A DNA stretch of 58,484 nucleotides from Candidatus Coproplasma avicola (GTDB lineage Bacteria; Bacillota; Clostridia; Christensenellales; Borkfalkiaceae). Below are positions 1 through 58,484 of this stretch, one piece after another; within the stretch, counting starts at the first letter, position 1, and the number at the start of each line of letters is the position of its first letter. The notes under the pieces were generated by a model. The model made no database searches. It was given only the letters and a program-made list of their open reading frames with translations, and was not told the DNA's origin. Location of the stretch: contig DVHK01000076.1 of NCBI GenBank assembly GCA_018712135.1, forward strand, positions 1-58,484, read 5' to 3'. Made by a program: the position numbers and the translations under genes.

Positions 1-24
1 CGCGCGAACAAATTTGTTCGCGCG
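1..24 (-). terminator. Perfect 24-bp palindrome downstream of thiI; probable end of the arg-car-thiI transcript
   Basis: CGCGCGAACAAATTTGTTCGCGCG; the T-tract would lie outside the window. Confidence 0.5.
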
Positions 25-109
25 GGCTGATTATTATCGTCAAAGGTTAAATATTTTATTCCCGGTACTCGTTTTAACTTATATAATTCTATTGGTTGCG
101 GATAACAAA

Positions 110-1264
110 TTAAAGTTTAACAACTTCAAGCGTAGACATGGCCTCTTCCACGAGCGCACTTACATCAAGTTTTGCCTCTTCCGCCAAAATATCTACCATT
201 TTGGGCTTGGTAACGGGATGCTTCGGCAAAAATACCGTGCAGCAATCCTCGTATGGCAGAATAGATGTTTCGTATGTGCCGATGTCCTTGCTGCGATCGA
301 TTATCTCGTTTTTGTCGAAACCGCAAAGGGGTCGCAAAACGGGCATCGTTTGTATTACGGCGTTAGACGACGTCATCCCTTCGATGGTCTGGCTTGCAAC
401 CTGTCCCAAACTTTCGCCCGTTATAATGCACTGAGCGCCGCAACTGTTCGCTATTTTTTCAGCAATCCTCATCATAAATCGGCGCAGCAGAGTCACCATG
501 TACTCGCCGTTGCATTTTTTGTGGATCTCTTCCTGGATATGCGTAACCTTTATTATGTGCAAAGTTGTTCCGCAGGTGTATTGAGCGAGAATTTTTGCAA
601 GGTCGATGACCTTTTCCTTAGCCTGCATGTTGGTATAAGGATAGCTGTGAAAATGCACGCAATCTATGCTCATGCCGCGCTTGGCTATCATGTGCCCCGC
701 AACGGGGCTGTCTATGCCGCCCGAGATGAGAAGCAAACCTTTTCCCGCGCTCCCGACGGGCATACCGCCCGCACCTTTGATATACTGACAGAATACGAGC
801 GACGTGCCGTTTTCGCGCACATCGATATTGATGACATGCTCGGGATTGTGCACATCGACCGAAAGCGTTTTAACATCGTCGAGCAGGCGCCCGCCTATCT
901 GCGCGCTTATCTGCATAGAATTTAATGGGAAAGTCTTGTCCGCACGGTGGGTTTCAACCTTAAACGTGCCGCCGGCAGGACTGACCTGCTTTGCCGCATT
1001 ATAAATTTCACCCATGTCGCTCCTGACCCTGAGCGCGACAGAAAGCGTGTGAATACCGAAAACCTTGCCAAGTTTTGATAAAATTAACGAAATATCGACC
1101 TCATCAAAGCCTTCGATGACATATCTGCCGCTCTGGCGGCGAATTTCGTGGCGTATGCCCTTTAAGGCTCTTTCCATGTTGACGACAAACTGCCGCTCGA
1201 AAAATCCGCGGTTTTTGCCCTTCAAATATAATTCGCAATACCTGATTATGATTACCTTTTCCAT
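110..1264 (-). CDS. thiI: tRNA uracil 4-sulfurtransferase ThiI (no C-terminal rhodanese domain)
   Basis: THUMP plus PP-loop motif (LLLISGGIDSPVAGHMIAKRG), CxxC..FLPKHPVTKP; adjacent cysteine desulfurase. Confidence 0.95.
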   Translation of the reverse strand: MEKVIIIRYCELYLKGKNRGFFERQFVVNMERALKGIRHEIRRQSGRYVIEGFDEVDISLILSKLGKVFGIHTLSVALRVRSDMGEIYNAAKQVSPAGGTFKVETHRADKTFPLNSMQISAQIGGRLLDDVKTLSVDVHNPEHVINIDVRENGTSLVFCQYIKGAGGMPVGSAGKGLLLISGGIDSPVAGHMIAKRGMSIDCVHFHSYPYTNMQAKEKVIDLAKILAQYTCGTTLHIIKVTHIQEEIHKKCNGEYMVTLLRRFMMRIAEKIANSCGAQCIITGESLGQVASQTIEGMTSSNAVIQTMPVLRPLCGFDKNEIIDRSKDIGTYETSILPYEDCCTVFLPKHPVTKPKMVDILAEEAKLDVSALVEEAMSTLEVVKL

Positions 1265-1267
1265 GAG

Positions 1268-2392
1268 TTACAACATTATCTCTCTTCTGTTTTTTACAAC
1301 TTTATTGAGTATGCGCGCCGCTTCGACAACCTCTTCCATAGTATTTTCGGGACTGAACGAAAGGCGCAGAATACCGTCGGCATCACTCTCCGGAACACCG
1401 CACGCAAGAATGACGCGCGAATAGCGCTTTTTATCGTTGGACGAACATGCCGAGCCCGTCCCGATTATAAGCCCTTCGTCGTCCGCCTCGTGCAGAATGG
1501 TTTCGCCGCGCACGCCGTGAGCGCTGATTGTCAGAATATACGGCGAACCGCCTTCGGGCGATATCCGCCCGAAAAGATTCTTGTCAAGTCTGTTCCAAAG
1601 CTCGTCGCTGAGCGCGCGCACATGATTATAATTTTGAGCCATTGCGGCGTACCTTTTTTGAGCAGCAAACGCAAACATCATTATGCCGAAAACATTTTCG
1701 GTTCCGCTGCGCATTCCGCCTTCCTGTCCGCCGCCGTAGATAAAGGGCTTTAAAGGCAGCTTTTTACGCTTAATCAGCGCGCCTGTGCCCTTCATGCCAC
1801 CTATTTTGTGTGACGAAGTACTATACAAATCGACAAAATTCCCAATTCTAAATGGAATTTTCCCGAAAGCCTGCACTCCGTCCGAATGAAAGAGCGTATT
1901 TTTGTTTATATCCTTTACGCTTTTGGCTATCGCATTTATGTCGTTTACGGCGCCCGTTTCGTTATTTACGTGAATGACCGACACGAGCGAAGTTTTACTA
2001 TCAACCAAAGCCAAAAGCTTTTCAGCATTTACGCTGCCGTCGGCGTTAAGCGGAGCAAAACGCACTTCGATGCCGCGCTGTTTAAGCTCGTTTGCAGCAG
2101 AAAAAATTGCCGAGTGCTCGCCCGTGGTGGTGACGACGTTGCCCCTCCTCCCGCCGCAAAAGAGCGCATGATTATCGGCTTCGGTTCCGCACGACGTAAA
2201 AATCAGCTCGTAATTTTCGTCTGCGACGAGCGAAAGAAAATCTGCGCGCGCCCGCTTTAAAGTAAGGTGCAAATTATAACCTTCCGCGTAGAGCGCGGAA
2301 GGGTTATAATAATTTTCAAAAATATATTGCTTTGCCTTATCGAGGCACTCCCCGTCGGGGCGCGTCGTTGCGGCATTATCCAGATAAATCAT
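1268..2392 (-). CDS. Cysteine desulfurase (NifS/IscS family)
   Basis: MIYLDNAATTRPD, HSDGVQAFGKIPF, SSHKIGGMKGTGAL, TGSACSS active-site loop. Confidence 0.93.
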   Translation of the reverse strand: MIYLDNAATTRPDGECLDKAKQYIFENYYNPSALYAEGYNLHLTLKRARADFLSLVADENYELIFTSCGTEADNHALFCGGRRGNVVTTTGEHSAIFSAANELKQRGIEVRFAPLNADGSVNAEKLLALVDSKTSLVSVIHVNNETGAVNDINAIAKSVKDINKNTLFHSDGVQAFGKIPFRIGNFVDLYSTSSHKIGGMKGTGALIKRKKLPLKPFIYGGGQEGGMRSGTENVFGIMMFAFAAQKRYAAMAQNYNHVRALSDELWNRLDKNLFGRISPEGGSPYILTISAHGVRGETILHEADDEGLIIGTGSACSSNDKKRYSRVILACGVPESDADGILRLSFSPENTMEEVVEAARILNKVVKNRREIML

Positions 2393-2449
2393 ATTTTTTG
2401 CAGCGAAATTTAATTATTTCCGCCATTCTTTTAATTATTTTTCAAAGAC

Positions 2450-5400
2450 TTAAATTTCAATTATGCCCTTGAAAGCCTGCTTTACGGGGCCGTCGACTTC
2501 GACAGAGCCATCTTCGTTGATTTTTACAAAGAGGTCGCCGCCCTTGACTTTAACGGTTATCAGTTCACCGCGCGAGCAATCCCCGCGCTCTATTGCAGCA
2601 ATCGCCGCCGCAGCAGCCGCCGTGCCGCACGACCACGTTTCGCCGTTGACTTTGCCGAACACGCGCATGCGCACGGTGACGCTGTTGACAACCCTGACAC
2701 ATTCGACAAAATCAACATCTGCGTAAAGTTGTCCGTCGCACGCAGAAAGTTCCTGCGTGAAGTCCTCAAAATCGACGTCGTCTATCTTGTCGAGGAAAGT
2801 TACGAGATGTTTTTTGCCCAATGTGACTACGTGTGCCACACTGTCGTGCCCGCCGTATTTTTTGTACGTCTGCATTTCGGGGAGAGCAACGTCTTCCATT
2901 TTTGCACAGCCAATATTGACACAGACCGAGCTCGCCTCGTTGTTGAAGCACGAAACTGTGAGTTCAGCAACTTCGCCGTCGCTTTCGAGCGTAACTTTGT
3001 CGCCCGAAACCATATGGTTGTCATAAATATATTTTGCGGCAATCCTTAAAGCGTTGGCCGCGAGGCCAGCATCCGAACCGTCGCGGTTGAATACGCGCAC
3101 CTTTGCATCTGCCCTGTCGGACTTTTCAATCAATATTATACCGTCGCCGCCGATGGCATAATGCCTGTCGGCAAAGTTGATCGCCAGGGACTCGGGGCAG
3201 GTGATGCGACCCTCCATATTATTGAAGAAAATGTAGTCATTGCCGCAGGTGTGCATTTTATTGAATTCAAGTTTGAGCTTTTCAGTCCTTAAATGGTTGA
3301 TATCGACAAGCTCTGTATTGAACTGATTATATCTGCCGGCAATTACGTCGGCGAGGGCGTTGGTCGTGTCGAGCGACGTCAGCACGGTTATTCCGAGCAG
3401 AATTGCATGGTGATGGAGAGAGATATAGTTTGTAATCGACTCTATATCCGTCTTGCCGGTATAAACTATATAGTCTATTTTACCCTCGTCCATGAGTTTG
3501 AATATGTCGTCGTTGGTCGAAAGCCTTGCAACTTCGGTACAATCGATGCCGAGGCTGCGTATCACCTGCGCCGTGCCCTTGGTCGCGTAGAATGTCAGCC
3601 CGAGGTCGGCAAATTTTTTTACGATATTGACAATTTCAAACTTGTCCTGGTCGTTAATTGTGAAATAGATGCCCGAAGGGTTCTGTTTTGTGGGATGCTT
3701 CATATTGAATCCCGCCGAAACCAACCCCTTGAAGAGCGCTTCTTCGATGGTTTTTCCTATGCCGAGCACTTCGCCCGTAGACTTCATTTCGGGTCCGAGC
3801 TGCGAGTTGACGTCGTTGAGCTTTTCGAACGAGAATACAGGCACTTTTACGGCGACGTAGGGCGAATTTTTGTACAGACCCGTGCCGTAGCCGAGGCGCT
3901 TTAATTTGGCGCCCACCATTATGCGGGTAGCGAGGTCGACCATGGGAACGCCCGTGACCTTTGAAATATATGGTATGGTGCGCGACGCCCTGGGGTTGAC
4001 TTCGATTACGTAAAGTTCGTTGTGATAAATAAGGTACTGAATATTTATAAGCCCCTTTGTTTTGAGCGAAAGGGCGAGGTTTGTAGAAATTTCCACGACC
4101 TTTTTAAGCATTGCATCGCTCAGACTATAAGGGGGATATACGGCGATAGAGTCACCACTGTGAACGCCCGCGCGCTCGATATGCTGCATTATGCCGGGGA
4201 TGAGCACGTCAACGCCGTCGGATATGGCGTCAACTTCAAGCTCGGTGCCCATGAGGTACTTGTCGCAGAGCACGGGGTTTTCGATATTCTGCGCGAGGAT
4301 GACATCCATATACCTTTCTATGTCGTTCTGCGTGAAGGCTATTGTCATGTTCTGACCGCCGATTACGTACGAAGGGCGGAGCAAAACGGGATAGCCGAGC
4401 GTTTCTGCCGCCTTTACCGCCTCTTCCTTGGTCATGACGGTGAGACCCTTGGGGCGGGCGATGTGGAACTGCTCCAAAAGCTCATCGAACTTTTCCCTGT
4501 CCTCGGCGAGGTCGATGGACGAAGCGGGCGTTCCGAGTATCTTAACGCCCTTCTTATCGAGGTAGCCGCACAGCTTGATAGCGGTCTGTCCGCCGAAGGT
4601 AACTACTACGCCGTAGGGCTTTTCAACATCGATGACGTTCTGCACATCCTCGGGGGTGAGACTCTCAAAATACAGCCTGTCGGCAGTGTCGAAGTCGGTG
4701 GATACCGTCTCGGGGTTGTTGTTGATTATTATTACTTCATAACCGAGGCGTTTGAGCGCCCAGACGCAGTGAACGGACGAATAGTCGAACTCGATGCCCT
4801 GACCAATCCTTATGGGTCCGGAACCGATGACTATTATCCTCTTTTTCTTGTTCTTTCTGCTATCGGCGACGTATGGAAGAGCTTCGTCGTGCTCCTTTTC
4901 GTCGTACGTCGAATAGAAATAAGGCGTCTGCGCGGCAAATTCGGCGCCGCAGGTGTCGACCATTTTGAACGCCGCGTCTATATGCTTTGGCAAGGGATTG
5001 CCCGAAATGTCGGCGAGAGCCTTGTCGGGATAGCCCAGTTTTTTGCCTTCGAGATATTCTGCCTTATTAAGCTTTTTACCAGCAATACGGGCTTCGTAAT
5101 CGGCGAGGTTTTTAAGTTTGTTTAAGAACCACTCGTCGATTTTAGTTATATTGTAAATTTCGGCAATATCGAACCCTCGCTTTATAGCCTGGTATACGAC
5201 GAACAGCCTTTCGTCGGTCAGTTCGTGCAGCTTTCGGCGTATTTCGTCGTCCGAAAGCTCTGCCATCTTGGGCATATTAAGGGTGTTGAGCGAAATTTCT
5301 GCGCCGCGCACCGCCTTCATTATAGCCATTTCAAAGCTCGTGCCGATAGCCATGACCTCGCCCGTAGCCTTCATCCTCGTGCCGAGCGTGCGCTTTGCAT

Positions 5401-6502
5401 AGAGAAATTTATCGAAGGGCCACTTAGGAAGTTTGACGACTACATAGTCGAGCGTGGGCTCGAAGCAGGCGTAAGTTTTGCCCGTGACGTCGTTTTTGAT
5501 TTCGTCGAGAGTGTAGCCGAGGGCGATTTTTGCCGCAACTTTTGCGATGGGGTAGCCCGTCGCCTTGGAGGCGAGCGCCGACGAGCGCGAAACCCTGGGG
5601 TTGACTTCAATAACCGAATATTCAAATGAGTCGGGATTTAAGGCAAACTGGCAGTTGCAGCCGCCCTCTATACCGAGTTCGGTAATTATGTTCAATGATG
5701 CCGTTCTGAGCATCTGGTATTCTTTGTCCGAAAGGGTGACGGCGGGCGCGATGACTATGGAGTCGCCCGTGTGAATGCCGACGGGGTCGAAGTTTTCCAT
5801 CGAGCAGACTGTAAGAACGTTGCCCGCACTGTCGCGCAGAACTTCAAACTCAATCTCCTTCCATCCGCCTATGTACCTTTCGATGAGTACCTGCGTTATG
5901 GGCGAAAGCATGAGTCCGTTATGGGCGATGAGGCGAAGCTCCTCCTCGTTGTGAGCCACGCCGCCGCCCGCGCCGCCCAGAGTGTAAGCGGGGCGAATGA
6001 TTACGGGGTAGCCGCCTATTCTGTTGGCAACCTCTACGCACTCGTCGACGGTATAAGCGATGTCCGAGGGAACGACGGGCTGCCCGATTTTATTCATGGT
6101 CTCCTTGAAGAGCTCCCTGTCCTCCGCCCTGTCGATAGAGTCGACATTGACGCCTATGAGCTTAACGCCGTATTCGTCGAGGAAGCCCTCCTTGGCGAGC
6201 TTGCAGCCGAGCGTGAGCCCCGTCTGTCCTCCGAGGGAGGCGAGAAGGCTGTCGGGGCGTTCCTTTATGATTATTCTTTTGAGCGTTTCGACGGTGAGCG
6301 GTTCAAGGTAAATTTCATCCGCGAGGGCGCTGTCGGTCATTATTGTCGCGGGGTTGGAGTTGCAGAGGACGACGTTTAAACCAGCGTCCTTCATGACTCT
6401 GCATGCCTGCGCGCCCGCATAGTCGAATTCGGCAGCCTGACCTATAACTATGGGCCCCGAACCTATTACGAGTACCTTTTTTATATCTTCTCTCTTAGGC
6501 AT
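2450..6502 (-). CDS. carB: Carbamoyl-phosphate synthase large subunit fused to a C-terminal diaminopimelate epimerase-like (DapF) domain
   Basis: Residues ~1-1070 full CarB (two ATP-grasp halves, MGS domain); residues ~1076-1350 DapF-like (FNKMHTCGNDYIFF, GGDGIILI, RVFNRDGSDA, GETWSCGTA). Confidence 0.93.
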   Translation of the reverse strand: MPKREDIKKVLVIGSGPIVIGQAAEFDYAGAQACRVMKDAGLNVVLCNSNPATIMTDSALADEIYLEPLTVETLKRIIIKERPDSLLASLGGQTGLTLGCKLAKEGFLDEYGVKLIGVNVDSIDRAEDRELFKETMNKIGQPVVPSDIAYTVDECVEVANRIGGYPVIIRPAYTLGGAGGGVAHNEEELRLIAHNGLMLSPITQVLIERYIGGWKEIEFEVLRDSAGNVLTVCSMENFDPVGIHTGDSIVIAPAVTLSDKEYQMLRTASLNIITELGIEGGCNCQFALNPDSFEYSVIEVNPRVSRSSALASKATGYPIAKVAAKIALGYTLDEIKNDVTGKTYACFEPTLDYVVVKLPKWPFDKFLYAKRTLGTRMKATGEVMAIGTSFEMAIMKAVRGAEISLNTLNMPKMAELSDDEIRRKLHELTDERLFVVYQAIKRGFDIAEIYNITKIDEWFLNKLKNLADYEARIAGKKLNKAEYLEGKKLGYPDKALADISGNPLPKHIDAAFKMVDTCGAEFAAQTPYFYSTYDEKEHDEALPYVADSRKNKKKRIIVIGSGPIRIGQGIEFDYSSVHCVWALKRLGYEVIIINNNPETVSTDFDTADRLYFESLTPEDVQNVIDVEKPYGVVVTFGGQTAIKLCGYLDKKGVKILGTPASSIDLAEDREKFDELLEQFHIARPKGLTVMTKEEAVKAAETLGYPVLLRPSYVIGGQNMTIAFTQNDIERYMDVILAQNIENPVLCDKYLMGTELEVDAISDGVDVLIPGIMQHIERAGVHSGDSIAVYPPYSLSDAMLKKVVEISTNLALSLKTKGLINIQYLIYHNELYVIEVNPRASRTIPYISKVTGVPMVDLATRIMVGAKLKRLGYGTGLYKNSPYVAVKVPVFSFEKLNDVNSQLGPEMKSTGEVLGIGKTIEEALFKGLVSAGFNMKHPTKQNPSGIYFTINDQDKFEIVNIVKKFADLGLTFYATKGTAQVIRSLGIDCTEVARLSTNDDIFKLMDEGKIDYIVYTGKTDIESITNYISLHHHAILLGITVLTSLDTTNALADVIAGRYNQFNTELVDINHLRTEKLKLEFNKMHTCGNDYIFFNNMEGRITCPESLAINFADRHYAIGGDGIILIEKSDRADAKVRVFNRDGSDAGLAANALRIAAKYIYDNHMVSGDKVTLESDGEVAELTVSCFNNEASSVCVNIGCAKMEDVALPEMQTYKKYGGHDSVAHVVTLGKKHLVTFLDKIDDVDFEDFTQELSACDGQLYADVDFVECVRVVNSVTVRMRVFGKVNGETWSCGTAAAAAAIAAIERGDCSRGELITVKVKGGDLFVKINEDGSVEVDGPVKQAFKGIIEI

Positions 6503-7568
6503 TATACTTTCCCTCCGTCATGTTCTTGATAAATTTGTCGAAGAGGAACGAAGCGTCCTGCGGGCCGCCGCATGCTTCGGGATGGAACTGCACGGTGTAT
6601 GCGTTCAGTTGGGGATAATCGAAACCTTCGCACGTGTTGTCGTTGGCGTTTATATAGCTGAGCTGCCCCACCCCTTCGAGGCTGGAGGAGATGACTTCGT
6701 AGCCGTGGTTTTGGCTGGAAATATACACCCTGCCGGTTGCAAGGCACTTTACGGGCTGATTTGCGCCGCGGTGACCATATTTCATCTTCTTGGTCTTACC
6801 GCCCATGGCGAGGGCGAACAACTGATGACCGAGGCAGATGCCGAAGATTGGAAGCTTGCCGGCAAGTTTTTTAAGATTTTCGATTATTTCAACGTTTTCA
6901 GCGGGGTCTCCGGGACCGTTGCACAGCATGAGCCCGCGCGGATTGAGCGCGAGAATTTGCTCCGCGGTATAGGTTGAGGGAACCTTTATGCAGTAGCAGC
7001 CGCGCTTTACGAGCTCGCGCACGATATTGTCCTTTGCGCCGAAATCCCAGACGACGACCTTCAAGCCGTCGGGGTCGCCGTAATACTCGGGCTGTTTGCA
7101 GGTGACGCTTTTGACGGCGTCCCTGATGACGTAAGATTTAATCGCCGAAAAATCGGTGACGGGCTTGGAGGTGATTGCAGCGTTCATTACGCCCGATTCC
7201 CTGACTATTTTGGTAAGTTCGCGCGTGTCTACGCCATAAACGCCGATTATTCCATTGTCCTTCAAATATTTATCGAGCGTCTCCTCGCACCTGAAATTGG
7301 AGGGGGCATCGCACTTTTCCCTGACAATATAGGCAGAAACCCACGGTTTTTTGCTCTCGAAGTCGGGAGTGACGCCGTAGTTGCCTATGAGGGGGAAAGT
7401 CTGCGTGACGATCTGACCGTAGTAGCTGGGGTCGGTGAGCGTTTCGACATAACCCGTCATGCCCGTGGTGAACACGAGCTCGCCGATGACGTCGCCGCCC
7501 GCGCCGAAGCGCGTTCCGACGAATTGTTTTCCGTTTTGCAGCGTTAAATAAACTTTGCCGTTTTCCAT
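6495..7568 (-). CDS. carA: Carbamoyl-phosphate synthase small (glutaminase) subunit
   Basis: GATase motif FGICLGHQLFALAMGG; overlaps carB start. Confidence 0.96.
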   Translation of the reverse strand: MENGKVYLTLQNGKQFVGTRFGAGGDVIGELVFTTGMTGYVETLTDPSYYGQIVTQTFPLIGNYGVTPDFESKKPWVSAYIVREKCDAPSNFRCEETLDKYLKDNGIIGVYGVDTRELTKIVRESGVMNAAITSKPVTDFSAIKSYVIRDAVKSVTCKQPEYYGDPDGLKVVVWDFGAKDNIVRELVKRGCYCIKVPSTYTAEQILALNPRGLMLCNGPGDPAENVEIIENLKKLAGKLPIFGICLGHQLFALAMGGKTKKMKYGHRGANQPVKCLATGRVYISSQNHGYEVISSSLEGVGQLSYINANDNTCEGFDYPQLNAYTVQFHPEACGGPQDASFLFDKFIKNMTEGKYNA

Positions 7569-7605
7569 TTATTATTTCCTTGTGTTTATTATTTACGATA
7601 AGCTG

Positions 7606-8508
7606 TTACTTTAAAAGTTTGACCATTACGGCTTTCTGGGCGTGCAGCCTGTTTTCGGCTTCGTCGAATATCTCCTTTGCGTGGGCTTCGAACACATCCT
7701 CGGTGATCTCCTCGCCACGGTGCGCGGGAAGGCAGTGCATGACCATGGCGTCGGGCTTTGCGCATTTCATACATTCCTTATTTACCTGATAGCCGCTGAA
7801 AGCCTTAGCCCTAGCCTGCCTTTCGGACTCCTGACCCATGGAAGCCCACACGTCGGTATATACGACGTCGGCATCCTTTACCGCCTCTTCAACGCTTTCG
7901 GTTATGGTGAAGTCGCCGTTTTCTTTTGCCCATTTCATAATCTGCGCGTCGGGTTCGTAACTCTTGGGGCAGGCTATGGCAAACGACATACCCGTCTTAA
8001 TCGCGCCGACGGTAAGGCTGTTCGCCATATTGTTACCGTCGCCGACGAACGCCATTTTAAGCCCCTTAAAAGAGCCTTTGTATTCGCGTATAGTCATGAG
8101 GTCGGCGAGCACCTGGCAGGGGTGCGCGTAGTCGGTGAGACCGTTGATTACGGGAATGGAGCCGTATTTCGCGAGGTCTTCGACCTCTTTCTGCTCGAAA
8201 GTACGTATCATTATGCCGTCGAGATAGCGCGAAAGCACCCTCGCGGTGTCCTGAACGGGCTCGCCGCGGCCTATCTGCAAATCGTTGCTCGACAAAAACA
8301 GGCCGTAGCCGCCGAGCTCGTAGATGCCGACTTCAAACGACACCCTCGTGCGGGTGGAAGCCTTCTGGAAGATAAGCCCCATCTTCTTGCCTTTGAGATA
8401 GTCCTTCTGGACGCCGTTTATCCTTTCGAATTTAAGCTGGTCGGCGAGGTTTAAAATGGATAAAATGTCCTCCCTCGTCAGATCCTGCAATTTAAGCAAA
8501 TGCCTCAT
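7606..8508 (-). CDS. argF: Ornithine carbamoyltransferase
   Basis: FQKASTRTRVSFEVG, HPCQVLADLMT, MHCLPAHRGEEI. Confidence 0.96.
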   Translation of the reverse strand: MRHLLKLQDLTREDILSILNLADQLKFERINGVQKDYLKGKKMGLIFQKASTRTRVSFEVGIYELGGYGLFLSSNDLQIGRGEPVQDTARVLSRYLDGIMIRTFEQKEVEDLAKYGSIPVINGLTDYAHPCQVLADLMTIREYKGSFKGLKMAFVGDGNNMANSLTVGAIKTGMSFAIACPKSYEPDAQIMKWAKENGDFTITESVEEAVKDADVVYTDVWASMGQESERQARAKAFSGYQVNKECMKCAKPDAMVMHCLPAHRGEEITEDVFEAHAKEIFDEAENRLHAQKAVMVKLLK

Positions 8509-9665
8509 TTTCCTATCACCTCGTTTAAAATTTTTAATGCCTGCTCCATCTCGGCTTTGGAGATGTTCAGCGGGGGCAGCAAGCGCACCCTGTCGTGTGC
8601 GGTTAAAACTATCAGACCTCTGTCAAGGCAGCCCTGCGCAATTTCACGAGCGGGTTTATTGGTCTTAATGCCTATCATAAGCCCCAGCCCTGTCACTTCC
8701 TGCACGTTTTTTATGCGCTCTATGTTGGCTTTCATGTATGCGCCCTTGCCCTGTACTTCCAAAAGAAGTTCGTCGGTGATGCGCTCTATTATGCTGACCG
8801 CGCCCGCGCAGGCGACGGGATTTCCGCCAAATGTCGAGCCGTGGTCGCCGTAAGAGAAGGTGTCGGCGCACTTTTCAAAGAGCATGCAGGCGCCGATGGG
8901 CAGACCTCCGCCCAACCCCTTCGCCGTCGTGACGATGTCGGGATGAATGCCCGCGTGCTCGTATGCATACATCTTGCCCGTCCTGCCGTTGCCACACTGA
9001 ACTTCGTCGCAGATAAGAAGAATGTCGCGCAATTTACAGAATTTTTCGAGTTCCCTCAAAAAATCGTAATCGAGCACATGCACTCCGCTTTCACCCTGTA
9101 TGCACTCAACCATGACGGCGCATGTCTTGTCGGTATAGCAGCTTATTATGCCGTCCATGTCGGGAGCGGCATATTTGAAACCTGCGAGGAACGGATCAAA
9201 ATATTTATGAAATTCGTCCTGTCCCGTGGCCGAAAGCGTGGCGATCGTCCTGCCGTGGAATGAATTTTTAAGCGTAATTATTTCATTGCGCCCGTATTTT
9301 GTATTGCCGTACTTGCGGGCGACCTTGATTGCGCACTCGTTCGCCTCGGCGCCGCTGTTTCCGAAGAAAACCTTTTTCGCGCCCGTCTTTTGGCAGAGCA
9401 GTTTGGCGAGTTCCGCCTGCGGGAGAGAATAATAGAGATTGGAAGTGTGCTGAATTTTGTTGAGCTGCTCTGTAACGGCGCTCTTCCACACGTCGTCGCA
9501 CACGCCGAAAATATTTACGCCGATGCCCGTGGCGCAGTCGATATATTCCTTTCCGTTTATGTCGTACAGCCTGCTGCCCTCACCCCTTTCAAAGGCGACG
9601 TTAAAGCGCGCGTAAGTCGGGGCGACAAACTGTTTGTCGTCGTAAAAAACTTCGTTTTTATCCAT
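8505..9665 (-). CDS. argD: Acetylornithine aminotransferase
   Basis: Class III aminotransferase; FFGNSGAEANECAIK, LLICDEVQCGNGRTGK, TTAKGLGGGLPIGA. Confidence 0.94.
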   Translation of the reverse strand: MDKNEVFYDDKQFVAPTYARFNVAFERGEGSRLYDINGKEYIDCATGIGVNIFGVCDDVWKSAVTEQLNKIQHTSNLYYSLPQAELAKLLCQKTGAKKVFFGNSGAEANECAIKVARKYGNTKYGRNEIITLKNSFHGRTIATLSATGQDEFHKYFDPFLAGFKYAAPDMDGIISCYTDKTCAVMVECIQGESGVHVLDYDFLRELEKFCKLRDILLICDEVQCGNGRTGKMYAYEHAGIHPDIVTTAKGLGGGLPIGACMLFEKCADTFSYGDHGSTFGGNPVACAGAVSIIERITDELLLEVQGKGAYMKANIERIKNVQEVTGLGLMIGIKTNKPAREIAQGCLDRGLIVLTAHDRVRLLPPLNISKAEMEQALKILNEVIGK

Positions 9666-9760
9666 AAAAATGCCTCATTAAATGGCTTTTAACTGTAATT
9701 TTGTTTTATGAAACAATAAAATTTAAAATAAAGACTGATTTAAAAAATAAATCAGTCGGG

Positions 9761-10606
9761 TTATATGAACATTGTTCCGCTGCCTTCGTCGGACAATAAT
9801 TCTATTAAAATGGAATGACTGACCCGTCCGTCGGTGATGAAAACTTTTTTCACTCCGCGGCGGATTGCTTCTTTACAACATTCGATCTTGGGAATCATGC
9901 CTCCCGAAATAATGCCCTGCTTTACGAGCGCGGGAATATCGGAAACATAAACTTTTTTAATGAGACTATCGGGGTCATCCTTATTTTCGAGAAGCCCCCT
10001 TATATCGCTCATTAAAATAAGACTTTCCGCCTGCAAAGCTCCGGCAATGGACGCCGCGGCGGTATCGGCATTTATGTTATAGATGTTGCCTTCGTCGTCG
10101 TAACCGACGGTTGAAATGACGGGCACATAACCCAGCCCCAGCAAATCGAGAATGATCTGCGTATTTACCTGCTCGATTTTGCCGACAAATCCTAAATTTT
10201 CGTCCTGTTTGGAACACTTTAAAAGGTGTCCGTCCTGCCCGCAGATGCCTATCGCCTTTCCGCCGTTGCGGCAGATGAGGTCGGTGAGATTTTTATTCGT
10301 CTTTCCCGCGAGAACCATGCGGACGATTTCGGCAGTTTCTCCGTCGGTGTAGCGCAGTCCGTTTATAAACTTGCTCTCCTTTCCCATCTGCTTTATCGTC
10401 TGGGAAATGTCGGGGCCTCCGCCGTGAACGAGGACGACCTTTATGCCGAGAAGATTTAAAACGACCAAATCGCGCATGACGGACGATTTGAGATTTTCGT
10501 CCACCATCGCGTTGCCGCCGTACTTCACGACAAGTATTTTATTGAAATACTTTTTGATATAAGGCATCGCCTCTATCAGAAAAGCCGCCTGTTCCTGTTT
10601 ATCCAT
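9761..10606 (-). CDS. argB: Acetylglutamate kinase (start chosen at MDKQEQ with AAGGA RBS; ORF call extends to 10627)
   Basis: ILVVKYGGNAMVDE, VLVHGGGPDI, ISGGMIPKIECC. Confidence 0.95.
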   Translation of the reverse strand: MDKQEQAAFLIEAMPYIKKYFNKILVVKYGGNAMVDENLKSSVMRDLVVLNLLGIKVVLVHGGGPDISQTIKQMGKESKFINGLRYTDGETAEIVRMVLAGKTNKNLTDLICRNGGKAIGICGQDGHLLKCSKQDENLGFVGKIEQVNTQIILDLLGLGYVPVISTVGYDDEGNIYNINADTAAASIAGALQAESLILMSDIRGLLENKDDPDSLIKKVYVSDIPALVKQGIISGGMIPKIECCKEAIRRGVKKVFITDGRVSHSILIELLSDEGSGTMFI

Positions 10607-10690
10607 TTTATGTCCTTGATTTATCAATACCGCTATCTTGTTTTCGTGACAGTAAATTGTTTTTTTGGCGACAGCCGGAACTATAAAAAG

Positions 10691-11908
10691 TTACGTTCTG
10701 TAATCGCCGTTGATTTTAACGTAGTCGTAAGTCAGGTCGCACCCCCACGCCGAAGCCTTGAAGCTGCCCGACTGCAAATCGATTAAAATGGTCACCTCGT
10801 CCTCGGTGAGCACCTTTTTTGCGAGCTCTTCCGAAAAATCGAGGCCATAGCCGTTTTCACAGACCTTGACAGAGCCCGCGCGCGAATTGAACCACACGTC
10901 GATTTTGCTAATGTCTACGGACGCGCCCGAATAACCTATCGCGCACAGCACCCTGCCCCAGTTAGCGTCAGCGCCGAACATCGCGGCTTTGACGAGCGAA
11001 GATTTGATTACGCTTTTGCAGACTATCCGCGCGGTTTTAAGGCTGCGCGCGTCTTTGACGGTACATTCAATAAGCTTTGTAGCGCCTTCGCCGTCCTTTG
11101 CAAGCATTTTGGAGAGCTTTACCGTGCAGTAATTGAGCGCCTTGGCAAATATATTCAGGGCGGCGCCCTTCGACGTTATCGGTTCATTGCCCGCAAGTCC
11201 GTTGGCAAGAACGCAGCACGTATCGTTTGTCGACTGATCGCCGTCGACCGAAACCATGTTGAAAGAGCTTTTAACGTCATCGGAAAGTACTTTTTGCAAA
11301 ATTTCGGGGGAGATAGCTACGTCGGAAGTGAGGAAAATGAGGTTGGTCGCCATATTGGGGCATACCATGCCCACGCCCTTGGCTATGCCGCCTATTCTGC
11401 ATATCTTTCCGCCGAGTTCAAATTCTACCGCAACTTCCTTTTTTACTGTATCGGTAGTCATTATGGCTTCCGCCGCGGCGGAGCTGTTGTCGCCCATGCC
11501 TTCATAAAGTTCGCCGATATGCCCCTCCATAGGCGCGAGGTCAAGCTTTTGCCCGATGACGCCCGTTGAAGCGACGATGACGTCGCCCGAAGGAATACCC
11601 GAAACGCGCTCAACCATGCCGCACATGCCCTCGGCAATTTCGATGCCGTTTTCGTTACACGTATTGGCGTTGCCGCTGTTGACTATTATAGCCTGCGCAA
11701 ACCCGTCGGTCAAGTGCTTTTTAGTGACAATTACAGGCGCACCCTTTACGAGGTTGCTCGTATAAACACCCGCAGCGCTCGCCCTGACGTCGCTTACTAT
11801 AAGCGCAAAATCCTTTTTAATCTTATTCTTGCGTATGCCGCAGTGCACGCCGTTGGCTTTAAAGCCCTTAGGGGCGCACACCCCGCCGTTTACTTCCTTT
11901 ATATTCAT
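10691..11908 (-). CDS. argJ: Bifunctional glutamate N-acetyltransferase / amino-acid acetyltransferase ArgJ
   Basis: AKGVGMVCPNMATNLIFLTSD autoprocessing motif, IMTTDT. Confidence 0.95.
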   Translation of the reverse strand: MNIKEVNGGVCAPKGFKANGVHCGIRKNKIKKDFALIVSDVRASAAGVYTSNLVKGAPVIVTKKHLTDGFAQAIIVNSGNANTCNENGIEIAEGMCGMVERVSGIPSGDVIVASTGVIGQKLDLAPMEGHIGELYEGMGDNSSAAAEAIMTTDTVKKEVAVEFELGGKICRIGGIAKGVGMVCPNMATNLIFLTSDVAISPEILQKVLSDDVKSSFNMVSVDGDQSTNDTCCVLANGLAGNEPITSKGAALNIFAKALNYCTVKLSKMLAKDGEGATKLIECTVKDARSLKTARIVCKSVIKSSLVKAAMFGADANWGRVLCAIGYSGASVDISKIDVWFNSRAGSVKVCENGYGLDFSEELAKKVLTEDEVTILIDLQSGSFKASAWGCDLTYDYVKINGDYRT

Positions 11909-12000
11909 ACAATAATTTCAAACTTCCAACCGCATAGCCCGGCATAAAGAACGAAAACACCCTTCTCCCGCGCTGTACGATTTCTCTATTCAATTATATT

Positions 12001-12933
12001 TTAACTCAAAAAAGTTGTTTCGTCAAGACCAAGCATGATATTCATATTCTGAACTGCCGCGCCCGAGGCTCCCTTGCCGAGATTGTCGAATACGCTGAAA
12101 AGCGTAATTTTATCGTCGCTGCCGCAGACATAAATTTCAAGCTCGTTGGTTCCGACTATTCTATTTGAAGCAAGATAATCGGGAATATCGCTTTCTTTGA
12201 CGATTTTTATATAATTCTGTCTGACATAGTACTCTGCAAAATACTCTCTCAGCGCGTTTACGCCGTACTTTTTGGTCATCAAAGACTTATGGAGCGGCAA
12301 ACATACACACATGCCTGCGTAATAATCGCAAATTATCGGCGAAAATACAGGAGCCGACGAAAGCCCGCATTGCTGCACCATTTCGGGCAGATGTTTATGA
12401 TGCTGCCCGAGGGCGTAGTGTCTGGGAGAGTCGAGCTCTGCACTCCTCTCACCGCTTTCATACTGCGCAATACCCTTTTTACCCGCACCCGAGTAGCCGC
12501 TGAGGGCATGGCAGACAAATGGATAATCGGCGCCAACAATGCCGGCATTTACGAGGGGTGCGACGAGCGTTATAAACCCCGTTGCGTAACAGCCCGGATT
12601 TGCCACCCTCTTTGCAGAAGCAATCTGTGCCCTGCGTTCAGCCGAAATTTCAGGCAATCCGTAAATCCAGCCGTCGCTCGTCCTGTGCGCGGTCGACGCA
12701 TCGATTATGCGCGCGGCGGGGCTATCCACCATTTCAACCGCCTCTTTTGCCGCTGCATCCGGCAGACATAAGAAACTTATGTCTGCTTTGTTCAGACACT
12801 CCCTCCTCGCGTCTGCGTCTTTGCGCAGTTCTTCGGAGAGTGAAATTATTTTGACGTCATTGCGGACAGACAGCCTGTCGTAAATTTGCAGCCCCGTCGT
12901 ACCCTCTTTGCCGTCTATAAAAATGTTATGCAT
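12001..12933 (-). CDS. argC: N-acetyl-gamma-glutamyl-phosphate reductase
   Basis: NIFIDGKEGTTGLQI, ANPGCYATG catalytic Cys, SGYSGAGKK. Confidence 0.94.
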   Translation of the reverse strand: MHNIFIDGKEGTTGLQIYDRLSVRNDVKIISLSEELRKDADARRECLNKADISFLCLPDAAAKEAVEMVDSPAARIIDASTAHRTSDGWIYGLPEISAERRAQIASAKRVANPGCYATGFITLVAPLVNAGIVGADYPFVCHALSGYSGAGKKGIAQYESGERSAELDSPRHYALGQHHKHLPEMVQQCGLSSAPVFSPIICDYYAGMCVCLPLHKSLMTKKYGVNALREYFAEYYVRQNYIKIVKESDIPDYLASNRIVGTNELEIYVCGSDDKITLFSVFDNLGKGASGAAVQNMNIMLGLDETTFLS

Positions 12934-12941
12934 TTTAAAAT

Positions 12942-14162
12942 TTACTTAATCTTTTTTTCGTCGAGCAGAGCTTTGACCTTTATGGGCAGACCGAACAGGT
13001 TGATGAAGCCCTGCGAATCCATCTGATTGTAGCAATCGTCCTCGCCGAAAGTTGCGATGTCTTCGCTGTAAAGCGAGTTGGGCGAGGTTATGCCCGCATT
13101 CATCACGTTACCCTTGTAAATGCGCAGTTTTACGTCACCCGTTACGCATTCCTGAGTCTTATCGACAAACGCGTCCAAAGCTTCGCGCAGGGGCGTAAAC
13201 CACAGTCCGTCGTAGACGAGTTCACCGTATTTTATTGCAAGATGCTGCTTGAAGTGCATTGTCTGCTTATCGAGGCAGATGGATTCGAGCAATTCATGTG
13301 CGGTATAAAGGATGGTGCCGCCGGGCGTTTCGTACACGCCGCGCGACTTCATGCCGACGAGCCTGTTTTCAACCATATCGACTAAACCGACGCCGTTTTT
13401 GCCGCCGATTTTATTGAGCTTTTCGATGAGCTTGACAGAACTCATCTTTTTGCCGTCGATTGCAGTAGGGATACCCTTTTCAAAGTGAATGGTTACGTAT
13501 GTCGATCTGTTGGGCGCCTTCCAGGGAGAAACGCCGAGTTCGCAGATTTTATCGTAATCGGGCTCGTTTGCAGGATCTTCGAGGTCGAGACCCTCGTGCG
13601 AAAGGTGCCAGAGGTTCTTATCCTTCGAATAATTTGTCTCCCTGTTTATTTTGAGGGGAATGTTATGAGCTTCGGCGTAGTCAATCTCCTCGTCGCGGCT
13701 CTTTAAGTTCCATATCCTCCAAGGGGCGATTATGGTCATTTCGGGCGCGAAAGCCTTGATTGCAAGCTCAAAGCGCACCTGGTCGTTGCCCTTGCCCGTG
13801 CAACCGTGGCAGATTGCGTCTGCGCCCTCCTTTTTAGCTATTTCAACTATTCTCTTTGCGATAATGGGGCGCGCGAACGATGTGCCGAGCAGATATTTAT
13901 TTTCATAAACCGCACCCGCTTTCATCGTGGGATAGATGTAATCTTCAATGAAATCCTTTTTGAGGTCCTCAATGTAAAGCTTAGAAGCGCCGGTTTTTAA
14001 CGCCTTTTCTTCAAGGCCGTCGAGCTCGGTAGTCTGACCGACGTCGCCCGACACCGCGATAACTTCGCAATTGTCGTAATTTTCCTTCAACCAGGGAATG
14101 ATAATCGACGTGTCGAGACCGCCGGAGTATGCAAGCACAACTTTTTTGATTTTCTTTTCCAT
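12942..14162 (-). CDS. argG: Argininosuccinate synthase
   Basis: [35 protein letters not shown]. Confidence 0.97.
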
Positions 14163-14217
14163 ATGCCTTTACCGTTATTTTTTATTTAATCGGGGCGCTT
14201 TGCCCCAAACCTGAACA

Positions 14218-14247
14218 ATTATACAATATATATATAATGTTAGTCAA
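14218..14247 (-). promoter_or_regulatory. Predicted sigma-A-type promoter of the arg operon
   Basis: Minus strand TTGACT-18-TATAAT upstream of argG. Confidence 0.65.
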
Positions 14248-14287
14248 GCGAAATAGCCGCATAAATAAAAGTTTTCGGCGACTTTTG

Positions 14288-14331
14288 TGAATAAATTTGC
14301 ATTAATTCTTAATATAATTTATAAATATTCA
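14288..14331. promoter_or_regulatory. Candidate pair of ARG boxes upstream of argG
   Basis: TGAATAAATTTGCA (14288-14301) and TTTATAAATATTCA (14318-14331), each 12/14 to TGAATWWWWATTCA. Confidence 0.4.
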
Positions 14332-14394
14332 AATATACAATATCTTACGCATAATTATGCGTTTGAAGCCGTACAATGAGAAGTCACACAAATT

Positions 14395-15060
14395 TCAGTA
14401 CATGCGCGCAATAAAAGAATATCTTTTAAGCTGCCTTTCATCGGCGCGGTTTGAAGGATAAACCCTGTCGAGGAGCACGTGAAAAGCGGGCGAATGGTCG
14501 TGGTGAACGGTGTGACAGAGTTCGTGGGCGATTACACAGTCCTGCAAATTGCGCGGCAACATCAGAAGCTTGTAGTTGAACGTGATGTTGTTTGCACAGT
14601 CGCAACACCCCCACCTGCCGCGATATGTTCTGAACGATACCTTATTATATTTAAACCCGAACACCCCGGCAAATTCTTTAAACCGCGCGATAAACTGCCC
14701 GCCGAAACAGCCGACATAAATCTTTTTAAGATTCTTTAAATCCTTTGCGCTCACGTAGCAATCCGAAATGCCGTCCTCACCGCCAAGAGACAATTCATAA
14801 AAACGCCCTTCGACGAGAATTTTTTTCATCGCGGTAACTTCGCCGAATTCCTGCCCGACGGCGCGGTTGCGCGCCATGTTCCTTTCTATCCACTTTAACT
14901 TTTCTTGCAGAAAACTCACTATTCTCGCACGCGAAGTACCCAAAGGACACCTGACAGTGACGGAATTATCGTCGGAAATGCTGACGCACATCGATCGCCT
15001 GCGCGCGTAAATAACCTTACAGTTAAAGCCGCAACAATCAAAGCTGTCCAAATTCGACAT
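14395..15060 (-). CDS. YgjP/M48-like metallopeptidase domain protein
   Basis: HELCHTVHHDHSPAFHVLLDRVYP zinc motif; YRGRWGCCDCANNITFNYKL. Confidence 0.85.
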   Translation of the reverse strand: MSNLDSFDCCGFNCKVIYARRRSMCVSISDDNSVTVRCPLGTSRARIVSFLQEKLKWIERNMARNRAVGQEFGEVTAMKKILVEGRFYELSLGGEDGISDCYVSAKDLKNLKKIYVGCFGGQFIARFKEFAGVFGFKYNKVSFRTYRGRWGCCDCANNITFNYKLLMLPRNLQDCVIAHELCHTVHHDHSPAFHVLLDRVYPSNRADERQLKRYSFIARMY

Positions 15061-15769
15061 GTAGCTGAGCCCTCAACTCGCCGCCATTTCTGCACTCGGC
15101 AACCCAACCGCCTTCGGGCAACTGAGATTTATAGAACAACAATTTTTCGCCGCACTTACATTGTTTGATGTATGAAATTCTGAATTTTTTTACCCATTTA
15201 TCTTTAAGTTCATCAACAGAAAAGGCGTCCATCAGCAAATCAGCATATTTTGTATTGTTAGCATGATTATAATGGTCGTAATCGGAATACGAAATTATTT
15301 TTTCGTATGACGGTTCCGTACTGTCGGCGCGCGGAATTTTCCAACTGTTGAAAGACGTCGAGCGAAACTCATTGTATTCAGTATTCACCCCGTCGAATAT
15401 AGCCGACGAAGGAAGGAGCGAAAAAGTAGCCAGATCGACAAGGCACCACCGCGAAGTACCTACCCCTACCTTCTCTTTGCCGATAAAAAGTTCAAAGTCG
15501 CGGAGAACAATCATGTGCTTGGGCTTGATCGGCCAGGTATGAACGGTGAGAACATCGTCGTACTTAATCGGTCTGAAAAGTTCAACGTACCAATTTGAAA
15601 GAATAAAACCTATATTTTTTGGTTGAAGGTCTTTGTAGCCGAAACCGAGCTCATCCGCAGAGAGGCATGCCGACTCCTGCATGACGGACAAAAACGACGC
15701 CGGACGGATTATATCCTGAAAGTCCGCATCGGTATAGCGGAACTCATAATCTTTGGAATGAAGATACAT
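15038..15769 (-). CDS. Acyl-ACP thioesterase family protein
   Basis: Hot-dog fold family pattern: YTDADFQDIIRPASFLSVMQESA, DYDHYNHANNTKYADLLMD. Confidence 0.85.
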   Translation of the reverse strand: MYLHSKDYEFRYTDADFQDIIRPASFLSVMQESACLSADELGFGYKDLQPKNIGFILSNWYVELFRPIKYDDVLTVHTWPIKPKHMIVLRDFELFIGKEKVGVGTSRWCLVDLATFSLLPSSAIFDGVNTEYNEFRSTSFNSWKIPRADSTEPSYEKIISYSDYDHYNHANNTKYADLLMDAFSVDELKDKWVKKFRISYIKQCKCGEKLLFYKSQLPEGGWVAECRNGGELRAQLHVEFGQL

Positions 15770-15890
15770 AGTTTCCTCTTTTTTTCTTTTATATTACCAC
15801 TTTTAAAATATTAAGTAAAACATTTTGAGCAAAAAAGATGGACGAGATAATTATTATGTCTGGCGTAGTACCATTTATTTTGTAATGATA

Positions 15891-15919
15891 TTGACATATC
15901 AGGCATAATGTGGTATAAT
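15891..15919 (+). promoter_or_regulatory. Consensus promoter for the PadR-like gene
   Basis: TTGACA-17-TATAAT. Confidence 0.8.
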
Positions 15920-15946
15920 ATATACAAAATACGGAGGAAAAACGCC

Positions 15947-18451
15947 ATGAATGACGAACATGACTTCGAAGAAGAACGCGATGAAGAGCGCGAAGAAGCA
16001 TACGGCGACGAGCAGGAAGAACGGCACGACAAAGAAACTGCCGAACAGTCCGCCCACGGCACGATAAGCGCAGATCTCATACGCGGACATATAAATACAA
16101 TTATTTTACGCACGCTTGACGAGCGCGATAAATACGGATACGAAATTATAAACGAAATCGAGGAAAAATCGCACGGACAGTACACCCTTAAACAACCCAC
16201 GCTTTACAGCGCATTAAAGAGGCTTGAAAGCCAAGGTTATATAAAAGCATACTGGAAAACCGACGAAGTTACCTCGGGCGGCAGAAGAAAGTACTTTACA
16301 CTGACCGAACTCGGCAGAGAGTTTTCTGAGAAAAACCAATCTGAATGGGAATATTCAAGGACGGTTATTGATTCGCTCATATCTGACCGCTCGTTTGATT
16401 TTTCGCGCCCCGCCCCCACTTCCGTAGATTTCAATATTCTTAAAAAATCTGTCACGCGCGTTTACACGGGCGCAGGCAGGGATGCCGCAACGGATTACGA
16501 AGATCAGATTGACGAAAACGTCTGCGACGACGATTATGCAAAAAACGACTATACAAGCGAATACAGCGCCATTGCAAACTCGCAGCTGAGCGAAGAATAT
16601 TCCGGACATGCCGTCAGGGATGTCTTTGTAGAACGGCCTGAACGCATGGAAGTAACCGACGGACAGGATGCAAGCGAAGATCATAACGACGTTCCCCTCC
16701 CGGAACAGGACATACAACAGCAGGAAACGGCCGCAACCGAAAACACCACCGAGGAAATTAACCCTCAACCCGAAGAATCCGCCTCTCAGCAAAGCGACGC
16801 CGACCAGGATAAACAGCCGGCAACATACGTTTTCGGGCAGCCTTTACGCAACGATAACGACGATGCTCCCCCTCTCATTATTAACCAGGAGGGCAGCCAT
16901 CCCATATATTATTTCGGCCAGCAACTAAACGACGACGCAAATCCCAAGGCGCAGCCCGATGCCGCGCAGCAAAATCAGCCCGTCACACCCGCTCAACCGT
17001 CCGAAACACAACAACCGTCAGACAGTTATACGGAACAGGACTCGCAGGACATCCGACAGCAGGAACAACCTATTCCTCCCGTTCAGCCGATCGCACCCGA
17101 ACCTGCCGCACCGTACCCCGCGAAACCAATGGCACCCGTTCAGCCAATCATGCCTGAACCTGTAACCAATTATCAGGAGCCGCCTGCACAACCTATTGCA
17201 CCTGAACCTGTCGCTCCCTATCCCGCGAGACCAATGACGCCCGTTCAGCCAATCATGCCTGAACCCGCAAACAATTATCAGGAACAAACAGTCCCGCCGA
17301 TTATACAGGAACATACTCCTTCCTACCCCGCACAACCGATGGCACCCGTTCAACCGAATACGGCTGAACAACCCGCCGCTTATCCCACGCCGCCGTTTAC
17401 ACCCGAGGCACCGTTTTATCCACAGCCTATTGCGCCCGCTCCACAACAAGCTCCCGCGCAGGAAAGATATATTAATCCGGATGACATGCCTTATTCGCCT
17501 TTCGGCGGATCTCAGGATTTCCGTATGCCTTATCTACGCACAGATAACACGACAACGGAACAGCAACCAAATCGCGAGCTTTTTGCAACCCAGCCAATCC
17601 CCGAACAACCCGCAGACACGCGCACAGACGAGGAAAAGCGCATTACACACGAAAATTTCGTCAAACTGATGAACGAGCCGATGACAGACAAGAACATCGC
17701 CCCGAATGCAGACGAAATAGACACGCAAAAACTCATCTACACCAACAGACCCGAAACAGAGCGCGATTACAAAAAACTTGTCGGCAACATGTTTGACAAC
17801 ACAATCAAGCGCGGGGGCTCAATGAGGAAACAACAAGGCGATGTTGCGGAAGAACAACCCGAACAGCCTCAGAATATTCCCGCAGAACAATTTATTTCAA
17901 CGCCCGTCACGCCGGAAGCGCCAAAACAGCCGAGAATATCAACATCCTTGGCGACGGAGACGGTCATCGAAAAAGCAAAATTGGACGGCTTGAAAGTAAA
18001 CATTGCCGCAAACGGCGGGACACATACAAAAAGCGCACGGGGAACAACGTTCAACAAAGGCAAGGCATTATTTATAAGTTCAGGCATTGTTGCCGTGATG
18101 ATGCTGATCGAGTTCGGCTTGTGCATGTTGCTTATGGATCGTCTGCGCGTGGGCGCAATGTATCCCGTGACCATATTGCTGATTGCAGTCGCACAACTTG
18201 CAGTTTTCGGCGTGCTTTACGCAACAGGATACGGCAAAGGCAGCGTTCGCCCGGCAACGCACGGTTATATACTTGTGTGCGCAGTGCTTACGATAATAGC
18301 AATAATTATTGTCTGCCTCGTCAGCTTTTTACTCGACGTCAATATGCAGTCGCTCAGGGACATAGCCGTAAAACTGGTCATTCCAGCAGGCACTTCACTA
18401 TTTATCACTGTATTCGGCGTTTGCTATTACTTTATGAGCAGAACAAAATAA
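15947..18451 (+). CDS. PadR-family wHTH protein with long Pro/Gln-rich linker and four C-terminal TM helices
   Basis: Acidic N-terminus; HINTIILRTLDERDKYGYEIINEIEEKSHGQYTLKQPTLYSALKRLESQGYI..GRRKYFTLTELG (PadR wHTH); ~400 aa P/Q-rich; four hydrophobic stretches at C-terminus; start at 15947 with GGAGG RBS. Confidence 0.85.
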   Translation: MNDEHDFEEERDEEREEAYGDEQEERHDKETAEQSAHGTISADLIRGHINTIILRTLDERDKYGYEIINEIEEKSHGQYTLKQPTLYSALKRLESQGYIKAYWKTDEVTSGGRRKYFTLTELGREFSEKNQSEWEYSRTVIDSLISDRSFDFSRPAPTSVDFNILKKSVTRVYTGAGRDAATDYEDQIDENVCDDDYAKNDYTSEYSAIANSQLSEEYSGHAVRDVFVERPERMEVTDGQDASEDHNDVPLPEQDIQQQETAATENTTEEINPQPEESASQQSDADQDKQPATYVFGQPLRNDNDDAPPLIINQEGSHPIYYFGQQLNDDANPKAQPDAAQQNQPVTPAQPSETQQPSDSYTEQDSQDIRQQEQPIPPVQPIAPEPAAPYPAKPMAPVQPIMPEPVTNYQEPPAQPIAPEPVAPYPARPMTPVQPIMPEPANNYQEQTVPPIIQEHTPSYPAQPMAPVQPNTAEQPAAYPTPPFTPEAPFYPQPIAPAPQQAPAQERYINPDDMPYSPFGGSQDFRMPYLRTDNTTTEQQPNRELFATQPIPEQPADTRTDEEKRITHENFVKLMNEPMTDKNIAPNADEIDTQKLIYTNRPETERDYKKLVGNMFDNTIKRGGSMRKQQGDVAEEQPEQPQNIPAEQFISTPVTPEAPKQPRISTSLATETVIEKAKLDGLKVNIAANGGTHTKSARGTTFNKGKALFISSGIVAVMMLIEFGLCMLLMDRLRVGAMYPVTILLIAVAQLAVFGVLYATGYGKGSVRPATHGYILVCAVLTIIAIIIVCLVSFLLDVNMQSLRDIAVKLVIPAGTSLFITVFGVCYYFMSRTK
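17081..17395 (+). repeat. 105-bp (35-aa) tandem repeat in the PadR-like gene, two clear copies and a degenerate third
   Basis: CAGCCAATCATGCCTGAACC at 17141 and 17246; protein repeat APEPxAPYPAxPMxPVQPIMPEPxxNYQE. Confidence 0.75.
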
Positions 18452-18459
18452 ACCATAAA

Positions 18460-18486
18460 CCCCTCTCTGCCCGGAGAGGGGTTTTA
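18460..18486 (+). terminator. Intrinsic terminator after the PadR-like gene
   Basis: CCCCTCTC-TGCCCG-GAGAGGGG-TTTTA. Confidence 0.85.
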
Positions 18487-18502
18487 TTGTATCACAAAAA
18501 TT

Positions 18503-18532
18503 GCCGCCGCGCAGAAATTTCTGCGCGGCGGC
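18503..18532 (-). terminator. Intrinsic terminator after rny
   Basis: 30-bp perfect palindrome GCCGCCGCGCAGAAATTTCTGCGCGGCGGC followed by AATTTTTG on the minus strand. Confidence 0.8.
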
Positions 18533-18558
18533 ATGTAACATATCAATATTGCGATTTA

Positions 18559-20166
18559 TTATTTTGCGTATTCGACAGCGCGGGATTCGCGGATTACGTT
18601 GACTTTGATCTGACCGGGATATTCAAGTTCGGCCTCAATCTTCTTTGCGATATCCTTGGCGAGGAACATTGCCTGAGCGTCGTCAATCTGTTCGGGCTTG
18701 ACGATAACGCGCACTTCCCTGCCCGCCTGGATGGCATAGCTCTTATCTACGCCGTTAAAGCTTGACGCAATAGATTCAAGTTTTTCAAGGCGCTTAACGT
18801 AATTCGTGCCCGTTTCCCTCCTCGCGCCGGGACGAGCGCCGGAAATTGCGTCTGCCGCCGCGACAAGCACGGCCTCGACAGTTTTGGGCTCGACATCGCC
18901 GTGGTGTGCGGCAATGGCATTGACTACGTTTGCGTTTTCTTTATATTTCTTTGCGAGATCGGCGCCGAGCTGAACATGGGTACCCTCCTGCTCGTGATCG
19001 ACGGCCTTGCCGATATCGTGCAAAAGTCCCGCACGCTTGGCGAGGTTTACATCGAGACCGAGCTCGGATGCCATAAGACCTGCAAGCTGGGCAACTTCAA
19101 TCGAATGTCTGTATACGTTCTGACCGTAGCTCGTTCTGTATTTAAGTCTGCCGATAAGTTTGATCAGTTCGGGGTGAAGTCCGAAGATGCCGACCTCGAA
19201 CATGGCGCTTTCGCCCGCAGCTTTAATCTCCTGGTCGAGTTCCTTTTTAACTTTTTCAACAGTCTCTTCAATCCTTGCGGGATGAATTCTGCCGTCGGCA
19301 ATCAATCTTTCAAGGGTAAGCCTGGCAACTTCCCTTCTTATGGGGTCAAACCCCGACACAATGACTACTTCGGGAGTATCGTCGACGATAAGTTCTATAC
19401 CCGTCGCGTTTTCGAGAGCGCGTATATTTCTGCCCTCGCGCCCGATAATTCTCGCCTTCATGTCGTCCGAGGGAAGGGGAACGACCGATACGGTAATTTC
19501 GGAAGCATGGTCGCTTGCGCATCTCTGAATTGCAAGGGAGATAATTTTTTTAGCTTCGTTGTTAGCTTCGTCCTTGGCGGTCTGCTCGATATTGCGTACC
19601 TGAATAGCTACGTCCCTGCGGGTTTCATCGAGGATTTCCTCAGTCAGAAGATTTTTTGCCTCTTCCTTGGTGAGCTGCGCAACCTTTTCAAGTTCCTGAA
19701 TCATGAGATCATGCTGATGGCTGATTTTTTCCTGAGTGCGCTTGATCTCCTGTTCTTTGTTCTGCAATTCTTTCTTTTGCTTTTCGATTTCATCGTTTTT
19801 CTTCATAATGGAATCTTCGCGTTTGTCGAGGTTGTCCTCTCTCGACTGCAACCTCTGTTCGAACTTATTGAGTTCATTTCTCTTTTCGCGCGATTCCTTC
19901 TCGAAATCCGATCTTAATTTTGATTCCTGTTCCTTTGCTTCGAGTATAGCTTCCTTTTTAAGAGCCTTACATTCTGCGGCGGCATCGTCGACCATCTTTT
20001 TGGTACGCTCTTCCACCGTGCCTAATTTTTTGTCGGTAGATTTTTTATAGATCAACCAACCAAACAAGCCTCCGACGGCGATACCAACGATAAACAACAC
20101 GCAAATGAGCGCGACAGATAAACCGAGGTCCATCGTAGCAAGAAACAGGGAGCCTAAGTTAGACAT
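18559..20166 (-). CDS. rny: Ribonuclease Y
   Basis: N-terminal TM, coiled coil, KH domain ([25 protein letters not shown]), HD domain ([14 protein letters not shown]). Confidence 0.96.
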
Positions 20167-20246
20167 GTGCGTTAAGCCTCCTGATGTGATTATTAAAATA
20201 TATAATAAAATCTTAAAAATTTAAGACTGCTATATATCTGTATTTA

Positions 20247-20275
20247 ATTATATACTACAAGTGAAAAAAAGTCAA
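20247..20275 (-). promoter_or_regulatory. Predicted rny promoter
   Basis: Minus strand TTGACT-17-TATAAT. Confidence 0.65.
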
Positions 20276-20315
20276 TTTATTTGTGAAAATACCTTCATAT
20301 ATCCCTTGCTTTTTA

Positions 20316-20351
20316 AAAATGCGCCAAACCAATTTGGTTCGGCGCATTTTT
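20316..20351 (-). terminator. Terminator hairpin downstream of nadE
   Basis: AAAAATGCGCC..AACCAATTTGGTT..GGCGCATTTTT. Confidence 0.8.
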
Positions 20352-20432
20352 AAAAATTATGACTAAAAATCATAATACAAGCATAAAAACAGTAAAAATC
20401 AATAATTATGTCACACATAGTACTATATATAC

Positions 20433-22334
20433 TCAGCTTTCAAGCACATTCAGCCATAGTTCTGCGGACGCGTCGGAAGGCATACGCCAATCTCCGCGGG
20501 GAGACAGAGAAACAGATCCCACCTTTACCCCGTCGGGAATACACGAGCGCTTGAACTGCTGGGCAAAAAAGCGGCGGTAAAAATTTTTGAGCCATTTTAA
20601 AATGACTTCTTCCGTAAACACTCCCTTGAATGCCTTATTTGCTATATAACGCACTTTATCCGGCGCAAATCCCCAGCGCACGGCGTAGTATAAAAAGAAG
20701 TCATGCAGGATATAGGGTCCTACGAGGTCTTCGGTCTTCTGCGCAATATTTCCGCTCTTGTCGGGCGGGAGCAGTTCGGGGCTGATTTCGGTATTTAAAA
20801 TGTCGCAAAGCACCTCCTCCGCCTCTCCGCCGAGATTTGAAGCTTCGTACCTTACGAGATGTTTTACGAGCGTTTTAGGTACCGAGCAATTTACGGCATA
20901 CATTGACATGTGGTCGCCGTTATAAGTAGCCCAGCCGAGCGCAAGTTCGCTTAAATCGCCCGTACCTATTACAAGCCCGCCCGTTTTATTGGCGAGATCC
21001 ATTAAAATGAGCGTGCGGGTGCGCGCCTGCGCGTTTTCGTAAGTGACGTCGAGCACATCGGGGTCATGCCCGATATCTTCAAAGTGCTTTAAAACGCTGC
21101 CTGTGATGTCGATCGTCTTTGCAGTGGCGCCCAAACACTTTATTAGTTTCAACGAATTGTTATAGGTTTTGCCCGTAGTACCGAAGCCGGGCATTGTTAC
21201 GGCAATAATATCAGAGGCGGGCTTACCCATTCTTTTGAATGCGCGGCTGACGACGAGGAGCGCGAGAGCCGAATCAAGCCCGCCCGAAATTCCTATGACA
21301 GCGGTCTTTGCGCGGGTGTGTTCGAAGCGCTTTTTTAGCCCCGATGCCTGGATAGATAAAATCAGCTCCGTCCGCTCGCGCAGCATTTCATCGTCTGCGG
21401 GAACGAACGGCGTCTGTGGGAAAGAGCGTTCGACCTCTCCCCCATCCGCGGCTGTAAAATCTATTACCTTGTATTGCGCGCAATCGCCGCATGTGAAGAA
21501 GGTATTCGCCATTCTTCTGCGCTCGTTCGAGAGCTTGTCTACGTCGATATCGGCATAAACACAGCCGCGTTTGAAAAGCTCGCTTTCGGCAAGAACCGCG
21601 CCGTTTTCGCAGATTATATCGTGACCTGCGAACGCCATATCGGTTGTGCTTTCGCCTTCGCCCGCGTCGCAATAAACATATCCGCAGACGAGCTTTGCCG
21701 ACTGCATTTTAACGAGGTCGCGCCTATACTCGGCTTTGCCGACTGTCTCATCGCTGCAAGACAGGTTGACGATTATATTTGCGCCCGCCTTGGCGTGATA
21801 AATCGAGGGACTGTCGGGCACCCACAAGTCTTCGCAAATTTCAGCAGAAACAGTAAATTGCGGGCAATTCTGCGCCCTGAAAATAAGCTTTGTACCGAAG
21901 TCGACGACCTGACCGCATAAATTTACGGTAGAATTTTGTTTTTCGGCGGGGGTGAAGTGACGGCGCTCGTAAAATTCGCCATAAGTCGGCAGAAAGAATT
22001 TAGGCACGACGCCCAAAATACGCCCGCGGTTCATGGCGACGGCGCAGTTGTAAAGTCTGTCGAAACGCAACACAGGCGCACCGACAAAGATGAGCGCACA
22101 GTTATCTTTTGTTGAGGCGCAAATTTCGGTCAATCCGCGCTCAACCGCGTCGGTGAGAGCGCGCTGGTTGAACAAATCGCCGCAGGTATAGCCGCAAACG
22201 CTCAGTTCGGGAAAAACTATTAGCTGCGCATCTTTTGCACTGTTTATGCCTTCGATTATTTTTTTCGTATTGAAAGGCACGTCCGCCACTTTTAATTCGG
22301 GCGTAACGGCGCATACTTTAATAAATCCGTACAT
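20433..22334 (-). CDS. nadE: Glutamine-hydrolysing NAD(+) synthase
   Basis: N-terminal nitrilase domain (FPELSVCGYTCGDLF, SAEICEDLW) and C-terminal synthetase (GISGGLDSALALL, GTGDLSELALGWATYNGDHM). Confidence 0.96.
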   Translation of the reverse strand: MYGFIKVCAVTPELKVADVPFNTKKIIEGINSAKDAQLIVFPELSVCGYTCGDLFNQRALTDAVERGLTEICASTKDNCALIFVGAPVLRFDRLYNCAVAMNRGRILGVVPKFFLPTYGEFYERRHFTPAEKQNSTVNLCGQVVDFGTKLIFRAQNCPQFTVSAEICEDLWVPDSPSIYHAKAGANIIVNLSCSDETVGKAEYRRDLVKMQSAKLVCGYVYCDAGEGESTTDMAFAGHDIICENGAVLAESELFKRGCVYADIDVDKLSNERRRMANTFFTCGDCAQYKVIDFTAADGGEVERSFPQTPFVPADDEMLRERTELILSIQASGLKKRFEHTRAKTAVIGISGGLDSALALLVVSRAFKRMGKPASDIIAVTMPGFGTTGKTYNNSLKLIKCLGATAKTIDITGSVLKHFEDIGHDPDVLDVTYENAQARTRTLILMDLANKTGGLVIGTGDLSELALGWATYNGDHMSMYAVNCSVPKTLVKHLVRYEASNLGGEAEEVLCDILNTEISPELLPPDKSGNIAQKTEDLVGPYILHDFFLYYAVRWGFAPDKVRYIANKAFKGVFTEEVILKWLKNFYRRFFAQQFKRSCIPDGVKVGSVSLSPRGDWRMPSDASAELWLNVLES

Positions 22335-23341
22335 CAGTCTTTCTTTGCAAGGGCGGCCTTATGAGCCTGCCTGATTTTTGAGTCGAGTTCCGCCATGACT
22401 TCGGGATTGTCTTTTAAATAATCCCTCATCTTCTCCCTTCCATTGGCGACTTTTGTATCGTTGTAGCTGAACCATGCACCGCTCTTGGTCAAAAATCCGT
22501 ATTCGACACCGAGATCTATAAGACAGCCTTCCTGCGAGATGCCGTGACCGTAGATAATGTCAAATTCAGCAACCTTGAAGGGGGGCGCAACCTTATTTTT
22601 AACGACCTTGCACTTTGCCCTGTTGCCTATGATTTCACCGTCGTTTTTGAGCGCATCCGCCTTGCGGATATCGAGGCGGATGGTGGCAAAGTACTTCAAT
22701 GCCTTGCCACCTGGCGTCGTTTCGGGATTGCCGAACATGACGCCTACTTTTTCGCGCAGCTGATTGATGAATATGACGCACGTCTTTGAACGGTTGGTTA
22801 TCGCGGTCAGCTTTCTCAACGCCTGCGACATAAGTCTGGGGAGCGCACCGACGTGCGCATCGCCCATATCTCCCTCGATTTCCGCCTTGGGAGTAAGGGC
22901 GGCGACAGAGTCGATTATTATTACGTCGACAGCGCTCGAACGGACGAGAGATTCGCAGATGTCGAGCGCCTGTTCACCCGTATCGGGCTGTGATACATAA
23001 AGCTCGTCCGTATTAACACCGAGCGCCTTTGCATAAGCCGCGTCGAGTGCGTGCTCGGCATCAATAAACGCCGCAACGCCTCCCATCTTTTGCGCCTCGG
23101 CAATTATATGCAGGGCGACAGTAGTTTTACCCGAGGATTCGGGGCCGAAAATTTCCATTATTCTGCCGCGGGGAACGCCGCCTACGCCGAGAGCGAGGTC
23201 GAGGGACAGGCAGCCCGTGGGTATCACGTCTATCTCGGAATTGACATTGACGTCGCCGAGCTTCATAATCGCGCCCTTGCCGAACTGCTTTTCAATCATA
23301 GCGATAGTAGAATTTAACGCCTTTTGTTTTTCTTCGTTCAT
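22334..23341 (-). CDS. recA: Recombinase RecA
   Basis: [45 protein letters not shown]. Confidence 0.98.
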
Positions 23342-23356
23342 ATATGTTTCTCCTGA

Positions 23357-24427
23357 TTATTTTAACATTTTATAGGCGAGGAAAAGCGCGTCGTTTATGG
23401 CGGTACGCGTTATGCTCTCCCTGTCCCCTTTGTAATTGAATTTATAAACTTTAATTCCCTCGTTAGTGCCGACGCCTATAAACGCCAACCCCACAGGTTT
23501 TGAGGTATTGTCCGACTTGGGTCCGGCTATGCCCGTCGTCGAAATTGCCGCGTTGCAATTACCCGTTTTGAGCAGTCCTTCGACCATCTCGTAAGCCGTC
23601 CGCTCCGATACGGCGCCCGACTGTTTGAGCGTGAGTTCACCGACATTGAGCCTTTTATGCTTAGACATATTGTCGTAGGCATTTATGCCCTCGAAATAAA
23701 CCTCCGATATGCCGGGAACCGAAACGAGGCGGGAAGAAATACCACCGCCGGTAAACGATTCGGCGACGGAAATCTTCATGCGCCTTAGCTTTAATAGATC
23801 ATAAAGGCGGCGTTCGAGTGGGATATTTTCGAGTGCGTAAATGTAGTCGTCAAGACGGCTTACAAGCACCCGCTGTATGCCGTCGGCAATCATTTTGGGC
23901 GTATTGCTCGAATACGAAATTTCAATTGTCTGGTCGCCGTAATCATCATAAACAGCAAAAGCCGTATCGCCGCCGTTTTCTTTTGCCTTTTCTATGCTCT
24001 CGTAAATGAGTTCTGCGGGCGCAGAAACACATCTTACGTAAAATTTATCGTAGCTTATGCCGTATTTGCGGTTAAAAAACTGCACGCATTTACGGGCGAA
24101 ATCCTGCCCCTCTTCCGGCGTACCGAGTAAAACCGAGTCATCGCCGCTGTTGAGAAAGAAATTCTGCCCGAATGTCGAACCGTAAATTTTTTGGAGATAG
24201 TCGGCAATAACACTCTTCTGCTCACGGCGACAGATGACGACGCAATTATCAAAACAATTTTTACATTCTTTCAACTGGTCGGTAATCGCCCGCGGACTGT
24301 CGAATGCTACGGCTGCAATTTTATCAAAGTAATAACAACCCGCTGAAAAAACACGAATGAACGCGCTAAGATCGTCGTAATGGATATTTAGTTTTTTGTT
24401 GCGTATGATAACAAGACTATATGTCAT
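23357..24427 (-). CDS. CinA-like protein: recognisable C-terminal amidase domain, divergent N-terminus
   Basis: C-terminal KISVAESFTGGGISSRLVSVPG..STTGIAGP; N-terminus lacks TGGLGPTxDD. Confidence 0.8.
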   Translation of the reverse strand: MTYSLVIIRNKKLNIHYDDLSAFIRVFSAGCYYFDKIAAVAFDSPRAITDQLKECKNCFDNCVVICRREQKSVIADYLQKIYGSTFGQNFFLNSGDDSVLLGTPEEGQDFARKCVQFFNRKYGISYDKFYVRCVSAPAELIYESIEKAKENGGDTAFAVYDDYGDQTIEISYSSNTPKMIADGIQRVLVSRLDDYIYALENIPLERRLYDLLKLRRMKISVAESFTGGGISSRLVSVPGISEVYFEGINAYDNMSKHKRLNVGELTLKQSGAVSERTAYEMVEGLLKTGNCNAAISTTGIAGPKSDNTSKPVGLAFIGVGTNEGIKVYKFNYKGDRESITRTAINDALFLAYKMLK

Positions 24428-25092
24428 TAAACTTTTAATACCGCTATATTCTTTACGATATAGTTTATTCCCGAAATTACAGTTAAAATTGCTGCGGTGG
24501 CAAGCATTATAAGCCCTATGTAATTGACGACCTGCACGCCGACGGCGTCGCCGAAAATTTCGTAAAACCCGCCGAAGAGAAGCAGCATTATTATGCTTAT
24601 ATCCTGTGCGACAGTCTTAAATTTGCCTATTTTATCCGCAGCGATGACAATTCCGGCATCTGCCGCAACCATACGGAAGCCGCTGACGATAAGTTCGCGC
24701 GCGAAAATGACGACCACACAGCAACCGCCGACAATCATTGCCCAGCCGCCGAGAAATGCGGTAAAATAGGAAGGCACGGTAAGAATGACGATGAGCGCCG
24801 AAGACACTAGCACTTTGTCGGCTATGGGGTCGAGAAACTTGCCGAGGTTGGTTACAAGATTGTATCTGCGCGCGATTTTGCCGTCGAGAAGGTCGGTAAA
24901 CGATGCTATCGCAAATACTGCGAGCGCCACGAAATAATGTCCCGCAAAATTGAGATAAAAGAAGAGAATGAACACGGGTATCATTATCATACGCGCTATC
25001 GTCAGCTTGTTGGGCAGATTCATCACACCCCTGCCGGCCGCGATTTTGTACGCGCGGGAAGATTTATCGATATTTTTATTGTCTTTTGCCAT
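24427..25092 (-). CDS. pgsA: CDP-diacylglycerol--glycerol-3-phosphate 3-phosphatidyltransferase
   Basis: DLLDGKIARRYNLVTNLGKFLDPIADK CDP-alcohol phosphatidyltransferase motif. Confidence 0.94.
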   Translation of the reverse strand: MAKDNKNIDKSSRAYKIAAGRGVMNLPNKLTIARMIMIPVFILFFYLNFAGHYFVALAVFAIASFTDLLDGKIARRYNLVTNLGKFLDPIADKVLVSSALIVILTVPSYFTAFLGGWAMIVGGCCVVVIFARELIVSGFRMVAADAGIVIAADKIGKFKTVAQDISIIMLLLFGGFYEIFGDAVGVQVVNYIGLIMLATAAILTVISGINYIVKNIAVLKV

Positions 25093-25093
25093 A

Positions 25094-26437
25094 TCATTCC
25101 TCCGTATAGTCGGGAGTGTGACCGAACAGGTCGTATTGGTTACAATTATCTATTATGACGTCGTAATACTCGCCCTGAACAGCCTCGGGGCAATTGAAAT
25201 AAATCTTGCCGTCTATTTCTGGCGCCTGAAAATACGCCCTGCCGACAAAACAACCCCTTTCGTAATCGATTCCGTCGCACAGCACGGTAATTCTTTTGCC
25301 GATAAATTCCGAAAGGTACCTTTGCGAAACTTCACCCTGAATCGCGTAGAGCTTTTTAACGCGCCTGTTTTTTACAGACTGCGCAATCTGCCCCTTCAAT
25401 TTATATGCGGCGGTATCAGGCTCGCGCGAGTAGGCAAAAAAGCCGCAATTTGTAAGTTTTGCCTCTTTGAGGAACGCGCCGAGCGCCTCTGCCTCTTCCT
25501 CCGTTTCAGTGGGAAAACCGCATATAAAAGTCGAGCGAATGGCAATACCGGGAATTTCAGATCTCAGCCGCGCTATGAGCGAAAGATACTCCGCGCGCGA
25601 ACCTTTGCGGTTCATGAGCTTTAAAATTCTGTCCTCGCTGTGTTGGAGGGGAATGTCGATATATTTGATGACCTTGGGATTATCTCGCATTTCGGCGATG
25701 AGCTCGTCAGTTATCGCATCGGGATAGCAGTACAAAAGCCGCACGCTGCCGATATTTTCGAGCGCGGTCAGCATTTTAATTAGCTCGACAATGCTTTTTT
25801 TGCCGTACAAGTCCTCGCCGTAGCGGGTTACATCCTGCGCGACGAGAATGAGTTCGGATATATCGCCGAGAGCCGTAGCTTCTTCGACAAGCTGTTCCAT
25901 GAGATAGCTTACATACCTGCCGCGTATTTTGGGTATGAGACAATACGTGCAGTAATTATTGCAGCCGTCGGCAATTTTTAAGTACGCGTAATGACAGGGC
26001 GTTGTAAGCACCCTGTCAGTCGCTTTGCTATTATCGCCTTTTCCGACAAAATTTACCCTTTGACCTTCGTAAGAAAGCTGTAATGCCTCGAAAAACCTGT
26101 CGTAGTCGTTTATACCTAAAAAGACGTCGGCTTCGGTAAGTTCCGGAAAGGTCTCCTGCACATATTTTTGCGGAAGACAGCCCGTAATCACGAGTTTTTC
26201 AAGTCTGCCGTTCTTGTATGCGGCGCAGTCGAGCACGGTTTCGATAGCTTCGCGCCGCGCCGAATTGAGGAACGCGCAGGTATTTACTACCAGAACCTGC
26301 ACGTCTTCAAGCTCGTTGCTGACGGTGCAGCCGTTTGCGCGGATAATGGCGAGAAGCTTTTCACTGTCAACTCTGTTCTTGTCGCAGCCGAGCGAAATGA
26401 CGCCGTATATTTTTGAATGTAAATCAGTCATCCACAT
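25094..26437 (-). CDS. rimO: Ribosomal protein S12 methylthiotransferase RimO
   Basis: SLGCDKNRVDSE, radical-SAM IADGCNNYCTYCLIPKIRGRY, C-terminal TRAM region. Confidence 0.93.
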   Translation of the reverse strand: MWMTDLHSKIYGVISLGCDKNRVDSEKLLAIIRANGCTVSNELEDVQVLVVNTCAFLNSARREAIETVLDCAAYKNGRLEKLVITGCLPQKYVQETFPELTEADVFLGINDYDRFFEALQLSYEGQRVNFVGKGDNSKATDRVLTTPCHYAYLKIADGCNNYCTYCLIPKIRGRYVSYLMEQLVEEATALGDISELILVAQDVTRYGEDLYGKKSIVELIKMLTALENIGSVRLLYCYPDAITDELIAEMRDNPKVIKYIDIPLQHSEDRILKLMNRKGSRAEYLSLIARLRSEIPGIAIRSTFICGFPTETEEEAEALGAFLKEAKLTNCGFFAYSREPDTAAYKLKGQIAQSVKNRRVKKLYAIQGEVSQRYLSEFIGKRITVLCDGIDYERGCFVGRAYFQAPEIDGKIYFNCPEAVQGEYYDVIIDNCNQYDLFGHTPDYTEE

Positions 26438-29400
26438 CTCCGTAAATACGCGTAAACTCGTCGAGGGAGAGCAATACCTTCCTCGGCTTGGAGCCTTCCG
26501 ACTGTGTTATGTAATTCATATTTTCCATCCAGTCTATAATTTTGCACGCCTTTACATAGCCTATGGGGAAGCGCCTTTGGAGCATTGATACGGACGCCTG
26601 ATTGCTTGTTACGCAGAATTTAAGCGCCTGAATATACTTGTCGTCTATCTTTCCGTCGCCTTCCACAGAATCGGCGTTGCCGCCGTCGTCAGGTTCCTCA
26701 ACGGTATTTATGAAATCTGAAACGCTTTGATCAAAGTACGTTTCGTTATTCTTCTTGACGAAGTCGGTTACAGCCTGAACTTCCTCAGATTCTATAAGAC
26801 AGCACTGAATGCGCATCAGGTCGGGATTTTGCGCCGATCGATAGTACATATCGCCCGCGCCGAGCAATTTTTCAGCGCCGCCGATATCAAAAATAGTACG
26901 CGAATCGTCAAACGAGTTTACCTTGAAACCTATGCGGGTGGGAAGGTTAGACTTTATAAGACCTGTTATGCAGTCTACCGAAGGGCGCTGCGTTGCGAGA
27001 ATGAGGTGAATGCCGCAGGCGCGCGATTTCTGCACGAGCCTGATTATGCGGCTTTCGACATCCTTTTTGCTCTGCAACATGAGGTCGCCGAACTCGTCGA
27101 GGATGATGACTATTTTGGGCAACTTTTCCTCGCCCTCGGGAAGGTGAGCATTATACTCGTTGAGATTTTTAACGAGCGTTCCCGAAAGAGTCATTTCTTT
27201 GAAGAGCGTGTAGCGACGCTCCATTTCTTTTATAGCCCAATTCAGAGCTTTTATCGCCTTATCGACATCGGAAATTATTTCATTGATAATAAGGTGAGGC
27301 AGATTTTCGTAAGAAATAAATTCAGACTGCTTGGGGTCAACGAGAATAAAGCGCAGTTCATCCGGCCCGTACTTGTAGAGCAAGCTTATTATGAGCGCGC
27401 TCAGGCAGACGCTTTTACCCGAACCTGTGGTACCTGCAACCAGAAGGTGAGGCATTTTGGTTATATCGGGGCAGATCGGTTTACCCTCCACATCCTTGCC
27501 TAGCGCAAACGTAAGCGTATTGGGTTTGCAGTTGACAAACTGACTGCTTCGGATCATGGTTTTAAGCCCGACGACCGTGCGGTGGCCGTTGGGAACTTCG
27601 ATAGAAATTGCGCCCTTGGAGTAATTGAGGTAAGCGGTTACATTTTCTTTCATGAGCGCCATTGCGATCGCCTCGCGGTAGCGCATCGCCGATTTGATGT
27701 TTGTTCTGTCCTCGATTATTACATCGTAGCGCGTTATCGCAGGCCCGATCGTAACTTCCGATATATGTGCGCCTATGCGGAAATTTTCGAGCGTTTCAAT
27801 GATAAGCGCTTTATTTTCCTCGATTTCGCTGCGATTGGCGTTATTGTCCTCGGGATAATCTGCGAGGAGATCGAGCGTCGGGCGGACATACTTTTTCCAT
27901 ACGTGCTTAGGCTTTTCGGGCGCAGGCGCGGGCGCGCGTTCTGCCTGAACAGGGCGGGACTGCGGCGGCTGCGCGGCACTCTCCCTCGGTTGGGACGTGC
28001 GGGAAAGTCCGGTAGATGGCTCGACGGACGGATTGCGGAGCCCCGCAACGCCGAGATCGGGGTCGGGAGCATCGTCGAGATAATCGTCATCATCGCCGTC
28101 GAACAGATTTTCCCTGTCTTCGCGAACCGAAGGAAGGCGGGAAACATCGGGTTTTACCTCGTCGGAAATATTTGAATTTGAAGGGCTGAAAATACTTCTC
28201 AGGTCGTTATTTCTGCCCTGTTTGGGTTGTGTTTGCTGGGTAGGAGCCTGCTGCTCATTCTCCTTATCAGAATTATCGGCTGACCCCTCCCCCACTGCTC
28301 TGTCGGGCATACGCACCGCGGGTTCGTCGGGGCGCGCAAGCCTGTCATTTTCGTGGACATGCGGCACCGAAGGACGTTCTTCCGTATTGCGCACTATTTC
28401 TTCGCTGCTGTCCGTGCGGCGCATAAACTGTCCGTCATTTGCAGATGCCGGGTTTGTTTCCGAGTTTAACTGTTGAGTCTCGCCGCGGCGAATTTCGCCT
28501 GTCGGTGGAGTTACCTGTCCGAAATCGCGGTCAAGCCCCCTTGAAAAATTCTCGGGCGGGCGGACAGCAGCGGAGGCATCCTCACGCTCTGCCGGACGGT
28601 CATAATCGCGCGGAGGCTGTTGGGGAAGGCGCGTAAAATCTGCCTGCGAGCTGTTTTCAGGCCGACCGAAAACGGGTCGGGAAATATCGCCCGATCCTCT
28701 GCGGGAATTATCCTGCTCCGGACGCCCGAAAGATGATTTCTCCGGCTGAACGGGACTATCGTAATCTTCTTCGTACCCGTACGTACCGGAAGAATAATCA
28801 TCTCCGCCGTATTCTTCCGCTGACGAATCGTAATCGTCTTCATCACCGTAATCACTGTCGGGAACGTAAGCGTCGAGATTATCGGCGGGCTTGTCGCCGT
28901 AGATATAGGACGGTGCAGAAGGCTTGCTTTCTCGCTTTTCAACATCATCGGAATAGCTTTGGGTATAGCTTTGATTGTAGCCCTGAACCTGGGGTTGCTG
29001 GGGCTTAGCCTTAGATTTACCGCCGAGCGAAAAACTGCTCAGATAATCGCCTTCGTTGTGCACTGGATGATTGAAATATGAGTCATCGTTGAAAATCATG
29101 TTCCTGCGATAACTTTCTGCGGCAAATTCGCCGTTTTCAAACAAAATTTTCCTGCCGAGATTTTCGGGTGCAAATCTGTCGTCGTCGCGCTCGGGCTGAG
29201 GCTCCGGCTGCTGATAATAGGGTGACAAAGGTTCAGGCTGATAGGCAAAATACTGAGGCTGAGCGGGCTGTGGCACAGGCTGGGCAGGCTGCTGAACGGG
29301 CTGAGCGTAGTCCGCAGGAAGAGGCGCATAAGGCTGCGCCGCCTGTGTTCCGTCCTGAACAGGATAGTATGCATTCACCGTGCCGTAGCCGCCTTCGGGC

Positions 29401-30035
29401 GCATAACCCGGCTGCGGCGCCTGCTGTACAGTTTCCCCCTGCTTTGCGCCCTTTGTGCGTTTAGCCCTGGGCGACGTTTCGCCGCGGGCAATCTTTTCGC
29501 GGCGGATGACGAGATAGGAAACATACCCGAACAACAACATGAGGACGGCGAATACGACATACGCGCCCGTAAAAGTTATTCCGCGTGCGACGGGATAGAC
29601 TACAAGCCCTGCCAGAGCCCCGCCAAAGGTGTATCCGGCATAGCCTGCCTCGGCGGCGGTGTAGCACTGACCGAGGTAAGCGCCGTAGTTTTCCATATTG
29701 AAATCGCGCGTGGCGACCGCGTGAAATAGCATGAAGAACATTGCTATCGTCAATCCGACGAAGACAGCGACGGAAGGACGGAAGGCGGGCTTCTTTTCAA
29801 AGACGAGCCATACGCCGAGACATGCGAGCGCCGCCACCGCCAGATAGCTGGCATAGCCGAATGTGCCGTACATAAAGGCGCATACAGCCGCTCCGAGCGA
29901 TGAAAACACCGTGTTATAAGTCAGCAGAATCAGCACGAGAAGCGCACTGAAAAGCAGTATAGTCATACCGAGAGTTTCGCGCGTGAAAATATATGAATGG
30001 TTGTTGTTATCGTTTTTTCTCTTCACGAAACACAC
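26424..30035 (-). CDS. ftsK: FtsK/SpoIIIE DNA translocase with long disordered linker (true start may be GTG at 30026)
   Basis: Four N-terminal TMs, VAGTTGSGKSVCLSALI, IILDEFGDLM, ATQRPSVDCITG, C-terminal gamma wHTH. Confidence 0.95.
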   Translation of the reverse strand: MCFVKRKNDNNNHSYIFTRETLGMTILLFSALLVLILLTYNTVFSSLGAAVCAFMYGTFGYASYLAVAALACLGVWLVFEKKPAFRPSVAVFVGLTIAMFFMLFHAVATRDFNMENYGAYLGQCYTAAEAGYAGYTFGGALAGLVVYPVARGITFTGAYVVFAVLMLLFGYVSYLVIRREKIARGETSPRAKRTKGAKQGETVQQAPQPGYAPEGGYGTVNAYYPVQDGTQAAQPYAPLPADYAQPVQQPAQPVPQPAQPQYFAYQPEPLSPYYQQPEPQPERDDDRFAPENLGRKILFENGEFAAESYRRNMIFNDDSYFNHPVHNEGDYLSSFSLGGKSKAKPQQPQVQGYNQSYTQSYSDDVEKRESKPSAPSYIYGDKPADNLDAYVPDSDYGDEDDYDSSAEEYGGDDYSSGTYGYEEDYDSPVQPEKSSFGRPEQDNSRRGSGDISRPVFGRPENSSQADFTRLPQQPPRDYDRPAEREDASAAVRPPENFSRGLDRDFGQVTPPTGEIRRGETQQLNSETNPASANDGQFMRRTDSSEEIVRNTEERPSVPHVHENDRLARPDEPAVRMPDRAVGEGSADNSDKENEQQAPTQQTQPKQGRNNDLRSIFSPSNSNISDEVKPDVSRLPSVREDRENLFDGDDDDYLDDAPDPDLGVAGLRNPSVEPSTGLSRTSQPRESAAQPPQSRPVQAERAPAPAPEKPKHVWKKYVRPTLDLLADYPEDNNANRSEIEENKALIIETLENFRIGAHISEVTIGPAITRYDVIIEDRTNIKSAMRYREAIAMALMKENVTAYLNYSKGAISIEVPNGHRTVVGLKTMIRSSQFVNCKPNTLTFALGKDVEGKPICPDITKMPHLLVAGTTGSGKSVCLSALIISLLYKYGPDELRFILVDPKQSEFISYENLPHLIINEIISDVDKAIKALNWAIKEMERRYTLFKEMTLSGTLVKNLNEYNAHLPEGEEKLPKIVIILDEFGDLMLQSKKDVESRIIRLVQKSRACGIHLILATQRPSVDCITGLIKSNLPTRIGFKVNSFDDSRTIFDIGGAEKLLGAGDMYYRSAQNPDLMRIQCCLIESEEVQAVTDFVKKNNETYFDQSVSDFINTVEEPDDGGNADSVEGDGKIDDKYIQALKFCVTSNQASVSMLQRRFPIGYVKACKIIDWMENMNYITQSEGSKPRKVLLSLDEFTRIYGDVDD

Positions 30036-30066
30036 TCCGTAAAATAATAGAATTATGGTAATTTAT

Positions 30067-30095
30067 ATTATAACATCAACGCACTGAAAAGACAA
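30067..30095 (-). promoter_or_regulatory. Predicted ftsK promoter
   Basis: Minus strand TTGTCT-17-TATAAT. Confidence 0.55.
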
Positions 30096-30167
30096 CAAAT
30101 TGGGGGCAAAATATTTCAAGTTATCTGCACAATTGTTTTAATGAGTCAAAATTACGCCCACACATAA

Positions 30168-30205
30168 AAACCCGCGCGCAGCCTTGCAGCTGCGCGCGGG
30201 TTTGA
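30168..30205 (-). terminator. Terminator hairpin downstream of ilvC
   Basis: AAACCCGCGCGCAG..CTGCGCGCGGGTTT. Confidence 0.8.
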
Positions 30206-30216
30206 TTGTTCTGCAA

Positions 30217-31275
<1,059 letters not shown>

Positions 31276-31280
31276 CTATA

Positions 31281-31309
31281 ATTATATAATCATAATCTTT
31301 TTAAGTCAA
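31281..31309 (-). promoter_or_regulatory. Predicted ilvC promoter
   Basis: Minus strand TTGACT-17-TATAAT. Confidence 0.65.
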
Positions 31310-31358
31310 GCGATATAAAAAAATTATTATGAAAACGACAAAAAAATTGCATAAAAAT

Positions 31359-31387
31359 TTGCATAAAAATAAATTTTAATATATAAT
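31359..31387 (+). promoter_or_regulatory. Predicted promoter of DUF815-type gene
   Basis: TTGCAT-17-TATAAT. Confidence 0.55.
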
Positions 31388-31419
31388 TAATTCAATAAGA
31401 AGTTTACGGATGAATAATT

Positions 31420-32580
31420 ATGAATAATTTTGCTGATAAACTGACTGTTCTGCGCAGGCTCAGCGGCGACCGTCTTTTCGCTTCTTTTGCCGATGCCTGC
31501 GCGGGCGGAAGCCTTGAAAAATTTTATTTCGAGTTGTACGACTGCGGAGCGGAAAACGATTTTCTCGAACGGCTGTGCGCACTTATTCTCACCGATGACA
31601 ACGCCTTTGCACGCACCTGCGCCCGTGGGGATACTCCGTCCGCTTACCTGACCGATGCATTCTCCTCAGACCTCGGCGCGATATTCGCGGCGGCAGAAGA
31701 ATTTGAAAACGACGAACATTTCAATCTCGGCAACGTCATCCCTCCCTTTGACGGAGACATGGACAGCGACAGATGCACCGACAACCTGAGCGAATTTTAC
31801 GCCGCACACGGATACGGACAGTTTATAACATACAAGGCGTTTTCTTATCGCGACAGAAAGCTCGCGCCCATCGCGCAAATCTCGCCCGTCACGCTCGAAG
31901 AGCTTAAAGATTACCGCGACGAAAAAGAACGGATAAACGAAAACATCCTAAATTTTCTCGGCGGACTTCCATATGCAAACATGCTGCTCTACGGCGACAG
32001 AGGCACGGGCAAATCTTCAACCGTCCACGCAATGCTCAACAAATACTGCGACGACGGACTAAGGCTGATAGAACTCAGCAAAGAAAATATTCTATGCGTG
32101 CCCGACATACGTCAGCTTATAGCAGACAATCCACTGAAATTCATAATATTCATAGACGACCTTTCGCTCGGTGAATATGACGACAAGGTTTCGTCGCTAA
32201 AAGCCGCCCTCGAAGGCACGGTGAGCGGAGGATGCGACAATATAATGATTGTAGCCACATCCAACCGCCGCCACATCGTCAAAGAGAGCTTTTCGGACAG
32301 AGAAAATTCCGTACATCCCGCCGACTCTATGGCGGAACAACTTTCGCTTTCGGACAGGTTCGGACTGACCGTAATGTTCTCCTCTACGGACAAGGCGCAG
32401 TATCTTTCCATCGTAACGCAGCTCGCAGACGACGCAAACATCGCCTGCGACAGGCAAAAGCTTGCCGCCCTCGCCGAAAGATGGGCGCTGATAAAGGGCG
32501 GAAGATCACCGAGACGGGCGCGGCAATTCGTAGATTTTATCTATGCGCGCGAACAGCGCGGAATAGACGTCGATTTCTGA
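31420..32580 (+). CDS. DUF815-type AAA ATPase
   Basis: NMLLYGDRGTGKSSTVHAMLNKY Walker A, LKFIIFIDDLSLGEYD Walker B, ATSNRRHIVKE, SDRFGLTV. Confidence 0.85.
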   Translation: MNNFADKLTVLRRLSGDRLFASFADACAGGSLEKFYFELYDCGAENDFLERLCALILTDDNAFARTCARGDTPSAYLTDAFSSDLGAIFAAAEEFENDEHFNLGNVIPPFDGDMDSDRCTDNLSEFYAAHGYGQFITYKAFSYRDRKLAPIAQISPVTLEELKDYRDEKERINENILNFLGGLPYANMLLYGDRGTGKSSTVHAMLNKYCDDGLRLIELSKENILCVPDIRQLIADNPLKFIIFIDDLSLGEYDDKVSSLKAALEGTVSGGCDNIMIVATSNRRHIVKESFSDRENSVHPADSMAEQLSLSDRFGLTVMFSSTDKAQYLSIVTQLADDANIACDRQKLAALAERWALIKGGRSPRRARQFVDFIYAREQRGIDVDF

Positions 32581-32602
32581 AAAATTCCCTATTTTTTAGA
32601 TT

Positions 32603-33920
32603 TCAGTTAAACAACTTTTTCGCGATATCATATATGTTTCCGGCGCCGAGTACGAGAATTTTATCGTCGCCTCCTGCATCTTTTACAAAATGTTTTATAT
32701 CCCGTTCGCACTCCGCGTAACGGGAATTTTTTATGGCATTCGACAGCGTAAGCGCACTGCCCTCGGCGTCGAAATACTCCCTCGCGGCAAATGTTTTGTA
32801 GATGAGCAAATGTTTTATCCCCGAGAGAGCGACTACAAAGTCGCCGAACAGATTTTTGGTGCGGCTGTAGGTATGCGGCTGAAAGATGACGTAAATTTCA
32901 CCGCGCGTTATCTCTGCCGCGGTGCGCAGCGCCGCCGTAATTTCGCGCGGGTGGTGAGCATAATCGGCTATGACCTCGCAACCGCCGCAGTTGCCTATCT
33001 TTTCAAAGCGCCGCTCTACACCCGAGAAACGGGCGAGTCCCCCTTCTATCGCCTCGGGGCGTATTCCCGCCAGCCTCGCCGCCGCGACGGCGGCGAGGGC
33101 GTTGAATACATTGTGTCTGCCGTAAACATTTAACCTGACCCGACATAAAAAACGTCCGCACTCAAAGACGTCAAAGGCATATCTGCCGCCTTCCGAGCGC
33201 AGTCGGACGGCGCGGTAGTCCGCGCTTTCGTCAGGGCCGAAAGTGACGTCGGCACGCCCGCAGGGGTCGCCGTACAACCCCGCCCATTTTTTACATCCCT
33301 CAGAAAACTGACGGTAAGCCTTTATGACATGAGCACCGTCGCCGTAACATTCGAGGTGATCGGCATCGCTGTTCAGAACGACGCCTATATCCGGTTGCAG
33401 GAGCAAAAAGTTTTTGTTGTATTCACACGCTTCGGTTATGAAAAATTGATTTCCCGAAAGACGGCAATTACCGAAAGACAAATCGTTCCCTCCGATATGC
33501 GCGGTAAAAGGTTTGTCTGCGCAGGCAAAAATGTGAGCGAGCATACACGTACACGTCGTCTTGCCGTGACAACCCGCCACAGCTATCGTACAGTCGTATA
33601 GCTGCGCGACAGCGGCGAGCAGCCTGCCGCGAGGTATTATTATTTTGTTACCATTTATGGCGCGCAGAATATGCGGGTCGTCCTTTTTTATCGCATCCGT
33701 GTACACGAGAGCGTCGCAATCATCTATAATTTCGTCGTCCGCGCCGAAAGTTACAGAAACGCCCCGAGCGGCAAATTGCGCAGTATAATCGCTTTCGCAA
33801 CGGTCACTGCCGCAGACGGTATATCCCATAGATATAAGTATTTTTGCGAGCGCGCTCATGCTCACGCCGCCTATCCCGACGAAATAAAAGGAGCGCGCGC
33901 CGCATAGCAGTATTTTTTTC
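32603..33920 (-). CDS. murC: UDP-N-acetylmuramate--L-alanine ligase (start at MKKILLCG; ORF call extends to 34057)
   Basis: FVGIGGVSMSALAKIL, AGCHGKTTCTCMLA, DYAHHPREI. Confidence 0.94.
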
Positions 33921-33984
33921 ATACTGCATTTTATTGCAAAAAAATGCACAATATGACATATTGCGCGTTTTTTATAAAAGCTTC

Positions 33985-34041
33985 GCGGCGGATTTTGACC
34001 GCCGCACACAAAATCGGGACGGAGCAAAAGCTCCATCCCGA
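33985..34041 (-). terminator. Two consecutive hairpins between ftsZ and murC
   Basis: GCGGCGG-N7-CCGCCGC (33985-34005) and TCGGGACGGAGC-AAAA-GCTCCATCCCGA (34014-34041). Confidence 0.65.
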
Positions 34042-34076
34042 CCATTTTCATATTCAATTATTACCATGATTATTGA

Positions 34077-35660
34077 TTATTCATCGCCGTGACGTCCTAA
34101 ATTTTTGAGAAGGCGGGCAAATTTAGGAACGCTTTTATCGGCGGGGCGCTCGATAGTCACATCCTCGGAAGGCTGCGAAAAATGAGGCTGCGCAGGCATG
34201 GAAGGCATGGGCACATAACCGCCGGCAGACTGCGAAGGCTGTGCAGGCTGAGACTGGCTTTGCTGTGCCTGCGGAGCCTGAGGCGCCTGGGGAATACGGG
34301 GCGACTGAGGCATCTGGGGAGCCTGCGGCATCTGAACGCCTTGGGGCGCAGAAGCGGGCTGAGCAGAAGTCTGTTGCGAACTCTGCGCCGCCTGCGAAGG
34401 CTGTGCGCTGCGCTGGGGCTGCTGCATCGTCTGCGGCTGCTGAACGGGCTGACCCTGCTGGGGATATGCGGGAGCCTGTCCGTAAGGCTGACCCTGCTGG
34501 GGATAGTATTGCTGCTGACCGGGCGCCTGATAGAGGGGCGAAGCCTGATAAGGCGTGCGCTGACCGAAATAAGGATCGTTGTTTATGGGCATACGCGAAG
34601 AATAGCTCTGGTTTGTATAGAGCTGACCTGTGGTGTAAGCCCTCTGCTGCTCCTCTTCCCTCTTGTTATCAAATCCGGGGAAGCCCGTGGCAATGACGGT
34701 AATTTCAACTTCGTCCTGAACGTTGGGATCGATGCGCGCACCGAAGATGATGTTTGCCGAGGCGTCTACAACGCTGCGCACGAGTTCGGCAGCATCGGCA
34801 ACTTCGTCGAAGGTAAGATCGGTGCCGCCGACGACGTTGAGGATGACGCCGCGCGCGCCCTCGATAGTCGTTTCAAGCAGCGGGCAGTTTACCGCAACGC
34901 GGACAGCTTCGATAATTCTGTTGTCGCCCTTGGCAACGCCCACACCGAGGTGAGCAATACCCTTGTCTTTAAGGACGGTTTTTACGTCGGCAAAGTCGAG
35001 ATTGATGAGCGCGGGATTGACGATGAGTTCGGCAATACCCTTTATGCCCTGTTTTAAAATTTCATCGGCGACGCGCAGAGCTTCCACCATGGGAGTGTTC
35101 TTCTGCACTACCGTTTTTATCTTGTCGTTTGGAATGATCACGAGGGTATCGACATATTTTTTAAGATTTTCTAGTCCCTTTACCGTGTTTTCCATTCTCT
35201 TTTTGCCTTCAAAGGCAAAAGGTTCGGTTACGACCGCAACGGTAAGGATCTTCATGTCCCTCGCAATTTTAGCGATTACGGGAGCGGCGCCCGTACCCGT
35301 GCCGCCGCCCATGCCTGCCGTTATGAACAGAAGGTCGGTGCCCTTGATGAGTTCGGTAAGGACATCCTTGCTTTCTTCCGCGGCAGCTCTGCCTATATCG
35401 GGATCGGCGCCAGCGCCGAGACCCTTGGTGAGCTGAGCGCCTATCTGCACTTTGTTTGCGCAGGGCGAAAGAGCGAGAATCTGACTGTCGGTATTGACGA
35501 CAATATATTCGGCGCTGTCGATTCCGGCTTCAAGCATACGGTTGACGGCGTTGTTGCCCGCGCCACCTACACCTATTACCTTTATTTTAGCCTTGCCCGA
35601 AATGTTGTTTACGGGAAGAGGCTGATCGTTGTACTGGTCGTTATACTGATCGTTGAACAT
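34077..35660 (-). CDS. ftsZ: Cell division protein FtsZ with extended Q/P-rich C-terminal linker
   Basis: GVGGAGNNAVNRM, GGGTGTGAAPVIA, C-terminal peptide VPKFARLLKNLGRHGDE. Confidence 0.97.
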   Translation of the reverse strand: MFNDQYNDQYNDQPLPVNNISGKAKIKVIGVGGAGNNAVNRMLEAGIDSAEYIVVNTDSQILALSPCANKVQIGAQLTKGLGAGADPDIGRAAAEESKDVLTELIKGTDLLFITAGMGGGTGTGAAPVIAKIARDMKILTVAVVTEPFAFEGKKRMENTVKGLENLKKYVDTLVIIPNDKIKTVVQKNTPMVEALRVADEILKQGIKGIAELIVNPALINLDFADVKTVLKDKGIAHLGVGVAKGDNRIIEAVRVAVNCPLLETTIEGARGVILNVVGGTDLTFDEVADAAELVRSVVDASANIIFGARIDPNVQDEVEITVIATGFPGFDNKREEEQQRAYTTGQLYTNQSYSSRMPINNDPYFGQRTPYQASPLYQAPGQQQYYPQQGQPYGQAPAYPQQGQPVQQPQTMQQPQRSAQPSQAAQSSQQTSAQPASAPQGVQMPQAPQMPQSPRIPQAPQAPQAQQSQSQPAQPSQSAGGYVPMPSMPAQPHFSQPSEDVTIERPADKSVPKFARLLKNLGRHGDE

Positions 35661-35714
35661 GTAACTTTACCTCCCTGAATGGCGCAGACCGCGCGCCGCA
35701 CATATGAGTTTATT

Positions 35715-36842
35715 TTATGAGTTTGAGCTGTCGCCGAGCGCCGCATCGAGCAGGCTTAAAAGCGAAGAGAACCTGGGTTTATCGTAGTAAGGAACCCTCG
35801 GCGATATTGCTTCCACCGAGCAGACGAGACGGTTCGACAGATGTTCTGCGGTGCCGCGGATTACCTTTAAACCTTCACCCGTGACGTAGACCGGTCTGCC
35901 CGTCATATCTTTTTCGGCAAAAGTCTGTATGCACTCCTCCACCATCTGGCAGATTCCGTCCAACCCCTCGCGTATTATGTCGCGCAGGGTCGCCGTGGAG
36001 TAGCTGTAATTTACGTTGTTATATCTTATTTCCTGAACAGAGGTCAGCATTTCCTTGGCGTTGAGATTTACGCGGGAGAGAAATTTTGTTGCGACCTCGA
36101 AGGGTATATTGAGCTCGTCCATCATGAGCGCGGCGATATGACCTATGCCGACGGAAAATGCCTGGCTGTAAACAATGCCGTTTCCGCACGCGACCGTGTA
36201 TGTGGAAGAGATGTAATCGATATCGAGCAGGGCGACGTATGAGTCGCGCATCTGCGGTTCAAAAAGATAATTTATTTCGGCAAAAGGCGAAGGTATGAAT
36301 TTGAGCCGCACGCCCGGACAGACAGGTTTGAACGCCAGGCGCACACATTCGGCAAATGAATCTTTGCACAGATACCAACTCATTTTTGCCCTTAAACTGT
36401 CGGACACGTAGCCGACGGGACTGACGACCCTGCGGGTATCCGAAAGAACGTAATAGACGGGACTGCTGTAAATGACGGTAAAACCGTGCCCGTCGGACGG
36501 GCGTGACATAGCGGCGACGTTATTGACGTCTGCCTCCCTTATGCGCTGAGGCGCGGCAAAGGAGATTGTATCGTCGGTGACCGCCGTCTTTAAAAATTCG
36601 CCGGGAATACCGACATAAAAACGGTTGATGCCGCCGCCCGCCGCAGCTATCGTATTTTTCAACACTTCAGCAACCGCGGAATTAAAAGACCCCACATCCA
36701 GAAGTTCGCCGTCGGCATAGCCGTCGTAAGCGCAACTGTATTTACTTTTTATGATAAAGGTATTGTTTACTCCCCTTTCGCCGACGGCAGCACACACCTC
36801 CGACGAACGGATATCCAACACCGCTACGCTTTTGTTCCGCAC
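35715..36842 (-). CDS. ftsA: Divergent FtsA-like protein (probable GTG start at 36842; ORF call extends to 36881)
   Basis: SVAVLDIRSSEVCAAVGE, SHS2-like region, position directly upstream of ftsZ. Confidence 0.8.
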   Translation of the reverse strand: MRNKSVAVLDIRSSEVCAAVGERGVNNTFIIKSKYSCAYDGYADGELLDVGSFNSAVAEVLKNTIAAAGGGINRFYVGIPGEFLKTAVTDDTISFAAPQRIREADVNNVAAMSRPSDGHGFTVIYSSPVYYVLSDTRRVVSPVGYVSDSLRAKMSWYLCKDSFAECVRLAFKPVCPGVRLKFIPSPFAEINYLFEPQMRDSYVALLDIDYISSTYTVACGNGIVYSQAFSVGIGHIAALMMDELNIPFEVATKFLSRVNLNAKEMLTSVQEIRYNNVNYSYSTATLRDIIREGLDGICQMVEECIQTFAEKDMTGRPVYVTGEGLKVIRGTAEHLSNRLVCSVEAISPRVPYYDKPRFSSLLSLLDAALGDSSNS

Positions 36843-36861
36843 TTTTTTATCCCGTTTACGC

Positions 36862-36879
36862 GCGGGCGGACGCGCCCGC
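36862..36879 (-). promoter_or_regulatory. Strong hairpin in the predicted ftsA leader
   Basis: GCGGGCG-GACG-CGCCCGC between predicted TSS and GTG start. Confidence 0.5.
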
Positions 36880-36893
36880 AAATCTATAATAAT

Positions 36894-36922
36894 ATTATAT
36901 AATAGTGTTCTGTAAATGTCAA
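36894..36922 (-). promoter_or_regulatory. Consensus promoter for ftsA-ftsZ
   Basis: Minus strand TTGACA-17-TATAAT. Confidence 0.8.
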
Positions 36923-36934
36923 CAAATATGATGC

Positions 36935-36970
36935 AAAAAAGCGGCTCGCCGATACATTTTGAGCCGCCTT
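36935..36970 (-). terminator. Intrinsic terminator between ftsQ and ftsA
   Basis: Minus strand GCGGCTC-N13-GAGCCGC-TTTTTT. Confidence 0.8.
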
Positions 36971-36997
36971 GAATGCAAATTGGTACAACAATATATT

Positions 36998-37777
36998 TTA
37001 ATAACCGAGCTCGGAATTATAGTATGCCGCATAGGGAGCAGACGATGAACCGCTGCGGCTGACAGCGTATATCGAGCCGCGCAACTTCTGGCTCTCGCTG
37101 AGCCCGTCATAAATTTCGTACACTGCCGAAATCTTCTGTTCGGCATACTCGTCATAGTCGTAAATGACGATACTCAATCCGCTGTAAAGCGAAAGAGTTA
37201 TATTGTCCGAACCGAGAATAGCGTCGTGACTGACCGAAGCCGAGCGGACGAGGTTGCGAAGCGACCCGAAACTTTGGTTGAAATAGCCGCAAATCTGCAC
37301 GACATAAGAAAAACTTTCATCCTGAGCATACACGAGCACGTCGGGGCTGTCGTCGGCAGGATTTAAATTTTCCTGCCGCGAGAGCATATAAACGCCCTCC
37401 GAATCGTAAACATCGAACCCGCCCGACGAGTTGGGGCGACAGAACTGTTCAACCCGCTCTTTAAGAACTATGTCGAGCGTGCTGGGAAAAACTTTGTTGC
37501 AGCTTTGAACGCTTATAAAGCGCCCGCTGACGCAGCTTTCGACATCCGCCATGCTCAGAAGAACGAGGCTCTGCCCTTTGAGGGCGTTTAAGTTGTCAGC
37601 CGACGTAACATAGTCGGCATAAGTGCGCGAAGACGACGCCTGACCGTCCTCGGAATAATATATGTATTCGATATTGACGTTGCGTACCGAAAAGATTACG
37701 CCTACGCCGACGATTACCGCAACGCAGAATATGAGCGATAAAATTACCGCGACAATTTTTCTTATGTAACCATTCAT
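36998..37777 (-). CDS. ftsQ: FtsQ/DivIB-like cell division protein
   Basis: Single N-terminal TM, POTRA-like region, position in dcw cluster. Confidence 0.75.
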   Translation of the reverse strand: MNGYIRKIVAVILSLIFCVAVIVGVGVIFSVRNVNIEYIYYSEDGQASSSRTYADYVTSADNLNALKGQSLVLLSMADVESCVSGRFISVQSCNKVFPSTLDIVLKERVEQFCRPNSSGGFDVYDSEGVYMLSRQENLNPADDSPDVLVYAQDESFSYVVQICGYFNQSFGSLRNLVRSASVSHDAILGSDNITLSLYSGLSIVIYDYDEYAEQKISAVYEIYDGLSESQKLRGSIYAVSRSGSSSAPYAAYYNSELGY

Positions 37778-37781
37778 ACTT

Positions 37782-39038
37782 TCAGATGCCTACGCGTTTG
37801 ATTTTTGCGCCGAGGGAGGACAGCTTGTATTCAAAGCCCGAATACCCCCTGTCGATATGGGAGATATCTAAAACTTCGCTGTCGCCTTCCGCCGCGAGCG
37901 CGGCGATGACGAGAGCCGCTCCTCCCCTTAAATCGTGAGCGACGACGGCAGCCCCTTTAAGTTTTTCGACGCCGCGCACAAAGGCGCACCTGTCGATAAC
38001 CGTTATGTCGGCGCCCATTTTGCGCAGCTCAGGGACATATTTGAAGCGCGTTTCAAAGAGGTTTTCGGCAATTATCGAGTTGCCCGCGCACACGCAGCAC
38101 AGCGCCGTCATCTGCGCTTGCAAATCCGTGGGAAACCCGGGGTAAGGCTGCGTTTCGACACTCTTGACCGACACGGGGCGTTTATCGCTCTTTATATATA
38201 TTTTATCATTTTTTATTCGCAGTTTGCAACCGTTTTCCCGAAGTTTATGCAAAAGCGAGCTTAAATTTTCGGCATTTACGCCGCTTAGCTCCACATCGCC
38301 GCCGCACATAGCCGCCGCGATGAGAAAAGTGCCCGCCTCTATTCTGTCGGCTATGGGCTGATAAACCGACCCGCCGAGCTTTTGCACACCCTCTATGACG
38401 ACCGTCCCCGTTCCCGCACCCCTTACCTTTGCGCCCATGGAATTTAAAAAATTCTGCAAATCTTCGATTTCGGGTTCGCGCGCGGCATTTTTTATAGTCG
38501 TTACGCCCTCCGCCTTTACTGCGGCGAGCATTATATTTTCGGTTGCGCCCACGCTGGGACAGTCGAGCATGATTTCATTGCCCGCAAGCTTGTCGCAGAC
38601 GCAGTTTATATAGCCGTTGCTTTCGGTAATTTCAACGCCCAGTCTCTTCAACCCCGTGAGGTGAAGGTCGACGGGGCGCAGACCTATGTCGCACCCGCCG
38701 GGATAGGCGATTTTTGCTTTGCAGAATCGCGAAATGACGGAACCGAGCAAAAAAACAGAAGAGCGCAGCTCGTGCGCGAGCGCCCTGGGAATTTCGCAGT
38801 TGTCGGCAGACGAGCTGTCAATTATTATGTCGTTGCCCGAATACCGGGCGCTGCAGCCGAGACAGCCGAGTATGCGAACCATGTTGCGCACGTCGGTAAT
38901 GTCGGGCACGTTGAGCACGGTTACGGGCTCGTCTGTGAGCACCGATGCCGCCAGAATGGGCAGCACGGAGTTTTTTGCCGTCTGAATGCGCACGCCCCCT
39001 TCGAGGCGGCGACCTCCGCTTATTATGTACTTATCCAT
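37782..39038 (-). CDS. murA: UDP-N-acetylglucosamine 1-carboxyvinyltransferase
   Basis: YPGGCDIGLRPVDLHLTGLKRLG with catalytic Cys; IADRIEAGTFLIAAA. Confidence 0.95.
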   Translation of the reverse strand: MDKYIISGGRRLEGGVRIQTAKNSVLPILAASVLTDEPVTVLNVPDITDVRNMVRILGCLGCSARYSGNDIIIDSSSADNCEIPRALAHELRSSVFLLGSVISRFCKAKIAYPGGCDIGLRPVDLHLTGLKRLGVEITESNGYINCVCDKLAGNEIMLDCPSVGATENIMLAAVKAEGVTTIKNAAREPEIEDLQNFLNSMGAKVRGAGTGTVVIEGVQKLGGSVYQPIADRIEAGTFLIAAAMCGGDVELSGVNAENLSSLLHKLRENGCKLRIKNDKIYIKSDKRPVSVKSVETQPYPGFPTDLQAQMTALCCVCAGNSIIAENLFETRFKYVPELRKMGADITVIDRCAFVRGVEKLKGAAVVAHDLRGGAALVIAALAAEGDSEVLDISHIDRGYSGFEYKLSSLGAKIKRVGI

Positions 39039-39164
39039 ATATGCTCCGTTTATGTAAAATGCCGAGCAGCCCGAACTATATTTTTTCAGGCTGCTTTACT
39101 TTATTATATGGATTTTTACAAACCGTTGTTAATTGACCCGCCGCGCCCTTTTTATCGCGGCGTT

Positions 39165-40271
39165 TTAATTATTGGCAGACACGTTATATAAAACGCCCAT
39201 GGAGGTCATGGTAATTATCAGCGAAGTGTTGCCGCTGCTGACGAGGGGCAGCGGCAGCCCCGTCGGCGGGATCGTGCCGCTGACGACGAGGGCGTTAACT
39301 ATAACCTGTATGCCGTAGACGAGCGTTATCCCCGCAGAGAGCAGATAGCCGAACGAGTCCCTGCACCTGCGCGCGACAGTTATGCCCCGCCAGATCATGA
39401 AAAGACAGACGGCGAAAAATATCAGCAGCCCGAAAAACCCCAACTCTTCGCCCATGACCGACATTATGAAGTCGCTTTCGGCGAAAGGCAGAAAGCGGTA
39501 TTTCTGCGTCGAATTGAACAGTCCCACCCCGAACCAACCGCCGTTTCCGAGCGCATAGAGCGACTGTATGAGCTGATACCCCTCGTCCCGCGGGGAAGCC
39601 CAAGGGTCGATGAACGCGCTCAGCCGCTGCAACCTGTAAGGTTCTAAAATGATGAGCACAGGCACGGCGATTATGCAGGGCACAAGCATAAAGGCGAACG
39701 CCTTTAAGTTTGTGCCGCTTAAAAAGACCATGGCGAGCATGAGAATGCCCACGCACATGGTTATAGACATATTTGGTTCGACAATTATCAGCAGACAGAA
39801 GATTATGCCGAGCGCGAGGACGGGCGCAACGCCCTTTATGGAGCGCGCGGCACCGTAGTACTGCGAAAAGTGTGCGGCGGCGAACAGCACAAAGGCATAT
39901 TTAGCAATCTCAGACGGCTGAATGGTAAAAGAGCCCAGACCTATCCAGCGCGTAGCGCCGTAGTTTGTCACGCCCACGCCCGGCACGAACACGAGCGCGA
40001 GCAAGATTACAGAGATGACGGCGAGCGGAATTTTGAGTTTTGCCAGCTTTTTGTACGGCACAAAAGCCGCGCAGCCCATGGCGAGCATTCCCACCACCAC
40101 CCCGACGACCTGCTTATTTACGAAATACATTGCATCGCCGTACTGCACCTGCCCGACGTAAGAGCTCGCCGAATAGATCATTATACAGCCGAACACCGCC
40201 ATACCCGCCGTGCAGACGAGAATGGAGATATCGCCGGCTTTTTTAGGTCTTTCAAAAAGCGCCTTAATCAT
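39165..40271 (-). CDS. ftsW: FtsW/SpoVE SEDS glycosyltransferase (start MIKALFERPKK, overlapping murD end)
   Basis: SEDS topology; SEIAKYAFVLF, SDFIMSVMGEELGFFG, IPPTGLPLPLVSSGNTSL. Confidence 0.93.
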   Translation of the reverse strand: MIKALFERPKKAGDISILVCTAGMAVFGCIMIYSASSYVGQVQYGDAMYFVNKQVVGVVVGMLAMGCAAFVPYKKLAKLKIPLAVISVILLALVFVPGVGVTNYGATRWIGLGSFTIQPSEIAKYAFVLFAAAHFSQYYGAARSIKGVAPVLALGIIFCLLIIVEPNMSITMCVGILMLAMVFLSGTNLKAFAFMLVPCIIAVPVLIILEPYRLQRLSAFIDPWASPRDEGYQLIQSLYALGNGGWFGVGLFNSTQKYRFLPFAESDFIMSVMGEELGFFGLLIFFAVCLFMIWRGITVARRCRDSFGYLLSAGITLVYGIQVIVNALVVSGTIPPTGLPLPLVSSGNTSLIITMTSMGVLYNVSANN

Positions 40272-41613
40272 CGGGGAACGCCTGAACGAGGCGGGCAAAG
40301 CTGTCGCCGCGCTCCTCGTAATTTTTAAACTCATCGAAGCTTGAACTTGCGGGGCTCAAAAGCACACATTGCCCGCGCTGCGCATAGTTGTGCGCGAGCA
40401 TGACGGCTTCCTCCATTTTGCGGCAGAGCGAAAAGGCGGTAAATCCGCTTTGCAGCGCGCTGTCAAGCAGTTTATAGCGATTTTCGCCGTAAAACACGGC
40501 ATGGACAACATTGCTGTTTTTCAGCCCTTCAAAGAGGGGCGTGTAGTCGTACCCCTTATCCTTACCGCCAAGCAGAAGAACGGCGGACGACGCGAGAGAA
40601 GCGACCGCCTTTAACGTCGCGTCGACGTTGGTGCCTTTGCTGTCGTTTATGTACGTCACGCCGCCGCGCTCACATACCGTCTCTATCCTGTGCTTTACTC
40701 CCCTGAACGCACAGATCGACTGTGCAACCGTCTGTTCATCCAGTCCGAGAATACCCGCAACCGCTGCGCAGGCGAGGGCATTGTATAAATTGTGTTCGCC
40801 CGCGAGCGACATCTGACTGCAAGCGAACAGTTTTTTGCCCATGTAATACACCTCGCCTCCTTCGACATAGGCGCCCTCCACCTTGCTCTTTGCCGAAAAA
40901 TAGACAACCCGCGCCTTGGTGACCGAGGCGAATGCCCTGACCCGCTCGTCGTCGTAGTTTAATACGGCATATTCGCTTTCGCGCAGGGAGCGCACGAGTT
41001 TGCTCTTCAAGAACACATAGTTTTCCATGTTGTAATGGCGGTTGAGGTGATCTTCCGTTATATTCGTGACCACGGCGACGTGGGGGCGGAGATTGGACAG
41101 GGTTTCGAGCTGGAAAGAGGAAATTTCAATGACGGCGAAGTCGTCGAACGAAAGCTTTTCTACGAGGTTCAAAGTCGGTTCGCCTATGTTGCCGCAAGCC
41201 ACGCTCGTCTTGCCGCAGTCCGAGAGCATGTTGTTTATCATCGAAACGGTCGTCGTTTTGCCGTTTGTGCCTGTTACGGCGACAGCCGTCGCGCGCAGGT
41301 AAGCCGCGGCGAGCTCTTCTTCACCGATTATGAGTTTGCCCATACGCCTGAACGCGACGGGCAGAGCGTTGTCTATGGGAATGCCGGGGCTGAGGACGAG
41401 CACGTCGCACCCCCTTACGGCATCCTGATAGAGCGAGGCGGTGACCTCTTCCGCCCCCGCCGCTATTAGTTTATCCATAGCCGCCCGCACGGCGGGGGTT
41501 ATCATGTCGTCGTACAGATAGACTGCCGCGCCGCGCGCAAGCAAAAAGCGGGCACTGCTTTCACCCGATCCGGATATGCCCGCCACCAAAAACTTCTGAC
41601 CTTTGAAATACAT
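40264..41613 (-). CDS. murD: UDP-N-acetylmuramoylalanine--D-glutamate ligase
   Basis: VAVTGTNGKTTTVSMI, NITEDHLNRH, INDSKGTNVDATLKA. Confidence 0.95.
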   Translation of the reverse strand: MYFKGQKFLVAGISGSGESSARFLLARGAAVYLYDDMITPAVRAAMDKLIAAGAEEVTASLYQDAVRGCDVLVLSPGIPIDNALPVAFRRMGKLIIGEEELAAAYLRATAVAVTGTNGKTTTVSMINNMLSDCGKTSVACGNIGEPTLNLVEKLSFDDFAVIEISSFQLETLSNLRPHVAVVTNITEDHLNRHYNMENYVFLKSKLVRSLRESEYAVLNYDDERVRAFASVTKARVVYFSAKSKVEGAYVEGGEVYYMGKKLFACSQMSLAGEHNLYNALACAAVAGILGLDEQTVAQSICAFRGVKHRIETVCERGGVTYINDSKGTNVDATLKAVASLASSAVLLLGGKDKGYDYTPLFEGLKNSNVVHAVFYGENRYKLLDSALQSGFTAFSLCRKMEEAVMLAHNYAQRGQCVLLSPASSSFDEFKNYEERGDSFARLVQAFPDD

Positions 41614-41619
41614 TTTACC

Positions 41620-42561
41620 TCACACAAAAATAATACAGATTATTCCGACGAGCGAGGTTATTATAAAATAGACGTATGAAATTTTGCTTTCGGAATACCC
41701 CTTCATCTGAAAATGGTGATGAACGGGCGCCATTAAAAATACCCTGCGCTTCGTACGTTTATAGTATATTACCTGAATGATTACGGATATGCCCGAAAGC
41801 ACAAACATTATTCCGATCGCGGGAATATATAAAACATTGCCCGAAAAGACGGACAGGCACGAAATGAGCCCGCCGAGCGCCAGCGAACCCGTGTCGCCCA
41901 TAAAGACGCTCGCCTTGCCCGTATTGAAGATGAGAAACGCCGCAAGGGCGCCCACACCCGCAAAGGCGACGAGCCCGCCGCCCGCACCCGTAACGGCAAG
42001 CATTGCTCCCAGCGAAGCAAGGTAAGCCGCCGAAACGCCGCCCGCAAGCCCGTCTAAACCGTCGGTCAGGTTTACGCAGTTGACCGTTGCTATGAACACG
42101 AAAATGACGAGAGGTATTATTACCCACCCTATGTCGTATTCCAGCCCGCCGCCGAAGGGGATTTTTACGGCAGTTATGCCGTTTACATAGCAATAGACTG
42201 CCGCAATTACGGCGATCGCCAGCTGAAAGACAATCTTCTGGTAGGGTTTTAACCCCTCGTTCTCTTTGCGGCGTATCTTTAAAAAGTCGTCCAAAAATCC
42301 CACGACGGCAAAACCCGCCGTTATGGACATGGTGAGATTGATTTTGTTGTCGCCAAAGCCGCAGAAAATAAAGCTCGCGGCGATTATCGCCGCGACAAAA
42401 GCCAGCCCGCCCATGGTGGGCGTGCCGCTTTTGGAAGCATGCTGCTTTACGTATGACAAAATGTACTGCCCCGCCTTCAACTTTCTTAAAAGGGGCAGCA
42501 GCGCGGCGGTCAGCGCGAGCGAAAGGGCGAACGCCGACAGGATGCAGACGAGATAATTCAC
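41620..42561 (-). CDS. mraY: Phospho-N-acetylmuramoyl-pentapeptide transferase
   Basis: SKSGTPTMGG, FLDDFLKIRRKENEGLKPYQK, NLTDGLDGLAGG, APVHHHFQMKGYSE. Confidence 0.96.
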   Translation of the reverse strand: MNYLVCILSAFALSLALTAALLPLLRKLKAGQYILSYVKQHASKSGTPTMGGLAFVAAIIAASFIFCGFGDNKINLTMSITAGFAVVGFLDDFLKIRRKENEGLKPYQKIVFQLAIAVIAAVYCYVNGITAVKIPFGGGLEYDIGWVIIPLVIFVFIATVNCVNLTDGLDGLAGGVSAAYLASLGAMLAVTGAGGGLVAFAGVGALAAFLIFNTGKASVFMGDTGSLALGGLISCLSVFSGNVLYIPAIGIMFVLSGISVIIQVIYYKRTKRRVFLMAPVHHHFQMKGYSESKISYVYFIITSLVGIICIIFV

Positions 42562-44003
42562 GCTAAGTTGCCTAAAATCTTTTTTATTATCGTATTGTCG
42601 TTATAGCTGTGTTTTATACCCATAATTTCCTGATAAGTTTCGCCGCCCTTGCCTGCGACGAGCAGAATATCGCCCTCGCCGAGCAGGTTTATAGCATATT
42701 CCGTAGCCATTTCCCTGTCGCTTATGGTTACGTAGGGCGTACCCACCTTTTGAATGCCCGGCTCTATCTGGGTGATTATGTCGTAGGCGTCCTCGAAACG
42801 TGGATTATCGGAAGTGACTATCAGAAAATCAGCGTTGCGCGCAGCGGCTTCACCCATGAGGGGGCGCTTTGACGCGTCGCGGTTGCCGCCGCAGCCGAAA
42901 AGGCAATAAAGCTTGCCGTCGCACAGCTTGCGCAAACCCGAAAGCGATTTTTCAAGCCCGTCGGGCGTGTGGGCAAAGTCGACAAATATCGTGCCGCCGT
43001 TGTGCTCCGCCACCCTTTCGAGTCTGCCCGCAACCCCCTTCAACTTCCCCAGCCCCTCGGCTATGGCGCCGAGCGGCACGCCGAGCGCGCGGGCGCACGT
43101 CGCGGCGGCGAGGGCGTTATACACATTATGAATGGCGGGCATGTTGAGGTGCACGTCGTAGAGCTCGTCGCTTATGTTTATTACGAAATCCGAACCCGCA
43201 AGATTTTCGCTGAGATCGATAGCAAAGGTGTCGGCCGGATTATCGAGCCCGTAGCTGAGCACGTTTTTGCTCTCTTTTATGAGTTTCGCGCCAAAATCGT
43301 CGTCGGAATTGACAATAGCGAGCGAACAGCGCGAACTTTCAAAGAGCTTAGCTTTTGCGGCGGCGTAAGACGGCATGTCGCCGAAAAAATCGAGGTGATC
43401 CTGCGTGAGGTTGGTAAATATCGCCGCCCTGAATTGCAGCCCGTCGACCTTGCCAAAGTAAAGCGCGTGGGCGGAAACCTCCATGAACACGTATTCTACG
43501 CCGCTTTCGGCCATATCGGCAAAGACCGAATGCAGAAAGACTGGATCGGGCGTGGTCAGTTCGGGCGAGATGAATTTGTTGCCGTAAGATATGCCGAGAG
43601 TGCCTATTACCGCAATATTTTTGCCGCAAGCTTCAAAAATGGCTTTGAGCATGTAAGTGACGGTCGTTTTACCGTTTGTTCCCGTCACGCCGACGAGCGT
43701 AAGTTTTTTGTCGGCATAGCCGTAAAACGCGCGGGCGAGCGGGGCGACTACCGCCCTGCCGTCCCCGACTATGACCTGCGGCAGGGGCAGACCGAGCGGG
43801 CGCGAACAGATTATGGCGCACGCGCCCTTTGCGCAGGCTTCGGCGGCGAAATCGTGCGAATCAAAGTTGCCTCCCTCGTAGCAGACAAAAAGCTCGCCCT
43901 GCCGCAGTTTGCGGCTGTCTGTGCATATGCCCGCCACGTCCACGCGCACGTCGCCTATTATATTTTTGTATGATATGCTGTCAAGCAGCTGACAAAGTTT
44001 CAT
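42558..44003 (-). CDS. murE: UDP-MurNAc-L-Ala-D-Glu ligase MurE with DNPR (meso-DAP-type) motif
   Basis: VGVTGTNGKTTVTYML, EVSAHAL, SDNPRFED; GAGAGG RBS upstream of ATG at 44003. Confidence 0.94.
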   Translation of the reverse strand: MKLCQLLDSISYKNIIGDVRVDVAGICTDSRKLRQGELFVCYEGGNFDSHDFAAEACAKGACAIICSRPLGLPLPQVIVGDGRAVVAPLARAFYGYADKKLTLVGVTGTNGKTTVTYMLKAIFEACGKNIAVIGTLGISYGNKFISPELTTPDPVFLHSVFADMAESGVEYVFMEVSAHALYFGKVDGLQFRAAIFTNLTQDHLDFFGDMPSYAAAKAKLFESSRCSLAIVNSDDDFGAKLIKESKNVLSYGLDNPADTFAIDLSENLAGSDFVINISDELYDVHLNMPAIHNVYNALAAATCARALGVPLGAIAEGLGKLKGVAGRLERVAEHNGGTIFVDFAHTPDGLEKSLSGLRKLCDGKLYCLFGCGGNRDASKRPLMGEAAARNADFLIVTSDNPRFEDAYDIITQIEPGIQKVGTPYVTISDREMATEYAINLLGEGDILLVAGKGGETYQEIMGIKHSYNDNTIIKKILGNLA

Positions 44004-44013
44004 AAAATTCCTC

Positions 44014-45708
44014 TCATTCAAAAGGTTGAATGTTTTTTATAGCAATAATATCCTCAAATATGCTCTTTGCAACGGGCGCCGCGACAACGCTGCCGTAATA
44101 AGCGCCCTGCGGCTCGTCGACGATGACGAGGGCGAGATACTGCGGGTCGTCCGCAGGGAAAAATCCGACGAAGGACGAAACGTATTTACCCGCCGCGACC
44201 GCGCCGTTTTCGTACTTCTGCGCGGTGCCCGTCTTGCCTGCAACGCGGTAACCTTCAATATAGGCATTTTTGCCGCTGCCCTCCTTAACAACTCCTTCGA
44301 GCATGGAGCGCAGCATGGACGACGCCTGTTCGCTTATCGTTTTGTTTTTAAGAATGGGTTCGCTCTCCTCCACCACGTTTCCGTCGGAGGAAATGACGCT
44401 CTTCAACAGCCGCGGCACATAGTAATTGCCGCCGTTTACCGCCGAGGCGACGGCGCAGGCGAGTTGCAATGCCGTGACGGCTACCGTCTGACCGAACCCT
44501 ATGCGCGCGAGGTCGCAGTCGCGCACGAGCGACTGAGGCACGAGCATTCCGACTGCCTCGCCCGCAAAATCTATGCCCGTGACGTTGCCCAGCCCGAACA
44601 GCGAAAGATAGTTATAAAACACGTCTTTGCCGAGTGCGAGGGCTATGTCGGTGAAGCAGGGGTTACAACTGTTATTGAGCGCCTGCGAAAGGGTCTGGTT
44701 GGAATGTTTGCCGTTGGCGTGATCCGACCAGCATTTTATTGTCGTGCCGTCTACCGAGCGCGTGCGACTGCCGTTGAATACATAGGTCGGAGAAAACGCC
44801 GCAGAGTTGCCGTTTATGTACTCCTGCAAGTTTGCGGCGGCAGTGAGTACCTTGAAGGTTGAACCGGGCTCGTAGATGTCGCATACGAGACTGTTGCGCG
44901 AAAGTTCGTTGAGGGTCTGCACGTCGTCCCTCGGAACGTCGTTGAGGTCGTATGAAGGATAGTTGACCATGGCGAGAATTTCAAAACTGCTAGGGTCGAG
45001 AACTATGCACGAGGCGCTCTGCGCGCCCGTATTTTCGTAAACTTCGCGGATAGCCTGCTCGGCGGCAAGCTGAATTTCAATATCTATGGTCAGCGAAATA
45101 TCGTCGCCGTCTACGGCGCTTTTATAGACGATGTTCGTGTTTTCGGTCTGGTTGCCGACTATATCCGTCGTATACATTATTTCGCCGTCGGTGCCGCCGA
45201 GCACACCGTCGTACATCTTTTCGATACCCGAAAGCCCCAGCCCGTCGGTAGAGGTAAAGCCGAGAGTCTGGCAGAGTGCCTCGCCGTAGGAATACACGCG
45301 CGTGTTGTCGCGGGCGTAGTACACCCCGTCGATGTCGCAGGCGATTAGCTGCTCTATGAGTTCGCCGTCAGCCTGCCGCACAACGATTATTTCAGACACG
45401 TTGCCTTCGTTCAGTCTTTCATACAGACTGCTCATTTCCAGCCCGAAAATTTCCGAAAGACAAGTAGCCGCATAAGATTTGTCTTTAACGGCATTCGGGC
45501 GCACAAAGACACTGTAAGTCGTAAGATTTCCGGCAAGCTGCTGTCCGTTGCGATCGAGAATATTGCCGCGCGCGGCAATTACGGGTATTTCCCTGTTCCA
45601 CTGGTCGGTGGCGCGCAGGACAAGCTCCTGCCCCCAAATGACCTGTATGTAGAAAAAACGCGCTATTATAAGGAAAAAAATAAAGGTTATCGTCAGCGTG
45701 ACCGACAA
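44014..45708 (-). CDS. Class B penicillin-binding protein (FtsI/SpoVD-type, no PASTA domain)
   Basis: YEPGSTFKVLTAAANL (SxxK), SNQTLSQALNNSCN, AGKTGTAQK. Confidence 0.93.
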   Translation of the reverse strand: MSVTLTITFIFFLIIARFFYIQVIWGQELVLRATDQWNREIPVIAARGNILDRNGQQLAGNLTTYSVFVRPNAVKDKSYAATCLSEIFGLEMSSLYERLNEGNVSEIIVVRQADGELIEQLIACDIDGVYYARDNTRVYSYGEALCQTLGFTSTDGLGLSGIEKMYDGVLGGTDGEIMYTTDIVGNQTENTNIVYKSAVDGDDISLTIDIEIQLAAEQAIREVYENTGAQSASCIVLDPSSFEILAMVNYPSYDLNDVPRDDVQTLNELSRNSLVCDIYEPGSTFKVLTAAANLQEYINGNSAAFSPTYVFNGSRTRSVDGTTIKCWSDHANGKHSNQTLSQALNNSCNPCFTDIALALGKDVFYNYLSLFGLGNVTGIDFAGEAVGMLVPQSLVRDCDLARIGFGQTVAVTALQLACAVASAVNGGNYYVPRLLKSVISSDGNVVEESEPILKNKTISEQASSMLRSMLEGVVKEGSGKNAYIEGYRVAGKTGTAQKYENGAVAAGKYVSSFVGFFPADDPQYLALVIVDEPQGAYYGSVVAAPVAKSIFEDIIAIKNIQPFE

Positions 45709-45765
45709 TAACCTCTTTTGTAAAACTGTTAAAGAAAATTTACCTTTATTAATTTTTAAATCTCC

Positions 45766-46539
45766 TTACGGCAATATCAAACCGTGACTGAGCGCGTATT
45801 CGGCGATTCTTTCGAGACTGGTAGAAGCGCTTATCTGCGAGTTCACCTGTTCGAGAATCTGCTGCGCGGCAGCTACGCTGTCCTGAATAAGCCCCACCTC
45901 GCTGTTCAAACCGGCGATTACAGCCGAATTTATTATAACGAGAATAAACAGAGCCGCAACAACGCTAATAAAGGTCGCGATTATGGCTTTTTCACGCTTG
46001 CCGAGCAAGTGGGTTTCGCTCTCCCTGATAATCTTGGGCTCGATCACATCGTTTTCGCGGGCGGTTTTATACTGTATAGTCGTCTGCGTGGGGCGCAGAT
46101 CTTCATTTTCGTCCTCTTCGACGACAGCGGTGGCAGCCGTTGCGGCATAGCGCTGATTGATGGGGCTGTCTGCACGGAACAGATCGGAATCCGCGCGAGC
46201 GTTGGTAACGAGATAAGGGTGCTGTTGAGCCTGGGGCGCCGGCATTGCCTGTGCGGGCGCAACATACTCCTGCTGTACGGGAGCGATATATTCGCTCTGC
46301 GCGGGAGCCGCCTGGCGTACAGGCGCGGAGGGACGGAGAATTTCCGTCGCGGCGGCATAATTCTGCTGATTTACAGCGGGCGCTGCAGCCCCCTCGTTCC
46401 TCACGTTTTCCCTGCGGAATTCGGGATCCAGAAGCCTTTTATAATTTTCGCTTATCTGGGCGTTATGTAATTCGTCGTCAGACATGGCGGCGGTCTTTTG
46501 TGAGGTTTGTCTTTCGAGAATGGGGGTTGCGACTGCCAT
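45766..46539 (-). CDS. FtsL-like septum protein with long disordered N-terminal region
   Basis: P/A/Q-rich N-terminus, single TM (AIIATFISVVAALFILVIINSAVI), short coiled coil; position between rsmH and the PBP. Confidence 0.65.
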   Translation of the reverse strand: MAVATPILERQTSQKTAAMSDDELHNAQISENYKRLLDPEFRRENVRNEGAAAPAVNQQNYAAATEILRPSAPVRQAAPAQSEYIAPVQQEYVAPAQAMPAPQAQQHPYLVTNARADSDLFRADSPINQRYAATAATAVVEEDENEDLRPTQTTIQYKTARENDVIEPKIIRESETHLLGKREKAIIATFISVVAALFILVIINSAVIAGLNSEVGLIQDSVAAAQQILEQVNSQISASTSLERIAEYALSHGLILP

Positions 46540-46563
46540 TTTCTTTCACTCCTTATCGCTTTA

Positions 46564-47502
46564 TTATAGTTTTTGCGCTATTCGCAATTTTGCGCTCTTA
46601 GAGCGCGGATTTATCGCCATTTCTCTTACTGTGGCGGTAACGGGTTTTTTCGTGAGTATCTCTATCTCCTTCTTCTTGCCGCATACGCAAACGGGGAGCG
46701 TTTTGGGGCAAACGCAATCGGTTTCAAGCATATTGAACGCCTGTTTTACTATTCTGTCTTCCAGCGAGTGGAATGTCAGAATGGCTATTCTTCCGCCGCT
46801 TACAAGTCTTCGGGTAAGACCTGTAACGCAGTCATACAACCCGTCGAGTTCGCCGTTGACGGCGATGCGTATCGCCTGAAAGCTTTTGCGGGCGGAGGGT
46901 CCGTTCTGCTGAAATTTTTTTGGTATGCTGTTTTCGATTATATCTACAAAATCGCCGCACGTTTTAATCGGGTTTTGTTGCCGTCTTTCGACGACGCGGG
47001 CTGCAATTTTGGAGGAAAATTTTTCCTCGCCGTAGATGCGGAGAATTTTTTCTATCTGATCCTGCGGATATGTATTGAGGATGACCTCTGCGGTCAACGG
47101 GTTCGACCTGTCCATCCTCATGTCGAGCGGGGCGTCCTTTTTCATATAGGCGAAGCCCCTCTCCTCGGTGTCGAGCTGGTAACTCGATACCCCGAAGTCA
47201 AGCAATATGCCGTCGAGCTTATCTATGCCCTCTTCGGCGAATACCTGTTCATAGTTTTTATAATTGGATTTATGGATATTGAATCTGCCCTGAAAAGGAC
47301 TGAGCTTTTTTGTCGCCGCCGCAATCGCGTCGTCGTCAAGGTCGGTAGCGATAAGCCTGCCCGAAGGCGACGACCTCTTCAAAATTTCGTATGAATGGTT
47401 TCCGCCGCCCACCGTGCCATCAAAGTAAATTCCTCCGTCGCGGATGTTCAGCCCCTCCATACACTCTTCGAGCATTACGGGAATATGCGAAAAAGTTGCC
47501 AT
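46564..47502 (-). CDS. rsmH: 16S rRNA (cytosine1402-N4)-methyltransferase
   Basis: HIPVMLEECMEGL, FDGTVGGGNHS, LDFGVSSYQLDTEERGF. Confidence 0.96.
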   Translation of the reverse strand: MATFSHIPVMLEECMEGLNIRDGGIYFDGTVGGGNHSYEILKRSSPSGRLIATDLDDDAIAAATKKLSPFQGRFNIHKSNYKNYEQVFAEEGIDKLDGILLDFGVSSYQLDTEERGFAYMKKDAPLDMRMDRSNPLTAEVILNTYPQDQIEKILRIYGEEKFSSKIAARVVERRQQNPIKTCGDFVDIIENSIPKKFQQNGPSARKSFQAIRIAVNGELDGLYDCVTGLTRRLVSGGRIAILTFHSLEDRIVKQAFNMLETDCVCPKTLPVCVCGKKKEIEILTKKPVTATVREMAINPRSKSAKLRIAQKL

Positions 47503-47939
47503 TATATTTCAAGCTGCGAGAACATAGCGTCGAAATCGGTTTCCATATCGGCGGTATATTCGTCGTATACGCGTTTGTTCCAGATTTCCACCCTGCTCAC
47601 CGCGCCGATTATTACGATATCCTTATCGTCGTTTTCAAAAAGAGCGTGGCGCCTGAATTCGGGGCTCAAAAGAATTCTGCCCTGATTGTCTTCGGTAACC
47701 TGAACGCACTTGCGGGCAAACATCCTTACGCGTTTTTGAGCGGCCAGGTCGGACATAGGAGTTTCTTCGAGCTTTTGGAGGATGCTTTCCATTCTCTCCT
47801 TGGTGAACACGAAGATGCAGTGATTTGTTCCAAAGGCAAAGTAAAATTCTTTGCCAAGCCCGTCTTTGAGCTTGGTGGGGATGCGTATTCTGTTTTTAGC
47901 GTCAAGCTGGTGGAAATACTCACCCGTAAACAGTGCCAT
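47502..47939 (-). CDS. mraZ: Transcriptional regulator MraZ
   Basis: GEYFHQLDAKNRIRIPTKLKDGLG; first gene of dcw cluster. Confidence 0.96.
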   Translation of the reverse strand: MALFTGEYFHQLDAKNRIRIPTKLKDGLGKEFYFAFGTNHCIFVFTKERMESILQKLEETPMSDLAAQKRVRMFARKCVQVTEDNQGRILLSPEFRRHALFENDDKDIVIIGAVSRVEIWNKRVYDEYTADMETDFDAMFSQLEI

Positions 47940-47975
47940 TCGGAAACTTACCCTTTATAAAAACTAAGTGATTTA

Positions 47976-48008
47976 ATGATACCATACCATTTGACCACTG
48001 TCAACCAC
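47976..48008 (-). promoter_or_regulatory. dcw promoter overlapped by putative MraZ boxes
   Basis: Minus strand TTGACA-17-TATCAT; GTGGT repeats 10 bp apart (ACCAC at 47994 and 48004 on plus). Confidence 0.65.
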
Positions 48009-48076
48009 CAAAGGCAATTTTTTCAAAAAAAATTTAAATTTATTTTTTATAATATAGTAATTTAATATTTCTGAGA

Positions 48077-48817
48077 TTAGTGCCGCCCCGTTAATAAATC
48101 AAAAATTGCCTTATTCTTAGCCGTATCGCCGCCTATAAATTGAATTTTTTGATTAATAAAACTATTTTTGTAGCAATTACCCAAAATTTTGCCCAAGTGG
48201 TTAGCTGTCCCTAAAACCCCATCAAAAATAGAACAACTATATGTTTTTTTAATCGAATCAGCAGCAAAGATATAATGAGTGCATCCCATAACCACCGCCG
48301 AAGGGCGTTCCGGCGGCAAAAACGGCGACACGTCTATGAAAGGATAATCGCTTATATGCCCCTCAATATATTCAGCCAGACCCGGGCACGCATGCACAGC
48401 GATATTCCCGCAGGAGCGCGCGCAAAGCGCCCTGAACGACGCGCTGCCGACCGTTGCCGGGGTAGCGAGCACAAGACATTCCCCCTTCTCCGCCACCGCC
48501 TGTTTTACCGCCGGCTGTATGCCTATTATCGGGAAGGAATATTTTGCGCGCAGATCGGTTATGCAGACCGAAGTCACCGTGTTGCAGGCGACCACCGCCG
48601 CTGCGGGATTTAGAGCCGCTATCTTTTCAAAAGCAGAAAATGCGAGTTCTTTTATACGTTCGGGCGCAAGGTTTCCGTAAGGAACATTGAAATTATCCGC
48701 AAAATATACAAAGCTTCTGTCGGGGCAGACCCCGACGCACGCCGCGAGAAGGTTGAGCCCGCCTATACCGCTGTCGAACACGCACACGGGCGAACTGTCG
48801 GAACATGAATTACACAT
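48077..48817 (-). CDS. murI: Glutamate racemase
   Basis: VFDSGIGGLNLL, VACNTVTS and GCTHY catalytic cysteines. Confidence 0.92.
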   Translation of the reverse strand: MCNSCSDSSPVCVFDSGIGGLNLLAACVGVCPDRSFVYFADNFNVPYGNLAPERIKELAFSAFEKIAALNPAAAVVACNTVTSVCITDLRAKYSFPIIGIQPAVKQAVAEKGECLVLATPATVGSASFRALCARSCGNIAVHACPGLAEYIEGHISDYPFIDVSPFLPPERPSAVVMGCTHYIFAADSIKKTYSCSIFDGVLGTANHLGKILGNCYKNSFINQKIQFIGGDTAKNKAIFDLLTGRH

Positions 48818-48881
48818 ATAATTATTAATATTAACGGCGCAAAAAATATATTAAAAAAATTGTAAAAGACTGCAAAAACAG

Positions 48882-48910
48882 TTTACAAGAGCGCGTATTT
48901 GTGATAAAAT
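48882..48910 (+). promoter_or_regulatory. Predicted rpsT promoter
   Basis: TTTACA-17-TAAAAT. Confidence 0.6.
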
Positions 48911-48958
48911 CATTCAAGATTTAAAGTTGAATACATTTTCCAAAAGGAGAGATTGAAC

Positions 48959-49222
48959 GTGCCTAATATTAAATCCGCAAAAAAGCGTACTTTGGTAATC
49001 GAAAAGAAAACCGCCCAGAACAAGATGATCAAGTCCGAGGTTAAGACTGCCATCAAAAAATTGCTCGCGGCTATCGATTCAGGCGACAAAGCTACCGCTA
49101 CGCAGATGTTCCCCGGCGTTTGCTCGCTCATTGACGGCGCAGTAAGCAAGGGCGTTTATAAGAAGAACACAGCGGCAAATAAAAAGTCGGGTCTTGCAAA
49201 AAAGCTCAACGCAATGGCTTAA
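48959..49222 (+). CDS. rpsT: 30S ribosomal protein S20 (GTG start)
   Basis: MPNIKSAKKRTLVIEKKTAQNKMIKSEVKTAIKK; AAAGGAGA RBS. Confidence 0.96.
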   Translation: MPNIKSAKKRTLVIEKKTAQNKMIKSEVKTAIKKLLAAIDSGDKATATQMFPGVCSLIDGAVSKGVYKKNTAANKKSGLAKKLNAMA

Positions 49223-49252
49223 ATAAAAACCGATATTTTAAAAGCGTAATTT

Positions 49253-49280
49253 AAAAGGCGGACGGTTTCGTCCGCCTTAA
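49253..49280 (+). terminator. rpsT terminator hairpin
   Basis: AAGGCGGACG-GTTT-CGTCCGCCTT. Confidence 0.75.
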
Positions 49281-49300
49281 TTGCGTTTGGATAATTTACG

Positions 49301-49336
49301 AAAGGCGGCGCGCCAACTTTTTGGCGCACCGCCTTT
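49301..49336. repeat. Imperfect inverted repeat in rpsT-pot intergenic region
   Basis: AAAGGCGGCGCGCCAA..TTGGCGCACCGCCTTT. Confidence 0.6.
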
Positions 49337-49424
49337 ATCCGTATCCCCTTTCTTTGCGGTTATACTGCCGCAAACCGCTTGCCGCACTTTTTTCACTAAT
49401 AATATAATGCTTCGCAGCTTTTTC

Positions 49425-49456
49425 GTCCGCCCGCATTGTTTGCGGGCGGACTTTTG
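49425..49456 (+). terminator. Terminator-like hairpin
   Basis: GTCCGCCCGCA-TTGTT-TGCGGGCGGAC-TTTTG. Confidence 0.7.
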
Positions 49457-49561
49457 TATAATCCGGATATTAACCAGATTATGGTAATTATTTACATTAA
49501 GTGAAACAATCGTGAAAAATATTTTCATATACGACATATTTAAAAATATTTCGCAAAGCGA

Positions 49562-49590
49562 TTGACTTAGCGCCGCACGATATGTATAAT
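49562..49590 (+). promoter_or_regulatory. Predicted promoter for regulator-potABCD operon
   Basis: TTGACT-17-TATAAT. Confidence 0.75.
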
Positions 49591-49610
49591 CTTTATCGGT
49601 TTGTTATTAC

Positions 49611-49665
49611 TAAACTTTTTGTTTATAAATGCTAACCGTTTAGATACAGTAAACTTTGGGTTTAC
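49611..49665. promoter_or_regulatory. Two inverted-repeat putative operators in the leader of the XRE-cupin regulator
   Basis: TAAACTTTTTGTTTA (49611-49625) and GTAAACTTTGGGTTTAC (49649-49665). Confidence 0.6.
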
Positions 49666-49682
49666 TTAATGAGGTATATTAT

Positions 49683-50216
49683 ATGGATATAGGCTCGAAA
49701 ATAAAGCGGCTGAGACTGCAACTCAACCTGTCGCAGGCAGAACTTGCAGACAGGTGCGAACTGACAAAGGGCTACATCTCGCAGCTTGAAAACGACGTCA
49801 CCTCTCCGTCTATCGCCACCCTGATGGACATCCTTGACGCGCTGGGCACCGACCTTGCCGATTTTTTCAAAAAAGAGGACGACGAGAGAATTGTCTTTTC
49901 TGCGGAGGACTTTATCGAAAAGCGCGAAGACGGAATGCTTTTAAAATGGATAATTCCCAACGCGCAGAAAAACGAAATGGAGCCCGTGATGGTCGAGCTT
50001 ATGGCAGGCGCCTCGACATCGCTCGACTTCCCGCACGACGGCGAAGAATTCGGATACGTGCTCGAAGGGCGCGTGCGAATCGAACTGGGCAAACGCAATT
50101 ATGTATGTAAAAAGGGCGAAACCTTTTACTATACCGCAGACAAATCCCACAGGATAACCAACTGCGGAAAAAGCAACGCAAAATTTTTGTGGATTTCCAC
50201 ACCGCCTAATTTTTAA
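49683..50216 (+). CDS. XRE-family HTH plus cupin-domain regulator (PuuR-like)
   Basis: KIKRLRLQLNLSQAELADRCELTKGYISQLENDVTSPSIATL; C-terminal cupin HDGEEFGYVLEGRV. Confidence 0.9.
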   Translation: MDIGSKIKRLRLQLNLSQAELADRCELTKGYISQLENDVTSPSIATLMDILDALGTDLADFFKKEDDERIVFSAEDFIEKREDGMLLKWIIPNAQKNEMEPVMVELMAGASTSLDFPHDGEEFGYVLEGRVRIELGKRNYVCKKGETFYYTADKSHRITNCGKSNAKFLWISTPPNF

Positions 50217-50231
50217 GGAGAGAAAAACGCC

Positions 50232-51740
50232 ATGACAAACCAGAACATTATTGAGCTTATCGACGTGAGAAAGGTGTTCGACGACGAAACTATCGCCGTC
50301 GACAACTTCAACCTGCAAGTCAAAAAGGGCGAATTCGTCACATTCCTCGGCCCGTCGGGCTGCGGAAAGACGACCACGCTGAGAATGATCGCAGGCTTCG
50401 ACCTGCCCACCTCGGGCAAAATTTTGCTTAACGGCGAGGACATTTCAAACCTTCCCCCCAACAAGCGCCCCGTAAATACCGTATTCCAGAAATACGCGCT
50501 CTTCCCCCACCTCAACGTGTACGAGAACATAGCTTTCGGTCTGCGCCTCAAAAGGGTGGAAAACACCTACAAAAACGAAGCAGGCGACAGCTACACCAAA
50601 AAAGAGCGCCTGACAAAAAAGGAAATTGACCGCAAGGTAAAAAAGGCGCTTGAAATCGTCGATCTCGAAGGCTTTGAAAAACGCAGCGTGAGCACTCTTT
50701 CGGGCGGTCAGCAGCAGAGGGTCGCAATCGCACGCGCCATAGTCAACGAGCCCGAAATTCTGCTTCTGGACGAGCCACTCGGCGCGCTCGACTTAAAAAT
50801 GCGCAAAGAGATGCAGATTGAGCTTAAAAACATGCATCGCCGGCTGGGAATAACCTTTATATACGTCACCCACGACCAGGAAGAGGCGCTGACCATGTCA
50901 GATAAAATCGTCGTAATTAACGACGGTGAAATTCAGCAGACGGGTACCCCCACCGAAATATACAACGAGCCCGTAAACACGTTCGTCGCCGACTTCATCG
51001 GCGAAAGCAACATATTCAACGGCGCCGTCGTGGGCAAATACAAAGTAAGATTCTGCGGCGCGACGTTCGATTGCGTTGACGATTTTGAAATCAATCAGCT
51101 TGTAGACGTTGTCGTCCGCCCCGAGGACATAATAATCTGCAAACCCGGACAGGGTCAGCTCAAAGGCAAGGTTATTTCAACGGTTTTCAAGGGCGTTCAT
51201 TACGAAATAACGGTAGAAGTCGGCAGATTCGAGATCGTAATCCAGTCCACGGCCTACGCCGAACCCGGCAAAGATATAGGCATGAAGATAGAGCCCGACG
51301 GCATACATCTCATGAAGCCCGTCTACACCATCAATCGCTTTGAAGGCGTAATCACCAAGAACAACACGGTTGAATTCGGCGACGGCGAATTCGACTGCGA
51401 CGTCACATCCCTCTATCCCGGCTCGCACCTCGACGAAGACGGATATCTTATTACCGCAGCGGGAGAAAAACTCGACCTTACGGGCGTAGAGGTCAACGTT
51501 GAAGTCGACACCCACGACATTACCATGAGCGACGACAAGGATGAAGGCGGCGCACAGGGCACGATAATTTCAATGATTTACAAGGGCGACCACTACCGCT
51601 ATATAGTCAGAACGGAAGAAAACGAAGAAGATTACGTATTGTCCTGTCCCGACATGTGGAACACCGACGACTTTGTCAGCCTTGTAATCCCCAAAGACAA
51701 AATAAAGCTTACGCTTAAACAGACTGCGGAGAACGACTGA
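50232..51740 (+). CDS. potA: Spermidine/putrescine ABC transporter ATP-binding protein with extended C-terminus
   Basis: LGPSGCGKTTTLRMIAGF, LSGGQQQRVAIARAI, LLDEPLGALD; C-terminal TOBE-like regions. Confidence 0.92.
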   Translation: MTNQNIIELIDVRKVFDDETIAVDNFNLQVKKGEFVTFLGPSGCGKTTTLRMIAGFDLPTSGKILLNGEDISNLPPNKRPVNTVFQKYALFPHLNVYENIAFGLRLKRVENTYKNEAGDSYTKKERLTKKEIDRKVKKALEIVDLEGFEKRSVSTLSGGQQQRVAIARAIVNEPEILLLDEPLGALDLKMRKEMQIELKNMHRRLGITFIYVTHDQEEALTMSDKIVVINDGEIQQTGTPTEIYNEPVNTFVADFIGESNIFNGAVVGKYKVRFCGATFDCVDDFEINQLVDVVVRPEDIIICKPGQGQLKGKVISTVFKGVHYEITVEVGRFEIVIQSTAYAEPGKDIGMKIEPDGIHLMKPVYTINRFEGVITKNNTVEFGDGEFDCDVTSLYPGSHLDEDGYLITAAGEKLDLTGVEVNVEVDTHDITMSDDKDEGGAQGTIISMIYKGDHYRYIVRTEENEEDYVLSCPDMWNTDDFVSLVIPKDKIKLTLKQTAEND

Positions 51741-51741
51741 G

Positions 51742-52539
51742 ATGAAACTGCGCTTTAACAGAAAACAACTCTGCATTCCGTATGCGGCGTTCCTGATTTT
51801 GTTTGTAATAGTCCCCCTGCTCGTAATAATTTATTACGCGTTCACCGACGGCGAAGGACAGTTCACTTTCGGTAACCTTATTTCGTTCTTTTCAAGCACT
51901 AACACGATAGGCACGCTCATTTACAGTTTTGCGCTGGCAATAACAACGACGCTCGTCTGCCTGCTGATAGCCTACCCCACCGCCTACATTTTGGCGCGCT
52001 CGCACTTTAAGAAAAAATATGTGATGTTGCTGCTTTTCATAATGCCGATGTGGATAAACTTCACCCTGAGGATTACGGCACTCAAAGAAATTCTGACGGC
52101 GATAGAAGGCAACATTGCGGCTTATCCCTTTTTAAACTCGGTAATCGGCATGACGTACGACTTTCTGCCCTTCATGATTCTGCCGCTTTACACATCGCTG
52201 TTAAAACTCGACAACAGTCTTTTGGAGGCTGCGCAGGATCTCGGCGCGAGCAAAATAAAGGTCTTTCTGAGAGTAACTCTTCCCCTCTCGGTGCCCGGAA
52301 TAATCTCGGGCATAACCATGGTGCTTCTGCCCTCGATGACAAACTACGTAGTTTTGGACATGCTCTATAACTCGACCTACATCATGGGCAGCCTTATAGG
52401 AAGTTACTTCAATTCATTCGACTGGAACAACGGTTCCATGATTTCGCTTATACTTCTCGTAATAATATTCATCGTCACGCTCGTCACCAACAGATTCAGC
52501 GATAAGGACGACAATGGCGGCAGGGAGGTCATTTTATGA
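51742..52539 (+). CDS. potB: Spermidine/putrescine ABC transporter permease
   Basis: Six-TM permease, EAAQDLGASKIKVFLRVTLPLSVPGI EAA loop. Confidence 0.92.
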   Translation: MKLRFNRKQLCIPYAAFLILFVIVPLLVIIYYAFTDGEGQFTFGNLISFFSSTNTIGTLIYSFALAITTTLVCLLIAYPTAYILARSHFKKKYVMLLLFIMPMWINFTLRITALKEILTAIEGNIAAYPFLNSVIGMTYDFLPFMILPLYTSLLKLDNSLLEAAQDLGASKIKVFLRVTLPLSVPGIISGITMVLLPSMTNYVVLDMLYNSTYIMGSLIGSYFNSFDWNNGSMISLILLVIIFIVTLVTNRFSDKDDNGGREVIL

Positions 52540-53345
52540 AGAAAGTTGCCCCTATTTTATGGATTTGCATAGTACTATGTCTGACATATATACCTATTTT
52601 ACTGCTTGCGGTATACTCTTTTACCGACGCGACGACCGTCGGGGCAGATATCGGCGGCTTTACCTTTGCCAATTACATCAACCTTTTTGCCAATGAAGAG
52701 CTGCGCGACATGATTATAGGAACGGTAGTCCTCGCTGTCGTCTCCGCCACTATCGCAACCATTCTCGGTACGCTCGGCGCAATAGGCGCATTCTATTCCA
52801 AGAAACTCGGAAAAGGTCTCATGCGCTCGGCAAACCAGATTCCCGTAGTAAATGCAGACATCGTTACAGGCTTTTCGCTTTGCGTTCTGCTAATTGTGCT
52901 GTTAGGTATTAATAAAGACACCTTCATTCCGCTCGGAATAGGTCACGTAGTACTCTGCGCCCCCTTCGTCTACCTTTCTGTTATGCCCAAGCTGAAACAG
53001 ATGGACAACAATTTATACGAGGCGGCGCTCGACCTGGGCGCAACGCCCGCGCAGGCGCTTTTTAAAGTCGTCCTGCCCCAACTCATCCCCGGAATTCTTT
53101 CAGGATTCATGCTGGCAATAACTCTGTCGCTCGACGATTACTTTATAACCACCTACACAAAGCCCTCGACGTTCGACACGATAAGCACATATGTTTTCAA
53201 CGCCACGAAGGGCGGACAGACCGAAATAAAGACGGCGCTCTGGGCGCTTTCGACGGTCATTTTCCTCATCGTCATAATCGTCGTTATTGTAATGAACGTC
53301 ACCTCTTCAAAGAAGAAAGCGGAGGTAAAAAATGCAAAAATTTAA
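52536..53345 (+). CDS. potC: Spermidine/putrescine ABC transporter permease
   Basis: EAALDLGATPAQALFKVVLPQLIPGI EAA loop; overlaps potB and potD. Confidence 0.92.
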   Translation: MKKVAPILWICIVLCLTYIPILLLAVYSFTDATTVGADIGGFTFANYINLFANEELRDMIIGTVVLAVVSATIATILGTLGAIGAFYSKKLGKGLMRSANQIPVVNADIVTGFSLCVLLIVLLGINKDTFIPLGIGHVVLCAPFVYLSVMPKLKQMDNNLYEAALDLGATPAQALFKVVLPQLIPGILSGFMLAITLSLDDYFITTYTKPSTFDTISTYVFNATKGGQTEIKTALWALSTVIFLIVIIVVIVMNVTSSKKKAEVKNAKI

Positions 53346-54972
53346 AAAAGTTTTGTGCGCAGGCTCGGCGATAGCCATAGCCGCTTGCTCCACCCTCTCC
53401 TTATTCGGCTGCGCAACGCAGAGCGAAGTCGTTACGCTGCGCGTGGCGAACTGGGAAGAATATATCGACCTCGGCGACTGGGGCGACGATGAACTCATCG
53501 ATATTGAAAACCAATTTGCAGAAAACCCCGAGGACGGCGTTTTCGGGCTAAATTCCATGGTAGACGACTTTGTAGAATGGTTCAATTCAAACCACGATTA
53601 CGAAGTTGAAGTTGAATATTCAACTTTCGGCACCAACGAGGATCTATACAACAGACTGTCGCTCGGCGACGTTTACGACCTCGTTTGCCCCTCCGATTAC
53701 ATGATAATGAAACTGCTCGCCGAAGACGAAGTTGAACCCTTTTCAGAGAGCTTTTTTGACACAGAAAATGAGCAAAACTACTATGTAAACTACGCTTCGG
53801 ACTACATTCAGGGCATTTTTGAAGATTACGGCTGGACAAATTACGCCGCCTGCTACATGTGGGGCACGACCGGAATAGTTTACAATCCCGAACTCGTCGG
53901 CGAAGATGATGTTTCTACCTGGAACATTTTAAGAAATACCGACTATAACCGCCAGGTTACCATAAAAGACAATGTGCGCGACGCGTACTTTGCCACCCTC
54001 GGCATCATCCACGGGGACGAACTCATGAGCGGAGTCACCGACGACGAGCGCAGCGCGCTTTTAAACGATACCTCAGACCAGACGATTGCCGCCGCCGAGG
54101 ATATGCTCAAACAAATAAAAGACAACGTTTACTCGTTTGAAACCGACAGCGGCAAAGCCGATATGGTGACGGGCAAAGTGCTTGCAAACTATCAGTGGTC
54201 GGGCGACGCCGTATACATCCTCGACGAGGCCGAGGGCGACGAACTCAGCCCCACTGAACTTTGGTATTCAGTCCCCGACGAATGCACAAACCTGTGGTTT
54301 GACGGCTGGGTTATGCTCAAAGACGGCATAGACGGAAACGAACAGCGCAAGGAAGCAGCCGAAGCTTTTGTAAACTTCCTCTCACGCCCCGACAACGCCG
54401 TGAGAAACATGTATTATATAGGTTACACTTCTTCGATTGCGGGCGACCTCGTTTTCGATTACATGGACTGGAACTACGGTTTTGTATTCGACCCTTCTGA
54501 CGAGGAATACTTTGACGAAGAACTTACAGAAGTTTACGAATACAATTTAAGTTATTTCTTCGGCGAAGGCTATACCCTCTATGCGGATGCATCCGTTCTC
54601 GATTTAGGTTCGGGCACACCAGAAACGAGCGTTGAACTGCTCGGCGAAGAATACGGCAACAATATTGAATACACCGTATACCGCGGCGGCGAAATTAACC
54701 GCGGCAGACAACTTTTCGGGCAATACCCCACTGCGAACGTCATAGAAAGAAGCGTTGTAATGCTTGATTTCGGCGATAAACTTGCCGATATCAACCAAAT
54801 GTGGATTCATGTGCGCTGCCTCGACCTTATGGATTACAATCCCGTCGTTGTCGGTATAGTCGCAGCCGCGATAATAATATTAATTGCCGCGCTTGTTCTT
54901 TATCATTTCAGATACAGAATTTTTATCAGGCAATATAAGCCGAGAAAGGGTTACAAAAAAATAGAAGCGTAA
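53332..54972 (+). CDS. potD: Spermidine/putrescine-binding protein with lipobox and C-terminal TM helix
   Basis: LRVANWEEYID, LYNRLSLGDVYDLVCPSDYMIMKL, LWFDGWVMLKDG; lipobox LFGC; VVVGIVAAAIIILIAALVLYHF. Confidence 0.9.
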   Translation: MQKFKKVLCAGSAIAIAACSTLSLFGCATQSEVVTLRVANWEEYIDLGDWGDDELIDIENQFAENPEDGVFGLNSMVDDFVEWFNSNHDYEVEVEYSTFGTNEDLYNRLSLGDVYDLVCPSDYMIMKLLAEDEVEPFSESFFDTENEQNYYVNYASDYIQGIFEDYGWTNYAACYMWGTTGIVYNPELVGEDDVSTWNILRNTDYNRQVTIKDNVRDAYFATLGIIHGDELMSGVTDDERSALLNDTSDQTIAAAEDMLKQIKDNVYSFETDSGKADMVTGKVLANYQWSGDAVYILDEAEGDELSPTELWYSVPDECTNLWFDGWVMLKDGIDGNEQRKEAAEAFVNFLSRPDNAVRNMYYIGYTSSIAGDLVFDYMDWNYGFVFDPSDEEYFDEELTEVYEYNLSYFFGEGYTLYADASVLDLGSGTPETSVELLGEEYGNNIEYTVYRGGEINRGRQLFGQYPTANVIERSVVMLDFGDKLADINQMWIHVRCLDLMDYNPVVVGIVAAAIIILIAALVLYHFRYRIFIRQYKPRKGYKKIEA

Positions 54973-55013
54973 AAAACAAACAGACCGCCGATTTTGCGGT
55001 CTGTTTGTTTTTT
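54971..55013 (+). terminator. pot operon terminator
   Basis: AAAAAACAAACAGACCGC-N7-GCGGTCTGTTTGTTTTTT. Confidence 0.9.
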
Positions 55014-55109
55014 AATCCTGCAAAATTCATACAGCAAAGATGCTATTCCCGCCCGTTTATACGGGCAGGGGATTATTACAAAGCAAGATAAATGTTTTTT
55101 GCAAAGCAT

Positions 55110-55614
55110 CACCTGTTTTTCTCCCAAAAATCAACGGCAAGATTAAACCATCCCTCCGCAACAGCACCCGTACCGAGACCAAAGCCGTGCAGCCATACAT
55201 GACTGGCGCATTTTGAGCGCTTTCTGGCGCCCATATGTTGAGGTTCTGGCAGTTGTTATCGTATTACACCCCCGAAACCCATGCTCCGAAATCGCCCAAA
55301 AATTGGATTGCATAGAAAAAGATCCGTATTCGGTGGCGTTTTTTACGCCGTCCCACGGCTCTACTTGCTCGGCGGGCTGAAAAAGTTTTGTAGCCTTTGC
55401 ATATTCCACGCCGAGAAAGTTATAAACGCCGTTATTTTCACGCCCCTTTATCCGTCTGAACTACGGCATTCGCCGTTATTTCGCCCGGCTGACGGGCGGT
55501 GGCGGTGAAGTAACGCAGGACAAAACATCCGACTATGGCAAAAATAATTATTGCCGCCAATACGACGCAAACGGCTATGATTATTTTCTTTTTTGTTCTA
55601 TTCTTTATCGCCAT
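55110..55614 (-). pseudogene. Truncated, frameshifted N-terminal remnant of a type-B carboxylesterase
   Basis: Segments in different frames: MAIKNRTKKKIIIAVCVVLAAIIIFAIVG..VVQTDKG / NFLGVEYAKATKLFQPAEQVEPWDGVKNATEYGSFSMQ / DNNCQNLNIWAPESAQNAPV / HVWLHGFGLGTGAVAEGWFNLAVDFW. Confidence 0.8.
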
Positions 55615-55628
55615 AAAATATTTCCTTA

Positions 55629-56282
55629 TTATATTACTCCCAAATCAAGCAGCCAGCTTGTCACATCGCTTTAAGATGCACCCGAACGGAACCTGTGACC
55701 CTCCTGCCAGTTGCCTTCACCAGCCATTTCGGCGAGGAGCTGACCGCTTTGACCCAGCCCCGAACTTGACTACGTGCAGAAGGGAATGACAGTTTTGCCC
55801 GTAAAATCGTTATCTTGCACAAATCCGTTGACGGGCCACGCCGCTATGCCCCACCAGATGGGGTAACCGATAAAGACGGTATCGTACTCCGCCCAGTTTT
55901 CAACGGTGGTCGATGTGAGCTCCACATCGCGCTGTTCGGGATTTTCGTACTCCTGCACTACGCGGCTGTTTTCGTCGGCCCAGCGCAGATCTGCGCTCGT
56001 ATAGGGCTGTACGGGAACGAGCTCGAAAGTAGTTCCACCCGTCGCATCGGCGATGTACCCCGCAATTCTTTCGGTGTTGCCGGTCGCCGAGAAATATACG
56101 ATTAAAATATCGCCGTCGCCCGCGGGGATTGCGGGAGTATCGTCGCCGTTATTCTGGTTGCCTCCCGTCTGTTCATTGTCTGCTGGGGGATTGCTTTCGG
56201 CAGCGTTATCCGCACAGGCTGCAAAAGCAAGCATTGACGCGCCCGCAATAAGACTTAAAAAAATCGACAAAAACCTTTTCAT
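55629..56282 (-). pseudogene. Flavodoxin lipoprotein interrupted by two in-frame stops (ORF call ends at 55770)
   Basis: Lipobox AFAAC; ILIVYFSATGNTERIAGYIAD; VFIGYPIWWGIAAWPVNGFV; same frame continues past TAG (55770-55772): SSSGLGQSGQLLAEMAGEGNWQEGHRFRSGAS, TAA (55671-55673), SDVTSWLLDLGVI, TAA (55629-55631). Confidence 0.8.
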
Positions 56283-56294
56283 AACAATTCTCCT

Positions 56295-57179
56295 TTACCA
56301 GTTTTTCCTGGCGGTATCGCTCGTCTTGCCGCGGCGCTCCTCGACCATTTTGACAAACATTTCAACCGTGGCGGGGTCGGTGTGCGAGAAGAAGGATGAC
56401 TGCTCTTTATCGAGCGCGGCAATAGCCTGCATGTCCTCGTCGGATAACGTGAAATCGAACACCTTGAAGTTTTCTGCCATTCTTTCGATATGGGTGGACT
56501 TGGGAATGACCACTATGCCGCGCTGAATGTGCCAGCGAAGAATGACCTGCGCCACAGTCTTGCCATATTTTTCGCCTATTTTTGCAAGGACGGGGTCGGC
56601 GAAAAGTCCCCCTCTGCCCTCGCCGAAGGGCGCCCACGCCTCGTGCGCAACGCCGTACTTTGCCATCCATTTGTTAGCAACCTTCTGCTGATTGTGAGGG
56701 TGCGTTTCAACCTGATTAACCATGGGTTTTATGCGCGAGAAAGAGCAGATGTCCACAAGCCTGTCGGGATAGAAATTTGAAACGCCTATTGCGCGAAGTT
56801 TGCCTTCGGCATAAAGTTCTTCCAGCGCCCTCCACGCGCCGTAATAATCGGAAAACGGCTGATGAAGGAGAACAAGGTCGATATAGTTGACCTGCAATTT
56901 GCGCATGGATTCGAGAACGGATTTTTTGCACTCCTCGTAGCCGTAGTGTTCTATCCACACCTTCGTTGTGATGAATATCTCTTCGCGGGGAATTCCACTT
57001 TTATTGATTGCATTGCCTACCTCTTCTTCATTAAAATAAGACTGGGCCGTATCGAGATGGCGGTAGCCGACCCTCAACGCGTCCGACACGCACCTTTCGC
57101 ACTCCTCGCGCGAAACCTGATATACGCCGTAGCCGAGTTGCGGCATTTTTACTCCGTTTGAAAGGGTTACATATTCCAT
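56295..57179 (-). CDS. Aldo/keto reductase
   Basis: GYRHLDTAQSYFNEEEVG, IFITTKVW, LVLLHQPFSDYYGAWRALEEL, AIGVSNF, VIPKSTHIERMAENFKVFDF. Confidence 0.95.
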   Translation of the reverse strand: MEYVTLSNGVKMPQLGYGVYQVSREECERCVSDALRVGYRHLDTAQSYFNEEEVGNAINKSGIPREEIFITTKVWIEHYGYEECKKSVLESMRKLQVNYIDLVLLHQPFSDYYGAWRALEELYAEGKLRAIGVSNFYPDRLVDICSFSRIKPMVNQVETHPHNQQKVANKWMAKYGVAHEAWAPFGEGRGGLFADPVLAKIGEKYGKTVAQVILRWHIQRGIVVIPKSTHIERMAENFKVFDFTLSDEDMQAIAALDKEQSSFFSHTDPATVEMFVKMVEERRGKTSDTARKNW

Positions 57180-57248
57180 AAATATTTGCCTCCTTTTATT
57201 TACAATGCCATTATATCACCCTTATATTTAAAAGGGAATAGCCGTTTT

Positions 57249-57263
57249 GTTTATAGCATAAAC
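57249..57263. promoter_or_regulatory. Candidate LysR-type binding site (T-N11-A dyad) upstream of the aldo/keto reductase
   Basis: GTTTATAGCATAAAC, about 35 bp upstream of a TATAAT (57210-57215, minus). Confidence 0.45.
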
Positions 57264-57280
57264 CAAAAGTAAAAACAAAT

Positions 57281-57319
57281 AATTGTCCCGCGCAGCAATG
57301 TTTGCTGCGCGGGACAATT
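57281..57319 (-). terminator. Terminator hairpin after the LysR gene
   Basis: 18-bp stem AATTGTCCCGCGCAGCAA-TGT-TTGCTGCGCGGGACAATT. Confidence 0.8.
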
Positions 57320-57336
57320 ACAAAATTATTAAATAA

Positions 57337-58242
57337 TTAAGTTGCAGTAATTTTTTCTATTATATCCAGAAACCTTTTTACAAGTTTTGAAGGATTGGGC
57401 GAATGCAGCACTCCGAACGGAATACGGTAATCCCAGTCTGTGGGTACGAATTTTAAAAGCGGATGCACGTCTTCCCAGCCTTCTACTGTTATTATAGGCA
57501 CATTCTGAGCCACGGCACGGTTGTATGCGGCGAGATTAAACATATCAAAATCTTTTGTAAGCACCCCCTCGCCTTCAAGCTCGTCGCGCATTTTATCTAT
57601 ATATACGTTCCAGCCGCGGCGGATAAACAGCACGGTTTCGCCCCTCAGTTTTTTTGCCGTTATTATGCTTTCTCCGCTCAGGTGATTAGAAACCGGCACC
57701 GCCAGCAGTAACTTTTTATCATAGAGATGAGTAGCCGAGCAACCCCTGTCCGTTAAAAAATTATCGTCGTACAACCCGCCGACAGCGTCTATATGCTGCC
57801 CGAGGTTTTTAAGAATTTCGCGCGCGTTGACAGGATTGTTTTCGTAAGGGATGAGCTCAATTTTGAGATTGGGCATACAGCTTTGTATCTGAGACCACAA
57901 ATCAAGGACAAAGCGCGCGGGGGTCATGGCGGAGACGCCTATACGAATTGACTTGCGGCTTTCGCCCCCGTCTATCTCCCTTGCCTTTTCCACGGCGCGG
58001 TCGGAATATTCCACGATATATCGCGCGTCCTGCAAGTAACTTTCGCCAGCCTTGGTAAGGCGCAGACCATGGTTGGTGCGCTCAAACAATGTTACGGATA
58101 TCTCTTTTTCGAGCGCATTAATCTGCTTCATGACTGCCGTGGGAGTAATAAACAAATCTTCCGCCGCTTTACTAAAACTTCCGCACTCCGCAACTTTTAT
58201 AAAAGTTTCCAGTCTTCCGTCAAACATCTTACACCCCCGCAT
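57337..58242 (-). CDS. LysR-family transcriptional regulator
   Basis: FIKVAECGSFSKAAEDLFITPTAVMKQINALEKEISVTLFERTNHGLRLTKAG. Confidence 0.95.
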   Translation of the reverse strand: MRGCKMFDGRLETFIKVAECGSFSKAAEDLFITPTAVMKQINALEKEISVTLFERTNHGLRLTKAGESYLQDARYIVEYSDRAVEKAREIDGGESRKSIRIGVSAMTPARFVLDLWSQIQSCMPNLKIELIPYENNPVNAREILKNLGQHIDAVGGLYDDNFLTDRGCSATHLYDKKLLLAVPVSNHLSGESIITAKKLRGETVLFIRRGWNVYIDKMRDELEGEGVLTKDFDMFNLAAYNRAVAQNVPIITVEGWEDVHPLLKFVPTDWDYRIPFGVLHSPNPSKLVKRFLDIIEKITAT

Positions 58243-58250
58243 TTACTTTG

Positions 58251-58286
58251 AGTATATATTTTGAGTATATATTAAGTATATATATT
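58251..58286. repeat. Three AGTATATATT direct repeats immediately upstream of lysR
   Basis: Copies at 58251, 58264 and 58275 (spacing 13 and 11 bp). Confidence 0.65.
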
Positions 58287-58404
58287 ATAACAACCGCAAT
58301 CAATCATGTCTATAAAATTAAATTATATCAACAAAAAAAGCGTCCTCCGACCCGAACAAACTTTGCTTGTTTGCCGCCCCTCGATTCCCGCATCGTCGTT
58401 TTAA

Positions 58405-58443
58405 AATTGAGCGCGCCCAGCAAAATGCAGGACGCGCTCAATT
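58405..58443 (-). terminator. Hairpin immediately downstream of the edge tRNA
   Basis: AATTGAGCGCG..CGCGCTCAATT. Confidence 0.65.
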
Positions 58444-58484
58444 GGTACTCCCGGCGGGAATCGAACCCACAACGGCCCCTTAGG
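58443..58484 (-). tRNA. 3' part of a tRNA truncated by the window edge; possibly tRNA-Arg(CCT)
   Basis: Minus strand CCTAAGGGGCCGTTGTGGGTTCGATTCCCGCCGGGAGTACCA: T-arm GTGGG-TTCGATT-CCCGC, acceptor strand, encoded CCA; if CCT is positions 34-36 the anticodon is at the very edge. Confidence 0.85.

Follow-up and report, generated by a model that had tools for sequence, protein, structure and literature searches.

A PadR-domain protein with a membrane domain as a candidate membrane-anchored binder of oriented terminus sites in gut Clostridia

On a contig of Candidatus Coproplasma avicola, one gene encodes a PadR winged-helix domain that is joined, through a long disordered linker, to four transmembrane (TM) helices, and a short site that lies just upstream of its promoter recurs in oriented groups around the chromosome terminus of related genomes. 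From the sequence comparisons described here, this is probably a membrane-anchored terminus-binding protein, which would resemble MatP/matS in its working while being unrelated to it. In the mechanism that we propose, the PadR domain, probably as a dimer, would bind a dozen or more copies of TTATGTSTGACATAGTACT around dif and the Xer gene, spread over roughly 10-20% of the chromosome; anchorage would come from the four-TM domain, and reach to nucleoid DNA from the long disordered linker. The terminus would in this way be tethered at the membrane, plausibly close to the site of division, so that Xer (and FtsK) could work on dif and the termini would be the last to separate, with the site just upstream of the gene's own promoter making feedback control by autoregulation probable.

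The gene lies in a window of 58,484 nucleotides, which is the whole stretch of DNA that was analysed, and all genomes used for comparison are MAGs whose ORFs were called mechanically. A ribosome-binding site (ggagg, rated good) precedes the ORF at 15947-18451 (+), and 15947 is the better start because the alternative in-frame ATG upstream, at 15908, falls inside the promoter, between its -35 and -10 boxes. The gene, its control elements and the segments of its product are as follows:

15891-15919 (+), sigma-70-type promoter, TTGACA-17-TATAAT with TG before the -10 box, score 12/12
15947-18451 (+), gene for the PadR-linker-4TM protein, 834 aa (ORF, ribosome-binding site, homologues)
15947-16063 (+), N-terminal acidic stretch, aa 1-39 (translation)
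16064-16441 (+), PadR winged-helix domain with C-terminal helix, aa 40-165 (PF03551; model pLDDT 81; PadR/LmrR structures)
16442-18016 (+), P/Q/E/A-rich disordered linker, aa 166-690, of hypervariable length in relatives (composition; relatives)
17747-17812 (+), short conserved linker segment, aa 601-622, RPETERDYKKLVGNMFDNTIKR (ExDYK..LY consensus in the alignment)
17954-17998 (+), conserved juxtamembrane helix, aa 670-684 (alignments; helix in the model)
18071-18427 (+), four-TM membrane domain, aa 709-827, an order-specific family (hydropathy; model pLDDT 84; profile matches)
18457-18484 (+), stem-loop resembling an intrinsic terminator

This agrees in most respects with the preliminary description of the DNA, since the ORF, the PF03551 match and hydropathy bear out an 834-aa protein with an acidic N-terminus, one PadR wHTH and four hydrophobic helices, and the near-perfect promoter and the terminator that it had been given are both there. 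The P/Q/E/A-rich linker is also present, with a high disorder propensity (aa 166-690 contain 15% P, 11% Q, 9% E, 9.5% A and 0% W), but is about 500 aa long rather than the ~400 aa first estimated.

At the N-terminal end, a Pfam scan matched aa 53-126 to PF03551 (PadR) with E = 1.1e-19 and 70.6 bits, against a cut-off of 27, and the domain model, in which helix 82-106 is seen in the monomer, is a wHTH with a C-terminal helix whose fold matches PadR and LmrR with E values down to 8e-11 (best structure matches: 9qbc, 1xma and LmrR). By these matches the wHTH domain is a true member of PF03551; the same scan gave no match between the protein and MatP, finding PadR instead. At the other end, hydropathy places the four TM segments at aa 712-730, 733-751, 775-793 and 808-826, and the last 173 aa form four long helices in an AlphaFold model with a pLDDT of 84. 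Charges are distributed as five positive and no negative before TM1, two positive and no negative in the TM2-TM3 loop, and two positive and no negative at the C-terminus, a positive-inside pattern that suggests that both ends of the protein are cytoplasmic. The external loops are tiny and an external sensor domain is absent. Searches for relatives of the membrane domain in Pfam, among PDB sequences and among PDB folds yielded chance-level matches only. The fusion of a DNA-binding domain to TM helices is the architecture by which transmembrane one-component regulators are recognized, a point to which we return below.

The protein is widespread among relatives of its host. It was matched in 183 of the 201 genomes of its own taxonomic family, some matches being weak and limited to the PadR part, and a profile of the membrane domain was positive in 114 of 297 genomes from some 20 families of the order, nearly always with one copy per genome; a class-wide search with the membrane domain returned 11 positive genomes out of 341, every one of them within the order. 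Named relatives include Candidatus Coproplasma species and other uncultured gut Clostridia. Order-level members mostly have the PadR-linker-4TM organisation as well, and the occurrence of fused, full-length homologues in many independent genomes rules out an assembly chimera of two separate genes, which the preliminary description had named as a possible refutation. Relatives are 51-95% identical to the query in their PadR domains and 10-49% in their membrane domains, and the stretch between the two ranges from 96 to 568 aa among 21 family members, with the short ExDYK motif and the juxtamembrane segment kept within it. In genera g3 and g9 (L046 9074-11722, L047 9189-11933, L037, L038) the linker is charged and rich in E/Q/A/L/K instead of P/Q, and is probably, judging by this composition, a long coiled coil; since it differs in kind, the type of linker evidently changes while the end domains stay. 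Among the individual loci, the first ATG of L083, L086 and L099 is located after the PadR region, and L097 (8100-9695) has the same four-TM domain and an adjoining xer gene, with an N-terminus unlike the standard PadR domain.

Common to the regions upstream of the gene in several genera is TTATGTSTGACATAGTACT, an imperfect palindrome with the core TATGT-N3-ACATA and a GTACT tail. A pattern search allowing up to 3 mismatches found five copies in the window, against 0.01 expected:

1804-1822 (+), weaker terminus motif copy with 3 mismatches
12215-12233 (+), terminus motif copy within argC; genomes G122 and G149 likewise have a site in their argC-sized ORF
15854-15872 (+), terminus motif copy ending 18 bp before the -35 box of the PadR-4TM gene, a probable operator, position-conserved among relatives
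20406-20424 (+), terminus motif copy in the rny-nadE intergenic region
52571-52589 (-), terminus motif copy in the orientation opposite to the other four

The last of these is a strong copy that is reversed even though the window's GC skew does not change sign at this point, and it stands as an unexplained exception. A further, weak match on the minus strand of the promoter spacer (15890-15908), with a score of almost zero bits, was excluded from the count. The genome to which the window belongs has 17 copies and its control 0, and finding five of the 17 within this 58-kb contig has a chance probability of p = 4e-4. Five near-complete genomes of the genus have 11-24 copies each, against 1-2 control matches. 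In G064, G149, G134 and G122 the copy preceding the gene matches the motif perfectly, and its position is conserved across genera, whether the divergent gene is an acyl-ACP thioesterase (g1, g5, g10, g11) or another gene (g9). One whole genome of another genus, G028 (g10), has 77 motif copies on many contigs, several-fold above its relatives and still in blocks that each have a single orientation.

In all five near-complete relatives the sites are concentrated in one region, as expected of a MatP/matS-like terminus site system, and we assigned this region to the terminus by skew, coding strand and dif/Xer. In G122, all matches to the pattern but one lie at 208-331 kb of contig C1, with the matrix scan adding a copy at 359 kb, and in G122, G149 and G064 both GC skew and the main coding strand change from plus to minus inside the site cluster, a switch that is the usual signature of a terminus. 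The cumulative skew maximum falls at 279957 (G122), 263581 (G149) and 592039 (G064), and within 0.6 kb of it in each of these genomes is a dif-like inverted repeat, TTCGTAAAA-N6-TTTTACGAA, which adjoins a gene for a Xer-type tyrosine recombinase and lies 155-180 bp from a motif site:

G122, contig C1, 280099-280122, dif-like repeat
G149, contig C1, 264131-264154, dif-like repeat
G064, contig C1, 592343-592366, dif-like repeat

The Gram-positive dif consensus gave no good match, and the repeat was found instead through the sequence common to the skew maxima. A similar repeat and a Xer gene were found in G088 (g3) and G028 (g10); in G075 (g9) a Xer gene lies within 9 kb of the skew maximum and a dif-like repeat was not found. 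Some sites are farther out, up to 226 kb from dif. An origin-centred arrangement of the ParB, RacA or Noc kind, which was considered first, is ruled out by GC skew marking a terminus and by the location of dnaA on other contigs (C6 in G122, and not the cluster contig in the other four relatives either).

The gene itself belongs to the same region, being about 72 kb (G122), 58 kb (G149) and 44 kb (G064) from dif. The window contains neither xer nor dif; elsewhere, in 16 of the 20 order-level loci as well as in the family genera g6, g7, g14 and g18, one locus of 6-20 kb holds both a Xer gene and the PadR-4TM gene, often only 80-460 bp apart, and these Xer genes are 47-56% identical to the terminus Xer of G149. 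This association is independent of the motif. As to the conserved neighbours that the preliminary description proposed to check, xer lies near the gene in most of the other families examined in the order, and the thioesterase neighbour varies. Within the window, 8-30 kb from the PadR-4TM gene, translations named by eye include an FtsK/SpoIIIE-like translocase (26424-30035, 1203 aa) that has its own long disordered linker after the TM part, and an ftsZ/mur/mraY/ftsW-like cluster for division and cell wall (34077-47502). FtsK acts at dif in other bacteria, and the ftsK/division neighbourhood may therefore be meaningful, although the gene order rny-recA-pgsA-ftsK is common in Firmicutes.

The sites are not only clustered but oriented, reading '-' before the terminus and '+' after it. 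Across six genomes from four genera, with dif as the reference (in G075, the Xer start), 59 of 70 strong sites agree with a flip at dif (p = 4e-9) and 11 are opposite; the best single flip accounts for 63 of the 70, a value never reached in 20000 random trials, and with the skew maximum as reference 44 of 52 sites in five genomes agree (p = 4e-7). Because relatives share sites by descent, these p-values are too small; the pattern nonetheless recurs in four genera. The point that gives the best flip lies 8-32 kb to one side of dif in G122 and G149, and on contig C7 of G028, which has no informative GC skew, the orientation changes between 57.4 and 61.7 kb, an interval that includes dif at 60.5 kb.

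This polarity is the chief reason to weigh, as the main rival to a tether, a polar replication-fork trap, in which oriented sites would stop forks leaving the terminus and the membrane anchor would be an added feature; known fork traps are RTP/Ter in Bacillus subtilis and Tus/Ter in E. coli. Two opposing oriented groups about dif are what such a trap would have, a likeness to the RTP layout and not homology. Also counted in favour of a trap is the absence of RTP itself (PF02334): the Pfam scan of the protein gave no match to it, and a search of 25 genomes of the genus, whose control recovered B. subtilis, gave no hit. The layout further recalls that of the ter sites of B. subtilis, next to which rtp lies (PMC13220808), and the dimers of PadR and RTP are alike in topology and organisation (PMC3506622). 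A fork barrier, however, has no need of a membrane anchor and a long linker, 11 of the 70 sites face the wrong way, and two genera have sites whose symmetry is unsuited to polar arrest. In these genera, g7 and g14, whose PadR domains are about 51-55% identical, the gene is preceded by TTATGTCTGAYATAAT or a close variant that lacks GTACT, although not in every genome; these sites are nearly symmetric palindromes, present in 6-18 copies per genome against 0-2 in the control (overlapping reads of the palindrome being counted on both strands), many of them on the gene-bearing contig. Overall, we regard a fork trap as unlikely.

What connects the protein with the sites is that the number of motif copies tracks how well the PadR domain is conserved: it is high in genera g1, g3, g5, g9, g10 and g11, and close to control in g2, g4, g6, g8, g12, g13 and g15-g17. 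The diverged genera g7 and g14 give indirect support as well, since there the variant element both precedes the gene and recurs in the genome. Outside the family, the original motif is well above control in families f18, f19 and f32, and is not above control in families that do not have the protein (f11, f17, f21, f23, f33). Half-sites of the form ATGT/ACAT suit PadR proteins. From this we infer that the PadR domain probably binds the terminus sites. Some other protein might instead be the binder, the PadR-4TM gene merely having one such site upstream, and the imperfect co-occurrence speaks for this, as families f3, f6, f14, f16 and f24 have the protein with a motif count not above control. 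It is hard to reconcile, however, with a perfect upstream copy in four genomes and its conserved position across genera, with counts that are high where PadR is well conserved and near control where it has diverged or is missing, with the fit of the half-sites, and with a gene-xer association that holds irrespective of the motif; this reading strikes us as the least probable of those considered.

A membrane-bound one-component regulator of the BcrR/ToxR type, which would sense the envelope and regulate a group of genes in the terminus region together with its own, would explain other features. PadR proteins are transcription regulators, one site lies just upstream of the gene's own promoter, about 40% of sites are between genes against about 10% non-coding DNA, and a divergent acyl-ACP thioesterase adjoins in several genera. 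Yet about 60% of sites in G122, G149 and G064 are inside ORFs, compared with a coding fraction of roughly 90%, so that they are not restricted to promoters and, if the motif is the binding site, do not have the promoter location expected of one-component regulators; regulation gives no reason for an oriented layout centred on the terminus, the neighbouring thioesterase is inconstant and the external sensor domain is absent. We consider such a regulator improbable. The thioesterase (15038-15769 in the window) shares the intergenic region with the gene in g1, g3, g5, g10 and g11 and not in g9 or g18, and regulation of this divergent gene is ruled out as the function by the inconstancy of the neighbour. 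The preliminary description had hesitated between a sensor of membrane signals and a chromosome-to-membrane tether, with the terminus link going unseen; the sensor is disfavoured by the tiny external loops and by sites that are not promoter-focused, and the tether is strongly and independently supported by a repeated site that is concentrated at the terminus and mostly intragenic and by the position of the gene in the terminus region, next to xer in most other families of the order.

Membrane tethering of the terminus is the reading that we prefer, with membrane insertion, tethering, autoregulation and site binding by the protein all being predictions from sequence. It has to accommodate a polarity, seen in most genera, that a tether would not need, the motif-less families f3, f6, f14, f16 and f24, the 11 misoriented sites of 70, the distant sites and the 77 copies of G028. 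With slightly better than even confidence, we would extend it to the proposal that, across a large part of an order of gut Clostridia, an integral-membrane DNA-binding protein attaches oriented terminus sites and dif/Xer directly to the membrane. If true, this would be a site-specific terminus organiser unrelated to MatP, ZapT, RTP or Tus, and joining terminus DNA to the membrane through a single protein would be a new solution, in which a transcription-factor fold has been recruited for chromosome architecture. Holding of the terminus at the division site is known in few groups only (MatP-ZapB in enterics and Vibrio, ZapT in Caulobacter), and we know of no earlier terminus system with a built-in transmembrane anchor; our literature search found no paper connecting PadR with the replication terminus. 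Site-specific terminus proteins are thus an already known functional kind, and it is the protein family, its architecture and its mode of anchoring that appear to be new. The hypervariable linker offers a natural series on tether length, and with the gene and the dif-like site identified and the sites listed, the idea can be tested at once.

Among known systems, MatP/matS offers the closest parallel in working, as it too combines a short, repeated, terminus-confined site that has a palindromic core with a proposed link between the terminus and the division site or membrane. As described in individual reports, matS is 13 bp long with 23 copies in 800 kb (PMC3330122) and MatP interacts with lipid membranes (PMC6538776); MatP occurs only in enterics and Vibrio (PMC7188993). 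Protein and site are nevertheless unrelated to those described here, MatP depends on ZapB and is not integral to the membrane, and matS is without orientation. With RTP/Ter the likeness is in a winged-helix dimer, here a predicted one, that has one C-terminal helix for dimerisation, in the topology that PadR shares with RTP (PMC3506622), in oriented imperfect inverted repeats, and in the location of the gene and a site in the terminus region close to dif; the ter sites of B. subtilis, nine in number and likewise imperfect inverted repeats, cover about 10% of the chromosome, and rtp adjoins them (PMC13220808). RTP, however, is small and soluble, its site sequence is unlike ours, the g7 and g14 sites are near-symmetric, and fork arrest by the PadR-4TM protein is only hypothetical. 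ZapT, a MerR-type protein that acts at the Caulobacter terminus through sites preferentially in ORFs (PMC7188993), is a protein of a transcription-factor family that links the terminus to the division machinery and thus a precedent for a 'regulator' with a terminus job, although it is MerR and not PadR, soluble, and works via ZapA/ZauP. ToxR, CadC and BcrR share the arrangement of a DNA-binding domain at one end and a membrane domain at the other, but have their sites at the promoters of a few targets, whereas the sites here mark the terminus; a survey of transmembrane regulators makes no mention of PadR (PMC10269533). Typical PadR proteins, finally, are small and soluble, whereas here the PadR domain is fused to a disordered linker and a four-TM domain.
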